A stretch of 64,000 bases of DNA, from the NCBI RefSeq assembly GCF_000763385.1, contig NZ_JQFA01000004.1:1178001-1242000 (forward strand). Reading direction: 5' to 3'. The stretch's first letter is position 1, and each line of letters begins with the position of its first letter. A program made the position numbers and the translations under genes. Positions 1 through 64,000 of this stretch are shown in pieces. The DNA is from Leptolyngbya sp. KIOST-1. Its GTDB lineage: Bacteria > Cyanobacteriota > Cyanobacteriia > Phormidesmidales > Phormidesmidaceae. A model generated the notes under the pieces. The model was not told the origin of the DNA, did no database searches, and saw nothing but the letters and a program-made list of their open reading frames with translations.

Positions 1-2
1 GC

Positions 3-422
3 AACATGATCGGCTACGACACCGAAGCCTTTGCCATCTGCGACACCATGAACTACATCAAGCCCCCGGTGCACACCATTTGCATCGGTCAGGCCATGGG
101 GTCGGCGGCGGTGATTCTGGCGGCGGGTACCAAGGGTTACCGGGCCAGTTTGCCCCACGCCCGCATCGTGCTCAACCAGCCCCGCAGTGGGGCCCAGGGC
201 CAGGCCACCGACATCGAGATTCGGGCTAAGGAAGTGCTCGACAACAAGCGATCGATGATGGACATCCTCGCCAAGAGCACCGGCAAGAGCCTGGAGCAGG
301 TGATGCGCGACTCCGATCGCATGTTCTACATGAACCCCGAAGAAGCCAAGGAGTACGGCATTATTGACCGCGTGTTGGCCAGCCGCAAAGAGCTGCCAGC
401 CCCTGCCGGAGCTGGGGTCTAG
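3..422 (+). CDS. clpR: ClpR, non-catalytic Clp protease subunit (5' truncated)
   Basis: The reading frame is open to the window edge, so the N-terminus is missing. The visible 140 residues are ClpP-fold, but the region that normally carries the nucleophile reads CIGQAMGSAA, with Gly where ClpP has Ser. The catalytic His motif (IHQP) is LNQP here. Two of the three triad residues are therefore gone, the hallmark of cyanobacterial and chloroplast ClpR. In Synechococcus and Synechocystis clpR lies directly upstream of clpP3 and the two form the mixed ClpP3/R core that works with ClpC. The same order with a 110-bp gap is seen here. Confidence in the ClpR assignment is high. Confidence 0.9.
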   Translation, partial: NMIGYDTEAFAICDTMNYIKPPVHTICIGQAMGSAAVILAAGTKGYRASLPHARIVLNQPRSGAQGQATDIEIRAKEVLDNKRSMMDILAKSTGKSLEQVMRDSDRMFYMNPEEAKEYGIIDRVLASRKELPAPAGAGV

Positions 423-532
423 GGTTGACTCCAGGGGGCGCGATCGCCCCTGGTCCTGGCTCACCTGGTTCTGCCGTTTTCGTTTCAGGCAGGTTTCGTT
501 TTTAGGTTATTCGTTTTAGGTAAAAGAGCACT

Positions 533-1168
533 ATGCCCATCGGTACTCCCAAAGTCCCCTATCGTCTCCCCGGTAGCCAGTACTCCCAGTGGGTCGATAT
601 TTATACTCGCCTCAACCAGGAGCGAATTATCTTTCTCGGTCAGGAGGTGACCGACAGTCTGGCCAACTCCATTGTGGCGGCCATGCTGTACCTCGACTCC
701 GATGACAACAGCAAGCCCATCTACCTCTACATCAACTCCCCCGGCGGGTCGGTGACGGCGGGAATGGCCATCTACGACACCATGCAGTACATCAAGTCTG
801 ATGTGGTCACCATCTGCCTCGGCCTGGCCGCCTCTATGGGGGCGTTTTTGCTGGCGGCGGGCAGCAAGGGCAAGCGGGTGGCCCTGCCCCATTCGCGGAT
901 TATGATTCACCAGCCCATGGGCGGTACCGGACGGCAGCGCCTCCAGGCCAGCGACATTGCGATCGAGGCCAAGGAGATTCTGCGGGTGCGTCAAGAACTC
1001 AACGAAATGATGTCTCGCCACACCGGGCGTTCGATTGAACAAATTCAAAAGGACACCGACCGCGACTACTTCATGTCGGCCGAGGAGGCCGTGGCCTACG
1101 GTCTAATCGACCGGGTGATTGAGGAGCGCACCCAGGAACTGGCGACCTCGGTGCCCTCGACCATCTAA
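533..1168 (+). CDS. clpP3: ATP-dependent Clp protease proteolytic subunit ClpP3
   Basis: A 211-residue serine peptidase of family S14. The nucleophile lies in GLAASMGAF and the catalytic His in IMIHQP, and the C-terminal [11 protein letters not shown] is typical. The opening [14 protein letters not shown] matches cyanobacterial ClpP3 as I recall it. It is expected to form the active part of the ClpP3/R hetero-tetradecamer fed by ClpC in the cytoplasm. It lies just downstream of clpR on the same strand and is probably co-transcribed. The ATG at 533 is the only sensible start, as it coincides with the family N-terminus. Confidence 0.95.
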
Positions 1169-1243
1169 TTCGCTGCGCCATTTTCGTCCACAGTTGGCAG
1201 AATAGGGGCAGCACACGTACCTCTTGCTTAGAGTTGGCGAAAT

Positions 1244-1906
1244 ATGGCGCTGGCGCACTACTACCGCATCTTGGGTCTGAGAACCGGGGCCAGCTTTGGC
1301 GATGTCAAGCTGGCCTATCGCAATTTGGCCCGCCTCTACCACCCCGACACCAACCCGGGCGACCAGCTAGCCAAGGAAAAGTTTATTCAGGTCACCCAGG
1401 CCTACCAGGCCCTGGTGAATGCGCTGCCGCCCGAACCCGTCAAGGCCAGGCCCGCGCCCTCCCCCAGCCCGACTCCCGCCCCCCCAGCCGCTCCGCCCGT
1501 GTCACCCCCCGCTCCCCCGGTTCAGGCGGTGGAACCGGAGCAGCAGATCGAGCTGACGGTCAGCCCTACGCCAGGGGGCTCGGAGGCCGACCAGCAGCTC
1601 AAGGTGAACAGCTTCAAGCAGCTGCGATCGCTGCTCCAGGGGCAGCGCTTTCCCCGCGCGGTAGCCCTGGTGGAGGGGCTGGTGCAGCGCTTTCCCGAAG
1701 ACCCAGAAATTCGCCAGTGGCACGCCATTACCTACTACCGCTGGGGTCATGACCTGCTCAACAATGGCAACTTCAAAAAGGCCGAAGCCTGCCTGAAGAA
1801 GGCTCGCCGGGTAGACCCCCAAAACCGCTCGCTGCGGCAGGCGCTGCACCACGACTTTCAGCGCCTCGAGTATCTGCGGCAGCGGCCCCTGGCCCAGGCC
1901 CAGTAG
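1244..1906 (+). CDS. J-domain (DnaJ-like) protein with C-terminal TPR-like region
   Basis: A 220-residue protein. Residues about 5-60 form a J domain with the diagnostic HPD at 33-35 (LYHPDTNPG), which would stimulate an Hsp70/DnaK ATPase. Residues about 62-105 are a Pro/Ala/Ser linker. Residues about 120-215 are helical and look like degenerate TPR units (FPRAVALVEGLVQRFPED, GNFKKAEACLKKARRVDPQN). It lacks the Gly/Phe and zinc-finger regions of DnaJ, so it is a type III J protein, probably a specialised co-chaperone. It follows clpP3 by 75 bp on the same strand, which fits a proteostasis unit. The client is unknown. Confidence 0.85.
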   Translation: MALAHYYRILGLRTGASFGDVKLAYRNLARLYHPDTNPGDQLAKEKFIQVTQAYQALVNALPPEPVKARPAPSPSPTPAPPAAPPVSPPAPPVQAVEPEQQIELTVSPTPGGSEADQQLKVNSFKQLRSLLQGQRFPRAVALVEGLVQRFPEDPEIRQWHAITYYRWGHDLLNNGNFKKAEACLKKARRVDPQNRSLRQALHHDFQRLEYLRQRPLAQAQ

Positions 1907-1915
1907 GGTCTGCCG

Positions 1916-2995
1916 CTACCTCTCTAACGCTTGAATAATGCTCTCAAACCACTGCTCAAATCGAGCGGCCAGGGCGTCGAGGGAATAGTCAGTTTCGGCC
2001 TGGCGGCGGCAGGCCTGGCGATCTAGCTGGTCAATCCGGGCGATCGCCGTTGCCAGCCCCGGCACGTCGTCTGGCGGCACCAGCCAGCCCGTCACTCCCG
2101 GCTGCACAATTTCGGCGGGGCCGCCCCGCGCGTAGGCAATTACCGGCACGCCGCAGGCCAGCGCCTCGATCGCCACGTTGCCAAAGGCCTCTACCCAGCG
2201 GGGCGTCATTACCAGGGCGCGGCATTGGCGCAGCACCTGCTGGAGTTCGGCGGTGGGCAAAAAGCCCAGGTAGCAGTCGGCGGCCTCAGGGAAGCGATCG
2301 CAGAGCCGCTGCCAGTAGTTGGCATCCTCCAGCTTGCCCAAAATTTTGAGCGGCACCTGGGCCATAGCGGCGGCTTCCAGGGCGTCCTCTAGCCCTTTTT
2401 CGGGAGAAATACGCCCCATCCAGGCGAGGGCCTCCCCAGGGGAAGCGCAAAAGTCGTACTGGGCTAAATCGATGGCGCTGCCCAGAATTACAAAGGTGTT
2501 GGCCACCCCAAAGGTGTCGGCCTGGGTGCGGGTGTAGGCCCCCAGCCGCCCTGGAAACTGCCGCGCCACCTGACGAATGGCCTCATCCATCGCCTCGCTG
2601 AGGGACCCCATGGTGACAAAGTGAGCCACCGGCGTGTCAAAGAACTCGCTCAGGTAGAAGGGCAGCCAGTCGTAGGCCAGGTTGACGATCAAATCAAACT
2701 CGCCCTGGTGCTGCCGGGCGTAGCGCCACAGGTTGCCCAGCACGCTGTCCCCAGGCAGCGTGATCGGGGTGTTGCGCCCCTGGGTGTGGGCCGTGGGCTG
2801 GAGCTGCCCGGCGACTTCCACTACGGGCACACCGGCCAGAGCAGACCCCTCCGGAGCCGCCACCGTGACCCGGTGCCCTCGCGCCCTTAGCCCCTGGCAC
2901 AGGTTCTGCAAGGTCAGCTCCACGCCGCCCCCCAGGCCAGACCCCAGCGGCCCGACGGGAGTTGAGATCAGGAGTAGGCGACGGGTCGTGGGCAT
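1916..2995 (-). CDS. Glycosyltransferase family 4 (GT-B fold)
   Basis: A 359-residue GT-B glycosyltransferase. The N-terminal half begins with a Rossmann strand and Gly-rich loop (LLISTPVGPLGSGLGGGVELTL). The C-terminal half carries the donor-binding region AWMGRISPEKGLEDAL and the conserved WVEAFGNVAIEALACGVPVIAYARGGPAE segment, with the Glu of the EX7E motif. It would transfer a sugar from a nucleotide-sugar donor, but donor and acceptor cannot be told. It converges on the J-domain gene with only 9 bp between the stops and faces away from the other genes as a single unit. Confidence 0.85.
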   Translation of the reverse strand: MPTTRRLLLISTPVGPLGSGLGGGVELTLQNLCQGLRARGHRVTVAAPEGSALAGVPVVEVAGQLQPTAHTQGRNTPITLPGDSVLGNLWRYARQHQGEFDLIVNLAYDWLPFYLSEFFDTPVAHFVTMGSLSEAMDEAIRQVARQFPGRLGAYTRTQADTFGVANTFVILGSAIDLAQYDFCASPGEALAWMGRISPEKGLEDALEAAAMAQVPLKILGKLEDANYWQRLCDRFPEAADCYLGFLPTAELQQVLRQCRALVMTPRWVEAFGNVAIEALACGVPVIAYARGGPAEIVQPGVTGWLVPPDDVPGLATAIARIDQLDRQACRRQAETDYSLDALAARFEQWFESIIQALER

Positions 2996-3057
2996 GGGCG
3001 TGGGCTGGTGTAGAAGGGCGGCGTGGGCGAAGGGCAGATCAGCCGGTCAAATCGAGG

Positions 3058-4368
3058 TCAGCTGGGCGGAATGCGATGGCTTTCTGGGGTCGGTTGCGAG
3101 CGATCGCCATCGTAGGTCGATTCCAGAACGGCGGGTTCGCTGGGGTAGGGAGCTGTAGGAATGCGGTTGAGCTGGGCTAAGGCCCACTGGGCCGTTTCCT
3201 GCACGCCGGGGTCCGCGTCCTGCGCCGCATGGGTCAGCATAGCGCTCAGCTGCACCACCGTATCGGTGATCCGGGTCAGATCGCGGATGGCGTTTTTGCG
3301 GACCTCGGGGCTGGAGTCCTGCAGCCCCAGGGCGAGGGCGCGGTGCATGGGCTTGAGGCTGCGGCTGCTGATTTCAGCCAGGGCCGCCAGAATCAGGCTT
3401 TTCTCCTGGGAATCGGCCTCCAGAAGCCGGTTGATCAGGGGCTGAATCGCATTGGAATGCCCCCGCTGGCCCAGTTCCCAAATGGCCTGACGACGCACTG
3501 AGCCATCGGCGCTGACCAGGTCCTGCACCAGCGAATCGACAATGTCTCCGGTGCTGAGGCGGGTGGTCGCCTCCAGGGGCAGATCGGCCCTGGCCGAAGC
3601 GGTGGGCTGGGGATCGGGTGAAGCGGAGCGATCGCCGCCGTCGGTTGTGCCCAGGTCGCTAGGGGCAGGGGCCCCATGCTGTGGCAGCGAGCCCACGGCT
3701 GGCGATCGCGTTTTGCCTTTCCCCAGCCACCGCCAACCCCCCAGGCAGCCAACCAGGGCCAGGCCCCCCAGCAGCCACCAGCTCAGACGCCCTGCTTGGC
3801 TGGGGACAGCCTCTGGGTTGGCGTCAGTCAGCTCAGGGGCATCCTCAGCAGGCTCAGGGGTAGATGCGGGGGTTTCCTCGGGGGCCGCTGCCGCCGTGGG
3901 CAACAGCACGGGGGGCTCGGGGGTGGTCGTGTCTACCGGGGTGAGCAGTTGAGGCGTGCTCATGCGCTCCCAGGTCGCCTGGTCGAGAGCTCCCGTAGCG
4001 GGTAGCCCGGCTCTGGTTTGAAAGGCCGCGATCGCAGCCTCCATCGCCTCCCCATAGCGCCCGTCCACCGGTCCCTGGTAAAGGCCCAGCAGCCGCATCT
4101 GCCGCTGGAGCATTGTCACCTCGTTGCCCTCGGCACCGGGTACCAGCAGCAAGGGGTTCGGTGCGGCGGTATCCGACTGAACGGGGACAGGGGCCTGGGC
4201 CAGCAAATCTGCGGTCAGGATGCCCTGGTTTGGCCAGGGGCTGCTCCACGACCAGGCCGGAGACACTTTCCCCGTCCAGGCCGACAGCCCCACAGTCAGG
4301 GCCAGGGCCAATGCACGACTGCCGCTGCGGCCACGCCGACTTGGTGGCAATAGGGTTCTAATGTTCAT
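3058..4368 (-). CDS. Peptidoglycan-binding / HEAT-repeat membrane protein
   Basis: A 436-residue protein with an unusual domain order. Residues 1-40 resemble a signal or anchor segment preceded by Arg residues. Residues about 81-136 form a PG_binding_1 domain (LQRQMRLLGLYQGPVDGRYG, FQTRAGLPATGALD). A Pro/Glu/Ala linker leads to a membrane helix at about 196-216 (WWLLGGLALVGCLGGW). Residues about 273-402 are HEAT-like repeats (SVRRQAIWELGQRG, PEVRKNAIRDLTRI, PGVQETAQWALAQL). The topology would put a murein-binding module outside and a HEAT scaffold in the cytoplasm. Function is unknown. Confidence 0.7.
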   Translation of the reverse strand: MNIRTLLPPSRRGRSGSRALALALTVGLSAWTGKVSPAWSWSSPWPNQGILTADLLAQAPVPVQSDTAAPNPLLLVPGAEGNEVTMLQRQMRLLGLYQGPVDGRYGEAMEAAIAAFQTRAGLPATGALDQATWERMSTPQLLTPVDTTTPEPPVLLPTAAAAPEETPASTPEPAEDAPELTDANPEAVPSQAGRLSWWLLGGLALVGCLGGWRWLGKGKTRSPAVGSLPQHGAPAPSDLGTTDGGDRSASPDPQPTASARADLPLEATTRLSTGDIVDSLVQDLVSADGSVRRQAIWELGQRGHSNAIQPLINRLLEADSQEKSLILAALAEISSRSLKPMHRALALGLQDSSPEVRKNAIRDLTRITDTVVQLSAMLTHAAQDADPGVQETAQWALAQLNRIPTAPYPSEPAVLESTYDGDRSQPTPESHRIPPS

Positions 4369-4460
4369 AACGGCCCATAGCTGGCGGCGAAGATTACCCA
4401 GTGCAGATGCCCCTAAAGTAACTTACCCCGCTGGGGATGACCCACGCACCCAGTCACGCC

Positions 4461-5465
4461 TTAGTCCGTCTCCACCGAAGAGGCCCCCGTCCCGTAGTTC
4501 AGCATCCACTGCCGCAGTTTTTGGGTCAGGCCATCCCGCTGGTTGATCAGGTAAATGCTGATCAGGGTAAAGCTCACCCCCAGCCACTGCAGCGAACTCA
4601 GGGTTTCGGCCAAAAACAGGTTGCCAAACAGCAGCGCAAATACCGGGGTCAAAAAGGTGAGGGCGCTGAGGCTGGTGAGGTTGCCCTGGGCGGCCAGAAA
4701 GAAGAAGATCCCGTAGGCCAGGGCGCTGCCAAACAGGGTCGAGTAGGCGATCGCGCCCCAGTCAAACCCGGTCAGCCCCTGCCAGGGCTGCACTTCCCCC
4801 AGAGCCGAGAGGCCGAATAGCGGCAGGCCGCCCAGCACCATGTGCCAGCCCGTCGCCACTACCGGGTCGGCGTGACGGCACACGTAGCGAATCAAAATCG
4901 TGCCCGTCGCCATCGACAGCGCCGCCAGCAGCATCAGCCACTCGCCCCCCTGAAGCAGGGTATTGAGGGCCGTGCCCCCGGTTAGCCAGGTAATGTCGCC
5001 CTGAAAAAGAGAAAAAATCCACTCGTCGGGCAGGCCCAGCAGACTGATGCCCGCGATCCCCCAGAGCAGGCCAAGCCAGCCCAGGGCACCGATGTGCTCG
5101 CCAAACAGGCCCCGCGCCATGACCGCCACCGCCAGGGGCTGGGAGTCGATCATCACCGAGCCCAGACCGGCCCCGGTGCGCTGCAGCCCCGCCGCCAGAA
5201 AGCCCTGAAAAAGGGTGCCATCGACCAGGGCAAAGAGCGCTATCCACAGCCAGCCCCGCCGGCTGATGGCCTGGGTTCGTCCCAGGCAAAGGCTGGCCAG
5301 CAGCACCACCGCCCCAGCCGGCACCAGACGCATCCCGGCCATGAAGAAGGGAGTGGTGTGGGGCATGGCCCCCTTCATCGCTACCATGGCGGTGCCCCAC
5401 AAAAAGAACGGGGCAATCAGCACAATCGGGTTACGGGTGGCGGTGGAGGGGGGAGCAGAATCCAT
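4461..5465 (-). CDS. EamA/DMT-superfamily transporter
   Basis: A 334-residue polytopic membrane protein with about ten hydrophobic helices and two EamA repeats, beginning NPIVLIAPFFLWGTAMVAMKG and ending SLQWLGVSFTLISIYLINQR. DMT proteins of this kind export amino acids or other metabolites, and the sequence does not reveal the substrate. The two-repeat length (about 300 residues) is normal for the family. It is a single gene, divergent from sppA, with no obvious Shine-Dalgarno sequence in front of the ATG. Confidence 0.85.
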   Translation of the reverse strand: MDSAPPSTATRNPIVLIAPFFLWGTAMVAMKGAMPHTTPFFMAGMRLVPAGAVVLLASLCLGRTQAISRRGWLWIALFALVDGTLFQGFLAAGLQRTGAGLGSVMIDSQPLAVAVMARGLFGEHIGALGWLGLLWGIAGISLLGLPDEWIFSLFQGDITWLTGGTALNTLLQGGEWLMLLAALSMATGTILIRYVCRHADPVVATGWHMVLGGLPLFGLSALGEVQPWQGLTGFDWGAIAYSTLFGSALAYGIFFFLAAQGNLTSLSALTFLTPVFALLFGNLFLAETLSSLQWLGVSFTLISIYLINQRDGLTQKLRQWMLNYGTGASSVETD

Positions 5466-5742
5466 AGGGGGAGGGAAAGGAGGGTAAAGCGTTGACCTGG
5501 GGCCGTGGTTAAGCTGTCTTCCAAAGGGCGATCGCGGCGATCAGGCGTTGACCAAAGTTTTCTTTAAGGAATGTTAACGCAGTTTGGGCCTGGGTGCGGT
5601 CAGTTCCCCCCGCGCCAGGGGCAGCGCAAAACGCCCCTGGCGCGGGCCGGGGTGGTTTTGGCTACAATTGAAAGCTAGCCTCAAGTCCCCCAGGGGTTGG
5701 CTACTGTTTACTCTTCACTTCGTTTGGTTGGTTTTTACCCCT

Positions 5743-6606
5743 ATGGTTTGGCCGTTTCCGCCCCGTTTTCGCAAGTCCATTGCCCGCATTGAGGTCACCG
5801 GCGTAATTGCCGCCGCCACCCGCAAGCGCGTGCTCGAAGCGCTCAAAGAGATTGAAGAAAAGCGCTTTCCAGCGCTGCTGCTGCGCATCGACAGCCCCGG
5901 CGGCACCGTAGGCGACTCCCAGGAGATCTACACCGCCCTGCAGCGGCTCAAGGACAAGCTCAAAATTGTCGCCAGCTTTGGCAATATCTCCGCCTCGGGT
6001 GGGGTCTACATCGGCATGGGGGCCGACCAGATCATGGCCAACCCCGGCACCATTACCGGCAGCATTGGCGTCATCTTACGGGGCAATAACCTGGAGCGCC
6101 TGCTCGACCGGGTGGGGGTGTCGTTTAAGGTGATCAAGTCTGGCCCCTACAAGGATATTCTGGCCTTCGATCGCGAGCTGACCGACTCCGAAAAAGGCAT
6201 TCTGCAGGAGCTGATCGACGTCAGCTACGGGCAGTTTGTCAAAACCGTGGCCGAGGCCCGCCGCCTCAGCGAAGACACTGTTCGCAGCTTTGCCGACGGG
6301 CGCATTTTTACCGGCGAACAGGCCCTGCAGCTGGGGGTGGTCGATCGCCTGGGCAGTGAAGACGAGGCCCGTCGCTGGGCCGCTGAACTGGTGGGCCTCG
6401 ACCCCGAAAAAACCGAGTGCATCACCTTTGAGGAGAAAAAACCGCTGCTGAAGCGGCTGGTGCCCGGCAACAGCAATGTCGGGCTGGTCGATGCTGCTGG
6501 CCTGCCCTACCCCCAACTGGCCGTGCCCGCCCTCAACGCCACCCTGGAGTGGCTGGAGTTTGAGCGCTCCACCAGCGGCCTGCCCCTGTGGCTGTATCGC
6601 CCCTAA
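5743..6606 (+). CDS. sppA: Signal peptide peptidase SppA (protease IV, short form)
   Basis: A 287-residue family S49 protease that degrades released signal peptides and, in cyanobacteria, has been linked to light-stress proteolysis. The Ser nucleophile is in GNISASGGVYIG and the general-base Lys in KSGPYKDI, the single-domain arrangement. The start at 5743 (MVWPFPPRFRKSIARIEVTG) matches the usual N-terminus. The frame stays open a further 53 codons upstream to 5584 and includes a hydrophobic stretch just before this Met, so a longer membrane-anchored form cannot be excluded. The stop codon lies inside the first unit of a tandem repeat array. Confidence 0.9.
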   Translation: MVWPFPPRFRKSIARIEVTGVIAAATRKRVLEALKEIEEKRFPALLLRIDSPGGTVGDSQEIYTALQRLKDKLKIVASFGNISASGGVYIGMGADQIMANPGTITGSIGVILRGNNLERLLDRVGVSFKVIKSGPYKDILAFDRELTDSEKGILQELIDVSYGQFVKTVAEARRLSEDTVRSFADGRIFTGEQALQLGVVDRLGSEDEARRWAAELVGLDPEKTECITFEEKKPLLKRLVPGNSNVGLVDAAGLPYPQLAVPALNATLEWLEFERSTSGLPLWLYRP

Positions 6607-6717
6607 GGGGCGTGCTTGACTAACCCTAAGGGGCGTGCTTGATCAACCCTGAGGGGCGTAGGGTGATCAACCCTGAGGGGCGTGCTTGATTAACCCTTAG
6701 GTGTGCCGCTGAATCAA
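6601..6717. repeat. Five-copy 23-24 bp tandem repeat after sppA
   Basis: Five consecutive units start CCCTAAGG or a close variant and end TNAA: 6601-6623, 6624-6646, 6647-6670, 6671-6693 and 6694-6717. The first two are nearly identical and the last is the most diverged. The TAA of sppA is part of unit 1, so the array has grown directly on the 3' end of the gene. Confidence 0.9.
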
Positions 6718-6843
6718 CCCCCAGGGCAGGGGGCAGATCTCTGGCCTGGTAGGATTAAGCGGTAAAATGCAGTCAATTCTCTGCCCTAGCCATTCGTAGC
6801 GATGCTGCTGGGGCTTTGAAGAATGACCTTTGGAGGTTTCAGC

Positions 6844-7221
6844 GTGGACTGGCGAGTGTGGGCAATTCGAGGAGCAGTGACGGTACCAGAAAACACCGAG
6901 GGGGCGATGCGGGAGGCGGTGACTGAACTGATCGATGCCCTCGAAGAGCGAAACCAACTGGACCCCAGCTGCATCATCAGCGCCACCTTTTCGGTCACCC
7001 GCGACCTGGATGCGGTGTTCCCCGCCGCGATCGCCCGCCAGCGCCCCCAGTGGGACAACGTCGCCCTGCTGGATGTCCAGCACATGCATGTGGAGGGCAG
7101 CCTGCCCTGCTGCATTCGCATTCTCATGCACGTACAGCTTCCCGCCCTCCACGACAAAATTCACCACGTCTACCTGCGCGGTGCCCGTGATCTGCGCCCC
7201 GACCTGGTCGTAACCGGTTAA
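6844..7221 (+). CDS. aroH: Chorismate mutase, AroH class
   Basis: A 125-residue monofunctional chorismate mutase of the trimeric AroH fold, converting chorismate to prephenate for Phe/Tyr synthesis. The family signatures are WAIRGAVTVPENT at the N-terminus, SATFSVTRDLDAVFPA in the middle and HVYLRGARDLRPDL at the C-terminus, including the active-site Arg residues. I choose the GTG at 6844. A strong GGAGG lies at 6832-6836 with a 7-nt spacer, and the family normally starts just before WxVRAIRGA. The ATG at 6823 would add seven unsupported residues and overlap that ribosome site. Confidence 0.92.
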   Translation: MDWRVWAIRGAVTVPENTEGAMREAVTELIDALEERNQLDPSCIISATFSVTRDLDAVFPAAIARQRPQWDNVALLDVQHMHVEGSLPCCIRILMHVQLPALHDKIHHVYLRGARDLRPDLVVTG

Positions 7222-7225
7222 ACAG

Positions 7226-7259
7226 CCGTTAGGGGCACAGCTGGCTGTGCCCCTAACGG
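7226..7259. terminator. Hairpin between convergent aroH and crtR
   Basis: A perfect 15-bp stem (CCGTTAGGGGCACAG with its complement) closes a CTGG loop five bases after the aroH stop, between two convergent genes. There is no U tract, but position and symmetry suit a bidirectional terminator. Confidence 0.6.
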
Positions 7260-7279
7260 AATGTAGGCCCGACCCAGAA

Positions 7280-8167
7280 TCAGTGCCGCTTCAGGCGAAT
7301 GCCCAAAAACAAGTCGTAGAGAAACCCGAAGAAATCTTTCATCTGGAGCAGCCCCAGAGACTGGGGCGACCCTTTTTCGTCGAGCAACGGCTGCATCACT
7401 TCGTAGGTGGGCTTGTACTTGTACCAGGGCACCGAGGGCCACAGGTGGTGCACCAGGTGGTAGTTCTGGCCCATGATCAGCAGGTTGAGAATGGGGCTGG
7501 GGTAGACCCGGGCATTCTTCCAGCGATCGCGCTCCTGAAAGGGCCGATGGGGCAGGTAGTCAAAAAACAAACCCAGGGCAATGCCCACCACCAGGGCGGG
7601 CGAAAACCAGTAGTTGAAGATATAGCCCAGAAAGTCAAAGCGCCAGGCCGTAAAGACCAGCAGACCCACGGCAAAGCGGCCCAAAAACCACTCCAGCAGC
7701 TCCAAGTTGCGCCAGAGGCGACGCTTAAAGAAATAGATTTCGTGGTAGAAAAAACGGGCCGCAATCAGCCACAGTGGTCCGCCTGTGGAGACAAAATGGT
7801 CGGGATCGTTTTCGGGATCGTTGACGTGAGCGTGGTGCTGTAGATGCACCCGCGTGAAGACCGGAAACGAAAACCCCAAGATTAGGGCGCTACCGTGCCC
7901 CAGCAGGGCATTGATAGTCCGATTGCGGTGAGCCGAGTTGTGGCTGGCGTCGTGAATCACTGTCCCTGACAGGTGCAGAGATAGCACATTCATCAAAAAG
8001 ACGCACCAGCTGGCCCAGTGCCAACAAAAATAGCCCACCGTAGACAGACTAATCAGTCCAACGGAGGCTACAAACATGAGAGTATTGGGACTCAGCCCAC
8101 CCTCCGTTTTCAGGAGGTCGGGGGGGACCGTTCTTCGAATCGTCAGGGGCTCAGCTGCCGCCGACAT
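7280..8167 (-). CDS. crtR: Beta-carotene hydroxylase CrtR
   Basis: A 295-residue integral membrane di-iron hydroxylase of the fatty-acid-desaturase superfamily. It hydroxylates the beta-ionone rings to give zeaxanthin and takes part in myxoxanthophyll synthesis in thylakoid or cytoplasmic membranes. The His clusters are visible as HDASHNSAH, HLQHHAHVND and YHLVHH. The stretch ENDPDHFVSTGGPLWLIA and the C-terminal MKDFFGFLYDLFLGIR match cyanobacterial CrtR rather than a lipid desaturase. GGAG lies about 9 nt before the ATG. A weak promoter-like pair sits upstream. Confidence 0.9.
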   Translation of the reverse strand: MSAAAEPLTIRRTVPPDLLKTEGGLSPNTLMFVASVGLISLSTVGYFCWHWASWCVFLMNVLSLHLSGTVIHDASHNSAHRNRTINALLGHGSALILGFSFPVFTRVHLQHHAHVNDPENDPDHFVSTGGPLWLIAARFFYHEIYFFKRRLWRNLELLEWFLGRFAVGLLVFTAWRFDFLGYIFNYWFSPALVVGIALGLFFDYLPHRPFQERDRWKNARVYPSPILNLLIMGQNYHLVHHLWPSVPWYKYKPTYEVMQPLLDEKGSPQSLGLLQMKDFFGFLYDLFLGIRLKRH

Positions 8168-8198
8168 GTTGCATCGCTCCTACACCAGTGTTTTCGGT

Positions 8199-8227
8199 AG
8201 TATACGTTACGACGCAGTAATAATAAA
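8199..8227 (-). promoter_or_regulatory. Possible sigma-70-type promoter of crtR
   Basis: On the minus strand TATACT (8199-8204) is preceded by TTTATT (8222-8227) with 17-bp spacing, about 30 bp upstream of the crtR ATG. The -10 is good and the -35 is poor. Confidence 0.3.
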
Positions 8228-8474
8228 GTTTTGTGACACCAGCTCAGGCTTCCGGGTTCCAGCAGCAGGAGGCAGGACCAAAAGAGCGATACCTGTCCGC
8301 CTTTTTTGTTCTGTGGCGCATCCTCCGTAAAAACGCTGAGATTCTTGCTGGTTTTGGGGTTAAGCGTTAAGCCCCTCGGCATTCGTGCTACTATCCCTGT
8401 GCTTTACAGCTACCAGCCTGCGGGGTCAACCGGGGGTTTTCAGGGTAGCGTTTTACTCTCAGTAGAGGTCGTCT
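8228..8474. other. Intergenic region between divergent crtR and pyk
   Basis: About 250 bp of upstream sequence shared by two divergent genes. I see no ORF with support and no riboswitch-like structure. A TACTAT at 8388-8393 could be a pyk -10 element, but no matching -35 is obvious. Confidence 0.4.
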
Positions 8475-10262
8475 ATGCCCCTGCGCAACTCTGTTCGCCG
8501 CACCAAAATTGTGGCCACCATCGGCCCCGCTACCCAAGATGCCGACGTGCTTCGGGCGCTGATCGAAGCTGGGGCCACCACCCTGCGGCTCAACTTTTCC
8601 CACGGCAGCCACGACGACCACCAGCGCAGCATTCGCCTGATTCGCCAAATTTCCTTTGAACTCAACCAGCCCGTGGGCATTTTGCAAGATCTCCAGGGAC
8701 CCAAAATTCGCCTTGGCCGGTTTGAGCACGGCTCGATTGTGTTGGCCAAGGGCGACCCCTTCGTGCTCACCAGCGAAATTATTGTGGGCAATCAGGAGCG
8801 GGCCTGCGTCACCTACGACAAGCTGGCCCAGGAGGTCCCGGCAGGGGCCACCATTTTGCTCGACGATGGCAAGGTGGAAATGCGGGTGGAGTCGGTTGAC
8901 CTGGAGAGTCTGGAACTGCACTGCCGGGTGGTGGTGGGCGGCACCCTATCCAACAACAAAGGGGTCAACTTCCCGGGGGTGTACCTGTCGGTGAAGGCGC
9001 TGACCGAGAAGGACCGGGAAGACCTGCTGTTTGGCCTCAACCAGGGGGTGGACTGGGTCGCGCTCAGCTTTGTGCGCAACCCCCAGGATGTGCTGGAGAT
9101 CAAGGAGATCATCAGCGCCGCCGGGAAGAACGTGCCGGTGATTGTCAAGATTGAGAAGCACGAGGCGATCGAGCAGATGGAGGCCATTTTGTCCCTGTCA
9201 GACGGGGTGATGGTGGCCCGGGGCGATCTGGGGGTCGAACTGCCCGCTGAAGAGGTGCCCATTCTGCAAAAGCGGCTGATCGCCATGTCCAACTCCCTGG
9301 GTATTCCGGTCATTACCGCCACCCAGATGCTCGACAGCATGGTGTCGAACCCGCGCCCCACTCGGGCCGAGGTGTCAGACATCGCCAATGCCATTCTCGA
9401 CGGCACCGATGCCGTGATGCTCTCCAACGAGACGGCGGTGGGCAAGTTTCCGGTGGAGGCGGTGGCCACCATGGCCAGGGTGGCGGTTTGTACCGAGCAG
9501 GAGGGGCTGACCCTGGGCGATCGCCGCACGAGCGGGGCGCGCTCCATCCCCAACGCCATCAGTCAGGCGGTGGGCCGCATTGCCTCCCAACTGGACGCAG
9601 CCGCTATCATGACCCTGACCAAATCTGGAGCCACGGCCCGCAACGTGTCGAAGTACCGCCCTGAAACGCCCATTTTGGCGGTCACCCCCCACGTGCACGT
9701 GGCCCGGCAGCTGCAGCTGGTGTGGGGAGTACGGCCCCTGCTGGTGCTCGATCTACCCTCCAGCACCCAGACCTTTCAGGCAGCCATGGGTGTCGCCCAG
9801 GAAAAGCACCTGCTCAACGATGGCGACCTGGTAGTGCTGACGGCGGGCACCCTGCAGGGGGTCTCCGGGTCCACCGACCTGATCAAGGTCGATGTGGTGA
9901 CGGCGGTGCTGGGCCGCGGCGTGGGGGTGGGCGAAGCCTCGGTGAGTGGCCGGGCGCGGGTGGCCCACACCAGCCTGGAGGTCAACGATTTTAACGACGG
10001 CGAAATTTTAGTGGTCCCCCATACCAGTGCCGACTTCGTCGATGTGATTCGCAGGGCCGGGGGCATTGTCACCGAGGACGACAGCCCCACCAGCCACGCC
10101 GCGGTGATTGGGCTCCGGCTGGGGGTGCCGGTGATTGTAGGAGTCAAGAATGCCACCGGCATCATCCGCGACGGCAGCATCCTTACCCTCGATACCCGCC
10201 GCGGGCTGATCTACTCTGGGGCCCTGGGGCCGGTCAAAAATGAGCCGGCCATGAGCCTGTAG
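8475..10262 (+). CDS. pyk: Pyruvate kinase with C-terminal PEP-utilising mobile domain
   Basis: A 595-residue pyruvate kinase converting PEP and ADP to pyruvate and ATP in lower glycolysis. The N-terminus TKIVATIGPATQDADVLRALIEAG, the substrate/metal region VIVKIEKHEAIEQMEAI with VARGDLGVELP, and ITATQMLDSMVSNPRPTRAEVSD are canonical. Beyond the standard 470-480 residues there is an extra C-terminal PEP-utiliser domain ending with TSHAAVIGLRLGVPVIVGVKNATG, common in cyanobacterial and Bacillus enzymes. A large terminator hairpin follows. Confidence 0.95.
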   Translation: MPLRNSVRRTKIVATIGPATQDADVLRALIEAGATTLRLNFSHGSHDDHQRSIRLIRQISFELNQPVGILQDLQGPKIRLGRFEHGSIVLAKGDPFVLTSEIIVGNQERACVTYDKLAQEVPAGATILLDDGKVEMRVESVDLESLELHCRVVVGGTLSNNKGVNFPGVYLSVKALTEKDREDLLFGLNQGVDWVALSFVRNPQDVLEIKEIISAAGKNVPVIVKIEKHEAIEQMEAILSLSDGVMVARGDLGVELPAEEVPILQKRLIAMSNSLGIPVITATQMLDSMVSNPRPTRAEVSDIANAILDGTDAVMLSNETAVGKFPVEAVATMARVAVCTEQEGLTLGDRRTSGARSIPNAISQAVGRIASQLDAAAIMTLTKSGATARNVSKYRPETPILAVTPHVHVARQLQLVWGVRPLLVLDLPSSTQTFQAAMGVAQEKHLLNDGDLVVLTAGTLQGVSGSTDLIKVDVVTAVLGRGVGVGEASVSGRARVAHTSLEVNDFNDGEILVVPHTSADFVDVIRRAGGIVTEDDSPTSHAAVIGLRLGVPVIVGVKNATGIIRDGSILTLDTRRGLIYSGALGPVKNEPAMSL

Positions 10263-10308
10263 AGCCTTTACCCTGGGCGGCAGGGATAGGGGCAAAAATC
10301 AGGGTTCC

Positions 10309-10352
10309 ATAACAAAAGGTTTTGGTGCCATGACACCAAAACCTTTTGTTAT
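10309..10352. terminator. Bidirectional terminator between pyk and psaM
   Basis: A perfect 19-bp stem with a 6-nt loop (left arm 10309-10327, right arm 10334-10352) separates convergent pyk and psaM copy 1. The A- and T-rich arms give U-rich 3' ends on either strand. The right arm overlaps the left boundary of the 312-bp duplication. The left arm is absent at the second copy. Confidence 0.75.
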
Positions 10353-10655
10353 CGTGAATTAAAGCGGGGAGCGCTAAAATAGCGGCCCCAACTTAACCTA
10401 CTTATAAAGCTCAGTAGACAGGCGAACTGCCAGAATACCAGGCAACAAAGCTAGGGCCAGGGCGATGAAAATCTGGGTTTCTGAAAGGGGCATAAAAATA
10501 CTCCTCGACGCTGGGTGAATAGTGCTTAGTCCCAAGACACTGGGTCTAGACAGATTGTTAACTAAGACGGGATCTTTCGCGAGGCTGGTGGGCGCAACTG
10601 TTACAGAGCTTAACGGCAACCCAGGCCGGCAGCGCTGGGTGGTCTGGGGTAAAGA
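10344..10655. repeat. 312-bp perfect direct repeat, copy 1 (carries psaM)
   Basis: Bases 10344-10655 reappear without a visible difference at 10667-10978 (offset 323 bp). The copies are separated by an 11-bp AC-rich spacer (ACACACACACT). The unit contains psaM and about 160 bp of its upstream region. Confidence 0.9.
10398..10493 (-). CDS. psaM: Photosystem I subunit XII (PsaM), copy 1
   Basis: A 31-residue single-helix membrane protein, MPLSETQIFIALALALLP followed by GILAVRLSTELYK. Length and the C-terminal RLSTELYK match PsaM, a small subunit at the periphery of the PSI core that supports trimer packing. A GAGGAG ribosome site lies 7 nt before the ATG. This copy is distal to the other on the minus strand and has the terminator hairpin immediately downstream. 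It is far below the size most gene finders accept. Confidence 0.92.
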   Translation of the reverse strand: MPLSETQIFIALALALLPGILAVRLSTELYK

Positions 10656-10666
10656 ACACACACACT

Positions 10667-10978
10667 TTTTGTTATCGTGAATTAAAGCGGGGAGCGCTAA
10701 AATAGCGGCCCCAACTTAACCTACTTATAAAGCTCAGTAGACAGGCGAACTGCCAGAATACCAGGCAACAAAGCTAGGGCCAGGGCGATGAAAATCTGGG
10801 TTTCTGAAAGGGGCATAAAAATACTCCTCGACGCTGGGTGAATAGTGCTTAGTCCCAAGACACTGGGTCTAGACAGATTGTTAACTAAGACGGGATCTTT
10901 CGCGAGGCTGGTGGGCGCAACTGTTACAGAGCTTAACGGCAACCCAGGCCGGCAGCGCTGGGTGGTCTGGGGTAAAGA
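10667..10978. repeat. 312-bp perfect direct repeat, copy 2 (carries psaM)
   Basis: The second copy of the unit at 10344-10655, apparently identical base for base. Its left end lacks the left arm of the terminator hairpin that follows copy 1, so transcription of this copy may run into copy 1. Confidence 0.9.
10721..10816 (-). CDS. psaM: Photosystem I subunit XII (PsaM), copy 2
   Basis: The encoded 31 residues are identical to copy 1, as is the upstream DNA, including the ribosome site and presumably the promoter. Only about 70 bp separate the end of the duplicated block from phoU, so any regulatory sequence further upstream belongs to this copy alone. Both copies look functional. Alternatively the duplication is an assembly artefact. 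Confidence 0.9.
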   Translation of the reverse strand: MPLSETQIFIALALALLPGILAVRLSTELYK

Positions 10979-11048
10979 TTGACTCTGACGAACTGCTAGG
11001 CTGAGGGGCCATGGCCACAGCTGTCTCAATTCTTTCGGTGGGCTAGCG

Positions 11049-11717
11049 ATGCTTGATATGGATACAACTCAACCGGTGCGCGGTGACTTTGACCGACAGC
11101 TACTGCGGGTGCAGCGCGACCTGCTGCGGATGGGAGCACTGGTTGAAAACTCCTGTGTACTGGCTCGGGAGGCGCTGTGCGATCGCAACCTGGATGCCGC
11201 CCAGCGGCTGCATCGCCACGACAAGCAGATCGACCAGTTCTATCGCCAGATCGAGCTGGACTGCATGCACCTGTTTACCCTCCAGGCGCAGCCCGAACCC
11301 GAGGATCTGCGGCGAATTGGAGCGTTTATGCAGATGGTGCGCGACCTCGAGCGCATTGGCGACTATGCCGAAGACCTGGGCGAAGTGGCGATCAAGCTCT
11401 TTCCCTACCCGGTGCAACCGCTGATGGGGCGGGTGCAAACCATGCTCGATCGCTGTCGCTCGATGGTGGCGATGTGCCTGCTGGCCCTGTCTGATCTGGA
11501 TGTCGAAAGCGGCCTAGAGATTAAGCAAAAAGACGACGCGATCGACAGCGACTACGACGAACTCTACGCCCTGCTGGCCCACCAGAGTAACCTGGTGGGG
11601 TCGGTGGAACCCACGGTGCTGCTGGTGCTGGCCATTCGCTACATGGAGCGCATTGCCGACCACGCCACCAATATTGGCAAGCGGGTTGCGTACATTGTGA
11701 CCGGCGAGCGCACTTAG
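11049..11717 (+). CDS. phoU: Phosphate signalling protein PhoU
   Basis: A 222-residue all-helical protein with two PhoU three-helix repeats. The metal-binding signatures MVRDLERIGDYAEDLGE and IRYMERIADHATNIGKRVAYIVTGE are clear. PhoU couples the PstSCAB phosphate transporter to the SphS/PhoR kinase and represses the phosphate regulon when phosphate is plentiful. No pst or sph genes are adjacent, as is common for cyanobacterial phoU. The ATG at 11049 gives the normal length, and an in-frame ATG at 11055 is possible. Confidence 0.93.
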   Translation: MLDMDTTQPVRGDFDRQLLRVQRDLLRMGALVENSCVLAREALCDRNLDAAQRLHRHDKQIDQFYRQIELDCMHLFTLQAQPEPEDLRRIGAFMQMVRDLERIGDYAEDLGEVAIKLFPYPVQPLMGRVQTMLDRCRSMVAMCLLALSDLDVESGLEIKQKDDAIDSDYDELYALLAHQSNLVGSVEPTVLLVLAIRYMERIADHATNIGKRVAYIVTGERT

Positions 11718-11724
11718 GGACGCA

Positions 11725-11813
11725 GGGTGTCGGGTGCCAGGTGTCAGGTGTCAGCTCACGACCCAAAACCCGATACCCGGTACCCAAAACCCGATACCTG
11801 ACACCTAATACCC
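11725..11813. repeat. Short direct and inverted repeats downstream of phoU
   Basis: A 17-bp direct repeat (ACCCAAAACCCGATACC at 11761-11777 and 11782-11798) is combined with CAGGTGTCAGGTGTCAG and its partial complement CTGACACCT. This is a small intergenic repeat cluster. Confidence 0.7.
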
Positions 11814-12256
11814 CTTCACAAAACGTTGCCTGACATTGACAAAAAGATTTGACAGCGGTCCATTTCCTGAGAAACTGTAGGGGTAGCCTATTCCCCGTCG
11901 CTCCTGTTCCCCGTCGCTAAAGGGGCCTGGCCCTCGCTGCGGGCCTGGTCTGGGGTTTTGGTTACCATCGGCCAGGTTCATCTGTGGCGGTAGCGGTTAC
12001 ACTTGGGCGTTGGTGGTTTCTGTCGGCTGGTTTTTGGCTTCAGCATGGGTCATCAATCGCGGCTCTGGCCGCTGAAACTAGGGCAGGGCCAGCAGTCGAG
12101 GTCAATTTCAGCTACGGCGTCAATCCCGATTTTGCTGCCTCGTTGCCACAGGCCGCTGGCTAGGGCTTTCCTTTCGCTCTAAACCGGGAAGCTAAGCCGG
12201 GTCGATGCCCCGCCCAGGGCAATCAGTCATGAATAGTTTTAGGAATCAGTCGCTAC
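11814..12256. other. Intergenic region upstream of the RNase R-like gene
   Basis: About 440 bp without a supported gene. It contains TTCCCCGTCGCT twice around 11890-11920, but no RNA gene that I recognise. Confidence 0.4.
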
Positions 12257-14644
12257 ATGGAACTCTCGATCGCGGCCCTACTGGCCAGCTTCGCCAAAGA
12301 TAAAACCCACACCCTCAAAGGGCTGGAGAAAAAGCTCCACTGCAACGACGACGCCAGCCAGCGCGATCTGCAAATTGCCGTCGATGCCCTGGAGCGGCTG
12401 GGGGTGCTGGTCAAGGAGCGGGGCAAGTACCGCCGCAACCTGGCCGAGGACGTGATTGAGGGCAAGCTGCGCTGCTCCAGCAAGGGCTTTTGCTTTGCCA
12501 TTCAAGACGAAGAAGGGGCCGACGATATCTACGTGCGCGAAAGCCAGCTGAATACGGCCTGGAACGGCGATCGCGTGCTGGTCAAGGTGACTAAAGAGGG
12601 CAGCCGCCGCCGTAGCCCCGAGGGCGAGGTGCAGCTGATTTTGGAGCGGGCCAATGCTTCGGTGCTGGCCCGGGTCAAGCAAGAGGCTGAGGAGTACCGG
12701 GCCGTACCCCTCGACGATCGCCTGCTGTTTGAGCTATCTCTGGTGGCCAACGGGGGCGACCTGGCCGAGGCCGTTGACCAGCTGGCCCACGTCGAGATTG
12801 TCCGCTATCCCCTGGGTCAGCATGCGCCCCTGGGGCGGGTGGCCCAGATCTTGGGCAGCGATGCTGAAGCCGCCGCCGACATCGATATTGTCTACTGCAA
12901 GCACGATCTGCCCCGCCGCTTCTCGGAGGCGGTGCTGAACGCAGCCCAGGAGTTGCCTACCCGCGTTCGCAAGGCCGACACCAAAGAGCGCGTGGATCTG
13001 CGCGAGACGCTTACCGTCGCGATCGATGGCCCAAATGCCCAGGTGATTGACGATGCCCTCAGCCTGGAGCGCACCAAATCGGGCCAGTGGCGGCTGGGCA
13101 TTCACATTGCCGACATTGCTCACTACGTACCGGCCCACTCGGCGATCGATCAGGAAGCCTGCAAACGCGGCACCTCGGTGTACCTGGGCGACGAAGTGAT
13201 CCCGATGCTGCCGCCGCCGCTGTCTGGACCCCTGGGATCGCTGCTGGCGGGCAAAGATCGCCTCGCCATTTCTGTGCTGGCCACCCTCGACGATACAGGC
13301 GCGGTGCTGGAGTACGAGGTGCAGCCGACGATTGTAGCGGTAGACCACCAAATTTCCTACCAGGAGGCCCAGGCAATCCTGGAGCGCGACAACGCTGAGC
13401 TGATCCAGAGCCTGGGCATCAAACCCAAGGCCCTGAAGTCGCTGGAGCCCATCCACGACCTGATGGACAACCTGCTCTACCTGAGCCAGGCGATCAAGCG
13501 GCAGCGGCTGCACCGGGGCTCCTTTGAGCTGAACCTGCCCGAGTACGACTTCCCCGCCGACGCCGGTGAGCCCCTGGCCCACTACCGATCGCCCAAGTTC
13601 CAGTACGACGACGAGGGGCTGCTGGGGGTGATGGTGACGGCCACCAGCCTGCCCTCGCGGCAGGTGGTGACGGAGTGCATGCTGCTGGCCAACCAGCTGA
13701 TTGCCCAGCAGCTCAAAGCGTTGGGTATACCCGCTATCTACCGCCTGCACCGCGCCCCGGATGCCAGCGATGTGCAGGAACTGGTGAAGCTGGCTGAAAA
13801 CATGGAGATTCAGCTCACCTTGGACGACGAGGCCGCGCCCCAACCCAAGGACTACCAGCGCTTTGTGGAGCAGTTTGCCGCTTCGGAAGCCGAGAAGATT
13901 CTCACCTACCTGCTGCTGGAGACGATTCAGCCCGCCTTCTACAGCACCCATGCCGATCTGCACTTTGGGCTGGCCCTCACCGATGGCTATACCCACTTCA
14001 CCTCACCGTCGCGGCGCTACGCCGATCTGCTGGTGCATCGCATTCTCCACGCGGTGTTTGAGTCGGGCCGCGATCGCCGCTCCACCCGCTCCAAAGACCA
14101 GGTCAACCTGCGCCACAGTTCCTGCCACGGTCAGGTCAACTGGAATGTGCTGCCCCCCGACATTCAGCACGAGCTGGAGGACGACCTGCCCCGCATCGCC
14201 ATCCACCTGACCGAGCGCGAGCGCCTGGCCCAGGAGGCCGAGTCCGACCTGGAGGGGCTGAAAAAAGCTGAATTTATGCGATCGCACACGGGCGAAGTAT
14301 TCCACGGGCTGATTACCGGCGTTCAGTCCTACGGCTTCTTTGTCGAGATCGAAGAGCTGCTGGTCGAGGGGCTAGTTCACGTCAGCTCCCTCAAGGACGA
14401 CTGGTACGAGTACCGTGCCCGCCAGCAGAAACTCGTGGGGCGCAAAAACCGCCAGCAGTATCGCCTAGGCGACAAAGTCGATGTCCAGGTCAAGAGCGTG
14501 GACTACTACCGCCAGCAAATTGATCTCGTCGCTGTCGGCGGTGGTAGCCAGGCCCCCGAGGACGAAGACGCTAACGGCTATAGCGAGGATGACAACGGGG
14601 AGCCGATCGATAGGGATGATAGCGGACGGGATGAGAGTGAGTAG
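12257..14644 (+). CDS. rnr: RNase II/R-family 3'-5' exoribonuclease
   Basis: A 795-residue RNB exonuclease that degrades structured RNA processively. Domains: an N-terminal helix-turn-helix (LEKKLHCND, ALERLGVLVKERGKYRRN), cold-shock-like OB folds, the RNB catalytic domain with IDGPNAQVIDDALSLE and GIHIADIAHYV, the signature FTSPSRRYADLLVHRIL, and a C-terminal S1 domain (GEVFHGLITGVQSYGFFVEIEELLVEGLVHVSSL). It ends in an Asp/Glu-rich tail. In the first motif the third acidic metal ligand position (RD in E. coli RNase R IDGEDARDFDDA) is Val here, while the other Asp residues remain. Confidence 0.88.
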   Translation: MELSIAALLASFAKDKTHTLKGLEKKLHCNDDASQRDLQIAVDALERLGVLVKERGKYRRNLAEDVIEGKLRCSSKGFCFAIQDEEGADDIYVRESQLNTAWNGDRVLVKVTKEGSRRRSPEGEVQLILERANASVLARVKQEAEEYRAVPLDDRLLFELSLVANGGDLAEAVDQLAHVEIVRYPLGQHAPLGRVAQILGSDAEAAADIDIVYCKHDLPRRFSEAVLNAAQELPTRVRKADTKERVDLRETLTVAIDGPNAQVIDDALSLERTKSGQWRLGIHIADIAHYVPAHSAIDQEACKRGTSVYLGDEVIPMLPPPLSGPLGSLLAGKDRLAISVLATLDDTGAVLEYEVQPTIVAVDHQISYQEAQAILERDNAELIQSLGIKPKALKSLEPIHDLMDNLLYLSQAIKRQRLHRGSFELNLPEYDFPADAGEPLAHYRSPKFQYDDEGLLGVMVTATSLPSRQVVTECMLLANQLIAQQLKALGIPAIYRLHRAPDASDVQELVKLAENMEIQLTLDDEAAPQPKDYQRFVEQFAASEAEKILTYLLLETIQPAFYSTHADLHFGLALTDGYTHFTSPSRRYADLLVHRILHAVFESGRDRRSTRSKDQVNLRHSSCHGQVNWNVLPPDIQHELEDDLPRIAIHLTERERLAQEAESDLEGLKKAEFMRSHTGEVFHGLITGVQSYGFFVEIEELLVEGLVHVSSLKDDWYEYRARQQKLVGRKNRQQYRLGDKVDVQVKSVDYYRQQIDLVAVGGGSQAPEDEDANGYSEDDNGEPIDRDDSGRDESE

Positions 14645-14799
14645 GGGATGGGTAGATGAGTAGGTGGGTAGGTGGGTGGCGTTGGCCCTAATTTCGTAGC
14701 CTCGCTAGGATTAAAACGGGTACGCGGGTGGTTCGGATAAGCCATGCCCTGGTCAGACATAACCACCCATCCACCCATCCACCCACTCACACACCCACA
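14645..14799. repeat. GGGTRGGTGG / CCACCCATCC complementary low-complexity tracts
   Basis: A GTGGGTAGGTGGGTGG-type tract directly after the RNase gene is mirrored by CCACCCATCCACCCATCC before ubiX, so the two can pair over about 100 bp. A similar CCATCCACCCG tract occurs at about 16716-16760. Confidence 0.6.
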
Positions 14800-15444
14800 A
14801 TGTCCCTATCCCCTACCTTCCCCACCGCCCGTCCCCTGATTCTGGGCGTGACTGGAGCCTCGGGGCTGATCTACGCTGTGCACACCCTCAGGCACGTGCT
14901 CAGGGCCGATGGGGTGGTCGACCTGGTGGCGTCTAAGGCATCGCAGATGGTGTGGCAGGCAGAGTCGGGTATCCACATGCCCCTCGACCCTGAGAAGCAG
15001 GAGCAGTTCTGGCGCAACCAGGCGGGGGTGCCCACGGCAGGCAAGCTGCGCTGCCACCCCTGGGGCGATGTGGGGGCCACCATTGCCAGCGGGTCGTACC
15101 GGGCGGCGGGGATGGTGGTGATCCCGTGCAGTATGAGCACCGTGGGGCGCCTGGCGGCGGGGCTCAGCTCTGACCTGCTGGAGCGGGCCGCCGATGTGCA
15201 GATGAAGGAAGGCCGCAAGCTGGTGGTGGTGCCGCGAGAGACTCCCTTCAGCCTGATTCACCTGCGCAACCTGACCACCCTGGCCGAAGCCGGAGCGCGC
15301 ATTGTGCCCGCCATCCCGGCCTGGTATCACCAGCCCCAGACTATCGATGACCTGATCGATTTTGTGGTGGCCCGCGCCCTCGACCAGCTGGATATCGACT
15401 GTGTACCGCTCACCCGCTGGCAGGGGCATTTATCGGCGGATTAA
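14800..15444 (+). CDS. ubiX: Flavin prenyltransferase UbiX
   Basis: A 214-residue flavoprotein of the UbiX/Pad1 family. It prenylates reduced FMN to the cofactor needed by UbiD-type decarboxylases, which supports quinone synthesis. Signatures: ILGVTGASGLIYAVHTLR at the N-terminus, IPCSMSTVGRLAAGLSSDLLERAADVQMKE and VVVPRETPFSLIHLRNLTTLAEAGA. I take the ATG at 14800, which places the Rossmann strand about 16 residues from the start. The 24-codon upstream extension is translated low-complexity repeat and is unlikely to be coding. Confidence 0.92.
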   Translation: MSLSPTFPTARPLILGVTGASGLIYAVHTLRHVLRADGVVDLVASKASQMVWQAESGIHMPLDPEKQEQFWRNQAGVPTAGKLRCHPWGDVGATIASGSYRAAGMVVIPCSMSTVGRLAAGLSSDLLERAADVQMKEGRKLVVVPRETPFSLIHLRNLTTLAEAGARIVPAIPAWYHQPQTIDDLIDFVVARALDQLDIDCVPLTRWQGHLSAD

Positions 15445-15498
15445 CGCCACCTCCGCCAGGCACGATAGGATGGGCAAGATGGCGTTGTAGGGCTAGAT

Positions 15499-16713
15499 AT
15501 GGCTACCGTACGTCTGATTGTGGTGGTGCTGGCGGTGGGATTTGTGGTGCTGCTGGGGGCGCAAAATCTGGCCCCGGCGCTGCCGCTGGTGTTCTTTGGC
15601 GGCAGCACCCAGGCGCTACCCCTGGGGGTTTGGCTGGTGGCGGCGGTGCTGCTGGGGGCCCTGACCACCCTGGTGTTCACGGCCCTGCTGGGGTCGGTGG
15701 GCGGTGCCAACCGCAGTCGTTCGGCGGCTTACAAGTATCGGCCCCAGTCCTTCTACGAACCAACCGGAACGCCCGGACCCAGCCCGGCCGCCAGCCGAGC
15801 CGCCAGCGATCGCCCCGACCCATCCCCCTACACCAATCCCGCTTCCAGGGCCGCAAGCGGGCGATCCCCAACTACCCCCAGCGATCGCAGCCGGGATGGC
15901 TCAGCCGACGACGACCCCAGCTGGCGAGCCTGGACAGATCTCAGCTCCCCCAGCCAGTGGAATGACTGGGAATCCCTCAGCCGCGCCCCCCGGCCCGAAA
16001 CCGCCGTCACCGGGAGTCCGGCCCCAGGCACCGCCTCGGGCATCGTCGATAGCGTTACCACCTGGTTTAGCAGCAGCAAGCAGCGCGCCAAACAGCAGCA
16101 GCGGGTCAACGAGTCCATGCGCGAGCTGGACGACGACTGGGGCAACCTCGAAAATCAACCCTACAGAACCCCAGGGGTCAGTCCGGTGCAGGATAGCCTG
16201 GACGACATCACCCAGGGTTGGGACGAACCCCACAGCTCTAGGCCCCACAACCCTGGGTTTGAAGCTGCCCAGGCTCCCCGGCGCGTCTACCGAGACGGAT
16301 CGCTGTACTCCTATAGCTACCGCGACGAAGTGGATGCCCCACCCCCCAGGGGCCAGGTCGACAACATCTACGCCCCGCCCGACGACGTCTCTGATTTTGG
16401 GCGCGGTCCAGACTCCGACTACGGGGGCAGGGGAGCTGAGTATGCCTCAGAGACCGTCTACGGGTTCTCCCCCGACGCCGCCTACGACGAAACCTATGGT
16501 GCCGACCCCGATGGCGATGACTCCCCCCTCGGTGCCCCTGAACTGGCCGAAGACGGCGTAGTCGATGCCGACTACCGGGTAATTGTGCCCCCCTACAGCC
16601 CCGCCGCCGAAGCTGCCGCCACGTCAGACTGGGGCAACTCCAGCGCCGACCCCACCGATAGCCCGGACGATGACGACGACTGGAACGCCGCCGACGATGC
16701 CCTCACCCCCTAA
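15499..16713 (+). CDS. LapA/DUF1049-like membrane protein with long disordered acidic tail
   Basis: A 404-residue protein. Residues 1-75 contain two hydrophobic helices with the LapA-type signature LGAQNLAPALPLVFFGG between them. The remaining 320 residues are Pro/Ser/Asp/Tyr-rich and predicted disordered (many DDD and YxDE clusters, ending DSPDDDDDWNAADDALTP). N-terminal domains like this usually anchor assembly factors in the inner membrane. The tail would be cytoplasmic and may bind a partner electrostatically. No function can be assigned. Confidence 0.7.
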   Translation: MATVRLIVVVLAVGFVVLLGAQNLAPALPLVFFGGSTQALPLGVWLVAAVLLGALTTLVFTALLGSVGGANRSRSAAYKYRPQSFYEPTGTPGPSPAASRAASDRPDPSPYTNPASRAASGRSPTTPSDRSRDGSADDDPSWRAWTDLSSPSQWNDWESLSRAPRPETAVTGSPAPGTASGIVDSVTTWFSSSKQRAKQQQRVNESMRELDDDWGNLENQPYRTPGVSPVQDSLDDITQGWDEPHSSRPHNPGFEAAQAPRRVYRDGSLYSYSYRDEVDAPPPRGQVDNIYAPPDDVSDFGRGPDSDYGGRGAEYASETVYGFSPDAAYDETYGADPDGDDSPLGAPELAEDGVVDADYRVIVPPYSPAAEAAATSDWGNSSADPTDSPDDDDDWNAADDALTP

Positions 16714-16773
16714 CCCCATCCACCCGCCCCCTCTCCTACCCATCCACCCGCCCACCCCCTTTCTCCCCCAACC

Positions 16774-17349
16774 ATGACCCTGACCACCCGCCTCAACGGC
16801 CTCAACCTCTACCTGATCGGCATGATGGGTGCTGGCAAAAGCAGCACCGGGGCCGCCCTGGCCCAGGCCCTGGGCTATCAGTTTTTCGACACCGATGCCG
16901 TGGTTGAGGCCGCTGCCGGACAGACCATTGCCGATCTGTTTGCCACCCAGGGCGAGGCCGCCTTTCGGCAGCTAGAGACCCAGGCGCTGGCGGAGCTGGC
17001 GGCCTACCGTCGCCTGGTGATCGCCACTGGGGGCGGCATTGTCACCCAGCAGCACAACTGGAGCTACCTGCACCACGGCATCGTGGTGTGGCTGGATGCG
17101 TCTCCAGCGGTGCTACGGCAGCGCCTGGCTGGGGATGCGGGCCGCCCGCTGCTGCAGGGGCAGGACTGGGAGACAAAACTGGCCACGCTGCTGGCCGAGC
17201 GACAGTCGCTCTACGGCCAGGCGGACGTGCGGGTGACGGTGGAAGCTGGGGAGAGCGTAGAGGCGATCGCCGCCCGCACCCTGGAGCTTGTGGCCGCTAG
17301 AATTTGCCCCGAGGTCGAGGCTGGGGCTGATTCCGCCGTGCTCAATTGA
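16774..17349 (+). CDS. aroK: Shikimate kinase
   Basis: A 191-residue P-loop kinase phosphorylating shikimate at O3 with ATP. Walker A is GMMGAGKSS, the shikimate-binding DTD lies in FFDTDAVVE, and the GGG loop is in VIATGGGIVT. The lid Arg region is QRLAGDAGRPLL. It acts in the common aromatic pathway, the same pathway that feeds the chorismate mutase at 6.8 kb. It follows the LapA-like gene by 60 bp of CCACCC-rich DNA and precedes argB by 46 bp on the same strand. Confidence 0.93.
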   Translation: MTLTTRLNGLNLYLIGMMGAGKSSTGAALAQALGYQFFDTDAVVEAAAGQTIADLFATQGEAAFRQLETQALAELAAYRRLVIATGGGIVTQQHNWSYLHHGIVVWLDASPAVLRQRLAGDAGRPLLQGQDWETKLATLLAERQSLYGQADVRVTVEAGESVEAIAARTLELVAARICPEVEAGADSAVLN

Positions 17350-17395
17350 TACACTACTGGCAGCTTAGTTTCTACCACTCCTTATCGGTGGCACC

Positions 17396-18298
17396 ATGGT
17401 CGAGTCTGCTTCACAACTGGGTAACGTCAACGAGACCGAAGCAACACGGGTTCGCATTCTCAGCGAGGCCCTGCCCTACATACAGCAGTTCCGGGGTCGC
17501 ACGGTGGTTGTTAAATACGGCGGCGCGGCGATGAAGGACGGCAGCCTCAAGGCCGATGTCATTCGCGACATTGTGTTTATGGCCTGCGTGGGTATTCGAC
17601 CGGTGGTGGTGCATGGCGGCGGCCCTGAAATTAACATCTGGCTGGGCAAGCTGGGCATAGAACCCCAGTTCAAGGACGGTCTGCGGGTGACCGACGCCCC
17701 CACAATGGACGTGGTGGAAATGGTGCTGGTGGGCCGGGTCAATAAAGAACTGGTGTCGCTGATTAACCAGGCCGGGGGGAAGGCCGTAGGCCTGTGCGGC
17801 AAGGACGGCAACCTGATCACGGCCCGGCCCCAGGGCTCTGCCGATGTGGGCTTTGTGGGCGAAGTCAGCGGCATTGACTCGGGGATTCTCAAAACCCTGG
17901 TGGAGGCGGGCTACATTCCCATTGTGTCGAGCGTGGCCAGCGACGAAACGGGGCAGGCCTACAATATCAATGCCGATACGGTAGCTGGGGAGATCGCCGC
18001 TGCCCTGGGTGCCGAAAAGCTGATTCTGCTCACCGATACCAAGGGTATTTTGCAGGACTACAAAGATCCCTCCACTCTGCTGCCCAAGCTGGACATCCAG
18101 CAGGCCCGCCACCTGATCGAGACCGGGGTGGTGGCCGGGGGCATGATTCCCAAGGTGAACTGCTGCGTGCGATCGCTGGCCCAGGGGGTTGGTGCCGCCC
18201 ACATTCTCGATGGCCGCGTCCCCCACGCTCTGCTGCTGGAGATCTTCAGCGACCTGGGCATCGGCTCGATGATCGTAGCCTCCGAATTTCGGGGTTAG
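17396..18298 (+). CDS. argB: Acetylglutamate kinase
   Basis: A 300-residue amino-acid kinase phosphorylating N-acetylglutamate, the controlled second step of arginine synthesis. The motifs [45 protein letters not shown] and GGMIPKV are all intact. The long N-terminal helix ([19 protein letters not shown]) marks the hexameric, arginine-inhibited class. In cyanobacteria this class is relieved by the signalling protein PII (GlnB). Confidence 0.95.
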
Positions 18299-18540
18299 AT
18301 AGTATCGTCAACATCCCCAATCTGTCACTTCAGGGTCTATGCATCTCTACCCATTTCCTGGCAGAACAGTGGTTTAAACCGATGATCGATCACTCCTTTC
18401 CGTCGGGTCCAGGGCGGCGGAACGTCCCTGGTCGAAGGGGGTCTGGGGCCAGCGAAATGGCCCCAGCGATAAGTCAGGCTTTGACCACTGCCGTCGCTTG
18501 CGCGCCTTCCACGCAACGGTAGGGATGCTGTAGCAACACT

Positions 18541-19593
18541 CTAGGAATCTGAGGGCCAGTTGAAGCCGCGGGTGCGCAGAATGTGTCGCCCCCGCTGGCG
18601 GGCCAGCTTTTGCAGATCGATGCTGCGATCGGTCTCATCGACAATTTCGCCGGTCAGCACCTCCAGCACATCTTCGAGGGTGACCACCCCCGACATGCCG
18701 CCGTACTCATCCACCACCACAGCCAGGTGTTCACGGGCGGTCTGAAAGTCTTGCAGCAGCTTGTCGGCCCGTTCGGTTTCGGCTACAAAGCGCACCGGGC
18801 GGGCGACCTGCCTGAGCTGCTGGTGGCCCTGCCCGCGAATCAGGGCGGTGAGCAACTCGTTTTTGAGCACCAGGCCAATGGTGCGATCGATGTCGTTGTC
18901 GCTGACCAGAATGCGGCTGTGCTGGGAGTTGAGAATTTGGGCTTCGGCCTCGGCAATGGTCAGATCGCCGGACAGGTGGGTGACTGCCACTCGCGGAGTC
19001 ATAATATCGACCGATTTCAGGTCGTTGAGGCGAAACACCCGGCGAATCATCTCGGCCTCATCGGCTTCAATGATGCCCTCCTGGTGGCCAATGGTAGCCA
19101 GCAGCTTGATCTCGGCCTCGTCGGTGCTGGGCCGAGCGCCCTGGTTGGTCAGGGGCGCAGTAATCGCTTCGAGCAGCAGCACAATGGGGGTAAACAGCCA
19201 GGTCAGACCCTGCACCGGCAGGGCCAGGGTGAGGGCCAGGGGAATGGCGTAGCGCTCGCCCAAAATTTTGGGGAAAATTTCGCCAAACAAGATCACCAGC
19301 AGGGTCAGCAGCCCTGTAAACGCCCCCAGCAGGGCATCGTTGAACACGCGGGCGGCGATGCCCCCGATCAGCACGCTGCCCACGATGTTGAACAGGTTGT
19401 TGAGAATAACAATGGTGGCAATGGGGCGGTTGATCTTTTGGCGAATTGCTAAAAGCGCCACGGCGGCGGGCTGTTTGGTTTCGGCCAGCTGCCTGGCCTT
19501 GAGCACCGGCACCGAGAGCAGCGACGCTTCGCTGCCCGAACACAGGGCAGAACCCAGGAGCATGATCAAGATGGCGATCGCAAGATTCAGCAT
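18541..19593 (-). CDS. CNNM (DUF21) domain protein with CBS pair
   Basis: A 350-residue membrane protein. Residues 1-170 form the CNNM/DUF21 transmembrane module with the sequences GSALCSGSEASLLSVPVLKARQL and FGEIFPKILGERYA. A Bateman module of two CBS motifs follows (VDIMTPRVAVTHLSGDLTIAEAEAQI and LAVVVDEYGGMSGVVTLEDVLEVLTGEIVDE). The C-terminal CorC_HlyC domain found in longer homologues is missing. The family transports or senses Mg2+ and other divalent ions. It is convergent with argB and stands alone. Confidence 0.88.
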   Translation of the reverse strand: MLNLAIAILIMLLGSALCSGSEASLLSVPVLKARQLAETKQPAAVALLAIRQKINRPIATIVILNNLFNIVGSVLIGGIAARVFNDALLGAFTGLLTLLVILFGEIFPKILGERYAIPLALTLALPVQGLTWLFTPIVLLLEAITAPLTNQGARPSTDEAEIKLLATIGHQEGIIEADEAEMIRRVFRLNDLKSVDIMTPRVAVTHLSGDLTIAEAEAQILNSQHSRILVSDNDIDRTIGLVLKNELLTALIRGQGHQQLRQVARPVRFVAETERADKLLQDFQTAREHLAVVVDEYGGMSGVVTLEDVLEVLTGEIVDETDRSIDLQKLARQRGRHILRTRGFNWPSDS

Positions 19594-19782
19594 GGGGGGT
19601 GAAGGCGAACAAGGTTAGCGGGAAGGACGCTGTTATGATTCATCTACTATGATTCATTAGCGAGATGAAACACCATCTCGGTGTACCCAGTTCAGCGATA
19701 CCCTGGTCGTGTGCTGGGAGCAAAGGCTAAACTGGGCTATCAAGCGATTCCCGTGGCCCTGAACGTCCGCCTGAAAACACCA

Positions 19783-21717
19783 ATGAGCGACACCATTCTT
19801 AACGTCAAGCGCCTTACCGTTCACTTTGACGTTGACAACCAGCAGATTCAGGCCGTCAACGATATTTCATTTCAGGTGAAACGGGGACAAACCCTCGGTA
19901 TTGTCGGCGAGTCGGGGTCAGGCAAGTCGGTGACGTCGCTGGCGGTGATGGGGCTGGTGCCCAGTCCGCCGGGCAGAGTGGTCAACGGCGAAATTTGGTT
20001 TGACGATGGTACCGGCAACCCGGTGGATTTCTGCACCCTGGGCGAGACCCAGCTGCAGCAGTATCGGGGCGGCCGGGTGTCGATGATTTTTCAGGAGCCG
20101 ATGAGTTCGCTCAACCCGGTCTATACCATTGGCTTTCAAATGGTGGAGGCAATTCGCCAGCACCAGGCAATTTCTAAAGAAGAGGCCCGTCAGCAGGCGA
20201 TCGCGCGGTTGAAAGAGGTCAAGCTCCTGCCTGCCGATGCTGAAATGGCCGCCACCATCAGGGCCGAACTGCCCCGCCTTGACGACCCATCGCTGCAAGC
20301 AGAGGTGGAGCGCCGTCAGCAGGCCATTCTCGATCGCTTTCCCCACGAGTTGTCGGGGGGCCAGATTCAGCGGGTGATGATCGCTATGGCGATCTCATGC
20401 AACCCCGACCTGTTGATTGCCGACGAGCCCACCACCGCCCTGGATGTCACCGTACAGGCTACCATCCTCGACCTGCTGCGCGAGCTGCGCGATCGCCGGG
20501 GCATGTCGCTGATTTTCATCACCCACGACCTGGGCATCATCGCCGAAATTGCCGACCAGGTGGCGGTCATGTACCAGGGCCGCATTGTGGAAGCGGGGCC
20601 GGTGTGGGAAATGTTTGCCCAGCCCCAGCACCCCTACACCAAAGGACTCCTGGCCTGCCGCCCCCAGCCCAACCAGCGGCTGCGCCTGCTGCCTACCGTC
20701 TCCGACTTTATGGCGGTAGATTTGGCGGGCACAGAGGTGAATCCCGTGGCAGCCAACGGCGGTCAGCTATTAATAGGCGCGGTTCCTGTGATTCATGAAC
20801 GGGTGCTCGATGCCGAAGCCCAGGCCCGCTTTGCCCCCCTGACAGAAGCCGAACTGACGGCCCGGGCGGCTACGCTGGCGGCCAACGGTCCCCTGCTGGC
20901 GGTGGAAAATTTGCGGGTGGGCTACCCGGTGCGGGGAGTATTTGGCAAAACCCAGCGCCACGTCATGGCGGTGCAGGACGTGTCATTCCAAATTCAAAAG
21001 GGCGAAACCTTTGGCCTGGTGGGCGAGTCGGGCTGCGGCAAGACCACCCTCGGTCGTGCCCTGCTGCGGCTGGTGCCCACCATGGGCGGCAAGATCTGGT
21101 TTGAGGGCCGCGACGTGCTGGGCCTGGGCTCCTCCCAGCTCAGGCAGCTGCGCCGCGACATGCAGATTGTCTTTCAGGACCCCTACAGCTCCCTCGACCC
21201 GCGCATGAGTATTGGGGCCGCGATCGCCGAGCCGCTCAAAATCCACGGCGTGATCAAGAGCCGGCGCAACCAGCGAGAGCGCGTCGCCTACCTGCTCGAT
21301 CGCGTCGGGTTACCCGCCAGCTGCATGAACCGCTACCCCCACGAGTTTTCCGGCGGCCAGCGCCAGCGGGTTTGCATTGCCCGGGCCCTGGCCCTCAACC
21401 CCAAGTTCATCATCTGCGACGAGTCGGTGTCGGCGCTGGATGTGTCAGTGCAGGCCCAGGTGCTCAACCTGCTGAAGGAACTCCAGGCCGAGTTTGACCT
21501 CACCTACATTTTCATCTCCCACGACCTGGCGGTGGTGAAGTTCATGAGCGATCGCATTATGGTGATGAACCAGGGCCGGGTGGAGGAAATTGGCCCCGCC
21601 GAGCAGGTCTACCGCCAGCCCCAGACCCCCTACACCCAGGCGCTGATCAGCGCCATTCCGGTGGGCAGCCTCGATCGCATTCAGGAGCTGCAGCGCGATC
21701 GAGCTTCGGTGGCCTAA
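19783..21717 (+). CDS. Fused oligopeptide/dipeptide ABC transporter ATPase (DppD-DppF type)
   Basis: A 644-residue protein with two complete ATP-binding cassettes. The first has Walker A GESGSGKS, signature LSGGQIQRV and Walker [13 protein letters not shown]. The second has [18 protein letters not shown] and [11 protein letters not shown], with Ser for the usual Pro after DE. Both end in oligopeptide-binding C-terminal segments ([28 protein letters not shown]). It would energise import of peptides or similar solutes. No permease or binding protein is adjacent. The ATG at 19783 is chosen because the 34 upstream codons lack homology-like sequence. Confidence 0.9.
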
Positions 21718-21765
21718 TTTTCGCAGGGCTTATCCTGGAACAGCAGGGACAGCGATCGCACGACG

Positions 21766-22941
21766 ATGACAAAATCTTTCCTCAGGCCCAAGCTGTGGAC
21801 GGCGGTGGGGTTGGTAACCATGGGCGGGCTGCTGCGGGTGTCGGTTGATTGGCGGATGTGGGCGCGATCGCTCACCTACCCCGAGCGCCCCATCACCTCG
21901 ACAGACTGGTACCAGCCCCAGCAGGTGGTGCCCGGCACAGGGCCGCAGTCCCCACCGCTGGCGAGGGCCGAGACGACTGAAATTCCCCGGCCAGCCCTAC
22001 AGACAGCGCTGGAGTATGCCGAGGCGCAGAACTCGGTGGCGCTGCTGGTCATGCACCGCGATCGCCTGGTGCTGGAGCAGTACTGGCAGGGGCACACCGC
22101 CACCGACCGGGTCAACTCGATGTCAATGGTGAAGACCCTGCTGGCGCTGCTGATTGGGGTTGCGATCGACGAAGGGCACATCGGCTCTATCCAGGAGCCT
22201 GTGAACACCTACCTGCCCGAGTGGGCAGGCGACCCCAGAGGCAACATTACCCTCGCCGACCTGCTCTACATGCAGTCGGGCCTGCGCAACGACGATCGCA
22301 CCGACACCCTCCAGTCTGACCTGGTGCAGCTCTACGGCGGCTCCGATGCCCACAAGCTGGCCCTGGGCATTCCTGCGGAAGATCGCCCCGGTGTGGCCTT
22401 CGACTACAACAATTTCAATTCGCAACTGCTCAGCCTGGTGCTGGAGCGGGCCACGGGAGAACCCTTTGGCGACTACCTGAGCAGTCGGCTCTGGCAACCC
22501 CTGGGGGCAGGGGACGGGTTTCTCTGGCTCGATCGTCCGCAGGGTAACGCCAAACCCTTTTGCTGCTTTTTCGCCACGGCCCCCGACTGGGTACGGCTGG
22601 GGCAGATGCTGCTGCACGAGGGACAGGTCAACGGCAATCAGCTAATTCCCCAGGGCTGGATTCAGCAGATGCTGGTGGAGTCGCCGCTGGAGCCGACCTT
22701 TGGCCTGCACATCTGGCTCAAGGCCCGCACCGCCGACTACCCCCAGGTGAACCAGGCCGCGTCAGCCCCCTTTGCCGCCGCCGATACCTTTTACCTGGAC
22801 GGTCGCCATCAGCAGCGGGTCTACGTCGTTCCCTCCGAGGAGTTGGTGATTGTGCGAATCGGTGAAGACCCCCCCGCCTGGAACGATGCGGTGATCGTCA
22901 ATGCGATTGTCGCGGGGCTGCGGGAAGGGCAGGGGCGATAA
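21766..22941 (+). CDS. Serine hydrolase, class C beta-lactamase/PBP4 family
   Basis: A 391-residue protein with an N-terminal hydrophobic anchor (LWTAVGLVTMGGLLRV). The catalytic SxxK lies in NSMSMVKTLLALLIG and the YxN motif in FDYNNFNSQLLSLVLE. A C-terminal segment LDGRHQQRVYVVPSEELVIVRIG corresponds to the third motif. Proteins of this group are periplasmic esterases, D-Ala peptidases or amidases, and the substrate cannot be inferred. It follows the ABC ATPase by 48 bp on the same strand and may be co-transcribed, which would be compatible with peptide recycling. Confidence 0.85.
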   Translation: MTKSFLRPKLWTAVGLVTMGGLLRVSVDWRMWARSLTYPERPITSTDWYQPQQVVPGTGPQSPPLARAETTEIPRPALQTALEYAEAQNSVALLVMHRDRLVLEQYWQGHTATDRVNSMSMVKTLLALLIGVAIDEGHIGSIQEPVNTYLPEWAGDPRGNITLADLLYMQSGLRNDDRTDTLQSDLVQLYGGSDAHKLALGIPAEDRPGVAFDYNNFNSQLLSLVLERATGEPFGDYLSSRLWQPLGAGDGFLWLDRPQGNAKPFCCFFATAPDWVRLGQMLLHEGQVNGNQLIPQGWIQQMLVESPLEPTFGLHIWLKARTADYPQVNQAASAPFAAADTFYLDGRHQQRVYVVPSEELVIVRIGEDPPAWNDAVIVNAIVAGLREGQGR

Positions 22942-23658
22942 CACCATGGGGCGTGCCCCCAGTCGTCTTTCCAGGCGTGTCCCCAGAGGAAAAATAGGAA
23001 GCTTTGGTTTTCCTTAAGGCCAATTGGCCCGAAGGCCAGGTGTGGTTTACTAGCAATCTCCATTGCAGTAACTGTTGCCAATGCTACCGTCTCCCGATTC
23101 AGATTTGCCGTTGTCCCCCCGCACCCGTCGCCTGCTGCAGCGGATTGCTCTGGTGGTAGCACTGTCCTGTTTTTTGGGGCTGCTGGCGACTACCGCAGGG
23201 GGCGCGGCACCGTTGATATCCTCAGCCTCTACCGATGGTTTAACGGCAGTCACAGTTTCGCCTTAGCACGCGGCGGACGGCGGTCCTGGGATGGGCAGCT
23301 CCGGCTAGAGTTGCTGCCGTCTATTGGACAATTGGCGGGTTAAATCGAGGTGGCCCAACGAAAGCTTGCGCTGGTCAGCCGTGGCGTCCAGGCGCAAACC
23401 TGTGGTGGCGTCTGGCGGGGGCGGGCTGAGGCTTACCCCACCCGCAACAACAACTAAAACGGTAGCAAAGACGACCGCGATCCCCCTGAATACCGCAGTA
23501 GATCGGGCCTCAGAGCGGGCAAAGTTTTCCTGGGCACTCCTAACTTCCTGTGGCACAATACCCAGCGGAGCATTGCAGACCAATGGGTGACCCTGCGTCG
23601 CCCGCGACAGACCTCTCTGTCGCTGATGTTTATCTAAAGGAAAGCAAGGGTGTTCCCT
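22942..23658. other. 717-bp region with only weak small ORFs
   Basis: I see no recognisable gene. A 61-codon plus-strand ORF (listed separately) and a minus-strand ORF ending at 23305 converge here. The minus-strand ORF encodes one hydrophobic segment (GIAVVFATVLVVVAGGV) but has no convincing start or ribosome site. Confidence 0.4.
23081..23266 (+). CDS. Possible small single-helix membrane protein
   Basis: A 61-residue ORF with a basic stretch (RTRRLLQR) followed by a hydrophobic segment (IALVVALSCFLGLLATTAGG), compatible with a membrane protein or signal peptide. No ribosome site is evident and I recognise no family, so it may be a chance ORF. Confidence 0.28.
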   Translation: MLPSPDSDLPLSPRTRRLLQRIALVVALSCFLGLLATTAGGAAPLISSASTDGLTAVTVSP

Positions 23659-24798
23659 ATGTCTTCTACCGAATTTTCCGCTGTTCTGACCGCTGACCAA
23701 GATTTTTTCAACGAAGAAGAAGCCGTTGTTGACTTCACCCCTGGGGGCGCGTTCTTCGGCTCCAACAGCGTGCTCAGCCTGCTAGCCGCTTTTGACCCCA
23801 GCTTTGCCGGCCTGGTGGCTGACGTTGCCGCCGACCTGCCCAACACGACGGGCCAGGTGACCGTTGCCAATGGCCTGTTTGACGTCAACCTGCTGCTGTC
23901 CGACGGCTCCGCTGTGACTGGCAGCTTTGATGCTCCCGCTACTCTGCAAACCTACGCCGAACTGGCGGCGGTTTCTGAGGGCACCGTCACCCTGACAGGC
24001 GGCATTCTGGAGGCCGCGATCGCCACCGAAGGTCAAACGGCGGTGTTGCCAGGGTTTGACCTGGCGGCCCTAACCGGCTCCCTGGTGCTGGAGGCCATCA
24101 ACGCTATCGATGCCACCATACCCCTGACCAACGGTGCCTTTGCCCTGGATCTGGCCACGGCCCTGGGACCGATTAGCGGCACCATCGATGTGGGCGGGGG
24201 CGACCTCAACCTCGACCTGACCACTCCCTTGGGCCAACTGGTCGCCAACATCGGCTTTGCTGCGGATGCCATTTTCCCCTTTACGGCTCCGGTGCCGCTG
24301 CTGGGGGACATCAACGGCGCAGTTGATTTCAACAGCGGCAACATTGTTGCTGACCTGGGGCCGTTTGGCGATCTAGCCGTGCCCATCTCAGCTCTGAGCG
24401 GGTCGCTGACCCTGACCGACGGATTGGCCAACCTGGCGGCCACCCTGCCCATTGGCGCGGGTCTCAGCCTGCCGATCGCCAGCGACATCGAGTTTGGCCC
24501 CCTGGCCAGCCAGTACGTCGCTGACTTTGTCCGGGATCTAGATGGTACGGGCATCCTTGCCGACGGCATTCTCGACGCCAGCATCACCAGCTCCTTCGGC
24601 CTGTTTGAAACCAGCTTCGACGTGGTGGCCTTTACCACCCAGGGGGCCGACTTCTTTGCCGGCATCGACGGTGTGATCGACTTCAGCGGCGGCATTGCCT
24701 CTGCGTCGTTGACCACACCCCTGGGCGACATCAACGACAGCTTTGACCTGGTGACTGTGGCCCCCGCCCTGGAGGCTCCTATCGCAGAGGTGTTCTAG
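23659..24798 (+). CDS. Acidic repeat protein, about eight 22-residue units
   Basis: A 379-residue protein I do not recognise. It is rich in Gly, Ala, Leu, Asp and Thr, strongly acidic, almost free of Lys and Cys, and has no signal peptide. After residue 70 it contains about eight copies of a unit with the pattern xxGxxxxxxxTxxGxxxxxFDx, for example TNGAFALDLATALGPISG, GGGDLNLDLTTPLGQL, ADGILDASITSSFGLFET and SGGIASASLTTPLGDIND. The alternating hydrophobic pattern suggests beta strands stacked in a solenoid or barrel. It could be an exported or surface protein. The ATG at 23659 is preferred to the GTG at 23650. A strong terminator follows. Confidence 0.75.
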   Translation: MSSTEFSAVLTADQDFFNEEEAVVDFTPGGAFFGSNSVLSLLAAFDPSFAGLVADVAADLPNTTGQVTVANGLFDVNLLLSDGSAVTGSFDAPATLQTYAELAAVSEGTVTLTGGILEAAIATEGQTAVLPGFDLAALTGSLVLEAINAIDATIPLTNGAFALDLATALGPISGTIDVGGGDLNLDLTTPLGQLVANIGFAADAIFPFTAPVPLLGDINGAVDFNSGNIVADLGPFGDLAVPISALSGSLTLTDGLANLAATLPIGAGLSLPIASDIEFGPLASQYVADFVRDLDGTGILADGILDASITSSFGLFETSFDVVAFTTQGADFFAGIDGVIDFSGGIASASLTTPLGDINDSFDLVTVAPALEAPIAEVF

Positions 24799-24833
24799 CG
24801 TAATCGCTCAGACCTTGAATCAAGGGTGTCTCC

Positions 24834-24886
24834 AAAGAGAGTGCGATCGCCCTGGGGCCTTTCCCAGATCGCATTCTCTTTTTTTT
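24834..24886 (+). terminator. Rho-independent terminator of the acidic repeat protein
   Basis: A 15-bp stem (24834-24848 with 24867-24881, one G-U pair) is followed by a run of T, 35 bp after the stop codon. Confidence 0.8.
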
Positions 24887-24929
24887 GCCCAACTCCGACT
24901 AATCCGAAATCCTGCCGCTATCAATCCGA

Positions 24930-25661
24930 CTAAACGCCCTGGGGTGTTTCTTGCCAGAGCTGGGTGGTCTGGCGCAGGCTGCGGAAGTCGCCGTTGCCGA
25001 TGATCAAATGGTCCAGCACCGGCACCGCCAGAATTTGTGCCCCCTGCAGGAGCTGCCGGGTGAGGGCCAGGTCATCGGGAGACGGCTCAAGGTTGCCGGA
25101 GGGGTGGTTGTGGGCGACGATGCAGCGCACCGCCCCGTGGCGAATCACGGTTTTAAAGATTTCGCGCGGATGGGCCAGGGTTTCGGTGGCGGTGCCAATG
25201 GTGATCACCCGGGTACCCATCAGGCGGTGGCGGACGTCGAGCAGCACCACGGCAAAGCGTTCCTGGGCCTGCCACATCAGGTCGTGGCTGAGGGCGGCGG
25301 CGGCGATCGCCGGATCGTCCACCACGGTTTGCTCCGGTGGAATCGCCTGCAGCACCCGTTTACCGAGTTCAATGGCGGCTAAGATGGTGGTGGCCTTGGC
25401 GGGGCCAACGCCGTCAATGGTGGTCAGGTCGTGGGCCGACACATCCCGCAGGGAGGTGAGCGGATCGCGCTGATTTTGCCCCATTTCCTGCAAAATCAGC
25501 TGGCCCAACCCCACCGCCGACAGCTTGCCCGGTCCCTGACCTGTACCCAGCAAAATGGCCAGTAGTTCTGCGGTTGAGAGGCTTTTTGCCCCGTAGGACA
25601 GCAGCCGTTCCCGGGGGCGATCGCTAGACGGAAGGTCTAGCACACGCACATGGTAAGTCAT
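24930..25661 (-). CDS. radC: RadC family JAB/MPN-domain protein
   Basis: A 243-residue protein of the RadC/YicR family. The N-terminal UPF0758 helical region ([27 protein letters not shown]) and a helix-hairpin-helix ([15 protein letters not shown]) precede the JAMM metalloprotease-like domain with [14 protein letters not shown]. Its historical role in DNA repair is doubtful and the true role is unclear. It is divergent from the DUF1824 gene. Confidence 0.92.
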
Positions 25662-25757
25662 GGTGGCACCTCTGATAGCTGGGCCAGAGGCCCCCCTCTA
25701 GTAAGCCCAACGGCTGGACACAATTCACCCGCTGCCACCGACTACCAGGAGTTAACG

Positions 25758-26201
25758 ATGACCACCTCCCCTGCCTTTCCCGCCGCCGCCGATATCGCCG
25801 CCATTCGCCAGCGGCTGAATCAGTTTAGCTGCCTTACCACCTCGCCTGCCCTCAGCGACAGCGAAGCGACCCAGGTGCAGGCCGACCTGGGCCACTTCAA
25901 TGAGTGGTCTGACTACCAGACCCTGGGCATTTGCGCCGATTCTCTGGGGGAGGGCAAACAGGCGCTGGAAAGTTTCTTAGCCGCCCTCGGGGTAGAAGTC
26001 AGCCTTGAGCTGCCCCACCGAGACGGTGCGGTCTATCTCAAGTTCAACACCCTCAAGGGAGCCTGGTACCTGGATGACTATAGCGGCCCATCGCGGGGGG
26101 TGCTGATCACCTTCCACACCTCGGATCCTGAGGTAGCGGCGGTATCGGGCACCTACGGCCCTTTTCCGCTGAGCTTGTACAGCCAAACCCAGAATCCCTA
26201 G
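25758..26201 (+). CDS. DUF1824 family protein
   Basis: A 147-residue soluble protein whose sequence (AIRQRLNQFSCLTTSPALSDSEA, SDYQTLGICADSLGEGKQALESFL, YLDDYSGPSRGVLITFH) matches the cyanobacteria-specific DUF1824 family of unknown function. The ATG at 25758 is preceded by AGGAG with a 6-nt spacer, which rules out the longer frame from 25650. No operon partner is evident. Confidence 0.85.
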   Translation: MTTSPAFPAAADIAAIRQRLNQFSCLTTSPALSDSEATQVQADLGHFNEWSDYQTLGICADSLGEGKQALESFLAALGVEVSLELPHRDGAVYLKFNTLKGAWYLDDYSGPSRGVLITFHTSDPEVAAVSGTYGPFPLSLYSQTQNP

Positions 26202-26202
26202 G

Positions 26203-26236
26203 TCATGACCGATTCCCCTGAAGCGATGGCTATACA
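26203..26236. repeat. Partial copy of dispersed palindromic element
   Basis: The stretch ending CCTGAAGCGATGGCTATAC matches the middle of the element at 52173-52300 and includes the CATGACC block. Only this half is present, directly after the DUF1824 stop. Confidence 0.65.
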
Positions 26237-26273
26237 ACATAAAAGGAAGAGAAAGCCATAGCCAAAAGACTGG

Positions 26274-26978
26274 CTAGAGCAGCGGTTGTACGCCCCGAAA
26301 CGCCTCAATATTGATCTGCTGGAGCCGTTCGTAGGCGCGATCGATGGTGCGCTGGCCGCGCAGAAACCCGGTGCTGGCCCCGGGGCACAGGTGAGCCAGG
26401 GACTCCGCAGAGTAGCGAGTTTTTAGCTCCTCAACCTGCTGGAGCTGACGGGGCCAGTGAAAGGTCTTGGCCAGGCGCAGGGGCTCTGGCTCGCCCGCTC
26501 GGTTGGGCAGCAGGTGCCGCCCGGTAAACAGCACGCCGCCGTGGGCGCTGTAGTAGAGGCAGGCGGAACCTGGGGAGTGACCCGGCGTCCAGAGCGCTTC
26601 TAGCTGGGGGGTGAACCTGAAGCTGTGGTGAAAGGTGGTGGTGGGCGTATCGGGCAGCAGGTAGGCCTCCTGTTCTTGAATCACTACCTCACAGTTCAAC
26701 GCTTTGTGAATTGCTGCGGTTCGCCCAAGGCCGCCCCTATGGGTGATGAAAAGTCGCTGCACACCGCCGCGAGCGGTCAACCACTGGCGATGGCCCTCGT
26801 CCCAGGCCGGGGCATCGACCAGGAGATTGGCCGGTTGGCCCTCAGGGGTGTTGTCTACAATAAAGTAGGCGGTGGCTCCCTGGGTATCGCGGTTGGGAGG
26901 AAAGGCATATACAGTGTCGAACACCAGGCGCGGAGCCTTGGGGCTAGGCGATGGAACCGGGGTTAAAGCTGCTGTCAT
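26274..26978 (-). CDS. Metallo-beta-lactamase fold protein with degenerate metal site
   Basis: A 234-residue MBL-fold protein. Strand and loop landmarks are present (NLLVDAPAWDEGHRQWL, ALWTPGHSPGSACLYY, GVLFTGRHLLP). However, the first metal motif HxHxDH reads FITHRGGLGR, retaining only the first His. It is therefore unlikely to bind two metals in the standard way and may bind one, or act as a non-hydrolytic binding protein. The ATG at 26978 is chosen because the 45 upstream codons are Pro/Gly-rich and look non-coding. Confidence 0.8.
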   Translation of the reverse strand: MTAALTPVPSPSPKAPRLVFDTVYAFPPNRDTQGATAYFIVDNTPEGQPANLLVDAPAWDEGHRQWLTARGGVQRLFITHRGGLGRTAAIHKALNCEVVIQEQEAYLLPDTPTTTFHHSFRFTPQLEALWTPGHSPGSACLYYSAHGGVLFTGRHLLPNRAGEPEPLRLAKTFHWPRQLQQVEELKTRYSAESLAHLCPGASTGFLRGQRTIDRAYERLQQINIEAFRGVQPLL

Positions 26979-27159
26979 GGGTGCAGGAGAAGGGGTGAGA
27001 AACACCTTTGAAACGCCTATACTAACTGAACCCCGCCCCGGCTGTCTGGGCAACCGCCCCTGGAATGATGGGGGTAGGCCTGGTCCACCAGGCTTGTTGC
27101 ACCCTGGTGTCATACCCTTAAACTGCCCTGGCTAATCGTTGCACTCCACTGGCTACTCA

Positions 27160-28629
27160 ATGGTGTTCTTCTGGCTTTTGATTCTCGGTCTGGTAACCTA
27201 TGTGCTGCTTCAGCGCCGCGTTAGCCGCATCACCCGTACCCCCGTGTGGCTGCTGTGGCTGGTGATGATGCTGCCGGCCTTTATTCTCACCGGCTGGGTA
27301 ATCGCCAACGGCAGTGAAGAACCTGCCCCTACAGCTCTACTGCTGGGACTGTTTATTGCCTGCCCCATTCTGTACTGGGCGCTGATTCAAAAGGGGCGAA
27401 TTTCGGTACCTGAGAAGGCTAAGTCCGAAGCCGAGGCGACCGAGGTGAAGCGGGCGATCGCGCCCCCGCCCAAGCCCACCCTGCGCCCCATCGACAAAGA
27501 CGAAGAGGCGATGCTCCAGGGCTGCTTTCCGTGGTCGGTGTACTACCTGCAAAACATTGAGTACCGTCCCCAGGCGATGATCTGCCGGGGGCATCTGCGA
27601 GCGTCTCCTACCGTGGCCTACGACACGGTGCGGGACAACATTCGCCGCCACTTTGGCGATCGCTTTTTGGTGCTGTTTCAGGAGGGGCTGCAAGGCAAGC
27701 CGGTGTTTGCCCTGGTGCCCAACCCCCAGGCCGAGAAGGGCGATCGCCCCCAAACCCTGACCCGTCCTGGGCTGGCCCTGGGGCTGCTGCTGGTGACGCT
27801 CTTTACTACCACCGCCGTGGGCACCTACCTGGCCGGGATCACCGAAGATCAGCTCCAGGCCACGCCCGCGCTGATTTTGCAGGGGCTGCCCTACGCCCTG
27901 GGCCTGTTGGTTATTTTGGGCTGCCACGAGATGGGCCACTACCTGGCCGCCCGTCGCTACCGCATGCAGGTAACGCTGCCCTACTTTATTCCGGTGCCGT
28001 TTTTCCTGGGCACCCTGGGGGCCTTTATTCAAATGAAGTCACCGGTGCCCAATCGCCGCGCCCTGTTTGATGTCGGCATCGCCGGGCCGCTCTCGGGGCT
28101 GGTGGTGGCGGTGCCCCTTTTGCTGTGGGGGCTGAGCCAGTCTACGGTGGTGCCCATGCCCGAGGACGGCTCCAGCCTGCTGAACTTTGAGGCCCTCGAC
28201 CCCAAGGCGTCGCTGATGCTGACGCTGCTCTCCAAGCTGGTACTGGGGGCTGAGGTGGCCGCCGATCAGGCGATTCATCTGCACCCGATCGCGATCGCGG
28301 GCTGTCTGGGCCTGGTCGTTACCGCCCTCAACCTGATGCCCGTGGGCCAGCTCGACGGCGGGCACATTGTCCACGCCATGTACGGCCAGCGGGTGGGCAG
28401 CGTGGTGGGTCAGGTGGCCCGTCTGCTAGTGTTTGGCCTGGCCCTGGTGCACCCCGAGCTGATGATCTGGGCGATTCTGCTGTTCTTTATTCCAGCCGCC
28501 GACCAGCCCGCCCTCAACGACGTCAGCGAACTCGACGACCGCCGCGACTTTTTGGGGCTGCTGGCCTTGACACTGTTGGTTATGATTGTGCTGCCAGCAC
28601 CGGGCATTCTCACCCGGCTGCTGTACTAG
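27160..28629 (+). CDS. Site-2 protease family M50 membrane metalloprotease (EGY-like)
   Basis: A 489-residue polytopic protease. The zinc motif is HEMGH at about 256-260 (GCHEMGHYLAARRY), and the second metal motif is in LMPVGQLDGGHIVHAMYG. Two N-terminal membrane helices, a cytoplasmic Pro/Lys linker and a conserved domain (AMLQGCFPWSVYYLQNIEYRPQAMICRG) precede the protease core. This architecture is that of cyanobacterial homologues of plant chloroplast EGY proteases. Likely substrates are membrane-bound regulators. A coiled-coil gene begins 33 bp downstream. Confidence 0.9.
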   Translation: MVFFWLLILGLVTYVLLQRRVSRITRTPVWLLWLVMMLPAFILTGWVIANGSEEPAPTALLLGLFIACPILYWALIQKGRISVPEKAKSEAEATEVKRAIAPPPKPTLRPIDKDEEAMLQGCFPWSVYYLQNIEYRPQAMICRGHLRASPTVAYDTVRDNIRRHFGDRFLVLFQEGLQGKPVFALVPNPQAEKGDRPQTLTRPGLALGLLLVTLFTTTAVGTYLAGITEDQLQATPALILQGLPYALGLLVILGCHEMGHYLAARRYRMQVTLPYFIPVPFFLGTLGAFIQMKSPVPNRRALFDVGIAGPLSGLVVAVPLLLWGLSQSTVVPMPEDGSSLLNFEALDPKASLMLTLLSKLVLGAEVAADQAIHLHPIAIAGCLGLVVTALNLMPVGQLDGGHIVHAMYGQRVGSVVGQVARLLVFGLALVHPELMIWAILLFFIPAADQPALNDVSELDDRRDFLGLLALTLLVMIVLPAPGILTRLLY

Positions 28630-28662
28630 CCCCAGGGCTGCCTGTTGTTTTGGTTACCCGCC

Positions 28663-29055
28663 ATGTCCCAAGACTTGACCCAGTGGATTACGGAGGTGCG
28701 CACCCTCCAGCGGCAGCTGGCCGACACCCAAAAGGAGCGCGACCAGGCCTACAACAGCGCCGCCAACTGGCGCCGTCTCTACGAGACCGAAGCCCGCCAG
28801 CGCCGCGAAGACCAGGCTGAATTTGAGACCCAGCTCGAAGTGCTCCAGGCCCAGATCGCCAACGACCCCAACCGCAGCCTCGATCGCAACCTCGCCGCCG
28901 CCGACTCGCTCCAGGGGCTACAGCAACAGCTCGATGGCCTGGTGCAGCGCTGCCAGGAATTGACCGATCGCCTCCAGGCCGAGCAGCAGGCCCACGCCCA
29001 CACCCGACAAACCCTCACCTCCGCCCTCGGCGACACCTTCGACACCCTCAAGTAG
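28663..29055 (+). CDS. Coiled-coil protein, conserved hypothetical
   Basis: A 130-residue protein, almost wholly predicted coiled coil (VRTLQRQLADTQKERDQAYNSAANWRRLYETEA, LEVLQAQIANDPN, LQGLQQQLDGLVQRCQELTDRLQAEQQ). Such short coiled-coil proteins recur in cyanobacteria without a known role. It starts 33 bp after the site-2 protease on the same strand, so the two are probably one transcript. The ATG at 28663 is preferred over the codon at 28645, which adds only untypical residues. Confidence 0.75.
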   Translation: MSQDLTQWITEVRTLQRQLADTQKERDQAYNSAANWRRLYETEARQRREDQAEFETQLEVLQAQIANDPNRSLDRNLAAADSLQGLQQQLDGLVQRCQELTDRLQAEQQAHAHTRQTLTSALGDTFDTLK

Positions 29056-29079
29056 CGCCCTTCCTCACGGCCCGACATG

Positions 29080-29156
29080 CCACGACAAAACCCGGGGCTC
29101 CTTTGAATTAAGCCAAGCAGAATGGCCATTCATAATTACCCTGGGTTTTGTTGTGG
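29080..29156. repeat. Long-loop inverted repeat between convergent genes
   Basis: An 18-nt arm (29080-29097) is complementary at 16 positions to 29139-29156, with a loop of about 41 nt. It lies between the coiled-coil gene and the convergent NCS2 permease and may terminate both. Confidence 0.55.
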
Positions 29157-29210
29157 TTCCTGATTAGGTCAGGGAGGATGGTTCGTTGGGCCGCTAATTG
29201 ATGACAGCCC

Positions 29211-30602
29211 CTAGCCCCCCGCCACGAAGATGTAGCGCAGCAGGAAGATCGCCGCCAAAATCCACATGCCGACGGTGGTTTGGTTGGTTTTGCCCTGGAA
29301 GGCTTTGATTAGCGGAAAGGCAATCAGGCCCATGGCCAGACCCTCGGCGATCGAGAACGCCAGCGGCATCATCAGGATGGTGAGAAAGGCCGCGATCGCA
29401 TCGGCGGGTTCATCCCAGTCAATGTTCTTGGCCCCCGACATCATCAGCACCCCAACGATGACCAGTGCCGGAGCGGTGGCAAAGGCGGGAATGCCCTGGA
29501 GCAGCGGAATAAACAGCACCGATGCGAAAAACAGCGCCGCCGCCACCAGGGCCGTAAACCCGGTACGCCCGCCCTCGGCAATGCCCGAGGCCGACTCGAT
29601 GTAGGTGGTCACGGTGGAGGTCCCCAGCACGGCCCCTGCGGTGGTACCCACGGCATCGGCCATAAAGGCCTTTTCCACCCGCGGGAATGAGCCGTCCTCC
29701 CGGATATAGCCCGCCTTGGACCCCAGGCCGGTCAGCGTGCCGATGGTGTCAAACAGATCCACAAACAGGAAGACGAAGATAATGCTCACCATCTCCCAGA
29801 AGTTGATGCGGAAGAGTTCGCCCAGCCCCACAAAGGCCTGACCAAACAGGTCGGTGGGGGCCTGGGGTACCGCCATCAACCCGCTGGGCCAAGGGGACAC
29901 GCCCAATACCCAGGAGAGAATGGCGGTGCCCAGAATGCCCCACAGCAGCGCCCCGGTCACCCGACGGGCAAAGAGTGCCCCGGTAATGGCCAGGCCCAGC
30001 AGGGCCATAGCGGGCTCGGGCGCTCGCAGGTTGCCCAGGGTGGTAAAGGTCGCCTCTGAGGGCACAATAATGCCCGCCCCCTTGAGGGCGATGTAGGCAA
30101 TAAACAGCCCAATTCCGGCGGTGGTGGCGTGTTTCACCGCATCGGGAATCGCCGCTACGATCTTGCTGCGCAGGTTGGTGATGGTCATGAGGATGAAGAT
30201 AATTCCCTCAATGAACACCGCCGCCAGGGCCACCCGCCAGTCGATCCCCAGACCGAGCACCACGGTAAAGGCAAAGTAGGCGTTGATGCCCATGCCCGGT
30301 GCCAGGGCAAAGGGCAGCTTGGCGTAGAGCGCCATAATCAGCGTGGCCAGGGCGGCAGAAAGGCCCGTGGCCACCACCAGTTCGCCAAACAAATCTCCCG
30401 ACTCGTTCAGAAAGACCGCATTGGACAAAATGGCCGGATTCACAATCAGGATGTAGGCCATGGTCACAAACGTGGTCAGCCCGGCCAGCGCCTCGGTGCG
30501 AAAGCTGGTGCGATGGGCGGCAAAATCAAAAAACTCCGCAATTTTGTTGCCTGGCCCCGCCGTAGGGGGCGACTGGGGCAGTTGTTCAGTCGGCTGGGTC
30601 AC
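29211..30602 (-). CDS. NCS2 family purine permease (AzgA/GhxP type)
   Basis: A 463-residue transporter with 12-14 membrane helices, of the subgroup importing adenine, guanine or hypoxanthine. Diagnostic sequences are LAGLTTFVTMAYILIVNPAIL, APGMGINAYFAF, FLFVDLFDTIGTLTGLGSKAGY and ESASGIAEGGRTGFTAL. The start is the GTG at 30602, because AAGGAG sits exactly 7 nt upstream. The frame continues 16 codons further but lacks a better start. It is the only gene of its operon. Confidence 0.9.
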   Translation of the reverse strand: MTQPTEQLPQSPPTAGPGNKIAEFFDFAAHRTSFRTEALAGLTTFVTMAYILIVNPAILSNAVFLNESGDLFGELVVATGLSAALATLIMALYAKLPFALAPGMGINAYFAFTVVLGLGIDWRVALAAVFIEGIIFILMTITNLRSKIVAAIPDAVKHATTAGIGLFIAYIALKGAGIIVPSEATFTTLGNLRAPEPAMALLGLAITGALFARRVTGALLWGILGTAILSWVLGVSPWPSGLMAVPQAPTDLFGQAFVGLGELFRINFWEMVSIIFVFLFVDLFDTIGTLTGLGSKAGYIREDGSFPRVEKAFMADAVGTTAGAVLGTSTVTTYIESASGIAEGGRTGFTALVAAALFFASVLFIPLLQGIPAFATAPALVIVGVLMMSGAKNIDWDEPADAIAAFLTILMMPLAFSIAEGLAMGLIAFPLIKAFQGKTNQTTVGMWILAAIFLLRYIFVAGG

Positions 30603-30752
30603 AGTAGCACTCCTTGTGAATGGATAGATGGTTGGCCGATATAGACCCACAAGGCCAATAGTCTCAGCCCCCAGTCCACGACATCTACCCCGTTCAATCT
30701 GTTGTCTGTGCTACAATTGCCCATTTTTGACGCATACTGTAACGTCCTTAGC

Positions 30753-30770
30753 CTCTGCCTTTCGGCAGAG
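30753..30770. repeat. Short perfect hairpin upstream of the purine permease
   Basis: CTCTGCC-TTTC-GGCAGAG, a 7-bp stem with a 4-nt loop, lies in the 240 bp between the small membrane ORF and the permease. There is no U tract. Confidence 0.4.
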
Positions 30771-30837
30771 CTAGGTCCACAGCGCATCTGGTCTTCAAGG
30801 ACATCGGGGGGGCATTCGGGGGCGGAACTGGCCGGGC

Positions 30838-30945
30838 TCACTTGCGCCAGGGCCAGCGTGTTCCCATTTCGGTTGCCGCCGACCAGACCAGGTAGAGGGC
30901 TAGCACCCCAACACCAATCAAAAAAGGGGCAAAGTCATCGGGCAT
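30838..30945 (-). CDS. Possible 35-residue single-helix membrane protein
   Basis: This short ORF encodes MPDDFAPFLIGVGVLALYLV followed by WSAATEMGTRWPWRK. It has an acidic N-terminus, one hydrophobic helix and a basic aromatic C-terminus, the general layout of small thylakoid subunits. I do not recognise it as any named Psa, Psb, Pet or Ndh protein. An in-frame ATG two codons upstream is also possible. No good ribosome site is visible. It lies between tRNA-Ser and the permease. Confidence 0.4.
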   Translation of the reverse strand: MPDDFAPFLIGVGVLALYLVWSAATEMGTRWPWRK

Positions 30946-31060
30946 CGTCATGCAGGATTGAAACAGCTTCGGGGCGCGATCGCAGGCTTCGAGTCCGGGG
31001 TCTGAACCCCAGCACCAGTAATTCTGAAATCCAGGGCCTGAAACAGATGTTCAGCCAGTA

Positions 31061-31144
31061 CGGAGAGGGTGGGATTCGAACCCACGGTCCTTTTGGGACA
31101 TCCGATTTCAAGTCGGACGCATTCGACCACTCTGCCACCTCTCC
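31061..31144 (-). tRNA. tRNA-Ser (anticodon UGA)
   Basis: On the minus strand the acceptor arm GGAGAGG pairs with CCTCTCC, followed by discriminator G. The anticodon arm TCCGA-CTTGAAA-TCGGA has TGA in the loop. The long variable arm TGTCCCAAAAGGACC is typical of type II tRNAs, and the T arm is GTGGG-TTCGAAT-CCCAC. CCA is not encoded. Confidence 0.97.
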
Positions 31145-31421
31145 AGGGGGGGATGACTGCTACCAGGGCAGTACTTCTAATCTGTTATATCACTCCGCTG
31201 GCCTCTGTCGGGGGGCGTGCTTGCCTGCTGACTAAACTACCCCATGCCTGTCGAGGGTGTGACAGACAATTCACAGGCACACCGCCGACCTTTGAAATCG
31301 CCTCCCTTCGTCACAATGTTTCACATTAATCACGCTTAATCTTTGGAGCCACAGCGCCACTGTCCCATAGCCTGAACGGCTTACCGGTGGCCATATCATG
31401 TCGGCCTACTACTAAACGCTA

Positions 31422-32075
31422 ATGAGTCAATCCATGTTCTCGACCTGGCCTGTTTCCCTTAGTGCCCCTAAGTCTGCTGTCAAGCCTGAACAGTTGACCA
31501 GCACAGAACTGGTAGCCCTTTGCCAGCAGCGGCTGCGGCCCGAGCGAACCATGTTCGCCGAACTTCTGCGCCGCCACCAAAGTCATGTAGATAAGCTGCT
31601 CTACCACCTGGCCCCCGATTGGACAGACCGGGCTGACCTGGCCCAGGAGGTCTGGATTCGGGTGTACCGCAACATGCGTCGATTAAACGACCCGGCTAAG
31701 TTCAAAGGCTGGCTGGGCCGCATCACCACCAACTTGTTTTACGACGAACTGCGTCGCCGGAAGCGCAACCGAGCTACCCTCTCCCTCGACGCCCCGCTGG
31801 CGTTGGAAGATGGCAGCATTGACTGGGATGTTCCCGCCAGTGCTCCCGGACCTGTGGACACCATGATGACGCGGGAATTTTACGACCAGCTGCACCGCGC
31901 CATTGCCGATCTGCCCGAGGTATTTCGCACGACCATTGTGCTGCGGGAGATCCAGGGCCTTTCCTACGAAGAGATTGCCGATATGACCGGCGTGTCTTTG
32001 GGTACTGTAAAGTCTCGGATTGCTCGAGCCCGGCAACGTCTCCAGGCTGATTTGCAGCCCTACCTGGGCTACTAA
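31422..32075 (+). CDS. sigG: ECF-type sigma factor SigG
   Basis: A 217-residue group 3/ECF sigma factor with only region 2 (DLAQEVWIRVYRNMRRLNDPAKFKGWLGRITTNLFYDELRRRKR) and region 4 (LPEVFRTTIVLREIQGLSYEEIADMTGVSLGTVKSRIARARQRL). Its closest recalled counterpart is cyanobacterial SigG, which is involved in envelope and light stress and is held by a membrane anti-sigma factor encoded next door. That arrangement is present here, the next gene being a ZAS-like membrane protein. Confidence 0.85.
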   Translation: MSQSMFSTWPVSLSAPKSAVKPEQLTSTELVALCQQRLRPERTMFAELLRRHQSHVDKLLYHLAPDWTDRADLAQEVWIRVYRNMRRLNDPAKFKGWLGRITTNLFYDELRRRKRNRATLSLDAPLALEDGSIDWDVPASAPGPVDTMMTREFYDQLHRAIADLPEVFRTTIVLREIQGLSYEEIADMTGVSLGTVKSRIARARQRLQADLQPYLGY

Positions 32076-32382
32076 CCTCAATTTATCAAAGGTCCGTCGG
32101 TAGGGTGCTCTGCCAATTCCTGTCTACCATTTGCGAACCAACAATATCCCGGCGGCGCAAGCGTAGAGAACTTTGTAACCTCTTAAACCTTTCCCTCCGG
32201 CTTCTATCTAAGGAATTATGTTTTATCGATTAGAAATGCCCCCCAGAGGTTACCGATTTTGAGGTGTTGGCATTATGATCAGTACCGGCGGCAAAAATCC
32301 ATGCCTGGGTTCCTATCCAACTGGATTTTATAGACTGCTTGGATCGTCGGTTTAGTAGCTTATTTCAGGTGTTGTTTTTGGT
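32076..32382. other. 307-bp spacer between sigG and its anti-sigma gene
   Basis: Unusually long for a sigma/anti-sigma pair. It is AT-richer than the surroundings and holds no supported gene. It may carry a separate promoter for the anti-sigma factor. Confidence 0.35.
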
Positions 32383-32952
32383 ATGACTACCTCTCCCTAC
32401 ACGCCTAATGCGGTTCAGGCCTCCTCCCCTCGGGGGGGTAGCCCAGATGAATCATCGAATTCACCTGCGCCTTGCTGTCATGACTTAGATGCCACTAAGC
32501 GCGATCGCTTCGAATTGCTCAGCGCTTACCTCGATGGCGAGGTTACCCCCGAAGAACGCCAGCAGGTACTCTGCTGGATTCAAAACGACGATGGGGTCCG
32601 CAGCCTTTACAACCGGTTGCTGGCGCTGCGCCAGGGAATGCGCAGTCAAAGCATTGCCCCTAGCTGCGACGCAGAAGCAACTTTAGTGGGCGTATTTCAC
32701 AGCTTCAACCGTCGCCTCAGGCTAGCCACTATGGCCAGTGCTGGGGTGGCGGCCATTGGCGTGATCAATCTCCTCTCGGGGTCGGGAATGGGCAATCCTG
32801 CTTGGCGCCTGACCAGTGTGGCCCAACCCGAGACCCTGCAAATTGCCCTTGACAAACCGGCCTTTCCAATCCCTGAGACCTCCTCGGGGATTGTTACCGA
32901 TGTTGTTAGTCCCCTTGAGGCCGGCGGTTTGCCAGTCGATCCTGAACTGTAG
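32383..32952 (+). CDS. Anti-sigma factor of SigG (membrane-anchored)
   Basis: A 189-residue protein. The cytoplasmic N-terminal half contains the anti-sigma signature RFELLSAYLDGEVTPEERQQVLCWIQND. Residues about 108-130 form one membrane helix (MASAGVAAIGVINLLSG). The remainder is predicted to be extracytoplasmic. The canonical zinc-binding HxxxCxxC motif is not evident. Position and architecture match the anti-SigG gene of other cyanobacteria. It would sequester SigG until released by an envelope or redox signal. Confidence 0.8.
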   Translation: MTTSPYTPNAVQASSPRGGSPDESSNSPAPCCHDLDATKRDRFELLSAYLDGEVTPEERQQVLCWIQNDDGVRSLYNRLLALRQGMRSQSIAPSCDAEATLVGVFHSFNRRLRLATMASAGVAAIGVINLLSGSGMGNPAWRLTSVAQPETLQIALDKPAFPIPETSSGIVTDVVSPLEAGGLPVDPEL

Positions 32953-33011
32953 ACGGCTGACCAACCCGTGCTGTGCAACGGGTACAGCGTCATACAACCG
33001 CTATGCATAGG

Positions 33012-33044
33012 AGGCCTCATCACTCATCAAAAGTGGCGAGGCCT
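33012..33044. terminator. Hairpin after the anti-sigma gene
   Basis: AGGCCTC at 33012-33018 pairs perfectly with GAGGCCT at 33038-33044 across a 19-nt loop, 60 bp after the stop codon. There is no clear U tract. Confidence 0.4.
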
Positions 33045-33103
33045 AACGTTTGTGAAGATAACTCCCTGGTGCTCTGTCAAACCTAAGTTTCTAGGCTACA
33101 GCT

Positions 33104-33133
33104 ATAGCTAAAACTTTTATAGCTAAAACTTTT
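33104..33133. repeat. 15-bp tandem duplication over the ndhO stop codon
   Basis: ATAGCTAAAACTTTT occurs twice in a row (33104-33118 and 33119-33133). The right copy holds the last codons and stop of ndhO, so the left copy is a duplicated gene end. Confidence 0.8.
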
Positions 33134-33341
33134 CCAGCTGATCGAGGCGCAGCCAGATGTTTGGGGTTGGCATTTGCCCAAACTTGACCAGAGCATAGTC
33201 GTCGCTAGTGTCTACAATTTCGCCCTTGGTTTCAAACAGGTAGGGGGGAAACCGGGTATCACTGGCGGTAGCTTCCAGACTGTTTTCCAGTTTTTCACGC
33301 ACGGCGCGCACCATATCGCCCCGTTTCAACGCTGCTGCCAT
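33123..33341 (-). CDS. ndhO: NAD(P)H-quinone oxidoreductase subunit O
   Basis: A 72-residue subunit of the cyanobacterial NDH-1 complex in thylakoid membranes, active in cyclic electron flow and respiration. The sequence [35 protein letters not shown] and [15 protein letters not shown] is NdhO throughout. The ATG at 33341 gives the family's usual length. The longer frame to 33386 adds 15 non-conserved residues. Confidence 0.93.
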
Positions 33342-33456
33342 AACTTCAACGTGCCACTTGCTATCAACCTCAGCCTTACTGTACACGAAATTGTTCGCTT
33401 AGGGCCTGGCGACAACCCCTTTCCCTATCGTCACACCTGGTCCCTACCGCTGACCC

Positions 33457-34305
33457 CTACCGCTGACACTGGGGGCAGTAGTGGGCCGATCGCCCCGCCA
33501 GCTTGAGGCGACGAATAGGCGTTTCACAGACTCGACAGGGTTGTCCGTCGCGGTCGTATACCCAGGCTACGCCACCGTAGTTGCCGTTGATGCCGTAGAT
33601 GTCGCGGTAGTCGCTAAAGGTGGTGCCCCCCGATTCAATACTGGTAGTTAACACCTTGAGGATGGCGCTGTGGAGCCGTTCCAGGCGCTGGGGACCAATC
33701 CGATCGCTGGGGGTGAGCGGGCGCAGACCACTTAAAAACAGCGCCTCATCGGCGTAGATATTGCCCAGGCCCGCCACCAGGGCCTGGTCTAGGAGCGCAT
33801 TTTTGATCGGGCGGCGGCTGCGGGCCAGCCGCTGGCGCAGGTAGGCGACGGAGAACTGGTCATCAAAAGGTTCTGGACCCAGGAGCCGCAGCCCCGTCAT
33901 GATAGTGTCCGGGGCGGTGTCGGGGGGTACCCACCAGAGGCGGCCAAAGGTGCGCTGATCGACGTAGCGGAGTTCACGGTTGTCGCTCAGCCACAGGCGC
34001 ACCCGGCAGTGGGCCTGCACTGGCGTTTCGGGGTCGAGCCACAGTAGTTGACCCGTCATGCGCAGGTGGACCCCCAGATAGCCTCCAGCACCGCCGTCGG
34101 GACGGGTCAGCTGCCCCAGCAGATACTTGCCCCGCCGGTGCCAGTCGCTCAGGGTTGAGCCCGTAATGCCGGATAGAAATGTGGCGACCTGGGCAGGATG
34201 GGCGATCGCTCGATCCAGCAGCACCTGCCCGCCCTCCAGCCGGTGCCCTGGCGTTACTCGGGCCAGCCCCCGTCGCACAGTTTCAACTTCTGGTAGTTCT
34301 GGCAC
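33457..34305 (-). CDS. mutM: Formamidopyrimidine-DNA glycosylase (Fpg/MutM)
   Basis: A 282-residue base-excision repair enzyme that removes 8-oxoguanine and cleaves the abasic site. The catalytic N-terminus is MPELPEVETVRRGL, with Pro2 as nucleophile and Glu3. The intercalating and helix-two-turn-helix region includes LVAGLGNIYADEALFLSGLRP. The C-terminal zinc finger has Cys pairs (RDGQPCRVCETPIRR and HYCPQCQR). All essential residues are present. It is relevant to photo-oxidative damage in a phototroph. Confidence 0.95.
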   Translation of the reverse strand: MPELPEVETVRRGLARVTPGHRLEGGQVLLDRAIAHPAQVATFLSGITGSTLSDWHRRGKYLLGQLTRPDGGAGGYLGVHLRMTGQLLWLDPETPVQAHCRVRLWLSDNRELRYVDQRTFGRLWWVPPDTAPDTIMTGLRLLGPEPFDDQFSVAYLRQRLARSRRPIKNALLDQALVAGLGNIYADEALFLSGLRPLTPSDRIGPQRLERLHSAILKVLTTSIESGGTTFSDYRDIYGINGNYGGVAWVYDRDGQPCRVCETPIRRLKLAGRSAHYCPQCQR

Positions 34306-34444
34306 CGCCTAAACCCTGGGCCCTGGCCTCACGATAGTGTGTCTTTGTACTATAGCAACGTCCAGCCCCAGGGGAGGCGCACGACTGCCATGGCAGGGGC
34401 AGACTCTGGCACCGGAAAACGGGCAGCGATCGCCCCCAACAGCA

Positions 34445-34470
34445 AAGGCCTGCGCCGAAGCACAGGCCTT
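34445..34470. terminator. Hairpin in the mutM-psaE interval
   Basis: AAGGCCTG (34445-34452) pairs perfectly with CAGGCCTT (34463-34470) around a 10-nt loop, 135 bp after the psaE stop on the minus strand. Confidence 0.4.
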
Positions 34471-34572
34471 AAACCGCAATATTACCCTGTTCAATGTATC
34501 CCTATCGAGGGAACGGGAACCGGAGCACAGGGCCAATACCCCTGGAAGCTGAATCCTGGGTGAAGGAACTCA

Positions 34573-34589
34573 GCTCTCCGAGGGAGAGC
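34573..34589 (-). terminator. Hairpin directly after psaE
   Basis: GCTCTCC-GAG-GGAGAGC, a tight perfect hairpin 15 bp beyond the psaE stop. It has no U tract, so it may protect the 3' end rather than terminate. Confidence 0.4.
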
Positions 34590-34604
34590 CAACGGGAGGG
34601 CTTC

Positions 34605-34817
34605 CTAAGCCTTCTTAGCGGCCTTGGGAGCTTCAACTTCTTGAAGCTCAGACAGCGCGAAGTTGTTGGTGTTGATACCGGCGTAATTGACCTGATCAAA
34701 GCGCACGACGGCGGGGTACTTAATGCCGCTCTGGTCGATGGTGGCAACGGTGCCGACTTCCCGATACCAGTACGACTCTTTACGCAAAATGCGGACTTTA
34801 GAACCACGTTGAACCAT
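34605..34817 (-). CDS. psaE: Photosystem I reaction centre subunit IV (PsaE)
   Basis: A 70-residue SH3-fold extrinsic subunit on the stromal/cytoplasmic face of PSI, needed for ferredoxin docking and cyclic electron flow. The sequence [39 protein letters not shown] and [18 protein letters not shown] is diagnostic. An Ala/Lys-rich tail (APKAAKKA) ends the protein. The start is the ATG at 34817, with AGAGGG about 9 nt upstream. Confidence 0.95.
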
Positions 34818-35159
34818 GAACAATGCCCTCTTGAAAAATCAATATTAATGGCAGATTGCCCAGGCCAAGCCGCAGCCAGGGCTAATCGCAGAAAGCCCAT
34901 GACCAAGCTTGGATAGGGGGTTATTCCATGCCACCAGATTACTACGACAGCCCCAATCTCACGGCCCTGGAGGGTTTAAGTTTTATTGCAAACCCGCCAG
35001 GCGGATCCATTTACTTCCAGAGTATTGTCGGCAGGGCGATCGCGGCCGTACCCAGGGGCGCTCAGCGGCACCGCAGCCAGCAGAGCGATGGTCCCGGTCA
35101 GTCGATAAATGGCGATAAATATTTTCTGGCAGAAATTTTGTTCATATTTCGCAACACTT
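34818..35159. other. Divergent intergenic region between psaE and the PSII assembly-like cluster
   Basis: About 340 bp between divergent photosynthesis-related units. An 80-codon plus-strand ORF at 34928 has no ribosome site or recognisable sequence, and I do not accept it. The AT-rich stretch at 34840-34850 (ATATTAAT) could be the psaE -10 region. Confidence 0.4.
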
Positions 35160-35179
35160 GGGCACACTAAATCTGTCAC
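35160..35179 (+). promoter_or_regulatory. Shared 20-bp upstream motif, copy 1
   Basis: GGGCACACTAAATCTGTCAC ends 26 bp before the first phycobilisome-fold gene. It matches 17 of 20 positions of the motif at 35958-35977, which ends 30 bp before the first V4R gene. This may be a shared promoter -10 region or operator. Confidence 0.5.
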
Positions 35180-35205
35180 TGCTTTTCACGGGAGTTCTTT
35201 TCGCC

Positions 35206-35676
35206 ATGCTGACCAATATCGAGGCCCTAGTGCAGGCCACCGACGGCCGCTACGCCTCCGACCAGGAGCTGCTATTTTTTCAGACCTACCTGTCTACGGT
35301 CGGCATTCGGCTGCGGGCCTACCAAAAAATTCAGGCTGCCGAGCAGCAGATCATCGCCCAGGTGATGGCCCGACTCAAAGCCCAAAAGCCCAACGTGTTT
35401 CAAATTGGCGATCAGGATTTAACCGCCAAATGGCAGCGAGACACGGTGCGGGTGCTGCGCTATAGCGCCATGGCGCTGCTACTGGATGACCCCGATCGCT
35501 TCAAAGACAACCTGCTGAGCTGGTTCCAGACCATCATGCGAGCCTTCGGAGCCCAGGAGAGCTGCGAACTCACCTACGCCGCCATGCAGGCGGTTATGCC
35601 CCAGTTTCTCAACGCCGAAGAACTCAAGCTGTTTTTGCCCATTCTGGAGCTGAGCCGGATTACCCTGGGGCAGTAG
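35206..35676 (+). CDS. Bilin-less phycobilisome-fold protein 1 (PSII assembly-like cluster)
   Basis: A 156-residue protein with the globin-like phycobiliprotein fold: an N-terminal region LQ-TYLSTVGIRLRAYQKIQAAEQQI, then WQRDTVRVLRYSAMALLLDDP, which aligns with the C-x-R-D-x-x-x-x-LRY chromophore segment of phycobiliproteins. The bilin-binding Cys is Trp, so no bilin can be thioether-linked. Paralogous to the gene at 37098 and similar to Synechocystis slr0146 as I recall it. It has its own upstream motif and is followed by 331 bp. The ATG at 35206 has GGAG 11 nt upstream. Confidence 0.75.
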   Translation: MLTNIEALVQATDGRYASDQELLFFQTYLSTVGIRLRAYQKIQAAEQQIIAQVMARLKAQKPNVFQIGDQDLTAKWQRDTVRVLRYSAMALLLDDPDRFKDNLLSWFQTIMRAFGAQESCELTYAAMQAVMPQFLNAEELKLFLPILELSRITLGQ

Positions 35677-35957
35677 GCTATGGCTGTACAGTCGGCCTAA
35701 AAATGGCTTTTTAAGCCTGAAGTTAGCCTCCAGGGAACCCCTGGCGGAAAGGTCTAAATTGGTCATAGTTAAGTACCGCTTGGGGGATTCAGAAGAGTTT
35801 CCCGGGCGGTTTTTGTTGCCATATTTACTACGTTTTGTATCGTTCGAGCGCTGGGACAGGTGGCCCCAAACCTGCGGTTTCCTGTGGTTTGGGCCAGCGG
35901 TGTAGGGTAAGTCCTGACGACGATCCCAGGGTTGAGCTGTTAATTTTGTGCGGGGCT
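35677..35957. other. Intergenic region before the first V4R gene
   Basis: No gene is supported. It ends in the second copy of the 20-bp motif, suggesting a second promoter inside the cluster. Confidence 0.4.
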
Positions 35958-35977
35958 GGGCACATTACATCTATCAC
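35958..35977 (+). promoter_or_regulatory. Shared 20-bp upstream motif, copy 2
   Basis: GGGCACATTACATCTATCAC, differing from copy 1 (35160-35179) at three positions and lying at almost the same distance from the next start codon. Confidence 0.5.
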
Positions 35978-36007
35978 CGAAAACAGTCTTACAAGGCCTG
36001 TTACACC

Positions 36008-36691
36008 ATGGTTATGACCACAGAAACCGCCCACCGTCTACACCAGAAATTTCCCAAAAAGCATAACCACTATGCCCTGCGAGATTTCTTTCAATTCAAT
36101 GGTGAATACGGCACCATTACCGACTGGAACGACACCCGCAATGTGCTCACCAGCGAAGACTTTATCATTGGCCTGCTTGAAGGGCTGCAGGAGGAAGTCG
36201 GCGATGCCTCTTCAGCAATTATGTACACCGTCGGGCTGGAGTGGGGCAAAATCGACTCGCTGCAGTTTGAAACCTGGTTTGAGCGCGAGTTTTCCATGAG
36301 CCCCCGCCGCGCCAACCTGATGTTTTTGCTCGAAACCTGGTGGTGGCCCTACATCTCCCAAGGCTGGGGCCGTTGGGAAGTCGATATGAGCGATCGCAAG
36401 CAGGGGTTCATGTTTATCAACCTGTTTGACTCCGCCGTGGCCCGCACCCTGGGCGACGTGGGCAAACCCGTCTGCCACCTGTACGCCGGGCTGTTTGCCG
36501 GGTTCTTTACCGAAATGGTCCGCAAGCAGCTGAGCTGTATTGAAATTCAGTGCTACTCCATGGGTGAGACCTACTGCAAGTTTCTGCTGGGGGGGCGCGA
36601 ACGCATCGATGCCGCCGCCTTTTGGATGAACGAAGGGGCCAACGCCCGCGACATTGAGAAGCGGCTGCGGGCTGGGGAAGGTGGCCAATGA
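36008..36691 (+). CDS. V4R-domain protein 1 (slr0144-like)
   Basis: A 227-residue soluble protein. The C-terminal half is a V4R domain with the pattern YAGLFAGFFTEMVRKQLSCIEIQCYSMGETYCKFLLGG, including the paired Cys. The N-terminal part is Trp/Phe-rich (LLETWWWPYISQGWGRWEVDMSD). V4R domains bind small hydrophobic ligands and, in BchJ relatives, tetrapyrroles. It corresponds by domain and neighbours to Synechocystis slr0144, first gene of the operon implicated in PSII assembly. Its TGA overlaps the next ATG by four bases, indicating translational coupling. Either ATG at 36008 or 36014 may be used. Confidence 0.8.
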   Translation: MVMTTETAHRLHQKFPKKHNHYALRDFFQFNGEYGTITDWNDTRNVLTSEDFIIGLLEGLQEEVGDASSAIMYTVGLEWGKIDSLQFETWFEREFSMSPRRANLMFLLETWWWPYISQGWGRWEVDMSDRKQGFMFINLFDSAVARTLGDVGKPVCHLYAGLFAGFFTEMVRKQLSCIEIQCYSMGETYCKFLLGGRERIDAAAFWMNEGANARDIEKRLRAGEGGQ

Positions 36692-36999
36692 GCCCATCTC
36701 CCCTCGATGCCATGACCAACGCCCAGGCGTCTCAACCCTGGCTAAAAGAAACCGTACAGACCTTCTTCCAGGCCGTTGCCTGGGATGGACGAGCGGTCTT
36801 TGCAGCCCCAGGATTGGGGAGCCCCAGCTCGTCAGAGTCGGCCATGACCATGACCGTCACTGATTTCTTCGCCAGCATTGCCTGGGACGGTCAGCCCAAC
36901 ATTGGGGTTCCCATTGCCCCCCTGGAGGCCGTTCCCGCCGCGTCTGCAGACGCTGACCTCGACCTGACGCTGGACGGGTTCTCCGACCTGTTTGGGTAG
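36688..36999 (+). CDS. Small protein with duplicated FF...WDG motif (slr0145 position)
   Basis: A 103-residue acidic protein. Two internal repeats are visible: TVQTFFQAVAWDGRAVF at about 22-38 and TVTDFFASIAWDGQPNI at about 56-72. The C-terminus is DLDLTLDGFSDLFG. It starts on the ATGA overlap with V4R protein 1 and precedes the second phycobilisome-fold gene. By position it corresponds to slr0145, whose function is unknown. The short aromatic repeats look like linear binding motifs for a partner. Confidence 0.7.
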   Translation: MSPSPLDAMTNAQASQPWLKETVQTFFQAVAWDGRAVFAAPGLGSPSSSESAMTMTVTDFFASIAWDGQPNIGVPIAPLEAVPAASADADLDLTLDGFSDLFG

Positions 37000-37097
37000 T
37001 TCCCGCCTCGGCCGGGACTGGTCCCTGGACGTTTCCCTGGGCGTTATAGTCCCTGCTCAACCCTACCGCTTGCCTCGCAAACCCAGAGGATTTTGCC

Positions 37098-37586
37098 ATG
37101 ACCTTTAAGCTCGACACCCTGTTTAACTCGCCCGAAAAGCAATACCTCGATGCCAACGACCTCAGCACTCTGAGTCAGTACGTGAGCTCGATTCCAGATC
37201 GGATGGCGGTCTATCGCACCCTGCGCGACCAGGAGATTGCCATCATGCAGCCCATTGCCGACGCCCTCCAGCAGCAGGCGGGACACCCCGAGCCGCTGGT
37301 CGAGCGCAGCGTGCGCAACGGGCTGATGGTGCTGCGCTACGCCGCTATGGCCATGCTGCTCGACGACGAAGGATTTGTGGAGGAGCGGCTCCAGGGTTGG
37401 CTGCCAGAGATGGTGAAGGCCTACGAAACCCAGGCCGTGGACCAGCAGCTGTTTCAGCTCCTGTTTCAGCAGTTGGGCAAGATTTTTTCACCGGCTCAGC
37501 TCAACCTGCTCAAGCCCAACCTGGAAAAGGCCCAGAGCCTGATGCTCAACACCCGCGAAACCGTCACACTGGCCGGACTGCTCTAG
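37098..37586 (+). CDS. Bilin-less phycobilisome-fold protein 2 (slr0146-like)
   Basis: A 162-residue phycobiliprotein-fold protein. The chromophore segment reads SVRNGLMVLRYAAMAMLLDDE, with Ser for the bilin-binding Cys and Asn for the following Asp, so it should be colourless. It is paralogous to the gene at 35206 (shared LRYxAMAxLLDD). In Synechocystis a similar gene sits between slr0145 and the second V4R gene, the order seen here. It may act as a scaffold or chaperone for tetrapyrrole proteins. Confidence 0.78.
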   Translation: MTFKLDTLFNSPEKQYLDANDLSTLSQYVSSIPDRMAVYRTLRDQEIAIMQPIADALQQQAGHPEPLVERSVRNGLMVLRYAAMAMLLDDEGFVEERLQGWLPEMVKAYETQAVDQQLFQLLFQQLGKIFSPAQLNLLKPNLEKAQSLMLNTRETVTLAGLL

Positions 37587-37670
37587 GGGCTGTGGTTTAG
37601 CGCTTGGGGGTTGCCCCCGTTCCGCTCCGGCGGTTCTGACCACCATTACTCTCCTGTAAGGACGTTACCT

Positions 37671-38333
37671 ATGGTTTCTGTTGCCGATTTACTCACCGAT
37701 GGCCGGCTGCCCGGCAACTATTTTGCCCAGGATCTCTACGTGCGGGGCTCGACCGAACTGGGCTTGCTGGAAAACCGACGCGGCGATCGCCTGCTGGCTA
37801 TTCCTGACCCGCTGCTGCAGGCCATCTACTCTGGCCTGGAAAAGGAGACGGGCCAGGCCTCCCGCCTGGTGCTCTACAACTGTGGCCGCTGGTGGGGCAA
37901 AAACTTCTATGCCCGCTTCTGTGAGGAGCTGGCGGACTACTACAAACAACCCATGGCCAGCCTGTCGATGGCCGAATTTCTGCAGTCCCTACAGCAGTGT
38001 TGGAAAACCCACGGCTGGGGCCAAATTCACCTGGATGTCACCTACCGCGATCGCGGCTTTCTAGGCGTTGAAATCTGGCATTCCCCCTTTACCGCTGCAG
38101 CCCCCCAGAGCCAAAAACCCTCGGGCGATCTGGAGCGCGGCATTCTAGAAATTTTCTTTACCCAGCTGACTGGGCGCGAACTGCGCTGTGTCCAAACCAG
38201 CTGCACCGCCAAGGGCGATGACTGCAATCGCTTTATTTTGGGCCTCGACAAGCGCCTGAGCTCGGTGGAGGGGATGGTTGCCAACGGTCAGGCTCACCAG
38301 GCGATTATGCAAACCCTCATGCAGCAGGGGTAG
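37671..38333 (+). CDS. V4R-domain protein 2 (slr0147-like)
   Basis: A 220-residue protein with the V4R domain at the C-terminus (GILEIFFTQLTGRELRCVQTSCTAKGDDCNRFILGL) and a Trp/Tyr-rich N-terminal half (VLYNCGRWWGKNFYARFCEEL). It is paralogous to the gene at 36008. TAAGGA lies 8 nt before the ATG at 37671. It is followed after only 7 bp by the kinase gene. The position matches slr0147 in the PSII assembly operon. A tetrapyrrole or other hydrophobic ligand is plausible but not shown. Confidence 0.8.
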   Translation: MVSVADLLTDGRLPGNYFAQDLYVRGSTELGLLENRRGDRLLAIPDPLLQAIYSGLEKETGQASRLVLYNCGRWWGKNFYARFCEELADYYKQPMASLSMAEFLQSLQQCWKTHGWGQIHLDVTYRDRGFLGVEIWHSPFTAAAPQSQKPSGDLERGILEIFFTQLTGRELRCVQTSCTAKGDDCNRFILGLDKRLSSVEGMVANGQAHQAIMQTLMQQG

Positions 38334-38340
38334 GCATACC

Positions 38341-40134
38341 GTGGCCCCCACCCGCCAAATCCGGCGATCGCAATACCGAATCCTGGGGCTGGTTGGCCAC
38401 GGTCAGTTTGGTCGCGTCTACTGCGCCATCCACCGCACCACCGGCGACCTGGTAGCCATCAAAGACCTGCACAAAGACCGCTTTCCGACCCACAAATTTT
38501 TGCGGGAGCTGCGGTTTTTGATCAGCCTGGAGCATCCCAGCATTGTCACTTGCCACGCGCTGGAGCATTCCGCCAGTGGACGGCAGCTAATCCTCGACTA
38601 CTGCGAGGGGGGGACCCTGCGATCGCTGTTAGAAAGCGATACCGTACTCACCCTGCAGGAGGTACTGGGGTTTACCCTCGATATTCTGGCCGCCCTGGAG
38701 TGCGCCCATCGCCAGGGCATCGTCCACTGCGACATCAAGCCAGAAAATATTCTCATGGAGCTGACTCCCGGCGGTTGGGTCGCCCGGGTATCTGACCTGG
38801 GCATTGCCCGTCTCAGTCAGGAGGCCACCCAGACCGACATGGGCCAAACGGGCTCGCCCGCCTACATGGCCCCGGAGCGGTTTTACAACCAGCACCCCCC
38901 CGCCGCCGACCTCTACGCGGTGGGCATTATTTTGTACGAGCTGCTGCTGGGGCAGCGCCCGTTTTCGGGCACTCCCATGGAACTCATGGTGGCCCACCTG
39001 AACCGCCCGCCGGTAGTCCCGGCCCAGGTGCCCAAGCCGCTGGTCCCGGTGCTGCGCAAGACGCTGGAAAAGCTGCTTCCCAGGCGCTACACCACCGCCC
39101 GCGACCTCCGCGCCGACCTGATGGCAGTGTACGACACCTATCAAAGCCAGGGCCTGCTGCACCAGCCCGCCTGCCCCAAAACTATCCCCAACCTCGACCT
39201 GGCCCCCGACCTACCCTCTGTGCCGCTGCCCCACCCCACCGCGGTGATGGGGCTGGTACCCCTGGCTCACCAGGGACACCTGGTGGTGACCTGTAGCCAG
39301 CAGCAGGTCTGGTTTTACCACTGGGCTCGAACAGGCATGTCGGCCCCCGAAGTCAGCCAGGGATTTAACCTGGCCGCGCCGGTAAAAGCGTTCTTGCCCA
39401 CGCCCCAGGGCGGGGTTTTGGTGACGACGGAGTCACTGCACCTGCTGTCGATGACCCACGGACTGGGCTGTATTGCCCACAGCATTCAGTCGGATGGGGT
39501 GGCGGTGGCCCCCAGCGGTCGATGGTTTGCCACCGTCGGGCAAACCCCGGCAGGGATGAACGTTTCGGTGCGCCAGCTCACCATGCCGCAGCAGGGGGTC
39601 AAAATCTCAGCGCCCAGGACGGTCACCTTGCCCACCCAACCGGAGGACCAGCTGGTGACGCTAATCGCCCTGGACAACGGCCATATTGCCCTGGTTCTGC
39701 GTCGGGGCAGTCGAACCCTGTTCTATGGCATTACCCGTCGGGGCACCTATCTGGGCTCCATGGCTGCCTCGGTGCCGCTGTATAACCTGGTGGTCACCAG
39801 CCATCCCTACCGCTACCTGGCCCTGGAGGACAACTGTCCGAACGCGGTGCTGGTCGTTGACCTGATGCCGTTTAGAATCTTGCGCTACCGGGTTGATATT
39901 GAACCCCACTGGCTGTTTGAAACGGCGGTCGGCTACGGCCTGCTCAGCCAAATGGGCGAATTTTCGCTGCTCAACGACGAGGGCCGGGTGATCAACCGCA
40001 TGGCCGGGCTGCCGCGACCAGCGACCGTGGTGCAGCGAGGTCCGACCGAATATCTGTGGAGTACCAATGAGGGCGATCGCAGCCGCATTTACACCGTGGG
40101 CCTCGGTGACCTCGCCCCAGATATTCTGCTCTAG
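38341..40134 (+). CDS. spkG: SpkG-like Ser/Thr protein kinase with C-terminal sensor-like domain
   Basis: A 597-residue protein starting at a GTG 7 bp after the V4R gene, with GGGGTAGG upstream. The N-terminal Hanks-type kinase has the Gly loop GHGQFGRV (19-26), Lys41, HCD at 129-131 in place of HRD, DLG at 152-154 in place of DFG, and APE at 177-179. The catalytic Asp and Lys remain, so activity is likely. Residues about 300-597 form a beta-rich region resembling propeller blades. In Synechocystis the slr0144-slr0152 operon ends with spkG. Here spkG follows the second V4R gene directly. Confidence 0.75.
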   Translation: MAPTRQIRRSQYRILGLVGHGQFGRVYCAIHRTTGDLVAIKDLHKDRFPTHKFLRELRFLISLEHPSIVTCHALEHSASGRQLILDYCEGGTLRSLLESDTVLTLQEVLGFTLDILAALECAHRQGIVHCDIKPENILMELTPGGWVARVSDLGIARLSQEATQTDMGQTGSPAYMAPERFYNQHPPAADLYAVGIILYELLLGQRPFSGTPMELMVAHLNRPPVVPAQVPKPLVPVLRKTLEKLLPRRYTTARDLRADLMAVYDTYQSQGLLHQPACPKTIPNLDLAPDLPSVPLPHPTAVMGLVPLAHQGHLVVTCSQQQVWFYHWARTGMSAPEVSQGFNLAAPVKAFLPTPQGGVLVTTESLHLLSMTHGLGCIAHSIQSDGVAVAPSGRWFATVGQTPAGMNVSVRQLTMPQQGVKISAPRTVTLPTQPEDQLVTLIALDNGHIALVLRRGSRTLFYGITRRGTYLGSMAASVPLYNLVVTSHPYRYLALEDNCPNAVLVVDLMPFRILRYRVDIEPHWLFETAVGYGLLSQMGEFSLLNDEGRVINRMAGLPRPATVVQRGPTEYLWSTNEGDRSRIYTVGLGDLAPDILL

Positions 40135-40195
40135 TCAACGAAAGTTAAGCCCTTTAAAGGGAAACTAGAGGCCGGTTGTTTCGAGAAGTGAAGCC

Positions 40196-40585
40196 ATGCT
40201 GGAGTTTATGACCCTGCCCAATAACGTGCTGCCTCCGGTAGCTCCCTACTCCCACGCGGTCAGGGCAGGGGATTTTTTGTTTGTGACCGGGCAGCTGGCG
40301 GAGGACCCGACTACTGGCGAGGTGATCAAGGGCCCGATTGAAGACCAGACCCGCCAGGTGATGAACAACCTGGCCCTGGTGCTCAACCACGCGGGTACGG
40401 GCTTCAACCGGGTAGTAATGGCGCGCGTTTTTGTCACCGACTTTCGCCACTACGAAACGGTCAACGCCATCTACCAGTCCTACTTTGGCAATGCGCCCCA
40501 GCCCAGCCGCACCACCGTGGGGGTCACCGCCCTGGCGGGCTATGGCGATGTAGAGATCGACTTGATCGTCTACTGCGGCGAGTAG
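40196..40585 (+). CDS. RidA family enamine/imine deaminase
   Basis: A 129-residue trimeric YjgF/YER057c/UK114 protein that hydrolyses reactive 2-aminoacrylate-type enamines released by PLP enzymes. The conserved Arg is in PQPSRTTVGVTAL and the Glu in VEIDLIVYCGE. The signatures PYSHAVRAGDFLFVTGQLAEDP and FVTDFRHYETVNAIYQSYF are typical. The ATG at 40196 has a purine-rich GAGAAG about 10 nt upstream. Confidence 0.9.
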   Translation: MLEFMTLPNNVLPPVAPYSHAVRAGDFLFVTGQLAEDPTTGEVIKGPIEDQTRQVMNNLALVLNHAGTGFNRVVMARVFVTDFRHYETVNAIYQSYFGNAPQPSRTTVGVTALAGYGDVEIDLIVYCGE

Positions 40586-40613
40586 ACCTTCGGTAGGGGT
40601 GAGCCCCTGAAGC

Positions 40614-41570
40614 TCACCCCTGCTCAAAGCGCCCCAGCCGCCGCCGGGTGCCAAACAGGTGGGCATAGACGTAGGAAAACTCGCAGCCCGCAAAGAAAAT
40701 CTGGCAGGCCAGAAAAATCCACAGCATAAGAATCATCACGCTGCCGATTACGCCGTAGGAGACAAAGCGACTGCCCAGGCTGATCACGCTGTTGCTGACC
40801 AGCCACTGTAGACCCGCCAGCAGCAGGGTGGTAAGCAGGGCCCCGGGCCAAATGTCCCGCCAGGATAGTTTGATGGTGGGCAGAATGCGGAACAGACCCG
40901 CGATCGCAAACCCCAGCGCCAAAAACGACCAGCTTGCCTGCAGGCCCTGGGAGAGCCAAGCTTCGTCAATGTTCAGGAAAGCGAAGGTCTCCTGAAACGT
41001 GCTGATCAGCGTCAGAATGACCCCGATGACGATGGTTGACACCAGGGAGGCCAGCAGCAGCAGGGCTGTAGCCAGCACCAGCAAAAACGCTGACAGCTTG
41101 TTGAGAATGAAGAAGGTCGCCATCTTCACAGGCGATCCGGCTTCGCTGACCCGACTGGGGGACTCCCAAATTTTGTTGACCGATCGCTTCAGCATGCCAA
41201 AGATGGTGCTGGCGGCAAACATCAGCAGGCCAAAGCCAATCAGCCCTGCCCCAACGCTGTTTTCGTTGAGAGAAATGATGGTGTCTCGAATCAGCTCGTG
41301 CACTTCGGGGGGCAGGGAGCGCCCAATCACGTCCTGAATGGCCTCAAAGACATCGGTGTTGGGGCCGACCAGCGCCCCGATAATGCTCAGCACCACCAAC
41401 AGCAGCGGAAACAGCGAGAACAGGGCGTAGTAGGACAGCGCCGCCGCCATACCGGGGACGTTGTCGCGATCCCACTTGAGCCAGGTTTGAATCAGCAGCT
41501 GGGCGGGCCGGGAGGGGAGCACCTGGGTGCGTAGATAGGGAAGGAAGCTCGATCGCACGTATTGCTTCAT
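40614..41570 (-). CDS. YihY/virulence factor BrkB family membrane protein
   Basis: A 318-residue protein with about six membrane helices, once misnamed RNase BN. The family signatures are WDRDNVPGMAAALSYYALFSLFPLLLVVLSIIGALVG, FGMLKRSVNKIWESP and a helix near the end WIFLACQIFFAGCEFSYVYAHLFG. Function is unproven, with transport or envelope roles proposed. It converges on the RidA gene with 28 bp between. Confidence 0.88.
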   Translation of the reverse strand: MKQYVRSSFLPYLRTQVLPSRPAQLLIQTWLKWDRDNVPGMAAALSYYALFSLFPLLLVVLSIIGALVGPNTDVFEAIQDVIGRSLPPEVHELIRDTIISLNENSVGAGLIGFGLLMFAASTIFGMLKRSVNKIWESPSRVSEAGSPVKMATFFILNKLSAFLLVLATALLLLASLVSTIVIGVILTLISTFQETFAFLNIDEAWLSQGLQASWSFLALGFAIAGLFRILPTIKLSWRDIWPGALLTTLLLAGLQWLVSNSVISLGSRFVSYGVIGSVMILMLWIFLACQIFFAGCEFSYVYAHLFGTRRRLGRFEQG

Positions 41571-41631
41571 GGGTGGGTGCAGAGAAACCGAAGCTATTAT
41601 CCCCCAGCCCTAGAGCCGTGCAGCGGTGCCG

Positions 41632-44600
41632 CTAACATTCTTTCGTTCGCGGCTGTACCAGGGTGGCGATCGTGCTCACTAGCAGGTCGGGTTCGATAGG
41701 TTTGGCCAGGTGCAGCTGAAAGCCAGCGGCCAGGGCCTGCTGCTGATTGATGTCGCCGGCGTAGGCGGTGAGGGCGATGGCTGGAATATTGCCCCCCTGG
41801 TCGTGCAGCCGATGGCGGATCTGCTGGATCAGCTCGTAGCCATCCATGTCGGGCATGCCGATGTCGCACAGCAGCAGGTCGGGCACCGACTGGTTCAGCA
41901 GGCTGAGGGCCTGGAGGGCAGAGGTCGCGGTGGCCACTTCCGCTCCCGCCTGGGTGAGAATAAAGGTGGCCAGATCCCGCATGTCGGCCTCGTCATCGAC
42001 CACCAGAACCCGCAGTCCAGCCAGGTCGGTGGCGTTGTCTAGGGGCTCGGCGGCGGCGGGCTGAGCCCGTTTGTCCAGGTTGAGGGGCAGCTGCACGGTG
42101 AAGGTCGCGCCCAGGTTGGGGCCGGGGCTGTTGGCGGCCACCAGCCCGCCGTGCAGTTCGGCGATCTGCCGCACGATCGCCAGGCCCAGGCCCAGGCCGC
42201 CAAACTGACGGGTGGTGGTGCCGTCTTCCTGCCGGAAGTAGTCGAATACGTGGGGCAAAAAGTCGGGATGGATGCCCTTGCCGGTGTCGCTGACCTGGAT
42301 TTGGGCGGAGGTCTCCACCTGCTCCAGGGTGATGGTCACCTGTCCCCCCGCCGGGGTGAACTTAACCGCATTGGAGAGCAGGTTCCAAATCACCTGCTGG
42401 AGTCGGTTGGTGTCGCCCAGGACCTGACCCGCGATCGCATTTAGATGAGTTTCGAGCTGAATGCGCTTGGCCTCCGCCGCCAGGCGCACGGTGTCGATCG
42501 CCGCCTCAACGGTGCTGGCCAGATTCACCGGGCCCACCGTCAGGGTCAGCTTGCCCTGCAAAATGCGGGAGACGTCGAGCAGGTCTTCGATTAGTTGGGT
42601 CTGGAGTTTGGCGTTGCGCTCGATGGTTTCCAGGGCCTGGTCGGTTTTGGCGGCATCCAGGGGGCGGCTGCGCAGGAGTCGGGCCCAGCCCAGAATGGGA
42701 TTCAGCGGCGATCGCAATTCGTGGGACAGCACCGCCAGGAACTCGTCTTTGATCCGGTTGGCGGCCTCTGCCTGGGCGCGATCGCGCTGGGCGGCCCCGT
42801 AGAGCTGGGCATTTTCAATCGCCAGGGAAGCCCGGTGGGCCAACTCTTCGGCCAGCTGCAAATCGGTGTCCCTGTAGCGGCGGCCCGACTCGGCCGAGAT
42901 GAACGAAATCACGCCAATCACCCGGTCCTGGCTGCGCAGGGGCACCGTCATGGCGGAACTAAAGCCCACCTGCCGCAAAATCTCCAGGTGCTCAGGGTCT
43001 TTAGCGGCATGGACCAGCAGGTCATCGGGAATGTCAGGAATCAGCTCGGGTTGCCCGGTACGCAGGGTGAGGGCGGCACCGCGCTCCTCATTGGGGTCGA
43101 GGGGATACTGATCGCGAATTTGGTAGGCCCACTCCAGTTTGGCCGGGTCGATGTGGGCTACGGCAATCTGGTCGATGGTGCCATCCTCTTCCACCATGTG
43201 GACGGTACACCAGTCGGCCAGTTCTGGTACGGTGAGCCGGGCCACCTGCTCCAGGGTGGTCTGGTAGTCAAGGGACGATGCCAGCACAGCGCTCGCCTCC
43301 GACAGATACTGCTGGGCGCGCTCCAGCTTAACCCGCTCGGTGACATCAACTATGTAGGCCAGCAGCCGTTCCACCCGCTGGTGGTCGTCCACCGTGGGCA
43401 GGTAGTAGACGTTGTAGTAGCCGGGGCGGCGATCGCCATGGCCAGGGGCATTGATCGCCAGGTTGGGGGAGATAAAGGGTTTTCCCGTAGCGTAGATCTG
43501 ACGAATCACCTCAACGATGTCGGGATCGGTTTGACCAAACAGCTCGGCTACAGACCTACCCAGATGTTGGTCGCGCGGTAGCCCATTGATCTCCGCCAGG
43601 GCTTCGTTGATGGCGACAAAACGCTGCTCCCCATCCAGCAGCGCCAGGCCAATGGGGGAGGTGTCAACGATGGTGGCCAACTGCCGTTGGGCAGCTTCGG
43701 CCTGGGCGCGGGCCAGGCGTTCGCGCTCGAGCAGCTGTTCGCGCTCCTGCTCGGCGAGCTTGCGATCGGTAATGTCGATCAAAGCGCCGATAGATTGCTT
43801 GGGGTGGCCCTGCACATCGTAGGAAAACTGCCCCCTGTCCTCAACCCAGTGCAGGGAGCCGTCGGGCCACAGCAGTCGATACTCGTGGTGGTAGTCGGTG
43901 CGCTCTTGCATCGCCTGCCGCATTTTTGCCTTGACGGTGGACAGGTCATCGGGATGAACACGGCTACCCCACATCTGGCTGCTGGGTTCACATTCGTCGG
44001 GCTGATAGCCCAGGATGGTGTAGTGCCCCGCCGACCAGCGGACATTATCGGTCTGAACATCCCATTCCCAGGTGCCCATGCGGCCAATATTGAGAGCGAG
44101 CTGGAGGCGGGCTTCGCTCTCGCGCAGTTCGGCCTCGGCGCGCGATCGCTCCACAGCCAGCCAGGTCTTTTCGGCAATGCGCTCCATCAGGGCGACATCG
44201 TCTGCCGTCCAGGCCCGGGGGGTGGCCTGGTGGAGCACCAACATAGCCACAAACCGCCCCCGCTTGACCAGGGGGACGCAGAGCAGCGAGCGGATCGCCA
44301 GGGCGGCAAAGGCCCTGGCCCCAGCGTTAAGGATGCGAGGGTCGCCCTCTAGATCGTCGACCACGATGGTTTTGCCCTGCTTTAGCTCGGCCAGTAGATC
44401 GGCTCCAAAGGACTTTAATTGGTGAGTACCGACAACGCTGCTGACGCCATCGCAGTAGTCGCGATCGATGATCGCGTGCTCCTGGGCCGCATCGATTTCG
44501 CCGTAGGCGCAGCGCGAGGCGTCGAAGTGCTGACCGGTGGCGCTAACCACCTGCCAGATAATCTCTTCCGAGTCTTGCAGGGTGCGGGCGGCGTCATTCA

Positions 44601-46527
44601 GCTCAATCAAAAACTGCTGCTGCCGTTCTTTGCGCTGGAGTTCGGCCAGCAGGGCTTCGCGGTTGGCTTCGATCTGCTTGCGATCGCTAATGTCGATAGA
44701 AACCCCAACCATGCGCACGGGCTGTCCAGCCCCGTTGAGATAAAGCCGTCCCTGGCTTTTGAGCCAGCGTACCTCACCGCTGGCAGTGACCACCCGATAC
44801 TCCTGGGCAAAGAACTGATCGCCCACCACGGCTTCGGCGGTTGCCTGCTGGAGCAGGGGGCGATCGTCGGGATGGATGAGAGCCCGAAATGCCCCGGTGG
44901 TGCCCACCTCCATGCCCCAAATCTCTCGGGCATTGGGGGAACATACCACCCGCTGGGTTTCGATATCCACATCCCAGGCCACCATCTGGGCCGAGGAGAG
45001 GGCGAGCTGGAGGCGTTCTTCCGCCTCTCGCAGGTTGGCCTCGATCTGCTTCAGGCGGGTGACATCCTGGAACATGCCAATGCCGGTCGCTGGATGGCCA
45101 TGCATGGCGGGTAGAATTTCTCCCCAACAAAGGGTGGGCCGCACGCCGCCGGGGGTATGCCAGTTTATTTCATAGTTCTGCAGGCGCTCCCCTCGGGCAA
45201 TCAGTACGGCGGGCATCTGGTCGGTGGGGATGCGATCGCCCTGGCCATCGGTGCAGTAGTAGGCGTCGGGGTACTCCTCCAGGGATTTGTGCTTGGGTAA
45301 ATCGCCCCCGGCCAACTGATTGGCAATGTGGTTAGAAAACGTGATCTTGGCGGTCTCAGGTTCAATGAAGACGGCGGGCGTTGGCATTAAATCCAGGACA
45401 GTCTGTAACCATTTCTGCTGGTTTTCCAGATCTTCCGCCTGCTGCCTCAGCAGCCGTTCGGTGTGCTGGCGCTCGGTGATGTCTTGCACCACCACCGCTG
45501 CCGCCAAAATTTGCCCCTGCCGGTCCAAAACTGGGGCCGAGCTGACCGAGATAACGATCCGCCTGCCGTCTTCGTAGCGCAGCTCCATTTCCTCATCGGC
45601 CACGACTTCTCCCGCCCGCAGCGATCGCGCCAGGGGGTACTCGTGGGGCGCATAGAGTTCCCCACTGGGGCGAAACGCCTGCAGGGGGACGATGGGTACA
45701 TAGTCCTCCAGTTCGTAGGACTGCTCGAAACTGTAGCCCAAGATGTGTTGTGCCTGCTCGTTGGCCAGCACCAGTTTGTTCGTCGCCGCTTCGGCAATCA
45801 GTACGCCCGCCGGCATCTGGCGCAGCACCGCTTCAAACTGGGCCCGTTCCTTCTCCAGCTCGCCGAGCAGCCGCTCGCGCTCGACCTCGGCCTGTTTGCG
45901 GTCGGTCACATCGCGAAAATATACCGCCACCCCCTCCGCTGAGGGGTAGGCTCTGGCCTCCAGCCAGCGGTAGAGGGGCTCGCCAAATTCTTCCCAGGCC
46001 ACCGGTATTTGCTCGGCGATCGCCCGGTGCATCGCCTTGTAGGCCACCCCATCCACCAGGTAGGGGAACACCTCCTTCCACACCTGTTTGCCGATCAGCT
46101 CCTCTGGGGTTTTGTGCAAAATCTGGGTGGCGGCCTGGTTGACGTAGGTGTAGCGCCAGTCGCGGTCAAAGGCCACGAAGGCATCGGTAATGCTTTCTAA
46201 AATCGCGACGATTTTAGGCTCTGTCGCCCGGTCAGCGGGGTCTGGGGTGTGGGCCAGCCGCGTCTCCAGGGCGTGGTTCCGCTGCTGTAGCAAGCGAATC
46301 TGCTCTTGCAGCTGCGCGATCTGCCCCTGCTCTCCAGGGCCGGGGGGAGCACCCTCCGCCTCTAACTGACGGGCGAACTGTTCGATCACCTCCGATCGGG
46401 ATGTTCCCTGGGATTGGGCCAACCGGGCAAGCGATCGCCAAGCCGTAGGAGTGATAGATAGACTGACTCGTTGCTTGATCTCTCGCTCCCAGCTGTTCAC
46501 AAACGTTCCGCTCGCGTCGCGTGTCAT
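41632..46527 (-). CDS. Hybrid sensor histidine kinase: RHH, six PAS, two GAF, HisKA, HATPase, receiver
   Basis: About 1631 residues and soluble. An N-terminal ribbon-helix-helix (CopG-like) domain spans about 14-53 (QRVSLSITPTAWRSLARLAQ, then TSRSEVIEQFAR), followed by a coiled coil. PAS domains lie at about 105-210, 230-355, 372-495 and 505-620, GAF at 640-795, PAS at 805-925 and 945-1065, GAF at 1070-1240. HisKA carries the phospho-acceptor His in FLAVLSHELRSPLNP. The ATPase has NLLSNAVKFTP and GGLGLGLAIV, and the receiver Asp is in LLLCDIGMPDMDG. The GAF domains lack an obvious bilin Cys. The ATG at 46527 is chosen, though a Met at 46563 is also in frame. Confidence 0.85.
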   Translation of the reverse strand: MTRDASGTFVNSWEREIKQRVSLSITPTAWRSLARLAQSQGTSRSEVIEQFARQLEAEGAPPGPGEQGQIAQLQEQIRLLQQRNHALETRLAHTPDPADRATEPKIVAILESITDAFVAFDRDWRYTYVNQAATQILHKTPEELIGKQVWKEVFPYLVDGVAYKAMHRAIAEQIPVAWEEFGEPLYRWLEARAYPSAEGVAVYFRDVTDRKQAEVERERLLGELEKERAQFEAVLRQMPAGVLIAEAATNKLVLANEQAQHILGYSFEQSYELEDYVPIVPLQAFRPSGELYAPHEYPLARSLRAGEVVADEEMELRYEDGRRIVISVSSAPVLDRQGQILAAAVVVQDITERQHTERLLRQQAEDLENQQKWLQTVLDLMPTPAVFIEPETAKITFSNHIANQLAGGDLPKHKSLEEYPDAYYCTDGQGDRIPTDQMPAVLIARGERLQNYEINWHTPGGVRPTLCWGEILPAMHGHPATGIGMFQDVTRLKQIEANLREAEERLQLALSSAQMVAWDVDIETQRVVCSPNAREIWGMEVGTTGAFRALIHPDDRPLLQQATAEAVVGDQFFAQEYRVVTASGEVRWLKSQGRLYLNGAGQPVRMVGVSIDISDRKQIEANREALLAELQRKERQQQFLIELNDAARTLQDSEEIIWQVVSATGQHFDASRCAYGEIDAAQEHAIIDRDYCDGVSSVVGTHQLKSFGADLLAELKQGKTIVVDDLEGDPRILNAGARAFAALAIRSLLCVPLVKRGRFVAMLVLHQATPRAWTADDVALMERIAEKTWLAVERSRAEAELRESEARLQLALNIGRMGTWEWDVQTDNVRWSAGHYTILGYQPDECEPSSQMWGSRVHPDDLSTVKAKMRQAMQERTDYHHEYRLLWPDGSLHWVEDRGQFSYDVQGHPKQSIGALIDITDRKLAEQEREQLLERERLARAQAEAAQRQLATIVDTSPIGLALLDGEQRFVAINEALAEINGLPRDQHLGRSVAELFGQTDPDIVEVIRQIYATGKPFISPNLAINAPGHGDRRPGYYNVYYLPTVDDHQRVERLLAYIVDVTERVKLERAQQYLSEASAVLASSLDYQTTLEQVARLTVPELADWCTVHMVEEDGTIDQIAVAHIDPAKLEWAYQIRDQYPLDPNEERGAALTLRTGQPELIPDIPDDLLVHAAKDPEHLEILRQVGFSSAMTVPLRSQDRVIGVISFISAESGRRYRDTDLQLAEELAHRASLAIENAQLYGAAQRDRAQAEAANRIKDEFLAVLSHELRSPLNPILGWARLLRSRPLDAAKTDQALETIERNAKLQTQLIEDLLDVSRILQGKLTLTVGPVNLASTVEAAIDTVRLAAEAKRIQLETHLNAIAGQVLGDTNRLQQVIWNLLSNAVKFTPAGGQVTITLEQVETSAQIQVSDTGKGIHPDFLPHVFDYFRQEDGTTTRQFGGLGLGLAIVRQIAELHGGLVAANSPGPNLGATFTVQLPLNLDKRAQPAAAEPLDNATDLAGLRVLVVDDEADMRDLATFILTQAGAEVATATSALQALSLLNQSVPDLLLCDIGMPDMDGYELIQQIRHRLHDQGGNIPAIALTAYAGDINQQQALAAGFQLHLAKPIEPDLLVSTIATLVQPRTKEC

Positions 46528-46537
46528 GGAGTATGGC

Positions 46538-46555
46538 ACCGTTTGCACAAACGGT
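46538..46555. promoter_or_regulatory. 18-bp palindrome at the 5' end of the RHH-kinase gene
   Basis: ACCGTTTGCACAAACGGT is a perfect inverted repeat with a 2-bp centre (CA). It lies 10 bp upstream of the ATG at 46527, or inside the coding region if translation begins at 46563. Its size suits a ribbon-helix-helix operator. Confidence 0.45.
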
Positions 46556-46563
46556 AAAACCAT

Positions 46564-47270
46564 TCAACTCGACTTTGGGGTGAATATGAATCGCCCTTTG
46601 GATAGACGTTTAGAGCTATTAACCTTAACGGATCAGGTCTAGCTACAGTGCCGTCAGGCCAACGCCCCATCCCGCTCTTGGGGATCAAAACAAGATCTGC
46701 GCGCAGCGACAGATGCCCCAGAATTGGCTCTGGGAGGGGTAGGATTGCTCAGGGTCAACGCTGGGTCGCCTTTAACCGAGAGTTCCCCACATCATGAGTA
46801 ACCATGGGCCAGTAAAATAGCCCTTTCTGAGACATCAGTGGCCTTACTCAAGCTATTTGGGGCTCTTGCCCGTATTTTGGAGGTAAACTCTTGAACTCAG
46901 CTTGCTCAACCTCCAGGTCAAAATTGGCCGGGCCAGGGTACTTTAATCTAAAGCTCTGGGAGTATTCACAGGTGGAAAATGATGCTCAGGTCAGAGGCAG
47001 AGGCAATCGCTGGTGTGACGGCACCAAAGGTGCTCTCCCCAGAGCACCATCCTTCGCTTTGGCTGAATGGGGAACGCTGAATGGGTGGCTATAGAATCTC
47101 CGTCTGGGGCTGCATCACAATTTAGAACAAGGGCTTGAACTACGGTTTACGGCTGGATAATGGGTTGGGTTAACCACGTTCTGGTGCGATCGCACCCCAC
47201 CGCTAAGCCCCTATCCACTCCGAGGCTAACTGCCCCTCCCTTGCCACCTACCCCTTCCTGTGTCTGAAGA
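46564..47270. other. Divergent intergenic region between the sensor kinase and GGDEF genes
   Basis: About 700 bp. A 67-codon ORF at 46891 has no ribosome site or recognisable sequence. A perfect hairpin GGTGCTCT-CCCC-AGAGCACC lies at 47029-47048. A regulatory RNA is conceivable but nothing identifies one. Confidence 0.4.
47029..47048. repeat. Perfect 8-bp hairpin in the sensor kinase-GGDEF interval
   Basis: GGTGCTCT, loop CCCC, AGAGCACC. No U tract follows. Confidence 0.45.
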
Positions 47271-49331
47271 ATGACGCACCACCTTCCGCCCCCATCGGCG
47301 CTCAGCCAAGAGACCATTTTGGCGGCGGTATCGGCTGTCTGGGATGCCGCGGAGCAGACCCACGACCTGGACAGCTTTTTGCAGCAGGGGGTAGATATCC
47401 TGCGGCGCATCCTTCACGCTGACCGGGTGGTGGTCTATCGGTTTTTGGCTAATCACGATGGCGTCATTGCGGCTGAGTCGGTGGGGGCTGGCTGGCTGGC
47501 CCTGCGGGGGGAGCTGATCTACGATCCCTGCTTTGAAAATGGTTGGGGCGATCGCTACCGCCAGGGCCACGTTGGCCTGGTTGCCGACGTGCAGCACGAC
47601 AGCCTCGAACCCTGCTACGCCAGCCTGCTCACCCGAATGCAGGTCCAGGCCAAGGTAGCGGTGCCTGTATTTGCTGGCCCCGACCTGTGGGCGCTGCTGA
47701 TTGTGCACCACTGCGAAAGCCCCCGCCAGTGGCATCCGTCCCACTGCGACCTGCTCAAGCACGTGGCTCGCCAGATCGGCCACACCGCTTTTCAAAGCCA
47801 GCTCCAGCACCGGCTTTTGGTGGCTCAGCAGCAGCTTGAGCAGCGGCAAGTTGCGGCGTCGCAGGCCGAAGAACTGTTTCAGCTCTTTACCGAGCACGTT
47901 GACCAACTCCTGTTTGTCCGCGATGCGGCGTCGGGGCAGTTTTTATACGTCAATACCGCCTTTGAGCGGATTTGGGAGCAGCCCGCCGCCGCTCTCTACG
48001 CCGACCCCAATCTCTGGCTGGACCAGATTCATCCCGACGACTTGCCCCAGGTGCAGACCTCCCTGAGCCGCCAGTTCGAGGGCAACTCGGTGCGGCGGGA
48101 ATATCGCATTCTGCGGCCCAGCGGCAGCGTGCGCTGGATCAAGGCCCAGGTGCGCGTGGTCGAAGATGACCAGGGCCAGCCGCAGTACATGGTGGGCTGG
48201 GCCGAAGACTGCACCGATCGCCGCGAACTACAGGCCCATCTGCGGGCCACCGAGACCACCCTCAGTCGTCGGGTGGGGCAGGAGCAGCTGCTGCGCATCC
48301 TGACCGCCCGCATGCGCGAGACCCTAAACTTTGGCACCATTCTGTCGGCCACGGTGGCGGGGATCAAAACGGTGTTTAACGCCGATCGCGCGGTGATTTT
48401 TCAAATTCTGGCCAACGGCGATCGGCGCATTGCCCACCAGGCCAATCACCACCCCTACGCCGCCGTCACCAGCGCCATGATTCCGCCCGGACCGCTGCCC
48501 GCCCCCTACCTGGCCAAGCTGCAATCCGGGCAGCCCCAAATTCACAACGACATTGCCACCGACCCCTGGCCCTCCGCGATCGCGGCTTTTTTAAGTCACA
48601 TCGAGGTCAAATCGGCGATGGTGGCCCCGATTGCCCATCCCTCGGGGGGCGATCGCCATCCGGTGTGGGGGATTTTGGTGGTGCATGCCTGCGGCGAAAA
48701 CCGCCAGTGGCAGCCCTTTGAGGCCAACATGCTGCAACACTTTGCCGACCAGCTCACCACGGCGCTGCACCAGGCCGAGCTGTACCGGAAACTGCAGGCC
48801 GCCAACCGCGAACTCGATCGCATCGCCAGGGTCGATAGCCTCACCCAGCTGGCCAATCGCCGCGGGCTCGATGACCACCTCAACCAGGAGTGGCAGCGGC
48901 TGGGCCGAGAGCGCAAACCCCTCAGCGTGGTGCTGGCCGACGTCGATTTTTTTAAGTCCTACAACGATACCTACGGCCACGGGGCCGGTGACCACTGCCT
49001 GGTTGTTATCGCCAGCGCCATTCGCCACGGCATTCGTCGCCCTGCCGATTTGGCGGCCCGCTACGGGGGTGAAGAATTTGCGCTGGTGCTGCCCGATACC
49101 GATACCGCCGGGGCTATTCAGGTAGTGCAGCTGGTACGCCATCACCTGCAAAGCCTGGGCCTGCCCCACGGGGCCAGCCCCAATCGCCCCACCATCACGC
49201 TGAGCTTTGGCATCGCCACGCTGGTGCCCGACCCAGAACAGCCGGCGGAAAGCATTCTGACGGCGGCTGACCAGGCGCTCTACAGAGCCAAGGCCGCGGG
49301 CCGCAACCAGTACCAGGTGTTTCAAGCCTAG
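47271..49331 (+). CDS. GAF-PAS-GAF diguanylate cyclase (GGDEF)
   Basis: A 686-residue soluble sensor. GAF1 occupies about 20-190 (PRQWHPSHCDLLKHVARQIG is the end of a phytochrome-type GAF), PAS about 200-325 with PAC motif EYRILRPSGSVRWIKAQVRVVED, GAF2 about 335-510, and GGDEF about 520-685. The active site is RYGGEEFALVLP, preceded by the inhibitory I-site RPAD five residues upstream, so feedback-inhibited c-di-GMP synthesis is expected. No Cys sits at the usual GAF bilin position, so light sensing is not supported. It is divergent from the hybrid kinase. Confidence 0.88.
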   Translation: MTHHLPPPSALSQETILAAVSAVWDAAEQTHDLDSFLQQGVDILRRILHADRVVVYRFLANHDGVIAAESVGAGWLALRGELIYDPCFENGWGDRYRQGHVGLVADVQHDSLEPCYASLLTRMQVQAKVAVPVFAGPDLWALLIVHHCESPRQWHPSHCDLLKHVARQIGHTAFQSQLQHRLLVAQQQLEQRQVAASQAEELFQLFTEHVDQLLFVRDAASGQFLYVNTAFERIWEQPAAALYADPNLWLDQIHPDDLPQVQTSLSRQFEGNSVRREYRILRPSGSVRWIKAQVRVVEDDQGQPQYMVGWAEDCTDRRELQAHLRATETTLSRRVGQEQLLRILTARMRETLNFGTILSATVAGIKTVFNADRAVIFQILANGDRRIAHQANHHPYAAVTSAMIPPGPLPAPYLAKLQSGQPQIHNDIATDPWPSAIAAFLSHIEVKSAMVAPIAHPSGGDRHPVWGILVVHACGENRQWQPFEANMLQHFADQLTTALHQAELYRKLQAANRELDRIARVDSLTQLANRRGLDDHLNQEWQRLGRERKPLSVVLADVDFFKSYNDTYGHGAGDHCLVVIASAIRHGIRRPADLAARYGGEEFALVLPDTDTAGAIQVVQLVRHHLQSLGLPHGASPNRPTITLSFGIATLVPDPEQPAESILTAADQALYRAKAAGRNQYQVFQA

Positions 49332-49519
49332 GGGCTGTCTTCAATAGTGGGCTGCCCCCCCCGGCCCGGGCGTAGAATACAGACAGTGCCGGGTTGGAGA
49401 TCTACTGCGCCGATCTACTACGCCGATCATCAGGGTCAAGGACCAGGGGTCAGGGGCCAGAATCGGGAGCGCCGCAGGACCGGGTTGAAGATTAGGGGAT
49501 AGGGAGGACGCCTGGGGTT

Positions 49520-50677
<1,158 letters not shown>

Positions 50678-50855
50678 ACCAACTCACAGTTTTCCCGAAT
50701 AGGGCATAATAGTAACTAGCTTTGGGGTCAGGGGCATTGGCAACGGTTCAGGCCGTGCCCAGGTTTAGTGTACGAGCCATGGCAAGCCGCCGCGAGCCCA
50801 CGCCTGTGGGTGAGGGGGGTATGTATGGCAGGGCGTCTACTTCCCCGGCAGGTTT

Positions 50856-52163
50856 ATGACCACCCACAACCGTCAACTCAGCGACTGTCTGAAGGCCGGG
50901 ATTGAGCAGGCCCGGCTGGGATACTTCGAGGCGGCGATCGCCCAGTTTTCTGCGGCTCTGACCCTAGACCCTACCTGCGCCAAAGCTTTCTACAACCGGG
51001 GCTGTGCCCACCGCGATCGGGGCTGTCCCGCTGCCGCCATCGACGATTTTTCTGCCGCCCTGGGTCTGGATCCCGACTTTGTTAACGCCTACATCAACCG
51101 GGGCAGCGTCTTTCGCCTGGTGGGGCAGCTGACGGCGGCCCTGGGCGATCTGGATCGGGCCATCGAGTTGCAGCCTGCCTCGGTCAAAGCCTACGGCAAT
51201 CGCGGTCGAATTAAGCTAGACCTGGAGGACTACGGCGGCGCGATCGCGGACTTTTCGGTGGTGCTGGCCGAGCGGCCCGACTTCGCCAAAATTCTGCTGT
51301 GGCGCGGGCTGGCTCACCTGAAACAGGGTGCCCACGCGGCTCTGGCCGAACCCCGCCGTGCTGCCTACCAGTGCGCGATCGCCGACTTTAGCCGGCTGCT
51401 GCAAGGCCAGCCCCACCACGCCGAGGCCTACAACTACCGGGCGGTGGCCTACTTTCAGCTGCGCAACTATTACCAGGCTACCCTCGACATCAACCGCGCC
51501 CTGGAGTACCAGGTTGACTACGTGGAGGCCTACATCAACCGGGGCATGCTGCGCCACGAGCTGGGCGACCTCCAGGGGGCGATCGACGACTACACCACGG
51601 TGCTGGAGCTCAACCCCGACCTGCAGGACCGCTCCTACAACCAGACCCTGGTGGGCCTGGCCCTCGATAGCCCGGACGCCACCCTGAGCGAAGACACGCC
51701 GCTAAACCTGCGTTTTCGCCTGGCCGACCTGTACGACAGCCGGGGGCTGCTGCGGGCCCAGGTGGGCGACATGGAGGGCGCAATTGCCGACTACACCCTG
51801 GCCCTGCGGTTCAATGCCCGCAGCGGCCGCATCTGGGCCAACCGGGGTCGCGTATTTAGCCGCCAGGAGGACTACCCGGCGGCGATCGCCGACTTCGATC
51901 GCGCCCTGGAGCTAAACTCTGACGATGCCCTGGCCTACTGCGATCGCGGCTACGCCCTCTACTTCCTCGACGAGTGGGAGATGGCCCTCGAAGACTTTGA
52001 CCGTGCCATTGCCCTCAGCCCTGCCCTGGCCGAGGCCTACATTGGCCGGGGCCACACCAGCATTCGGCTCGGCCACGGGGCCAATGCCGCCATGGATGAC
52101 TTTCGCAAAGCCCTGGAGCTGTCCTGGGACAGCCGCAAATCCGAGCGATCGCGCCTGCTTTAA
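50856..52163 (+). CDS. Tetratricopeptide repeat protein
   Basis: A 435-residue protein composed of about ten TPR units, including AFYNRGCAHRDRGCPAAAIDDFSAALGLDPD, AYINRGSVFRLVGQLTAALGDLDRAIELQP, IWANRGRVFSRQEDYPAAIADFDRALELN and AYCDRGYALYFLDEWEMALEDFDRAI. There is no signal peptide. TPR solenoids of this type are protein-interaction scaffolds, in cyanobacteria often in photosystem or pilus assembly. The partner is unknown. A copy of the dispersed palindromic element begins 10 bp after the stop. Confidence 0.88.
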   Translation: MTTHNRQLSDCLKAGIEQARLGYFEAAIAQFSAALTLDPTCAKAFYNRGCAHRDRGCPAAAIDDFSAALGLDPDFVNAYINRGSVFRLVGQLTAALGDLDRAIELQPASVKAYGNRGRIKLDLEDYGGAIADFSVVLAERPDFAKILLWRGLAHLKQGAHAALAEPRRAAYQCAIADFSRLLQGQPHHAEAYNYRAVAYFQLRNYYQATLDINRALEYQVDYVEAYINRGMLRHELGDLQGAIDDYTTVLELNPDLQDRSYNQTLVGLALDSPDATLSEDTPLNLRFRLADLYDSRGLLRAQVGDMEGAIADYTLALRFNARSGRIWANRGRVFSRQEDYPAAIADFDRALELNSDDALAYCDRGYALYFLDEWEMALEDFDRAIALSPALAEAYIGRGHTSIRLGHGANAAMDDFRKALELSWDSRKSERSRLL

Positions 52164-52172
52164 TGCCGCTGG

Positions 52173-52300
52173 TATAGCCATCGCCAGAACCGTCAGGACA
52201 TGACCCATGTCCCTGAAGCGATGGCTATACGCCATTGCGCTGCCCCAGTTTCTGCCTTTGGACGAGGCCAATGTCCTAAGCGCAATGGCCATCGCTATAA
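52173..52300. repeat. Dispersed palindromic element, full copy A (128 bp)
   Basis: It starts TATAGCCATCGC and reads back AGCGATGGCTATA at 52217-52229, then contains GCCATTGCGC and its complement GCGCAATGGC (52231-52240 and 52279-52288) and ends CATCGCTATAA. The reverse complement aligns over about 110 bp with 58761-58868, and the middle block recurs at 26203-26236. There is no ORF inside. It resembles a MITE or REP-type element. Confidence 0.75.
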
Positions 52301-52446
52301 GGTCAATTGTCTATGCCGCTGACCCGGCACCGCCGGTTGGGCTGGGCAAACGCCGTTTGCCCCTACGGGAGTCCCCTGCTTTTAATCGGGGTAATTTGAT
52401 TTAAATTTGGTGTGGATTGGGTTGCCCACATTCTCCCTATGGACGG

Positions 52447-54666
52447 TTACGGGGCAGGAGTGGCAACCAGGTAGACGAGGGGCGATTGCCACTGCACGGT
52501 CTTGCCCTGGAGCTGCCGCTGGCAACTCTGCTGAATCGTGGCAATATCCTTATCTGACAGATGCTCGGCTAGTTGGTCGCGGTAGCTGGGCGGTGTGCCG
52601 CCCGTTGTAAACCACCGCTGGAGCAAGGCTGAGGACACGTAGATGCTGCTGTGCAAAACATCTTCGGTGAGCTGTACCGTGAATCCGGCTTTGCGAAAGA
52701 GGGTTTCCAGGGTGTCGGCCTGCCAGTTAAAGCGGGGGTCGGTGGTGGAGTGGGCGATCGCATCTTCGGCCTGGTGCCAGCGTTTGACCAGCGCTTTGCT
52801 GAGGGCTGCGGTATCCACCAGCTCCGAAATCCGCTGGCTGTGGCGGGGGATGGTTTCGGCCAGCACCACCACGCCATCGGCAGCGAGAAACCCCTGCACA
52901 ATCTCGATGAAGCGATCGCGATTGACTACCTGGCCAAAGGCATTGCGGCCCACAATCCGCTCGAAGCGCACCCCCGGCGTGTGCGATTCCAGGTAGGCGG
53001 CCAGGGCTTCGTAGTCGGCATGCACAAATACGGGACGGATGAGATCGGGTAGCTGGGCCGCCTGTTCCTCCAGAGCGGCCTGGTCTTGGGCGGTGTGAAC
53101 GCGGGCGTAGACGCCACCCTCGGGCACCCGGCGCAGGGCCTCCCAGGTGAGCAGGCCGGTGCGGGCGTTGAGGTCGAGCACGCGGTGGTGGCGCTGGGGC
53201 GGGGCCAGCTCAAACAGGCGATCGCGCACCTCCCCCAGCTGTTCGCCCGCCTGGCTGAGGGTGCGCTGGAGCCAGCGATCGCGGGCCGGGTCCTCAGGGC
53301 TGTAGGTGAGCGTTTCCGGCAGGGCACCGCCGCCATCGACCAGGGCCGCCAGCTGAGCCTCGCGCCGTTGCGCTACCTGGGTTTGAATCGAGGCCTCGTA
53401 GCCCTGGTCAGAAGGCTGGTAAAACACCTGGCCCTGCAAGCCGCTGGGCAGGTACTGCTGCTCAACCCAGTGGTCGCGGTAGGCGTGGGGGTACAGGTAG
53501 CCCTGGCCGTGGCCAAAGCCTTTGCTGTCGCGGTTGCCGTCGCGCATGGGGTTGGGCACCTCGCGCTCGCGCTCCTGCTCGATGGCGGCGAGGGCATCGA
53601 AAAAGCCCATGGTGCTGTTGGATTTGGGGGCGGTGGCCAGGTACAGCGTCGCCTGGGCCAGGGGGTAGCGGCCCTCGGGCATGCCCACCCGGTCGAAGGC
53701 GGCGGCGCAGCTCGTCACCACCGTCACCGCGTGGGGGTCGCCCAGGCCAATGTCTTCGCTGGCCAAAATTACCAGACGCCGAAAGATAAAACGGGGGTCT
53801 TCGCCCGCGTAAACTATGCGGGCCAGCCAGTACAGCGCCGCATCGGGGTCGGAGCCGCGCACGCTTTTGATGAAGGCGCTGATGGTGTCGAAGTGGGCGT
53901 CGCCCTCTTTGTCGTAGAGCACCGCCCGCTGCTGAATTGACTCTTCGGCCACATCCAGGGTGATGTGGATATTGCCTGAATCGTTGGAAGGCGTAGTCTC
54001 CACCGCCAGCTCCAGGGCGTTGAGCAGGGCGCGGGCGTCACCGTTGGCCACGTTCACCAGGTGGTCAACGGCATCGGGGTCAAGCGCAATGGGGCGATCG
54101 CCGTAGCCCCGCTCCCCATCCGCCAGCGCCTGCTCCACCACCTGGTACAGGTCGGCGGCCTCCAGCGGCTTGAGTTGAAAAATGCGCGATCGGCTGACCA
54201 AGGCCTTGTTGACCTCAAAGTAGGGGTTCTCGGTGGTGGCCCCAATCAAAATCACCGTGCCGTTCTCCACCCAGGGCAGCAGCGCATCCTGCTGGGCCTT
54301 GTTGAAGCGGTGCACCTCGTCAATAAATAGAATGGTGCGCCTGCCGTACTGACCGCGTAGATCCTGGGCGGCGGCGATCGCCTCCCGAATGTCCTTTACC
54401 CCCGCCAGCACCGCATTCAGCGCAATAAAGTGGGCGCTGGTGGTGTTGGCAATGATCTGGGCCAGGGTGGTTTTGCCCGTGCCCGGCGGCCCAAAAAAAA
54501 TTAGCGAAGAGAGCTGGTCGGCCTGAATGGCGCGCCGCAGCAGTCGCCCCGGCCCCACCACCGCATCCTGGCCAATGAATTCGTCCAGGGTGCGGGGTCG
54601 CAGCCGCGCCGCCAGGGGCGCATCGCGGGCGATCTGGGCCTGATGACTGTGGTCAAAGAGATCCAT
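52447..54666 (-). CDS. rarA: RarA-type AAA+ ATPase fused to methyltransferase-like domain
   Basis: A 739-residue protein. Residues 1-430 are RarA/MgsA, a clamp-loader-like ATPase acting at stalled replication forks: [23 protein letters not shown], Walker [11 protein letters not shown], Walker [22 protein letters not shown], sensor [13 protein letters not shown], and the C-terminal [20 protein letters not shown]. Residues about 490-739 resemble a class I SAM methyltransferase ([19 protein letters not shown]) with a degenerate Gly-rich motif. This fusion occurs in other cyanobacteria as I recall. The ATG at 54666 gives MDLFDHSHQ, the usual N-terminus. Confidence 0.88.
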
Positions 54667-54806
54667 ACAGGGCTGGCGAAACACCCCGGACGGCGATCGC
54701 GCCGCGCCGTTGCTCTATGGTACCGCTGAGTTTGAGAATTTAAGGGACGGTAGGGTGGGCATAGGCCCCACGATTCACCTTCCCTCAAGTTAGGCTCGAT
54801 CGCAAA

Positions 54807-54838
54807 AAACGCAGACCAGATAACTCTGATCTGCGTTT
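54807..54838 (-). terminator. Rho-independent terminator of the CBS site-2 protease
   Basis: A 13-bp stem with one mismatch (54807-54819 and 54826-54838) is followed on the minus strand by six T. It lies 37 bp after the protease stop and before rarA. Confidence 0.8.
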
Positions 54839-54874
54839 GAGCTGAGGCGATCGCTAAAGGGCTTGAATCAGGGG

Positions 54875-55996
54875 TTAGGCCGCCTGGGGCGATCGCTGGA
54901 GCAGCGCCTGAATTGAGGTTTTCTCCAGCAGGCCCGCCAGCGAACCGTCATTACCAATGACCGCCAGCGCCTGAATCTTGCGAGTTTCCAGGGTCTTGAT
55001 CACCTCCATCAGCGGCTGCTCAGCGCCCACCGTGACAATGTCCCCGGCAGATTCCATAATGGCCGCAACGGTGGTGTCAGCCCACTGCTCCCGGGGCACC
55101 TGCTTGAGGGCATCCACCAGTACGGTACCCACCAGCAGACCCGTTTCGTCGGCCACCAGGAACTTGCGCCAGGCCGAAGGGGCCGCTAGCAGCGCATTGT
55201 CGGCAAACTCTCGCAGAGAGGTATTAACCTCGACCACCGGGCTATCCTGGGCCATGGCATCCTTAGCGGTCAGCCCCGCCAGACGACCCTGCACAGTACC
55301 AAACTGGGCCGTGCGGTTAGCATTTTGCAGCAGAAACAGGCCAATCAGCAGCGTCCAGATGCTGCCCACGGGGCTGATGCCCAGAACAGAGCCAACCCCC
55401 AGGGCGATCGCGGTCCAGCCCAAGACCTGACCCACGCGGCTGGCGAATACCAGACCCTTGTGGGGCTGCCCGGTGATCTTCCACACCAACGACTTCAGCA
55501 CGTTGCCGCCGTCCAGCGGCAGGCCGGGAATCAGGTTAAAGGCTCCCAACGCCAGGTTGATGTAGGCCAGCAGCGTTACGATTCCGGCCAGGGGGCCCGA
55601 GAGGGGCAGCACCAGACCGGCCACAAAGAACAGCCCAAACAGGGCAAAGCTGACCAGCGGACCTGCGATCGCCACCTGAAACGCGCCCTTTGGCGTCTCG
55701 GACTCTTTCTCTAGCGCCGCCAAACCGCCGAACAAAAATAGCGTAATGGAGTTAACGCCAATGCCCTGGCGCAGCGCCGCCGCACTGTGGCCCAGTTCGT
55801 GGGCCAGCACCGAGGCAAACAGCATCAGCGCTGTGCCCAGCCCCAGCACCCAGGGCAAAGACCCGCCCAAGGCCGGAAACGCCGCTGCCAGCCCACTGCC
55901 GTACTGCCACGTCACCAGGGCCAGCACCAAAAACCAGGACACATTTACATAAAAGGGAATGCCAAACAGATTCCCTACCCGTAAGTTGCCATTCAT
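54875..55996 (-). CDS. Site-2 protease family M50 with C-terminal CBS domains
   Basis: A 373-residue membrane metalloprotease. The zinc motif HELGH (VLAHELGHSAAALRQG) lies in the second membrane segment and the second motif is IPGLPLDGGNVLKSLVWKITG. Residues about 245-370 form a CBS pair (TAKDAMAQDSPVVEVNTSLREF, ILEH-type region ITVGAEQPLMEVIKTLETRKIQALAVIGND), which may sense adenylates. It resembles Synechocystis-type S2P homologues with CBS tails. Strongly terminated downstream and apparently monocistronic. Confidence 0.9.
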   Translation of the reverse strand: MNGNLRVGNLFGIPFYVNVSWFLVLALVTWQYGSGLAAAFPALGGSLPWVLGLGTALMLFASVLAHELGHSAAALRQGIGVNSITLFLFGGLAALEKESETPKGAFQVAIAGPLVSFALFGLFFVAGLVLPLSGPLAGIVTLLAYINLALGAFNLIPGLPLDGGNVLKSLVWKITGQPHKGLVFASRVGQVLGWTAIALGVGSVLGISPVGSIWTLLIGLFLLQNANRTAQFGTVQGRLAGLTAKDAMAQDSPVVEVNTSLREFADNALLAAPSAWRKFLVADETGLLVGTVLVDALKQVPREQWADTTVAAIMESAGDIVTVGAEQPLMEVIKTLETRKIQALAVIGNDGSLAGLLEKTSIQALLQRSPQAA

Positions 55997-56151
55997 AGGG
56001 CACCTCGTAATTAAAGCCTGAGGATAGGGGACTGAATCTGTAGACGCATTCCCTACCCAGTGACCTTATTGTAACGAACTGTTAAAGAGTCTCTCATCCG
56101 TCGAAGGGGGTGAGAACCGAAGGGAATGGGGCGGGTTGGCGTAGGGGTAAA

Positions 56152-56246
56152 GGGTGAGGGGTGAGGGGTGAGGGCTGTTAAGCCATTCGAATCCCGCTGC
56201 CTACACTCGTCTACCCCCTACCCCCTACCCCTCACGCCCCACCCTC
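56152..56246. repeat. GGGTGAG tandem tract and complementary CTACCCC tract
   Basis: GGGTGAGGGGTGAGGGGTGAG at 56152-56174 faces CCCCCTACCCCCTACCCC at about 56211-56235, capable of imperfect pairing. It overlaps the 3' end of the convergent ParA gene. Confidence 0.6.
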
Positions 56247-56852
56247 CACCTCCATGGCGTAGGCCAGAATCTCTTTGCCAACCGCCACATAGTCCTGCCA
56301 GCCCACTTCCGCTTTGGGGTCTTTCACGTCGTAGACCGCCGTGCCGGCCAGGGCAGCTTTTTGAAAGGCGGCATAGCGGCGAATACCGCCGGCAAACAGC
56401 GGTAGGTCGGTGGTCATCAACATCTCCCGCACTTCGGTGCCGGCCCGACTGGGGTAGGGCGGAATCATGGTCAGCAGAATGCGGAAGGGGGCTACCGGGA
56501 GCCCGGCCAGGTGCTGCACCATCAGCGCCAGGGCATCGAGGGAGAGAATATCGGGGGTGGTGGGCAGCACCAGCAGATCGCAGGTGTCCGCCAGGAGAGC
56601 CAAATCGTCGGCAATGGGACGGGCCTGGGTGTCGATGACCACGTGACCCTGGGCGACAGGCCTATCCCTCGCCTGCCACTGATCCACCACCATGAAGGGC
56701 AACTCGCCGCGACTGGCCCAGGCCAGCGCCGACCGATTGGGGTCGGCATCGATTAGCAGCGTTTCGGCGTAGCCCTGCAAAAAGGCCGCCAGGTGAATGG
56801 CGGTGGTGGTTTTGCCCACGCCCCCCTTAAAGCTGGCTACGGTGACAATCAT
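56232..56852 (-). CDS. Orphan ParA family ATPase
   Basis: A 206-residue deviant Walker A ATPase (VASFKGGVGKTTTAIHLAAFL) with the switch regions LLIDADPNRSALAWA and HVVIDTQARPIADDLALLADTCDLLVLPTTPD. It is shorter than chromosomal ParA and has no ParB or parS nearby, matching small ParA/MinD-like proteins that position cellular cargo such as carboxysomes or plasmids. The cargo is unknown. The ATG at 56852 puts the P loop at the N-terminus; the longer frame to 57023 is unlikely, since it overlaps the next gene. Confidence 0.85.
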   Translation of the reverse strand: MIVTVASFKGGVGKTTTAIHLAAFLQGYAETLLIDADPNRSALAWASRGELPFMVVDQWQARDRPVAQGHVVIDTQARPIADDLALLADTCDLLVLPTTPDILSLDALALMVQHLAGLPVAPFRILLTMIPPYPSRAGTEVREMLMTTDLPLFAGGIRRYAAFQKAALAGTAVYDVKDPKAEVGWQDYVAVGKEILAYAMEVEGGA

Positions 56853-56997
56853 GGGATCGGTGTAAGCGATGCCGTTGTTCTGAGCCAGGCGATCGCATGG
56901 CTCCATTGTCGGCGTTGCCCTGCCGGACATCAATGGGCATCGTATTAATGGGCATCTCTGGAGTGGATTTCGTTTACCGTCGGAGGGGCTCGCCCCA

Positions 56998-57363
56998 CTA
57001 CCGCGAGGCCACCAGCACCACACCGCCCATAATCAGCCCCAGCCCCACCAGGCGACCGGGGGACAGATTTTCCTGAAAGACCGTCACCCCAATTAAAACG
57101 GAGGCCAAATAAATCATTGAGGCGGCTGGGGCCGCAACGCTGAGTTCAACCCGCGTGAGCACCAGAATGTAGAGCACTGCGCCGATGCCGTAGGCCACCA
57201 GTCCCGCAATGAGCGCTGGGGTTGTGGCGATGCTGAGAATGTGACCCAGGGCATTGGCGCTGGTCACCTGGCCCAGCTGCACCGCCCCCAGCTTGAGGAA
57301 CAACTGGCCACAGGCGCTGGCCAGCACCGCCACTAGCAGCAGACTAAATTCCTGAATCGTCAC
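56998..57363 (-). CDS. Small EamA/SMR-like membrane protein (four helices)
   Basis: A 121-residue protein with four hydrophobic segments (FSLLLVAVLASACGQLFLKLG, ALIAGLVAYGIGAVLYILVL, ASMIYLASVLIGVTVF, LVGLGLIMGGVVLVAS). It is half the size of an EamA transporter and would work as a dimer like SMR exporters. The LxLT-RVELSVAAPAASMIYLASVLIG region is typical of EamA-type small transporters. Substrate unknown. Confidence 0.82.
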   Translation of the reverse strand: MTIQEFSLLLVAVLASACGQLFLKLGAVQLGQVTSANALGHILSIATTPALIAGLVAYGIGAVLYILVLTRVELSVAAPAASMIYLASVLIGVTVFQENLSPGRLVGLGLIMGGVVLVASR

Positions 57364-57535
57364 GGCGTTTCCTTAAACGGGTGGGTATTGAGGGCGCAGT
57401 CAATCAGCCGCTGGCCGCCTGGCCATAGACGCTAGAGAGGTATAGTAGCGAACTTTTGAGGCGAAGGGAAACGGCCCACCGCCCAAGCTCGTTTCCCCAA
57501 GCTACGATGGAAGGCACAGCATAGCTCCCTGACAT

Positions 57536-58402
57536 ATGACCGGCAAAACTCTTCTGGTTGGGCTACGGGCCGACCAGTTTCGCCATCCCCTCGACCTCGA
57601 AGCGACCCGGGCCCTGAAGCAACTGCCGGGGCTGGATGTGATGGTGCGTATGGCTCTGGCCCCCTTGGCGGAGCGGTTTTTTCACCTCGACCATCTGGCC
57701 TCCAGCGTGCAGGTGAGCGATCGCCAGCTGCCCGACCTGCACCAGTCCCTGGTTGAAGCCTGCCAAATTCTCGACCTGGACGTCCCCCAGCTCTACGTGC
57801 GTCAAAACCCGGTGCCCAACGCCTACACCTTCGCCATGCGCGGCGAGCAGCCCTTTATCGTGATCCACACGGCGCTGGTGGAGCTGCTCACCCCCGCAGA
57901 AACCCAGGCGGTAATTGCCCATGAGCTGGGCCACCTCAAGTGTGAGCACAGCGTTTACCTCACCCTGGCCAACCTGATCACCCTGGCGGCGGGCAGTCTG
58001 CCCCTGGGCGAAGTCCTGGCCCAGGGGCTGCAAAATCAGCTGCTGGAGTGGGTGCGCTGCGCCGAGTTTACCTGCGATCGCGCCGCCCTGCTGGTGGCCC
58101 AGGACCCTCGCATTGTCGCCTCACTGCTGATGAAGCTGTGCGGCGGCTCGCCCTCTTTGGTCAGCCAGCTCAATGTCGATGCCTTTATCGATCAGGCCCG
58201 CGCCTACGACACCCTCAGCGCCGATGCCCTAGGCGATGCCCTGAAGCAGGCCCGCACTCAGGGGCTGACCCATCCGGTGCCCGTACTGCGGGCCAGGGAG
58301 ATCGATCGCTGGGCCAGCAGCCAAGATTACTTTGCTCTGGTGAAAAGCCAGCCAGATCGGTATAATGGTGGTTCATCCAAGGGCGGATGGCGGAATTGGT
58401 AG
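57536..58402 (+). CDS. M48 family metallopeptidase
   Basis: A 288-residue zinc peptidase. The active site is VIAHELGHLKCEHS and the third ligand Glu lies in RCAEFTCDRAALLVAQD. There is one weak hydrophobic segment (LANLITLAAGSLPLGEV). Proteins of this group relate to HtpX and act in membrane protein quality control. The last seven codons and stop (GWRNW and following) lie inside the tRNA-Leu gene, a 22-nt overlap on the same strand, so tRNA 5' processing would cut the mRNA before its stop codon if co-transcribed. Confidence 0.88.
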   Translation: MTGKTLLVGLRADQFRHPLDLEATRALKQLPGLDVMVRMALAPLAERFFHLDHLASSVQVSDRQLPDLHQSLVEACQILDLDVPQLYVRQNPVPNAYTFAMRGEQPFIVIHTALVELLTPAETQAVIAHELGHLKCEHSVYLTLANLITLAAGSLPLGEVLAQGLQNQLLEWVRCAEFTCDRAALLVAQDPRIVASLLMKLCGGSPSLVSQLNVDAFIDQARAYDTLSADALGDALKQARTQGLTHPVPVLRAREIDRWASSQDYFALVKSQPDRYNGGSSKGGWRNW

Positions 58403-58462
58403 ACGCACCACACTCAAAATGTGGCGACTTCGGTTGTGCGAGTTCGAGTCTCGCTCCGCCCA
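58381..58462 (+). tRNA. tRNA-Leu (anticodon CAA)
   Basis: Acceptor GGGCGGA pairs with TCCGCCC, discriminator A. The D arm contains GGCGGAATTGGTAGACGC and the anticodon arm is CCACA-CTCAAAA-TGTGG with CAA. The variable arm is long and the T loop is TTCGAGT. CCA is not encoded. The first 22 nt overlap the M48 peptidase coding region. Confidence 0.97.
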
Positions 58463-58515
58463 TAGCAAGGTCCAAGCGCTTGACTATCCAAGAGTCTGCC
58501 GAAGACTAGTCTGCT

Positions 58516-58560
58516 GAAGACCCATGATTGCCTGTTCAGGCGCGTAAAACATGGGTCTTC
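58516..58560. terminator. Hairpin downstream of tRNA-Leu
   Basis: GAAGACCCATG (58516-58526) is perfectly complementary to 58550-58560 across a 23-nt loop, 54 bp past the tRNA. No clear U tract. Confidence 0.5.
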
Positions 58561-58620
58561 CATTGCGTTTAAAGATAAAAAAGAATTCTATTTTTGGCGT
58601 TGCTGAATGCCGGTATGATG

Positions 58621-58694
58621 TAGCCCCCAAGCCCCCAATTTTGGGGGGAGTCGAAATCTCAAAGTCCCCCAGAATTGGGGGATTTAGGGGGCGA
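58621..58694. repeat. CCCCCAATTTTGGGGG-type palindromic repeat
   Basis: TAGCCCCCAAGCCCCCAATT and its inverted match (AATTGGGGGATTTAGGGGGC) flank a short core. This is a well-known class of intergenic palindrome in cyanobacteria. Confidence 0.7.
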
Positions 58695-58760
58695 TGAAAG
58701 GATGTCAAGTTTACAGATTCATTACTCAATTCAGCATCGCCCTTTTTCTACTGAAGAGAA

Positions 58761-58868
58761 ATATGGCGATGGCCGTTGCGCTGGGGAATTGTCCTTGGCT
58801 TCGGTTGAGGACTGGGGCGGCGCAAGGGCGTGTAGCCATCGCTTTAAGTTATCGGTCATGTCCTAAGG
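58761..58868. repeat. Dispersed palindromic element, full copy B
   Basis: It aligns with the reverse complement of 52173-52300: shared blocks include GCGATGGCC-TTGCGCT, ACTGGGGC-GCGCAA, GTAGCCATCGCTT and GGTCATGTCCT, in the same order and spacing. Ends are inverted (GGCGATGGC / GCCATCGC). Confidence 0.7.
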
Positions 58869-59080
58869 GTTAGGGTTAGGGCTATAAGGCTGGAACCCTG
58901 GGGTAGGAGCAGGAAGGCAGCGGTCAGGCCGTATGTTTCCCCATTCTGCTGCATAGGTCTTTAGTGAGAGGTAAGCCCCCACAAAGGTCTAACCAAGGAC
59001 GAATTACGACCCTTGAGAAAAACCCTAGTCTATAGTCATCAAGGGCATGCCTGGTCGTCTGGAATGCTGTTCTAAACCAT

Positions 59081-59094
59081 AACTCAATTGAGTT
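59081..59094. promoter_or_regulatory. 14-bp palindrome upstream of the WGxxGxxG gene
   Basis: AACTCAATTGAGTT is perfectly self-complementary, 72 bp before the start codon. Possible operator for a dimeric regulator. Confidence 0.35.
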
Positions 59095-59166
59095 TGAGCT
59101 GCTTGAAATTAAGCTGGGCGTCCTTGGTTAGTTTGATTAGGAACTCAGCGTTAGGAACTCCACGTA

Positions 59167-59655
59167 ATGAAAAGTAATTTTGTATCGCAATGGGTAGGGA
59201 CTGGTGTGCTGGCTCTGAGCCTGGCTATTTTGCCCTCTGCACTACCGGCCTCCGCCCAAACCACTGCTGATCCGGCTGCTCCCGGTGGCACTGCACCCGA
59301 CGCAACGACTACTCCCGATACCACAACTCCGGGCGCAACCACCGCCCCGGGCACCATCACGGCACCAGGTACAACCACTACACCTGGTGCAACTACAGCC
59401 CCGGGCGCAACCACAGCACCCGGCACCACTACAACGCCCGGCACCACCACCCCTGGGACCACCACCACCCCTGGGACCACTGATACGGTAACCACGACCA
59501 CCGCTGATGACAACGACGGATTTAGCTGGGGCTGGCTGGGGCTGCTGGGGCTGCTGGGGCTGGCTGGGCTGGCTGGACGTAGCTCTACCCCAACCACAAC
59601 CTACCGTACCGACGATCGCGTGGTGACCCCCACCTCTTCGGATCCTCGGATCTAA
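59167..59655 (+). CDS. Secreted Thr/Pro-rich WGxxGxxG family protein
   Basis: A 162-residue protein. It has a signal peptide (residues 1-30, cleavage after ASA), then about 90 residues of imperfect TTTPGTT/ATTAPGT repeats lacking Cys and charged residues, then a C-terminal DNDGFSWGWLGLLGLLGLAG, LAGRSS, matching the WGxxGxxG family (WGWLGLLGLLGLAGLAG). The hydrophobic Gly-rich helix probably anchors the Thr-rich stalk in the membrane, or serves as a sorting signal. A low-complexity, probably variable-length surface protein. A perfect terminator follows. Confidence 0.8.
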   Translation: MKSNFVSQWVGTGVLALSLAILPSALPASAQTTADPAAPGGTAPDATTTPDTTTPGATTAPGTITAPGTTTTPGATTAPGATTAPGTTTTPGTTTPGTTTTPGTTDTVTTTTADDNDGFSWGWLGLLGLLGLAGLAGRSSTPTTTYRTDDRVVTPTSSDPRI

Positions 59656-59713
59656 CTGAAATTGAAGGCCGAGAGCGGTACTTTGCTGACCGGCTCGGCC
59701 AAATCGCTTGGGG

Positions 59714-59744
59714 AAAGGGTGCTACTAGTAGCACCCTTTTTTTT
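59714..59744 (+). terminator. Rho-independent terminator after the WGxxGxxG gene
   Basis: The self-complementary core GGGTGCTACTAGTAGCACCC lies within AAAGGG...CCCTTT and is followed by a T run to 59744. A near-ideal terminator. Confidence 0.9.
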
Positions 59745-59821
59745 GTCCTTTGAGCTGAGCTGGTTTGTTCACGATCGAGTCAGGACAAGCTAGAGGCTCA
59801 TTCCACAAGCAGCGGGACCGG

Positions 59822-62041
59822 CTAGAACGGCAGGCGCGGCAGCGGGAAGGGGAGGCGACGGCGAATTTCGTCCTCCAGGCGGTCCTGGACTTGATCGACC
59901 AGGGTGGTGGCGATCGCATTGACCGCACTCTGGACAAAGTCGGACTGCCCGGTGGCGGCCACATCAAAGACACAGCCCTCCAGCATCCACTCGTTCACCC
60001 CGGCCTGCTGGCACTGGCGGGTGGCGGCCTGAATTTGGGCCGGGGCCACCCCCAGCAGCGACGGAAACTGGCTGGGAAAATTGCGCTGGGTAAAGGTTTC
60101 GGTGGACTGGCCGGGGGCGTAATCGAACAGAGACTCACTGGCCGAGACGCGCCAGCTGTCGCCAAACTGTCGGTAGAGCTGCTCGAAAAAGGCGGTTTGC
60201 ACCTGGCTGAGCGGCACCGGGGCCGGAATTAACCCCTGCACCAGTCGGGCCACGGGCGCGTAGGTATCCTGGACCGGAATAGCTCCACCGCCGCGAATTT
60301 GCAGGTCGTCGCTGGGGTCGCGGTTGAGGTTGCCGAGCAGTCCGTAGTAGGCCCCTGCCCGGCGGGGCACCTCTGGGGTGAGAGTCAAAAAGGCGGCTCC
60401 GCCCATGGTGGTCTGGGCCACCTGGAGGGTTTCGCCTGTGGGCCACAGAACCTGGTAGCGATCGCCCGCCCGCAGCACCGTACCACCCCCCGGCAACAGG
60501 GCTGGACCGTTGCCTAGGGTCAGCGGGGTGCCGTCCAGCCACAGGGGAGATTGGCCGTCGGGGGCGTGCTGGGCATAAATGGCCAGCCGATGGCCGCCCA
60601 CCCGCATTGCCACCGCCGTATTCATCGACAGGGGCCGACCGGGAATTGGCTGCTGCCGGGCCTGCACCTGGAAGTGGCCATCGGTGGCCGCCGTCAGCCA
60701 AAACTCGCCAACGGTTTGGAAGCTGTAGCGGTAGCCGTCGTAGGTGATGATGTGGGGGTCGCCGTAGCTGGTGCCCCTGGCGCGATCGCCGCCGCCCCAG
60801 GGGGTGCCGGGGCCGGTGGGGGTGGTCTCGGCGGAACCCTCGTCCTCCTCCTCCTCACAGGGATTTTCTATGGGGTCAATGCCTAGCTCGGCGTTGCCGG
60901 GGTAGCCCGTCAGGGCAATGGTGGCTCGGGGTGAGCTGACGGCCGTGACCCCCGCCGGGCGAGTGCCATCGGGGCAGGTACAGGTGTCGCCCAGGCAGTA
61001 CCACTGGTGGAAGCTGCCGCTGATGCGGGTGGTGTCGCGATCGCCCCAGCGAATCGCCCCGTGGCCGTTACCCAGCACCTGCACCGAGACCACCTGGGCC
61101 TCGGGCAGGGTGAGCTGGTAGAGGCGCTGAACCGTGCGGGTAATGCTGCGGCCCTGGGGAATGGCCAGGGGCTGTATTTCGCGGCGATCGCCCGTGATCC
61201 CCGGCCCGCTGGTGTTCCAGTCGCGCAGGCTGGGGTGGCGCTCCAGGCCCATGGCCCAGGTCTGCAAAAAGCCGTCCCGGTTGGCCATCAGGCCCAGAAA
61301 TCGATCGATCCACTGGGCTTCGGCGGCGGGGGGCGGCAGGGGCGGGGTAAAGGCGCGATCGAGCAGGGCCCAGGTCGCCTCACCACTGTGGGTCATGTGG
61401 GCAAACACCCCCTGGGCGTCGTAGCTGCGGTCTTCAATCTGGCTGTAGGTCGTCAGGTACCGCCGCCAGCGGGGTTCTCCCAGGGCCGACCCGCCCGCGT
61501 AGATTTCCCCGGCCCAGCTGGCCGACCCCTCCAGCACCCAGGGCGGCATGGGGGAAAGGGCTCCGGCCTTCTCCCGCTGGTAGCAGTGGTAGACTTCGTG
61601 GGCAATATTACTGCGCTTAGCCGGTTCTAACAGGCTTGTCCAGGCGTCGGCCACCACAATCAGGCAGGCCTGCCACTCCCCCGTCGCCGGTATCCCCGTG
61701 CGCCCCTCCAGCACGCGAATATCAACCCACAGGCTGGGATTGGCCGGGTCGCGCACCGCTGCCCGGCTGGTGGCCAGGTTGTGCTCTCCATCGGCATCGC
61801 TGCGGATGTACTGGCGCTGGTAGCTGTCGTCGTTGGTAATCACAATCGGACGGGTAAACCGATGGCCCGTCTGGGCCTCGATGTAGTTCCGCGCCTCGGC
61901 CACCCGACGGTCCAGGTCGGCATCGGCGGGAGCCTGCCGTGCCAGGGTGGTCAGCACCAGGGCCAGGGTGAGGCCAAACAGCAAACCCAAACGCAGCCAG
62001 CCCAAACGCCACCGCACAGAACCGAGCAGAAACACAGCCAT
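59822..62041 (-). CDS. Secreted gluzincin-like metallopeptidase with vWD domain
   Basis: A 739-residue protein. A membrane or signal helix lies at about 14-35 (LRLGLLFGLTLALVLTTLARQ). A peptidase-like region has HEVYH at 148-152 (NIAHEVYHCYQRE) and a downstream Glu in PPWVLEGSASWAGE, the spacing of a gluzincin metal site. Residues about 424-600 form a von Willebrand type D domain (GTSYGDPHIITYDGYRYSFQTVGEFWL, then YYGLLGNLNRDPSDDL). A Cys pair (YCLGDTCTCPDG) and an acidic linker (CEEEEDEGS) lie between. Probably extracellular and Ca-dependent. The start is the ATG at 62041. Confidence 0.8.
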   Translation of the reverse strand: MAVFLLGSVRWRLGWLRLGLLFGLTLALVLTTLARQAPADADLDRRVAEARNYIEAQTGHRFTRPIVITNDDSYQRQYIRSDADGEHNLATSRAAVRDPANPSLWVDIRVLEGRTGIPATGEWQACLIVVADAWTSLLEPAKRSNIAHEVYHCYQREKAGALSPMPPWVLEGSASWAGEIYAGGSALGEPRWRRYLTTYSQIEDRSYDAQGVFAHMTHSGEATWALLDRAFTPPLPPPAAEAQWIDRFLGLMANRDGFLQTWAMGLERHPSLRDWNTSGPGITGDRREIQPLAIPQGRSITRTVQRLYQLTLPEAQVVSVQVLGNGHGAIRWGDRDTTRISGSFHQWYCLGDTCTCPDGTRPAGVTAVSSPRATIALTGYPGNAELGIDPIENPCEEEEDEGSAETTPTGPGTPWGGGDRARGTSYGDPHIITYDGYRYSFQTVGEFWLTAATDGHFQVQARQQPIPGRPLSMNTAVAMRVGGHRLAIYAQHAPDGQSPLWLDGTPLTLGNGPALLPGGGTVLRAGDRYQVLWPTGETLQVAQTTMGGAAFLTLTPEVPRRAGAYYGLLGNLNRDPSDDLQIRGGGAIPVQDTYAPVARLVQGLIPAPVPLSQVQTAFFEQLYRQFGDSWRVSASESLFDYAPGQSTETFTQRNFPSQFPSLLGVAPAQIQAATRQCQQAGVNEWMLEGCVFDVAATGQSDFVQSAVNAIATTLVDQVQDRLEDEIRRRLPFPLPRLPF

Positions 62042-62131
62042 AGCAAAACCCAAACATCAGTCCATGTCTGGACTTTCAGTCTGGGTTTTGGCCATTCCGG
62101 ACGGGGTTACCAAAGCTTAAACTGCGCGCTG

Positions 62132-63286
62132 TTAGGATGCCAGGGCGTAGCGGTAGACGGCGGCCGCCGGAGTTTGGGTGGGCATGGCCTCCTCGTCGAG
62201 CAGGTAGACGGTGCCCCCCTGCAAAAAGGTCTGTACCGCCACCAGGTCAAGCAGGTCCTGGTCCTGGGGCTGGGGCTGGTCGTGCTGCTGAAGCTGGCCA
62301 GAATTGAAGTCAAACTGTCCCCAGCAGTGGGCATTGGCCTGGGTAAAGAGCACATCTACCTGGCCCCGGCAGGCGGCGGGCAGCAGTTCGCTGAGGCGAT
62401 CGCTGGCCTGGTCGGTGCGCTCCAGGTTGTGGTACTGCTCCATCGCCTGCTGGTGCGACGCCTCGACCAGGGAGGCCACCTTTTCCCAGGCGGCTTCCCG
62501 CAGGTCGTCGGGCTTGGCTTCGTCCGGGTTGCCGGCCACGCCTTCCTCCAGCAGATGGGGGTAGGTGTTGACCTCGCGGTAGATCGGCTGCAGGTAGTCG
62601 ACGGAGGCGATTACCAGCGGCGAGTCTTCCTGGTTGAGGTAAGGGTGTAGCCCCTCATTGACCACCCTCAAAAAGCGGCGAATGTTCTCTTTGTTGTCGT
62701 CATTGCCAGCGCCGTGGCCGTGGTAGTTGGGCACGCTGCCCGAACCGCTGACGTTGTGAAACTGAAGCTGGGTTTCGGGATCGTCGTAGCGCAGCGCCTC
62801 TGCCAGACTGGTGGGCACCCCCTGCAGGTCAACTTCGCTGATGTGGTAGCGGGTGGCCTGAAACAGGCGCACCTGATTTTGGCTCAGGGCCAGCAGGTAG
62901 AAGTAGCGATCGCTGAAAAACAGCGGCAGCAGGGGCTTGAGGTGAAAGCGATCGCCCACCACCACGAGGGACTCAAAGGCCAGAGGCAGACGGTACAGAT
63001 CCATCCCCTCGGTGGTCAAAAACAGCGCCAGCCCCTGGCTCTGGTGCCGCCAAAAGTGATCGTCCTCCAGCAAGTCAAACCCCGGCTGGAGCTGCTGCTG
63101 CACGCCCCGCTTGTCCAGGCCCGCCTCAGACAGCTTAGTTTCTGCCTCGTTCAGCAAATTCTTGAGCCGAATCGGGTCCTGCTGAATCTCTGGACCAGCA
63201 ACGTGGGTGGGCAAATAGATGGAGGTCGAGTAGTCACTCGCAGACTGGCTCAACCGCTTAAATTCTGATTGGGATAGTAACGGCAT
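62132..63286 (-). CDS. baeRF3-like release-factor family protein
   Basis: A 384-residue soluble protein that resembles the bacterial archaeo-eukaryotic release-factor group 3: N-terminal SASDYSTSIYLPTHVAGPEIQQDPIRLKNLL, central SDRYFYLLALSQNQVRLFQATRYHISEVDL and C-terminal CRGQVDVLFTQANAHCWGQFD. These eRF1-like proteins may rescue ribosomes or modify nucleic acids, but no GGQ is seen. I am fairly sure of the family and unsure of the function. Confidence 0.75.
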   Translation of the reverse strand: MPLLSQSEFKRLSQSASDYSTSIYLPTHVAGPEIQQDPIRLKNLLNEAETKLSEAGLDKRGVQQQLQPGFDLLEDDHFWRHQSQGLALFLTTEGMDLYRLPLAFESLVVVGDRFHLKPLLPLFFSDRYFYLLALSQNQVRLFQATRYHISEVDLQGVPTSLAEALRYDDPETQLQFHNVSGSGSVPNYHGHGAGNDDNKENIRRFLRVVNEGLHPYLNQEDSPLVIASVDYLQPIYREVNTYPHLLEEGVAGNPDEAKPDDLREAAWEKVASLVEASHQQAMEQYHNLERTDQASDRLSELLPAACRGQVDVLFTQANAHCWGQFDFNSGQLQQHDQPQPQDQDLLDLVAVQTFLQGGTVYLLDEEAMPTQTPAAAVYRYALAS

Positions 63287-63437
63287 AGTCTTTCTAGCGT
63301 TCGTCAGTACCAGCAGCCTAACGAACGCCCAGGGGGGGCAACGTCTATCGATTGGACTGTTCGTTAGGCAGAACCCAGGGGCAGTCAGGGTATTGGTCTA
63401 CCGGTTGCCCCTGGACCTGGAATCCTGAAATGAGGGC

Positions 63438-64000
63438 TCAGGCGGAGGCCGAGGCGTCCGACTCCTGCTGCAGGATTTCTCGCGCCTTAAAGGACAGCCC
63501 AACCCGAGAAATGCCGGTCACCAAAATGCTGGCGCCCACCAAGGTTCCCAGCAGCCAGGGGGCATTGAAGGGAAACTGAAACCAGATCATCGCACCCAGA
63601 ACCAGGGTGATAATGCCGTTGCCCAGGGCCCAGGTCCAGTTTTGCTGAGGCCGCAGCTTAAACGCCAGAATCAGTTCAAAAATGCCCTCGGTGAGCAAAA
63701 AGCTGCCCAACAAAAGCGTCAGCGTCAACACTCCAGTGCGGGGGCTGGTAAACAACAGAATACCTGTGGCAATGTACAAAACGCCGAGCAGCGCCTTCCA
63801 CAGCGTCCCGCCTTTGGCCCGGGTCTGGTAGGCATAGACCAGTTTGGCCACCCCCGCCGAGGCCAAAATAAGGGCCACCCAGGTTTCCACAAACAGGGTT
63901 GAAACAATCGGCAGGGCGATCGCAATGACCCCCAAAATAGCCAGCACAAGGCCGGTCCACAGGGAGCGATCGCGCACCTGTTTAATCGCTTGAGTTGGAA
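63438..64000 (-). CDS. HdeD family membrane protein (DUF308), probably 5' truncated
   Basis: A polytopic protein with six hydrophobic segments and two DUF308 repeats (SLWTGLVLAILGVIAIALPIVSTLFVETWVALILA, TLWKALLGVLYIATGILLF, TWALGNGIITLVLGAMIW). The E. coli relative HdeD is linked to acid resistance. In cyanobacteria the role is unknown. A GTG at 63977 could start translation, but the frame stays open to the window end with sensible residues (TQAIKQ), so the true start probably lies outside. Confidence 0.82.
   Translation of the reverse strand, partial: PTQAIKQVRDRSLWTGLVLAILGVIAIALPIVSTLFVETWVALILASAGVAKLVYAYQTRAKGGTLWKALLGVLYIATGILLFTSPRTGVLTLTLLLGSFLLTEGIFELILAFKLRPQQNWTWALGNGIITLVLGAMIWFQFPFNAPWLLGTLVGASILVTGISRVGLSFKAREILQQESDASASA

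Follow-up and report, generated by a model that had tools for sequence, protein, structure and literature searches.

By sequence comparison, the window, i.e. the whole 64,000-nucleotide stretch of Leptolyngbya sp. KIOST-1 that was analysed, carries the slr0144-slr0152 (Pap) module, a known photosystem-assembly cluster, in its Nodosilinea form. Our preferred reading, held with moderate confidence, is that this form combines a stable V4RA-WDG-PBS2-V4RB-kinase block with a separate PBS1 gene and an Fd5 gene located elsewhere, in a near-ancestral order, and that the products act as one tetrapyrrole-handling thylakoid complex tuned by an SpkG-type kinase.

Gene content of the locus

The ORF listing, Pfam and a comparison with L058 place six genes at 35206-40134, all on the + strand, in the order PBS1-V4RA-WDG-PBS2-V4RB-kinase. 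L058, a genome with the Synechocystis slr0144-slr0152 gene order, served as the reference on which the type calls rest. Features are listed with their Pfam matches, that of PBS1 having been scored on ORF 35158-35676:

35206..35676, + strand: PBS1, phycobilisome-fold globin of slr0149 type (cyanobacterial BBAG); PF00502, 2.8e-18
35775..35810, + strand: terminator-like hairpin in the PBS1-V4RA interval (16 pairs, then TTTT)
35826..35842, + strand: conserved block TACTACGTTTTGTATCG (alignment of 13 loci), overlapping the sole sigma-70-like match of the region
35963..35997, + strand: conserved non-coding block (alignment of 13 loci), 5' leader directly before the V4RA ATG
36008..36691, + strand: V4RA, V4R protein of slr0144 type; PF02830, 2.6e-20
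36688..36999, + strand: WDG, small FF-W protein of slr0145 type
37098..37586, + strand: PBS2, phycobilisome-fold protein of slr0146 type; PF00502, 5.3e-8
37671..38333, + strand: V4RB, V4R protein of slr0147 type; PF02830, 1.3e-13
38341..40134, + strand: Ser/Thr kinase of slr0152 (SpkG) type; PF00069, 5.7e-46

Likely starts were chosen from alignments and by eye (PBS1 ATG 35206, V4RA ATG 36008, V4RB ATG 37671, kinase GTG 38341). All ORFs of the original prediction were found on the + strand in the order it gave; Pfam supports five of them and has no match for WDG. The homology it had asserted to the slr0144-slr0147 and slr0152 families was upheld by the comparison with L058. V4RB is 48.9% identical to the slr0147 type of that genome, PBS2 is 32.7% identical to its slr0146 type versus 23.6% to its slr0149 type, and WDG matches its counterpart at 36% over 75 aligned residues (E 5e-9). 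The front phycobilisome-fold gene, which had been called additional, is actually a displaced slr0149 orthologue, PBS1 being 37.3% identical to the slr0149 type of L058 versus 27.2% to its slr0146 type. The kinase contains the catalytic motifs HCDIKPEN and DLG and an extra C-terminal region. It is 36.4% identical to the L058 kinase over 629 alignment columns, and its ORF aligns in two stretches, 22-283 and 410-607; the kinase domain and the C-terminal region are therefore both shared, as expected of an SpkG-type kinase.

Two same-strand V4R genes flank a phycobilisome-fold gene at the locus, and a small slr0145-type protein follows V4RA. An slr0148-type ferredoxin and an slr0149-type globin are both present, the globin before V4RA and the ferredoxin elsewhere in the genome. 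No slr0151-type TPR gene adjoins the six genes and, as had been predicted, the kinase follows V4RB with no intervening ferredoxin or TPR genes. The gene order is far above chance, because a phycobilisome-fold gene comes directly after V4RA in 118/118 distinct loci with V4RA and a downstream V4RB, and because a V4R search of the window's own genome returned two genes only, both in this cluster.

Gene order in related genomes

The V4RA of the window had 326 matches, of which the best 80 are the named loci, so all tallies lean to its close relatives; residue counts (WDG, PBS, V4R, Fd5) are per row, with some duplicates included. Among 113 loci distinct in V4RA sequence and with 1.5 kb after V4RB, the kinase directly follows V4RB in 78 and Fd5 does so in 17, while the kinase does not adjoin V4RB in 35. 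The layout of the window is ordinary, the standard Nodosilinea version. The comparison across cyanobacteria that the original prediction had proposed showed this common layout, and the prediction's term 'compact, rearranged version' probably inverts the direction of change, since the clusters from another class and the V4RA tree point to the long Synechocystis-type order as the derived one.

In L063, a genome of this other class, the order is Fd5-V4RA-FF/W protein-PBS-V4RB-heme oxygenase-kinase (heme oxygenase, Pfam 1.8e-13). In L069, of the same class, V4RB and the kinase are 1 nt apart at a locus that ends at the contig edge. These two genomes constitute the outgroup for polarity; cluster matches occurred in 2/18 genomes examined of their class, and kinase homology to them was detected in the kinase domain only. 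Given the L063 order, the Synechocystis-type order looks derived. In the V4RA tree, in which the L063 protein sits on a long branch and which carries the tool's warning about long-branch attraction, 16 of the 17 rows with Fd5 after V4RB form one clade (support 98). Its sister (97) is a group of four, L039 and L041 among them; in these two, PBS1 and Fd5 are inverted and placed between V4RB and the kinase. L061 has Fd5 after V4RB, yet falls outside the clade.

The long order is thus probably derived, with the window keeping the older one. The older arrangement would have had Fd5 and PBS1 in front and the kinase after V4RB; movement of Fd5-PBS1 between V4RB and the kinase, joined by a TPR gene, would have given the Synechocystis-type order, and the window lineage would later have split Fd5 from PBS1. 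The opposite history, in which Fd5-PBS1-Fd-TPR was lost from a Synechocystis-like operon and the kinase came to follow V4RB in this way, appears unlikely. In its favour, the outgroup consists of only two genomes, whose clusters might have been acquired by transfer, and the long-branch L061, near the base of the tree, has Fd5 after V4RB; on the other side, the insertion is missing from both L063 and L069, L039 and L041 have inverted intermediates, and the Fd5-after rows except L061 form one nested clade.

The slr0148-type 2Fe-2S ferredoxin, Fd5, was found on another contig (G000:C2:2728766-2729245, E 9.1e-81) in a setting of LysR gene, unknown gene and Fd5 that by eye matches that of L109, where Fd5-PBS1-V4RA are contiguous. 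A search for slr0148-slr0151 homologues, also proposed originally, thus yielded this ferredoxin and a plain slr0150-like ferredoxin (58% identity) elsewhere in the genome, but no full-length slr0151 match among the 11/68 first-look candidates scored (best 1.8e-19, over model positions 178-269 of 314).

Transcription units and upstream elements

PBS1 is probably transcribed separately from the genes after it, because the hairpin at 35775-35810 and the conserved promoter-like block at 35826-35842 precede V4RA. The region 35676-35825 folds with z -4.34, and by eye a comparable central hairpin is present in 10/13 Nodosilinea-type loci, being unclear in L079, L081 and L083. With up to 3 mismatches allowed, the block TACTACGTTTTGTATCG was located in 14 Nodosilinea-type loci, where it precedes the second conserved block (35963-35997) by 133-138 nt; it was not found in L085, L088, L091 and L093. 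It is likely the promoter of the V4RA-kinase genes; the region has 1 promoter-like match, no more than shuffled sequence gives (mean 1.9). One other site within 2 mismatches exists in the window's own genome, upstream of a gene read as mreB, and no regulon was inferred. A longer V4RA protein using the upstream frame was ruled out by stops in relatives, same-genus upstream-reaching matches included: by eye, 12/13 aligned loci, all but the window, show a stop codon in the frame ahead of the V4RA ATG.

Properties of the encoded proteins

In MopR, a Cys-Glu-Cys-Cys set binds zinc. V4RA residues C176, E199, C202 and C210 (numbering of the 35948 ORF) align with these V4R residues of MopR/PoxR (alignment with 5kbe and 5fru), and all four are present in 116/116 rows; together with the Pfam match, this identifies V4RA as a V4R-domain protein. 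A structure model of V4RA from 17 sequences reached pLDDT 46 and was left unused, with no pocket visible. V4RB retains its Pfam V4R match with an incomplete set (G172, Q195 and N206 in the window; Q195 in 100/103 rows and N206 in 101/103), and by alignment it has partly lost what V4RA keeps. The profile match of V4RA to the MopR/PoxR V4R domains (E about 0.005), its four invariant residues and the kinase following V4RB in 78/113 loci would also suit a sensor: V4RA would use a phenol-sensor-like fold to bind a small hydrophobic molecule, the kinase would relay the signal and assembly effects would be indirect. We regard this as improbable: Pfam shows no output domain fused to V4RA, the kinase is away from V4RB in 35/113 loci, and Slr0144-0149 are described as thylakoid proteins serving chiefly photosynthetic repair (PMC9880817).

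An AlphaFold2 model of PBS1 (pLDDT 87.5) matches allophycocyanin at TM ~0.8, and the modelled protein has the globin fold of the slr0149 lineage, placing it in the cyanobacterial BBAG lineage. The CXRD Cys for covalent bilin is absent from PBS1 of the window: residue 92 (numbering of the 35158 ORF) is Trp, followed by the retained Asp. Across 78 rows this position holds 51 W and 27 C, and the Asp is kept in 77. In PBS2 the corresponding residue 71 is Ser (S 71, A 16, C 12 among 104 rows), so neither protein has a Cys at the bilin-attachment position, in keeping with the colourless proteins originally proposed. Sorted by gene place, 77 PBS1 rows (identical row L156 omitted) comprise 45 W and 3 C in front, 16 C and 1 W after V4RB, and the rest elsewhere; among nine further rows, W occurs in 6 and C in 3, and two of these C rows have the gene in front (L184, L189). 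No causal tie between residue and gene order is claimed, because the tree offers 1 independent pair when starred branches are counted and 2 when all are, which makes the association one of clades. In the globin of L063, Val was read by eye at this position, so the Cys is not universal in older clusters. The natural Cys/Trp difference separates covalent bilin attachment from the remaining function of the globin.

These observations bear on a further reading, namely that the cluster handles bilins or takes part in breaking down heme, a role passed down from pre-PcyA clusters that contained heme oxygenase, the PSII link being secondary. The heme oxygenase inside the L063 cluster (Pfam 1.8e-13), the near-invariant Asp of CxRD (77/78 PBS1 rows) and the descent of the cyanobacterial cluster from pre-PcyA clusters reported in PMC10151467 speak for it. 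It nonetheless seems the less probable account, as the cyanobacterial clusters described in PMC10151467 are without bilin reductase and heme oxygenase, Trp replaces the bilin Cys in the window lineage, and the operon is up-regulated on loss of lumenal PSII proteins (Wegener 2008, cited in PMC4853703).

WDG contains two VxxFF-x4-W repeats and a C-terminal LF. Its conserved residues (V23, F26, F27, W32, V57, F60, F61, W66, G68, L101, F102) were read from rows gathered with two WDG proteins as similarity queries, a selection biased towards the shared motif. DNA encoding FFxx[IVM]xW[D/E]G occurs at 2 sites in the window's own genome, both at this locus. WDG and V4RA overlap by 4 nt, as in 94/106 detected cases, where the start is the first in-frame start codon and the cases are only partly de-duplicated. 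In the L063 cluster, too, an FF-W protein follows V4RA, beside heme oxygenase, and the family looks old. FF-W, kinase and TPR proteins often share similar hydrophobic-Phe C-terminal tails, in a comparison restricted to kinases of at least 300 bits and 500 aa and to 112 WDG cases counted per distinct C-terminus. Speculatively, and with considerable doubt, the FF-W protein could be an old multivalent scaffold of a V4R/bilin-globin complex, found next to heme oxygenase even in a relative from a non-photosynthetic class. Its docking tail would be common to the kinase or, where the kinase lacks one, to the slr0151-type TPR protein; Slr0151 would be an adaptor gained by the Synechocystis-type lineage, to which the docking of the kinase passed, and the cluster would be an ancestral bilin-handling module recruited to photosystem assembly. 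Alternatively, the kinase tail may be the closing strand of a propeller-like domain.

Proposed function

In our preferred reading, the products would form one thylakoid-associated complex. V4RA and the globins would hold linear or cyclic tetrapyrroles non-covalently during pigment-protein assembly or repair, WDG would tie the subunits together through its repeated FF-x4-W motifs, Fd5 would supply or sense electrons, and the SpkG-type kinase would tune Fd5 by phosphorylation. Thr18 and Thr72 of Fd5, which we take to be the phosphosites of Angeleri 2018, are kept in 51/54 and 50/54 rows. In the published literature, BBAGs bind bilins, BBAG-2 without a CXRD motif (PMC10151467). By analogy with work on Synechocystis, we infer that tetrapyrrole handling may be under SpkG control. 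In Synechocystis, Slr0144-Slr0149 interact with one another (PMC9880817) and Fd5 phosphorylation depends on SpkG, the activity of SpkG itself being without direct verification (PMC11863333). Fd5 is dispensable, as Synechocystis grows without it (PMC4284462), and PSII functions may be mediated by slr0150-slr0152 (PMC10151467).

Comparison with known systems

Judged via L058, the locus shares V4RA, the small protein, PBS2, V4RB, the kinase and the slr0149 globin with the Synechocystis Pap operon. Unlike that operon, it has no Fd5, Fd4 or TPR genes between V4RB and the kinase, the slr0149 type is in front, Fd5 is on another contig, and the genome has no full-length slr0151 match among the 11/68 candidates scored. 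Studies of the Pap operon have used Synechocystis, in which the PSII effects may be due to slr0151 and the genes next to it; should the Synechocystis order be derived, Nodosilinea and similar lineages present the core module without Slr0151, making the role of V4RA-WDG-PBS2-V4RB-kinase testable alone.

The pre-PcyA (pre-1/pre-3) BBAG clusters of heterotrophic bacteria, as outlined in PMC10151467, resemble the locus in their V4R pair, bilin globin and Fe-S protein; unlike them, the six window genes include no heme oxygenase or bilin reductase, and PBS1 has Trp at the bilin Cys. Clusters e, e', e'' and e* of a ferredoxin review are variants of the same cluster with and without fed4 and the kinase, and in none of these four does the kinase directly follow the second V4R gene, unlike in the window (PMC4284462). 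The Acaryochloris neighbourhood of slr0144-0148 and slr0151-0152 homologues, as presented in PMC6002478, differs from the window in having an slr0151 homologue in the vicinity and resembles it in that an slr0149 homologue, annotated apcA, lies beside the cluster.

Gene content and family assignment

Positions 35206-40134 are filled by six genes, all on the forward strand (PBS1, V4RA, WDG, PBS2, V4RB and a kinase). Pfam assigned the phycobilisome fold to genes 1 and 4, V4R to genes 2 and 5 and a protein kinase to gene 6, and returned no match for WDG, gene 3. The best named V4RA match (best 80 of 326 matches named) came from Nodosilinea sp. LEGE 06152 at 97% identity, and the source genome is by this measure Nodosilinea-like.

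Family calls were made against L058, a locus from another family with the complete long order V4RA-WDG-PBS2-V4RB-Fd5-PBS1-Fd-TPR-kinase, where Fd5 is the slr0148-type 2Fe-2S ferredoxin, Fd the slr0150-type plain ferredoxin and TPR the slr0151-type protein. L058 stands in for the Synechocystis sequence itself, in which slr0144-slr0152 are known to follow the same order. The Synechocystis family make-up follows PMC4284462. Identities to L058 were 58.7% for V4RA, 48.9% for V4RB, 32.7% for PBS2, 36% for WDG (75 aligned residues) and 36.4% for the kinase (629 columns). The homology to the slr0144-slr0147 and slr0152 families claimed in the original prediction was borne out. The front phycobilisome-fold gene had been considered additional; instead, since PBS1 is closer to L058 PBS1 (37.3%) than to L058 PBS2 (27.2%), it is assigned to the slr0149 type. 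Its predicted structure model has an allophycocyanin fold.

Several neighbors were recorded:
34605-34823 (-), psaE, photosystem I subunit IV (Pfam 3.3e-36), divergent, just upstream of PBS1
40196-40585 (+), RidA-like gene (PF01042, 1.6e-33), ~60 nt after the kinase, same strand
31422-32952 (+), sigma-70-family (ECF-like) factor gene, then a gene whose product has a putative zinc-finger anti-sigma motif
41632-46563 (-), 1643-aa ORF, by eye resembling a multi-PAS/GAF hybrid histidine kinase

Partners encoded elsewhere

Fd5 was located in the same genome on contig C2 (2728766-2729245, E 9.1e-81), beside a LysR gene and a 279-aa gene with no Pfam match. By eye, this gene pair recurs in L109, a locus of another genome, directly before Fd5-PBS1-V4RA, so the break in the window's line probably fell between Fd5 and PBS1. 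At L157, a ferrochelatase gene (Pfam 2.5e-121; 10049-11212, -) with a by-eye CAB-like C-terminal tail lies ~1.8 kb from a relocated Fd5 gene. A plain ferredoxin at C4:1431399 of the window's genome is 58% identical to the slr0150 type. The slr0148 and slr0149 types and an slr0150-like ferredoxin were recovered in the proposed genome check; the slr0151 model matched this genome over TPR repeats only (1.8e-19, positions 178-269 of 314; 11 of 68 first-look candidates scored). Across the phylum, this model matched at 1.8e-36 or better in 20/194 genomes, 19 of these matches being within a few kb of V4R genes.

Distribution and gene order

V4RA matches occurred in 36/194 genomes of the phylum and 246/388 of the class, a few genomes having the V4RB-type paralogue only. 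Family f7 contributed no genome to those 36, and some whole families in the phylum and class searches lacked V4R genes. No fed5 is shown for the Anabaena and Nostoc strains of PMC4284462. We annotated 38 + 80 + 20 loci around V4R genes plus five stretches around Fd5, a sample weighted toward relatives of the window, and V4RB lay downstream in 118/125 distinct V4RA loci. All 118 had a phycobilisome-fold gene after V4RA, and WDG was detected in 101. Where 1.5 kb remained after V4RB (113 loci), the next gene was the kinase in 78, Fd5 in 17 and neither in 18. The window's type, with the kinase after V4RB and PBS1 alone in front, accounted for 24 loci, window included; on these counts the layout is ordinary for Leptolyngbya-like cyanobacteria.

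Two loci come from another class, in which 2 of 18 genomes examined had a V4R match. The order at L063 is Fd5, V4RA, a 249-aa protein carrying FF-W repeats, PBS, V4RB, heme oxygenase and kinase; downstream of this kinase is a second small protein with the ending FNWD (10359-10751, +). L069 lies at the edge of its contig and has a cut PBS gene, V4RB and the kinase in that order. The kinases of both match the window kinase in the kinase domain only. Rooted on L063, a V4RA tree placed 16 of the 17 rows with Fd5 after V4RB in one clade (support 98), sister (support 97) to a group of four including L039 and L041, where the V4RB-kinase interval holds PBS1 and Fd5 in inverted orientation. Read most simply, Fd5-PBS1 was relocated behind V4RB in a single lineage, that with the Synechocystis-type order, although the long branches of the tree and L061, which has Fd5 after V4RB yet is placed elsewhere, call for caution about polarity. 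The window order does differ from the Synechocystis type, as "rearranged" had implied, but on this reading the move belongs to the Synechocystis-type lineage.

Intergenic region, small protein and C-terminal tails

One feature separates the first two genes:
35775-35810, hairpin between PBS1 and V4RA, comparable by eye in 10/13 aligned loci

Two conserved blocks, spaced 133-138 nt, also lie in this interval. Hairpin and blocks most likely mark where one unit ends and where a putative promoter and leader of the next begin; promoter-like matches in the region showed no excess over shuffles.

Among 97 WDG sequences, the strongly conserved positions comprise a pair of VxxFF-x4-W repeats at a spacing of 34 residues, a Gly that follows the second of them, a Leu and a C-terminal LF. 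A DNA-level search of the window's genome found no FF-W-D/E-G motif outside WDG. WDG and the end of V4RA share 4 nt in 94/106 detected cases, an arrangement suggestive of coupled translation. At L063 the 249-aa protein occupies the same place; its overlap with V4RA is 4 nt from a TTG start or 1 nt from an ATG, and by eye it carries four FF-x4-W copies.

C-terminal LF with up to two further residues ended WDG (94/112), TPR (11/16), kinase (34/100) and PBS2 (10/119) sequences, and none of the V4RA, V4RB, Fd5, PBS1 or Fd sequences. The background was 7/1028 other ORFs of at least 200 aa, and 1-2.3% after shuffling the last 40 residues. A terminal hydrophobic-hydrophobic-Phe was found in 70/80 kinases next to V4RB, 0/6 at TPR-gene loci and 1/4 others (background 2/1038). 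The window kinase ends in DILL, without Phe. The sequences in both tail tallies are related and do not count as independent events.

Key residues and proposed mechanism

Of 78 PBS1 sequences, 51 have Trp and 27 have Cys at the bilin-attachment Cys position, the window having Trp; the Asp three residues beyond is kept in 77/78. The corresponding residue of the window's PBS2 is Ser (104 sequences: 71 S, 16 A, 12 C). V4RA C176, E199, C202 and C210 are kept in 116/116 sequences and align with corresponding MopR and PoxR residues, which serve as zinc ligands; in V4RB, two of the four positions are occupied by Gln and Asn. Fd5 of the window's genome has Thr18 and Thr72.

In published work, Slr0144-Slr0149 are thylakoid proteins with interactions validated by pull-down (PMC9880817), SpkG is required for Fd5 phosphorylation (PMC11863333), Slr0151 modulates it (PMC9958174), and BBAGs, the globin family that includes PBS1, bind bilins (PMC10151467); the roles of V4R proteins are called unresolved (PMC13326532). 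The window genes would specify the same complex as Slr0144-Slr0149, lacking Slr0151. Such a complex may hold a tetrapyrrole non-covalently, and the kinase could tune it by acting on Fd5, encoded at another locus.

PMC10151467 describes cyanobacterial examples of the cluster as quite variable and pre-PcyA clusters as their ancestors. No description of the kinase-after-V4RB order, the PBS1 Trp exchange or the FF-W motif was found in the accessible portions of the open-licence literature; the variants listed in the available text of PMC4284462 differ from the kinase-after-V4RB order.
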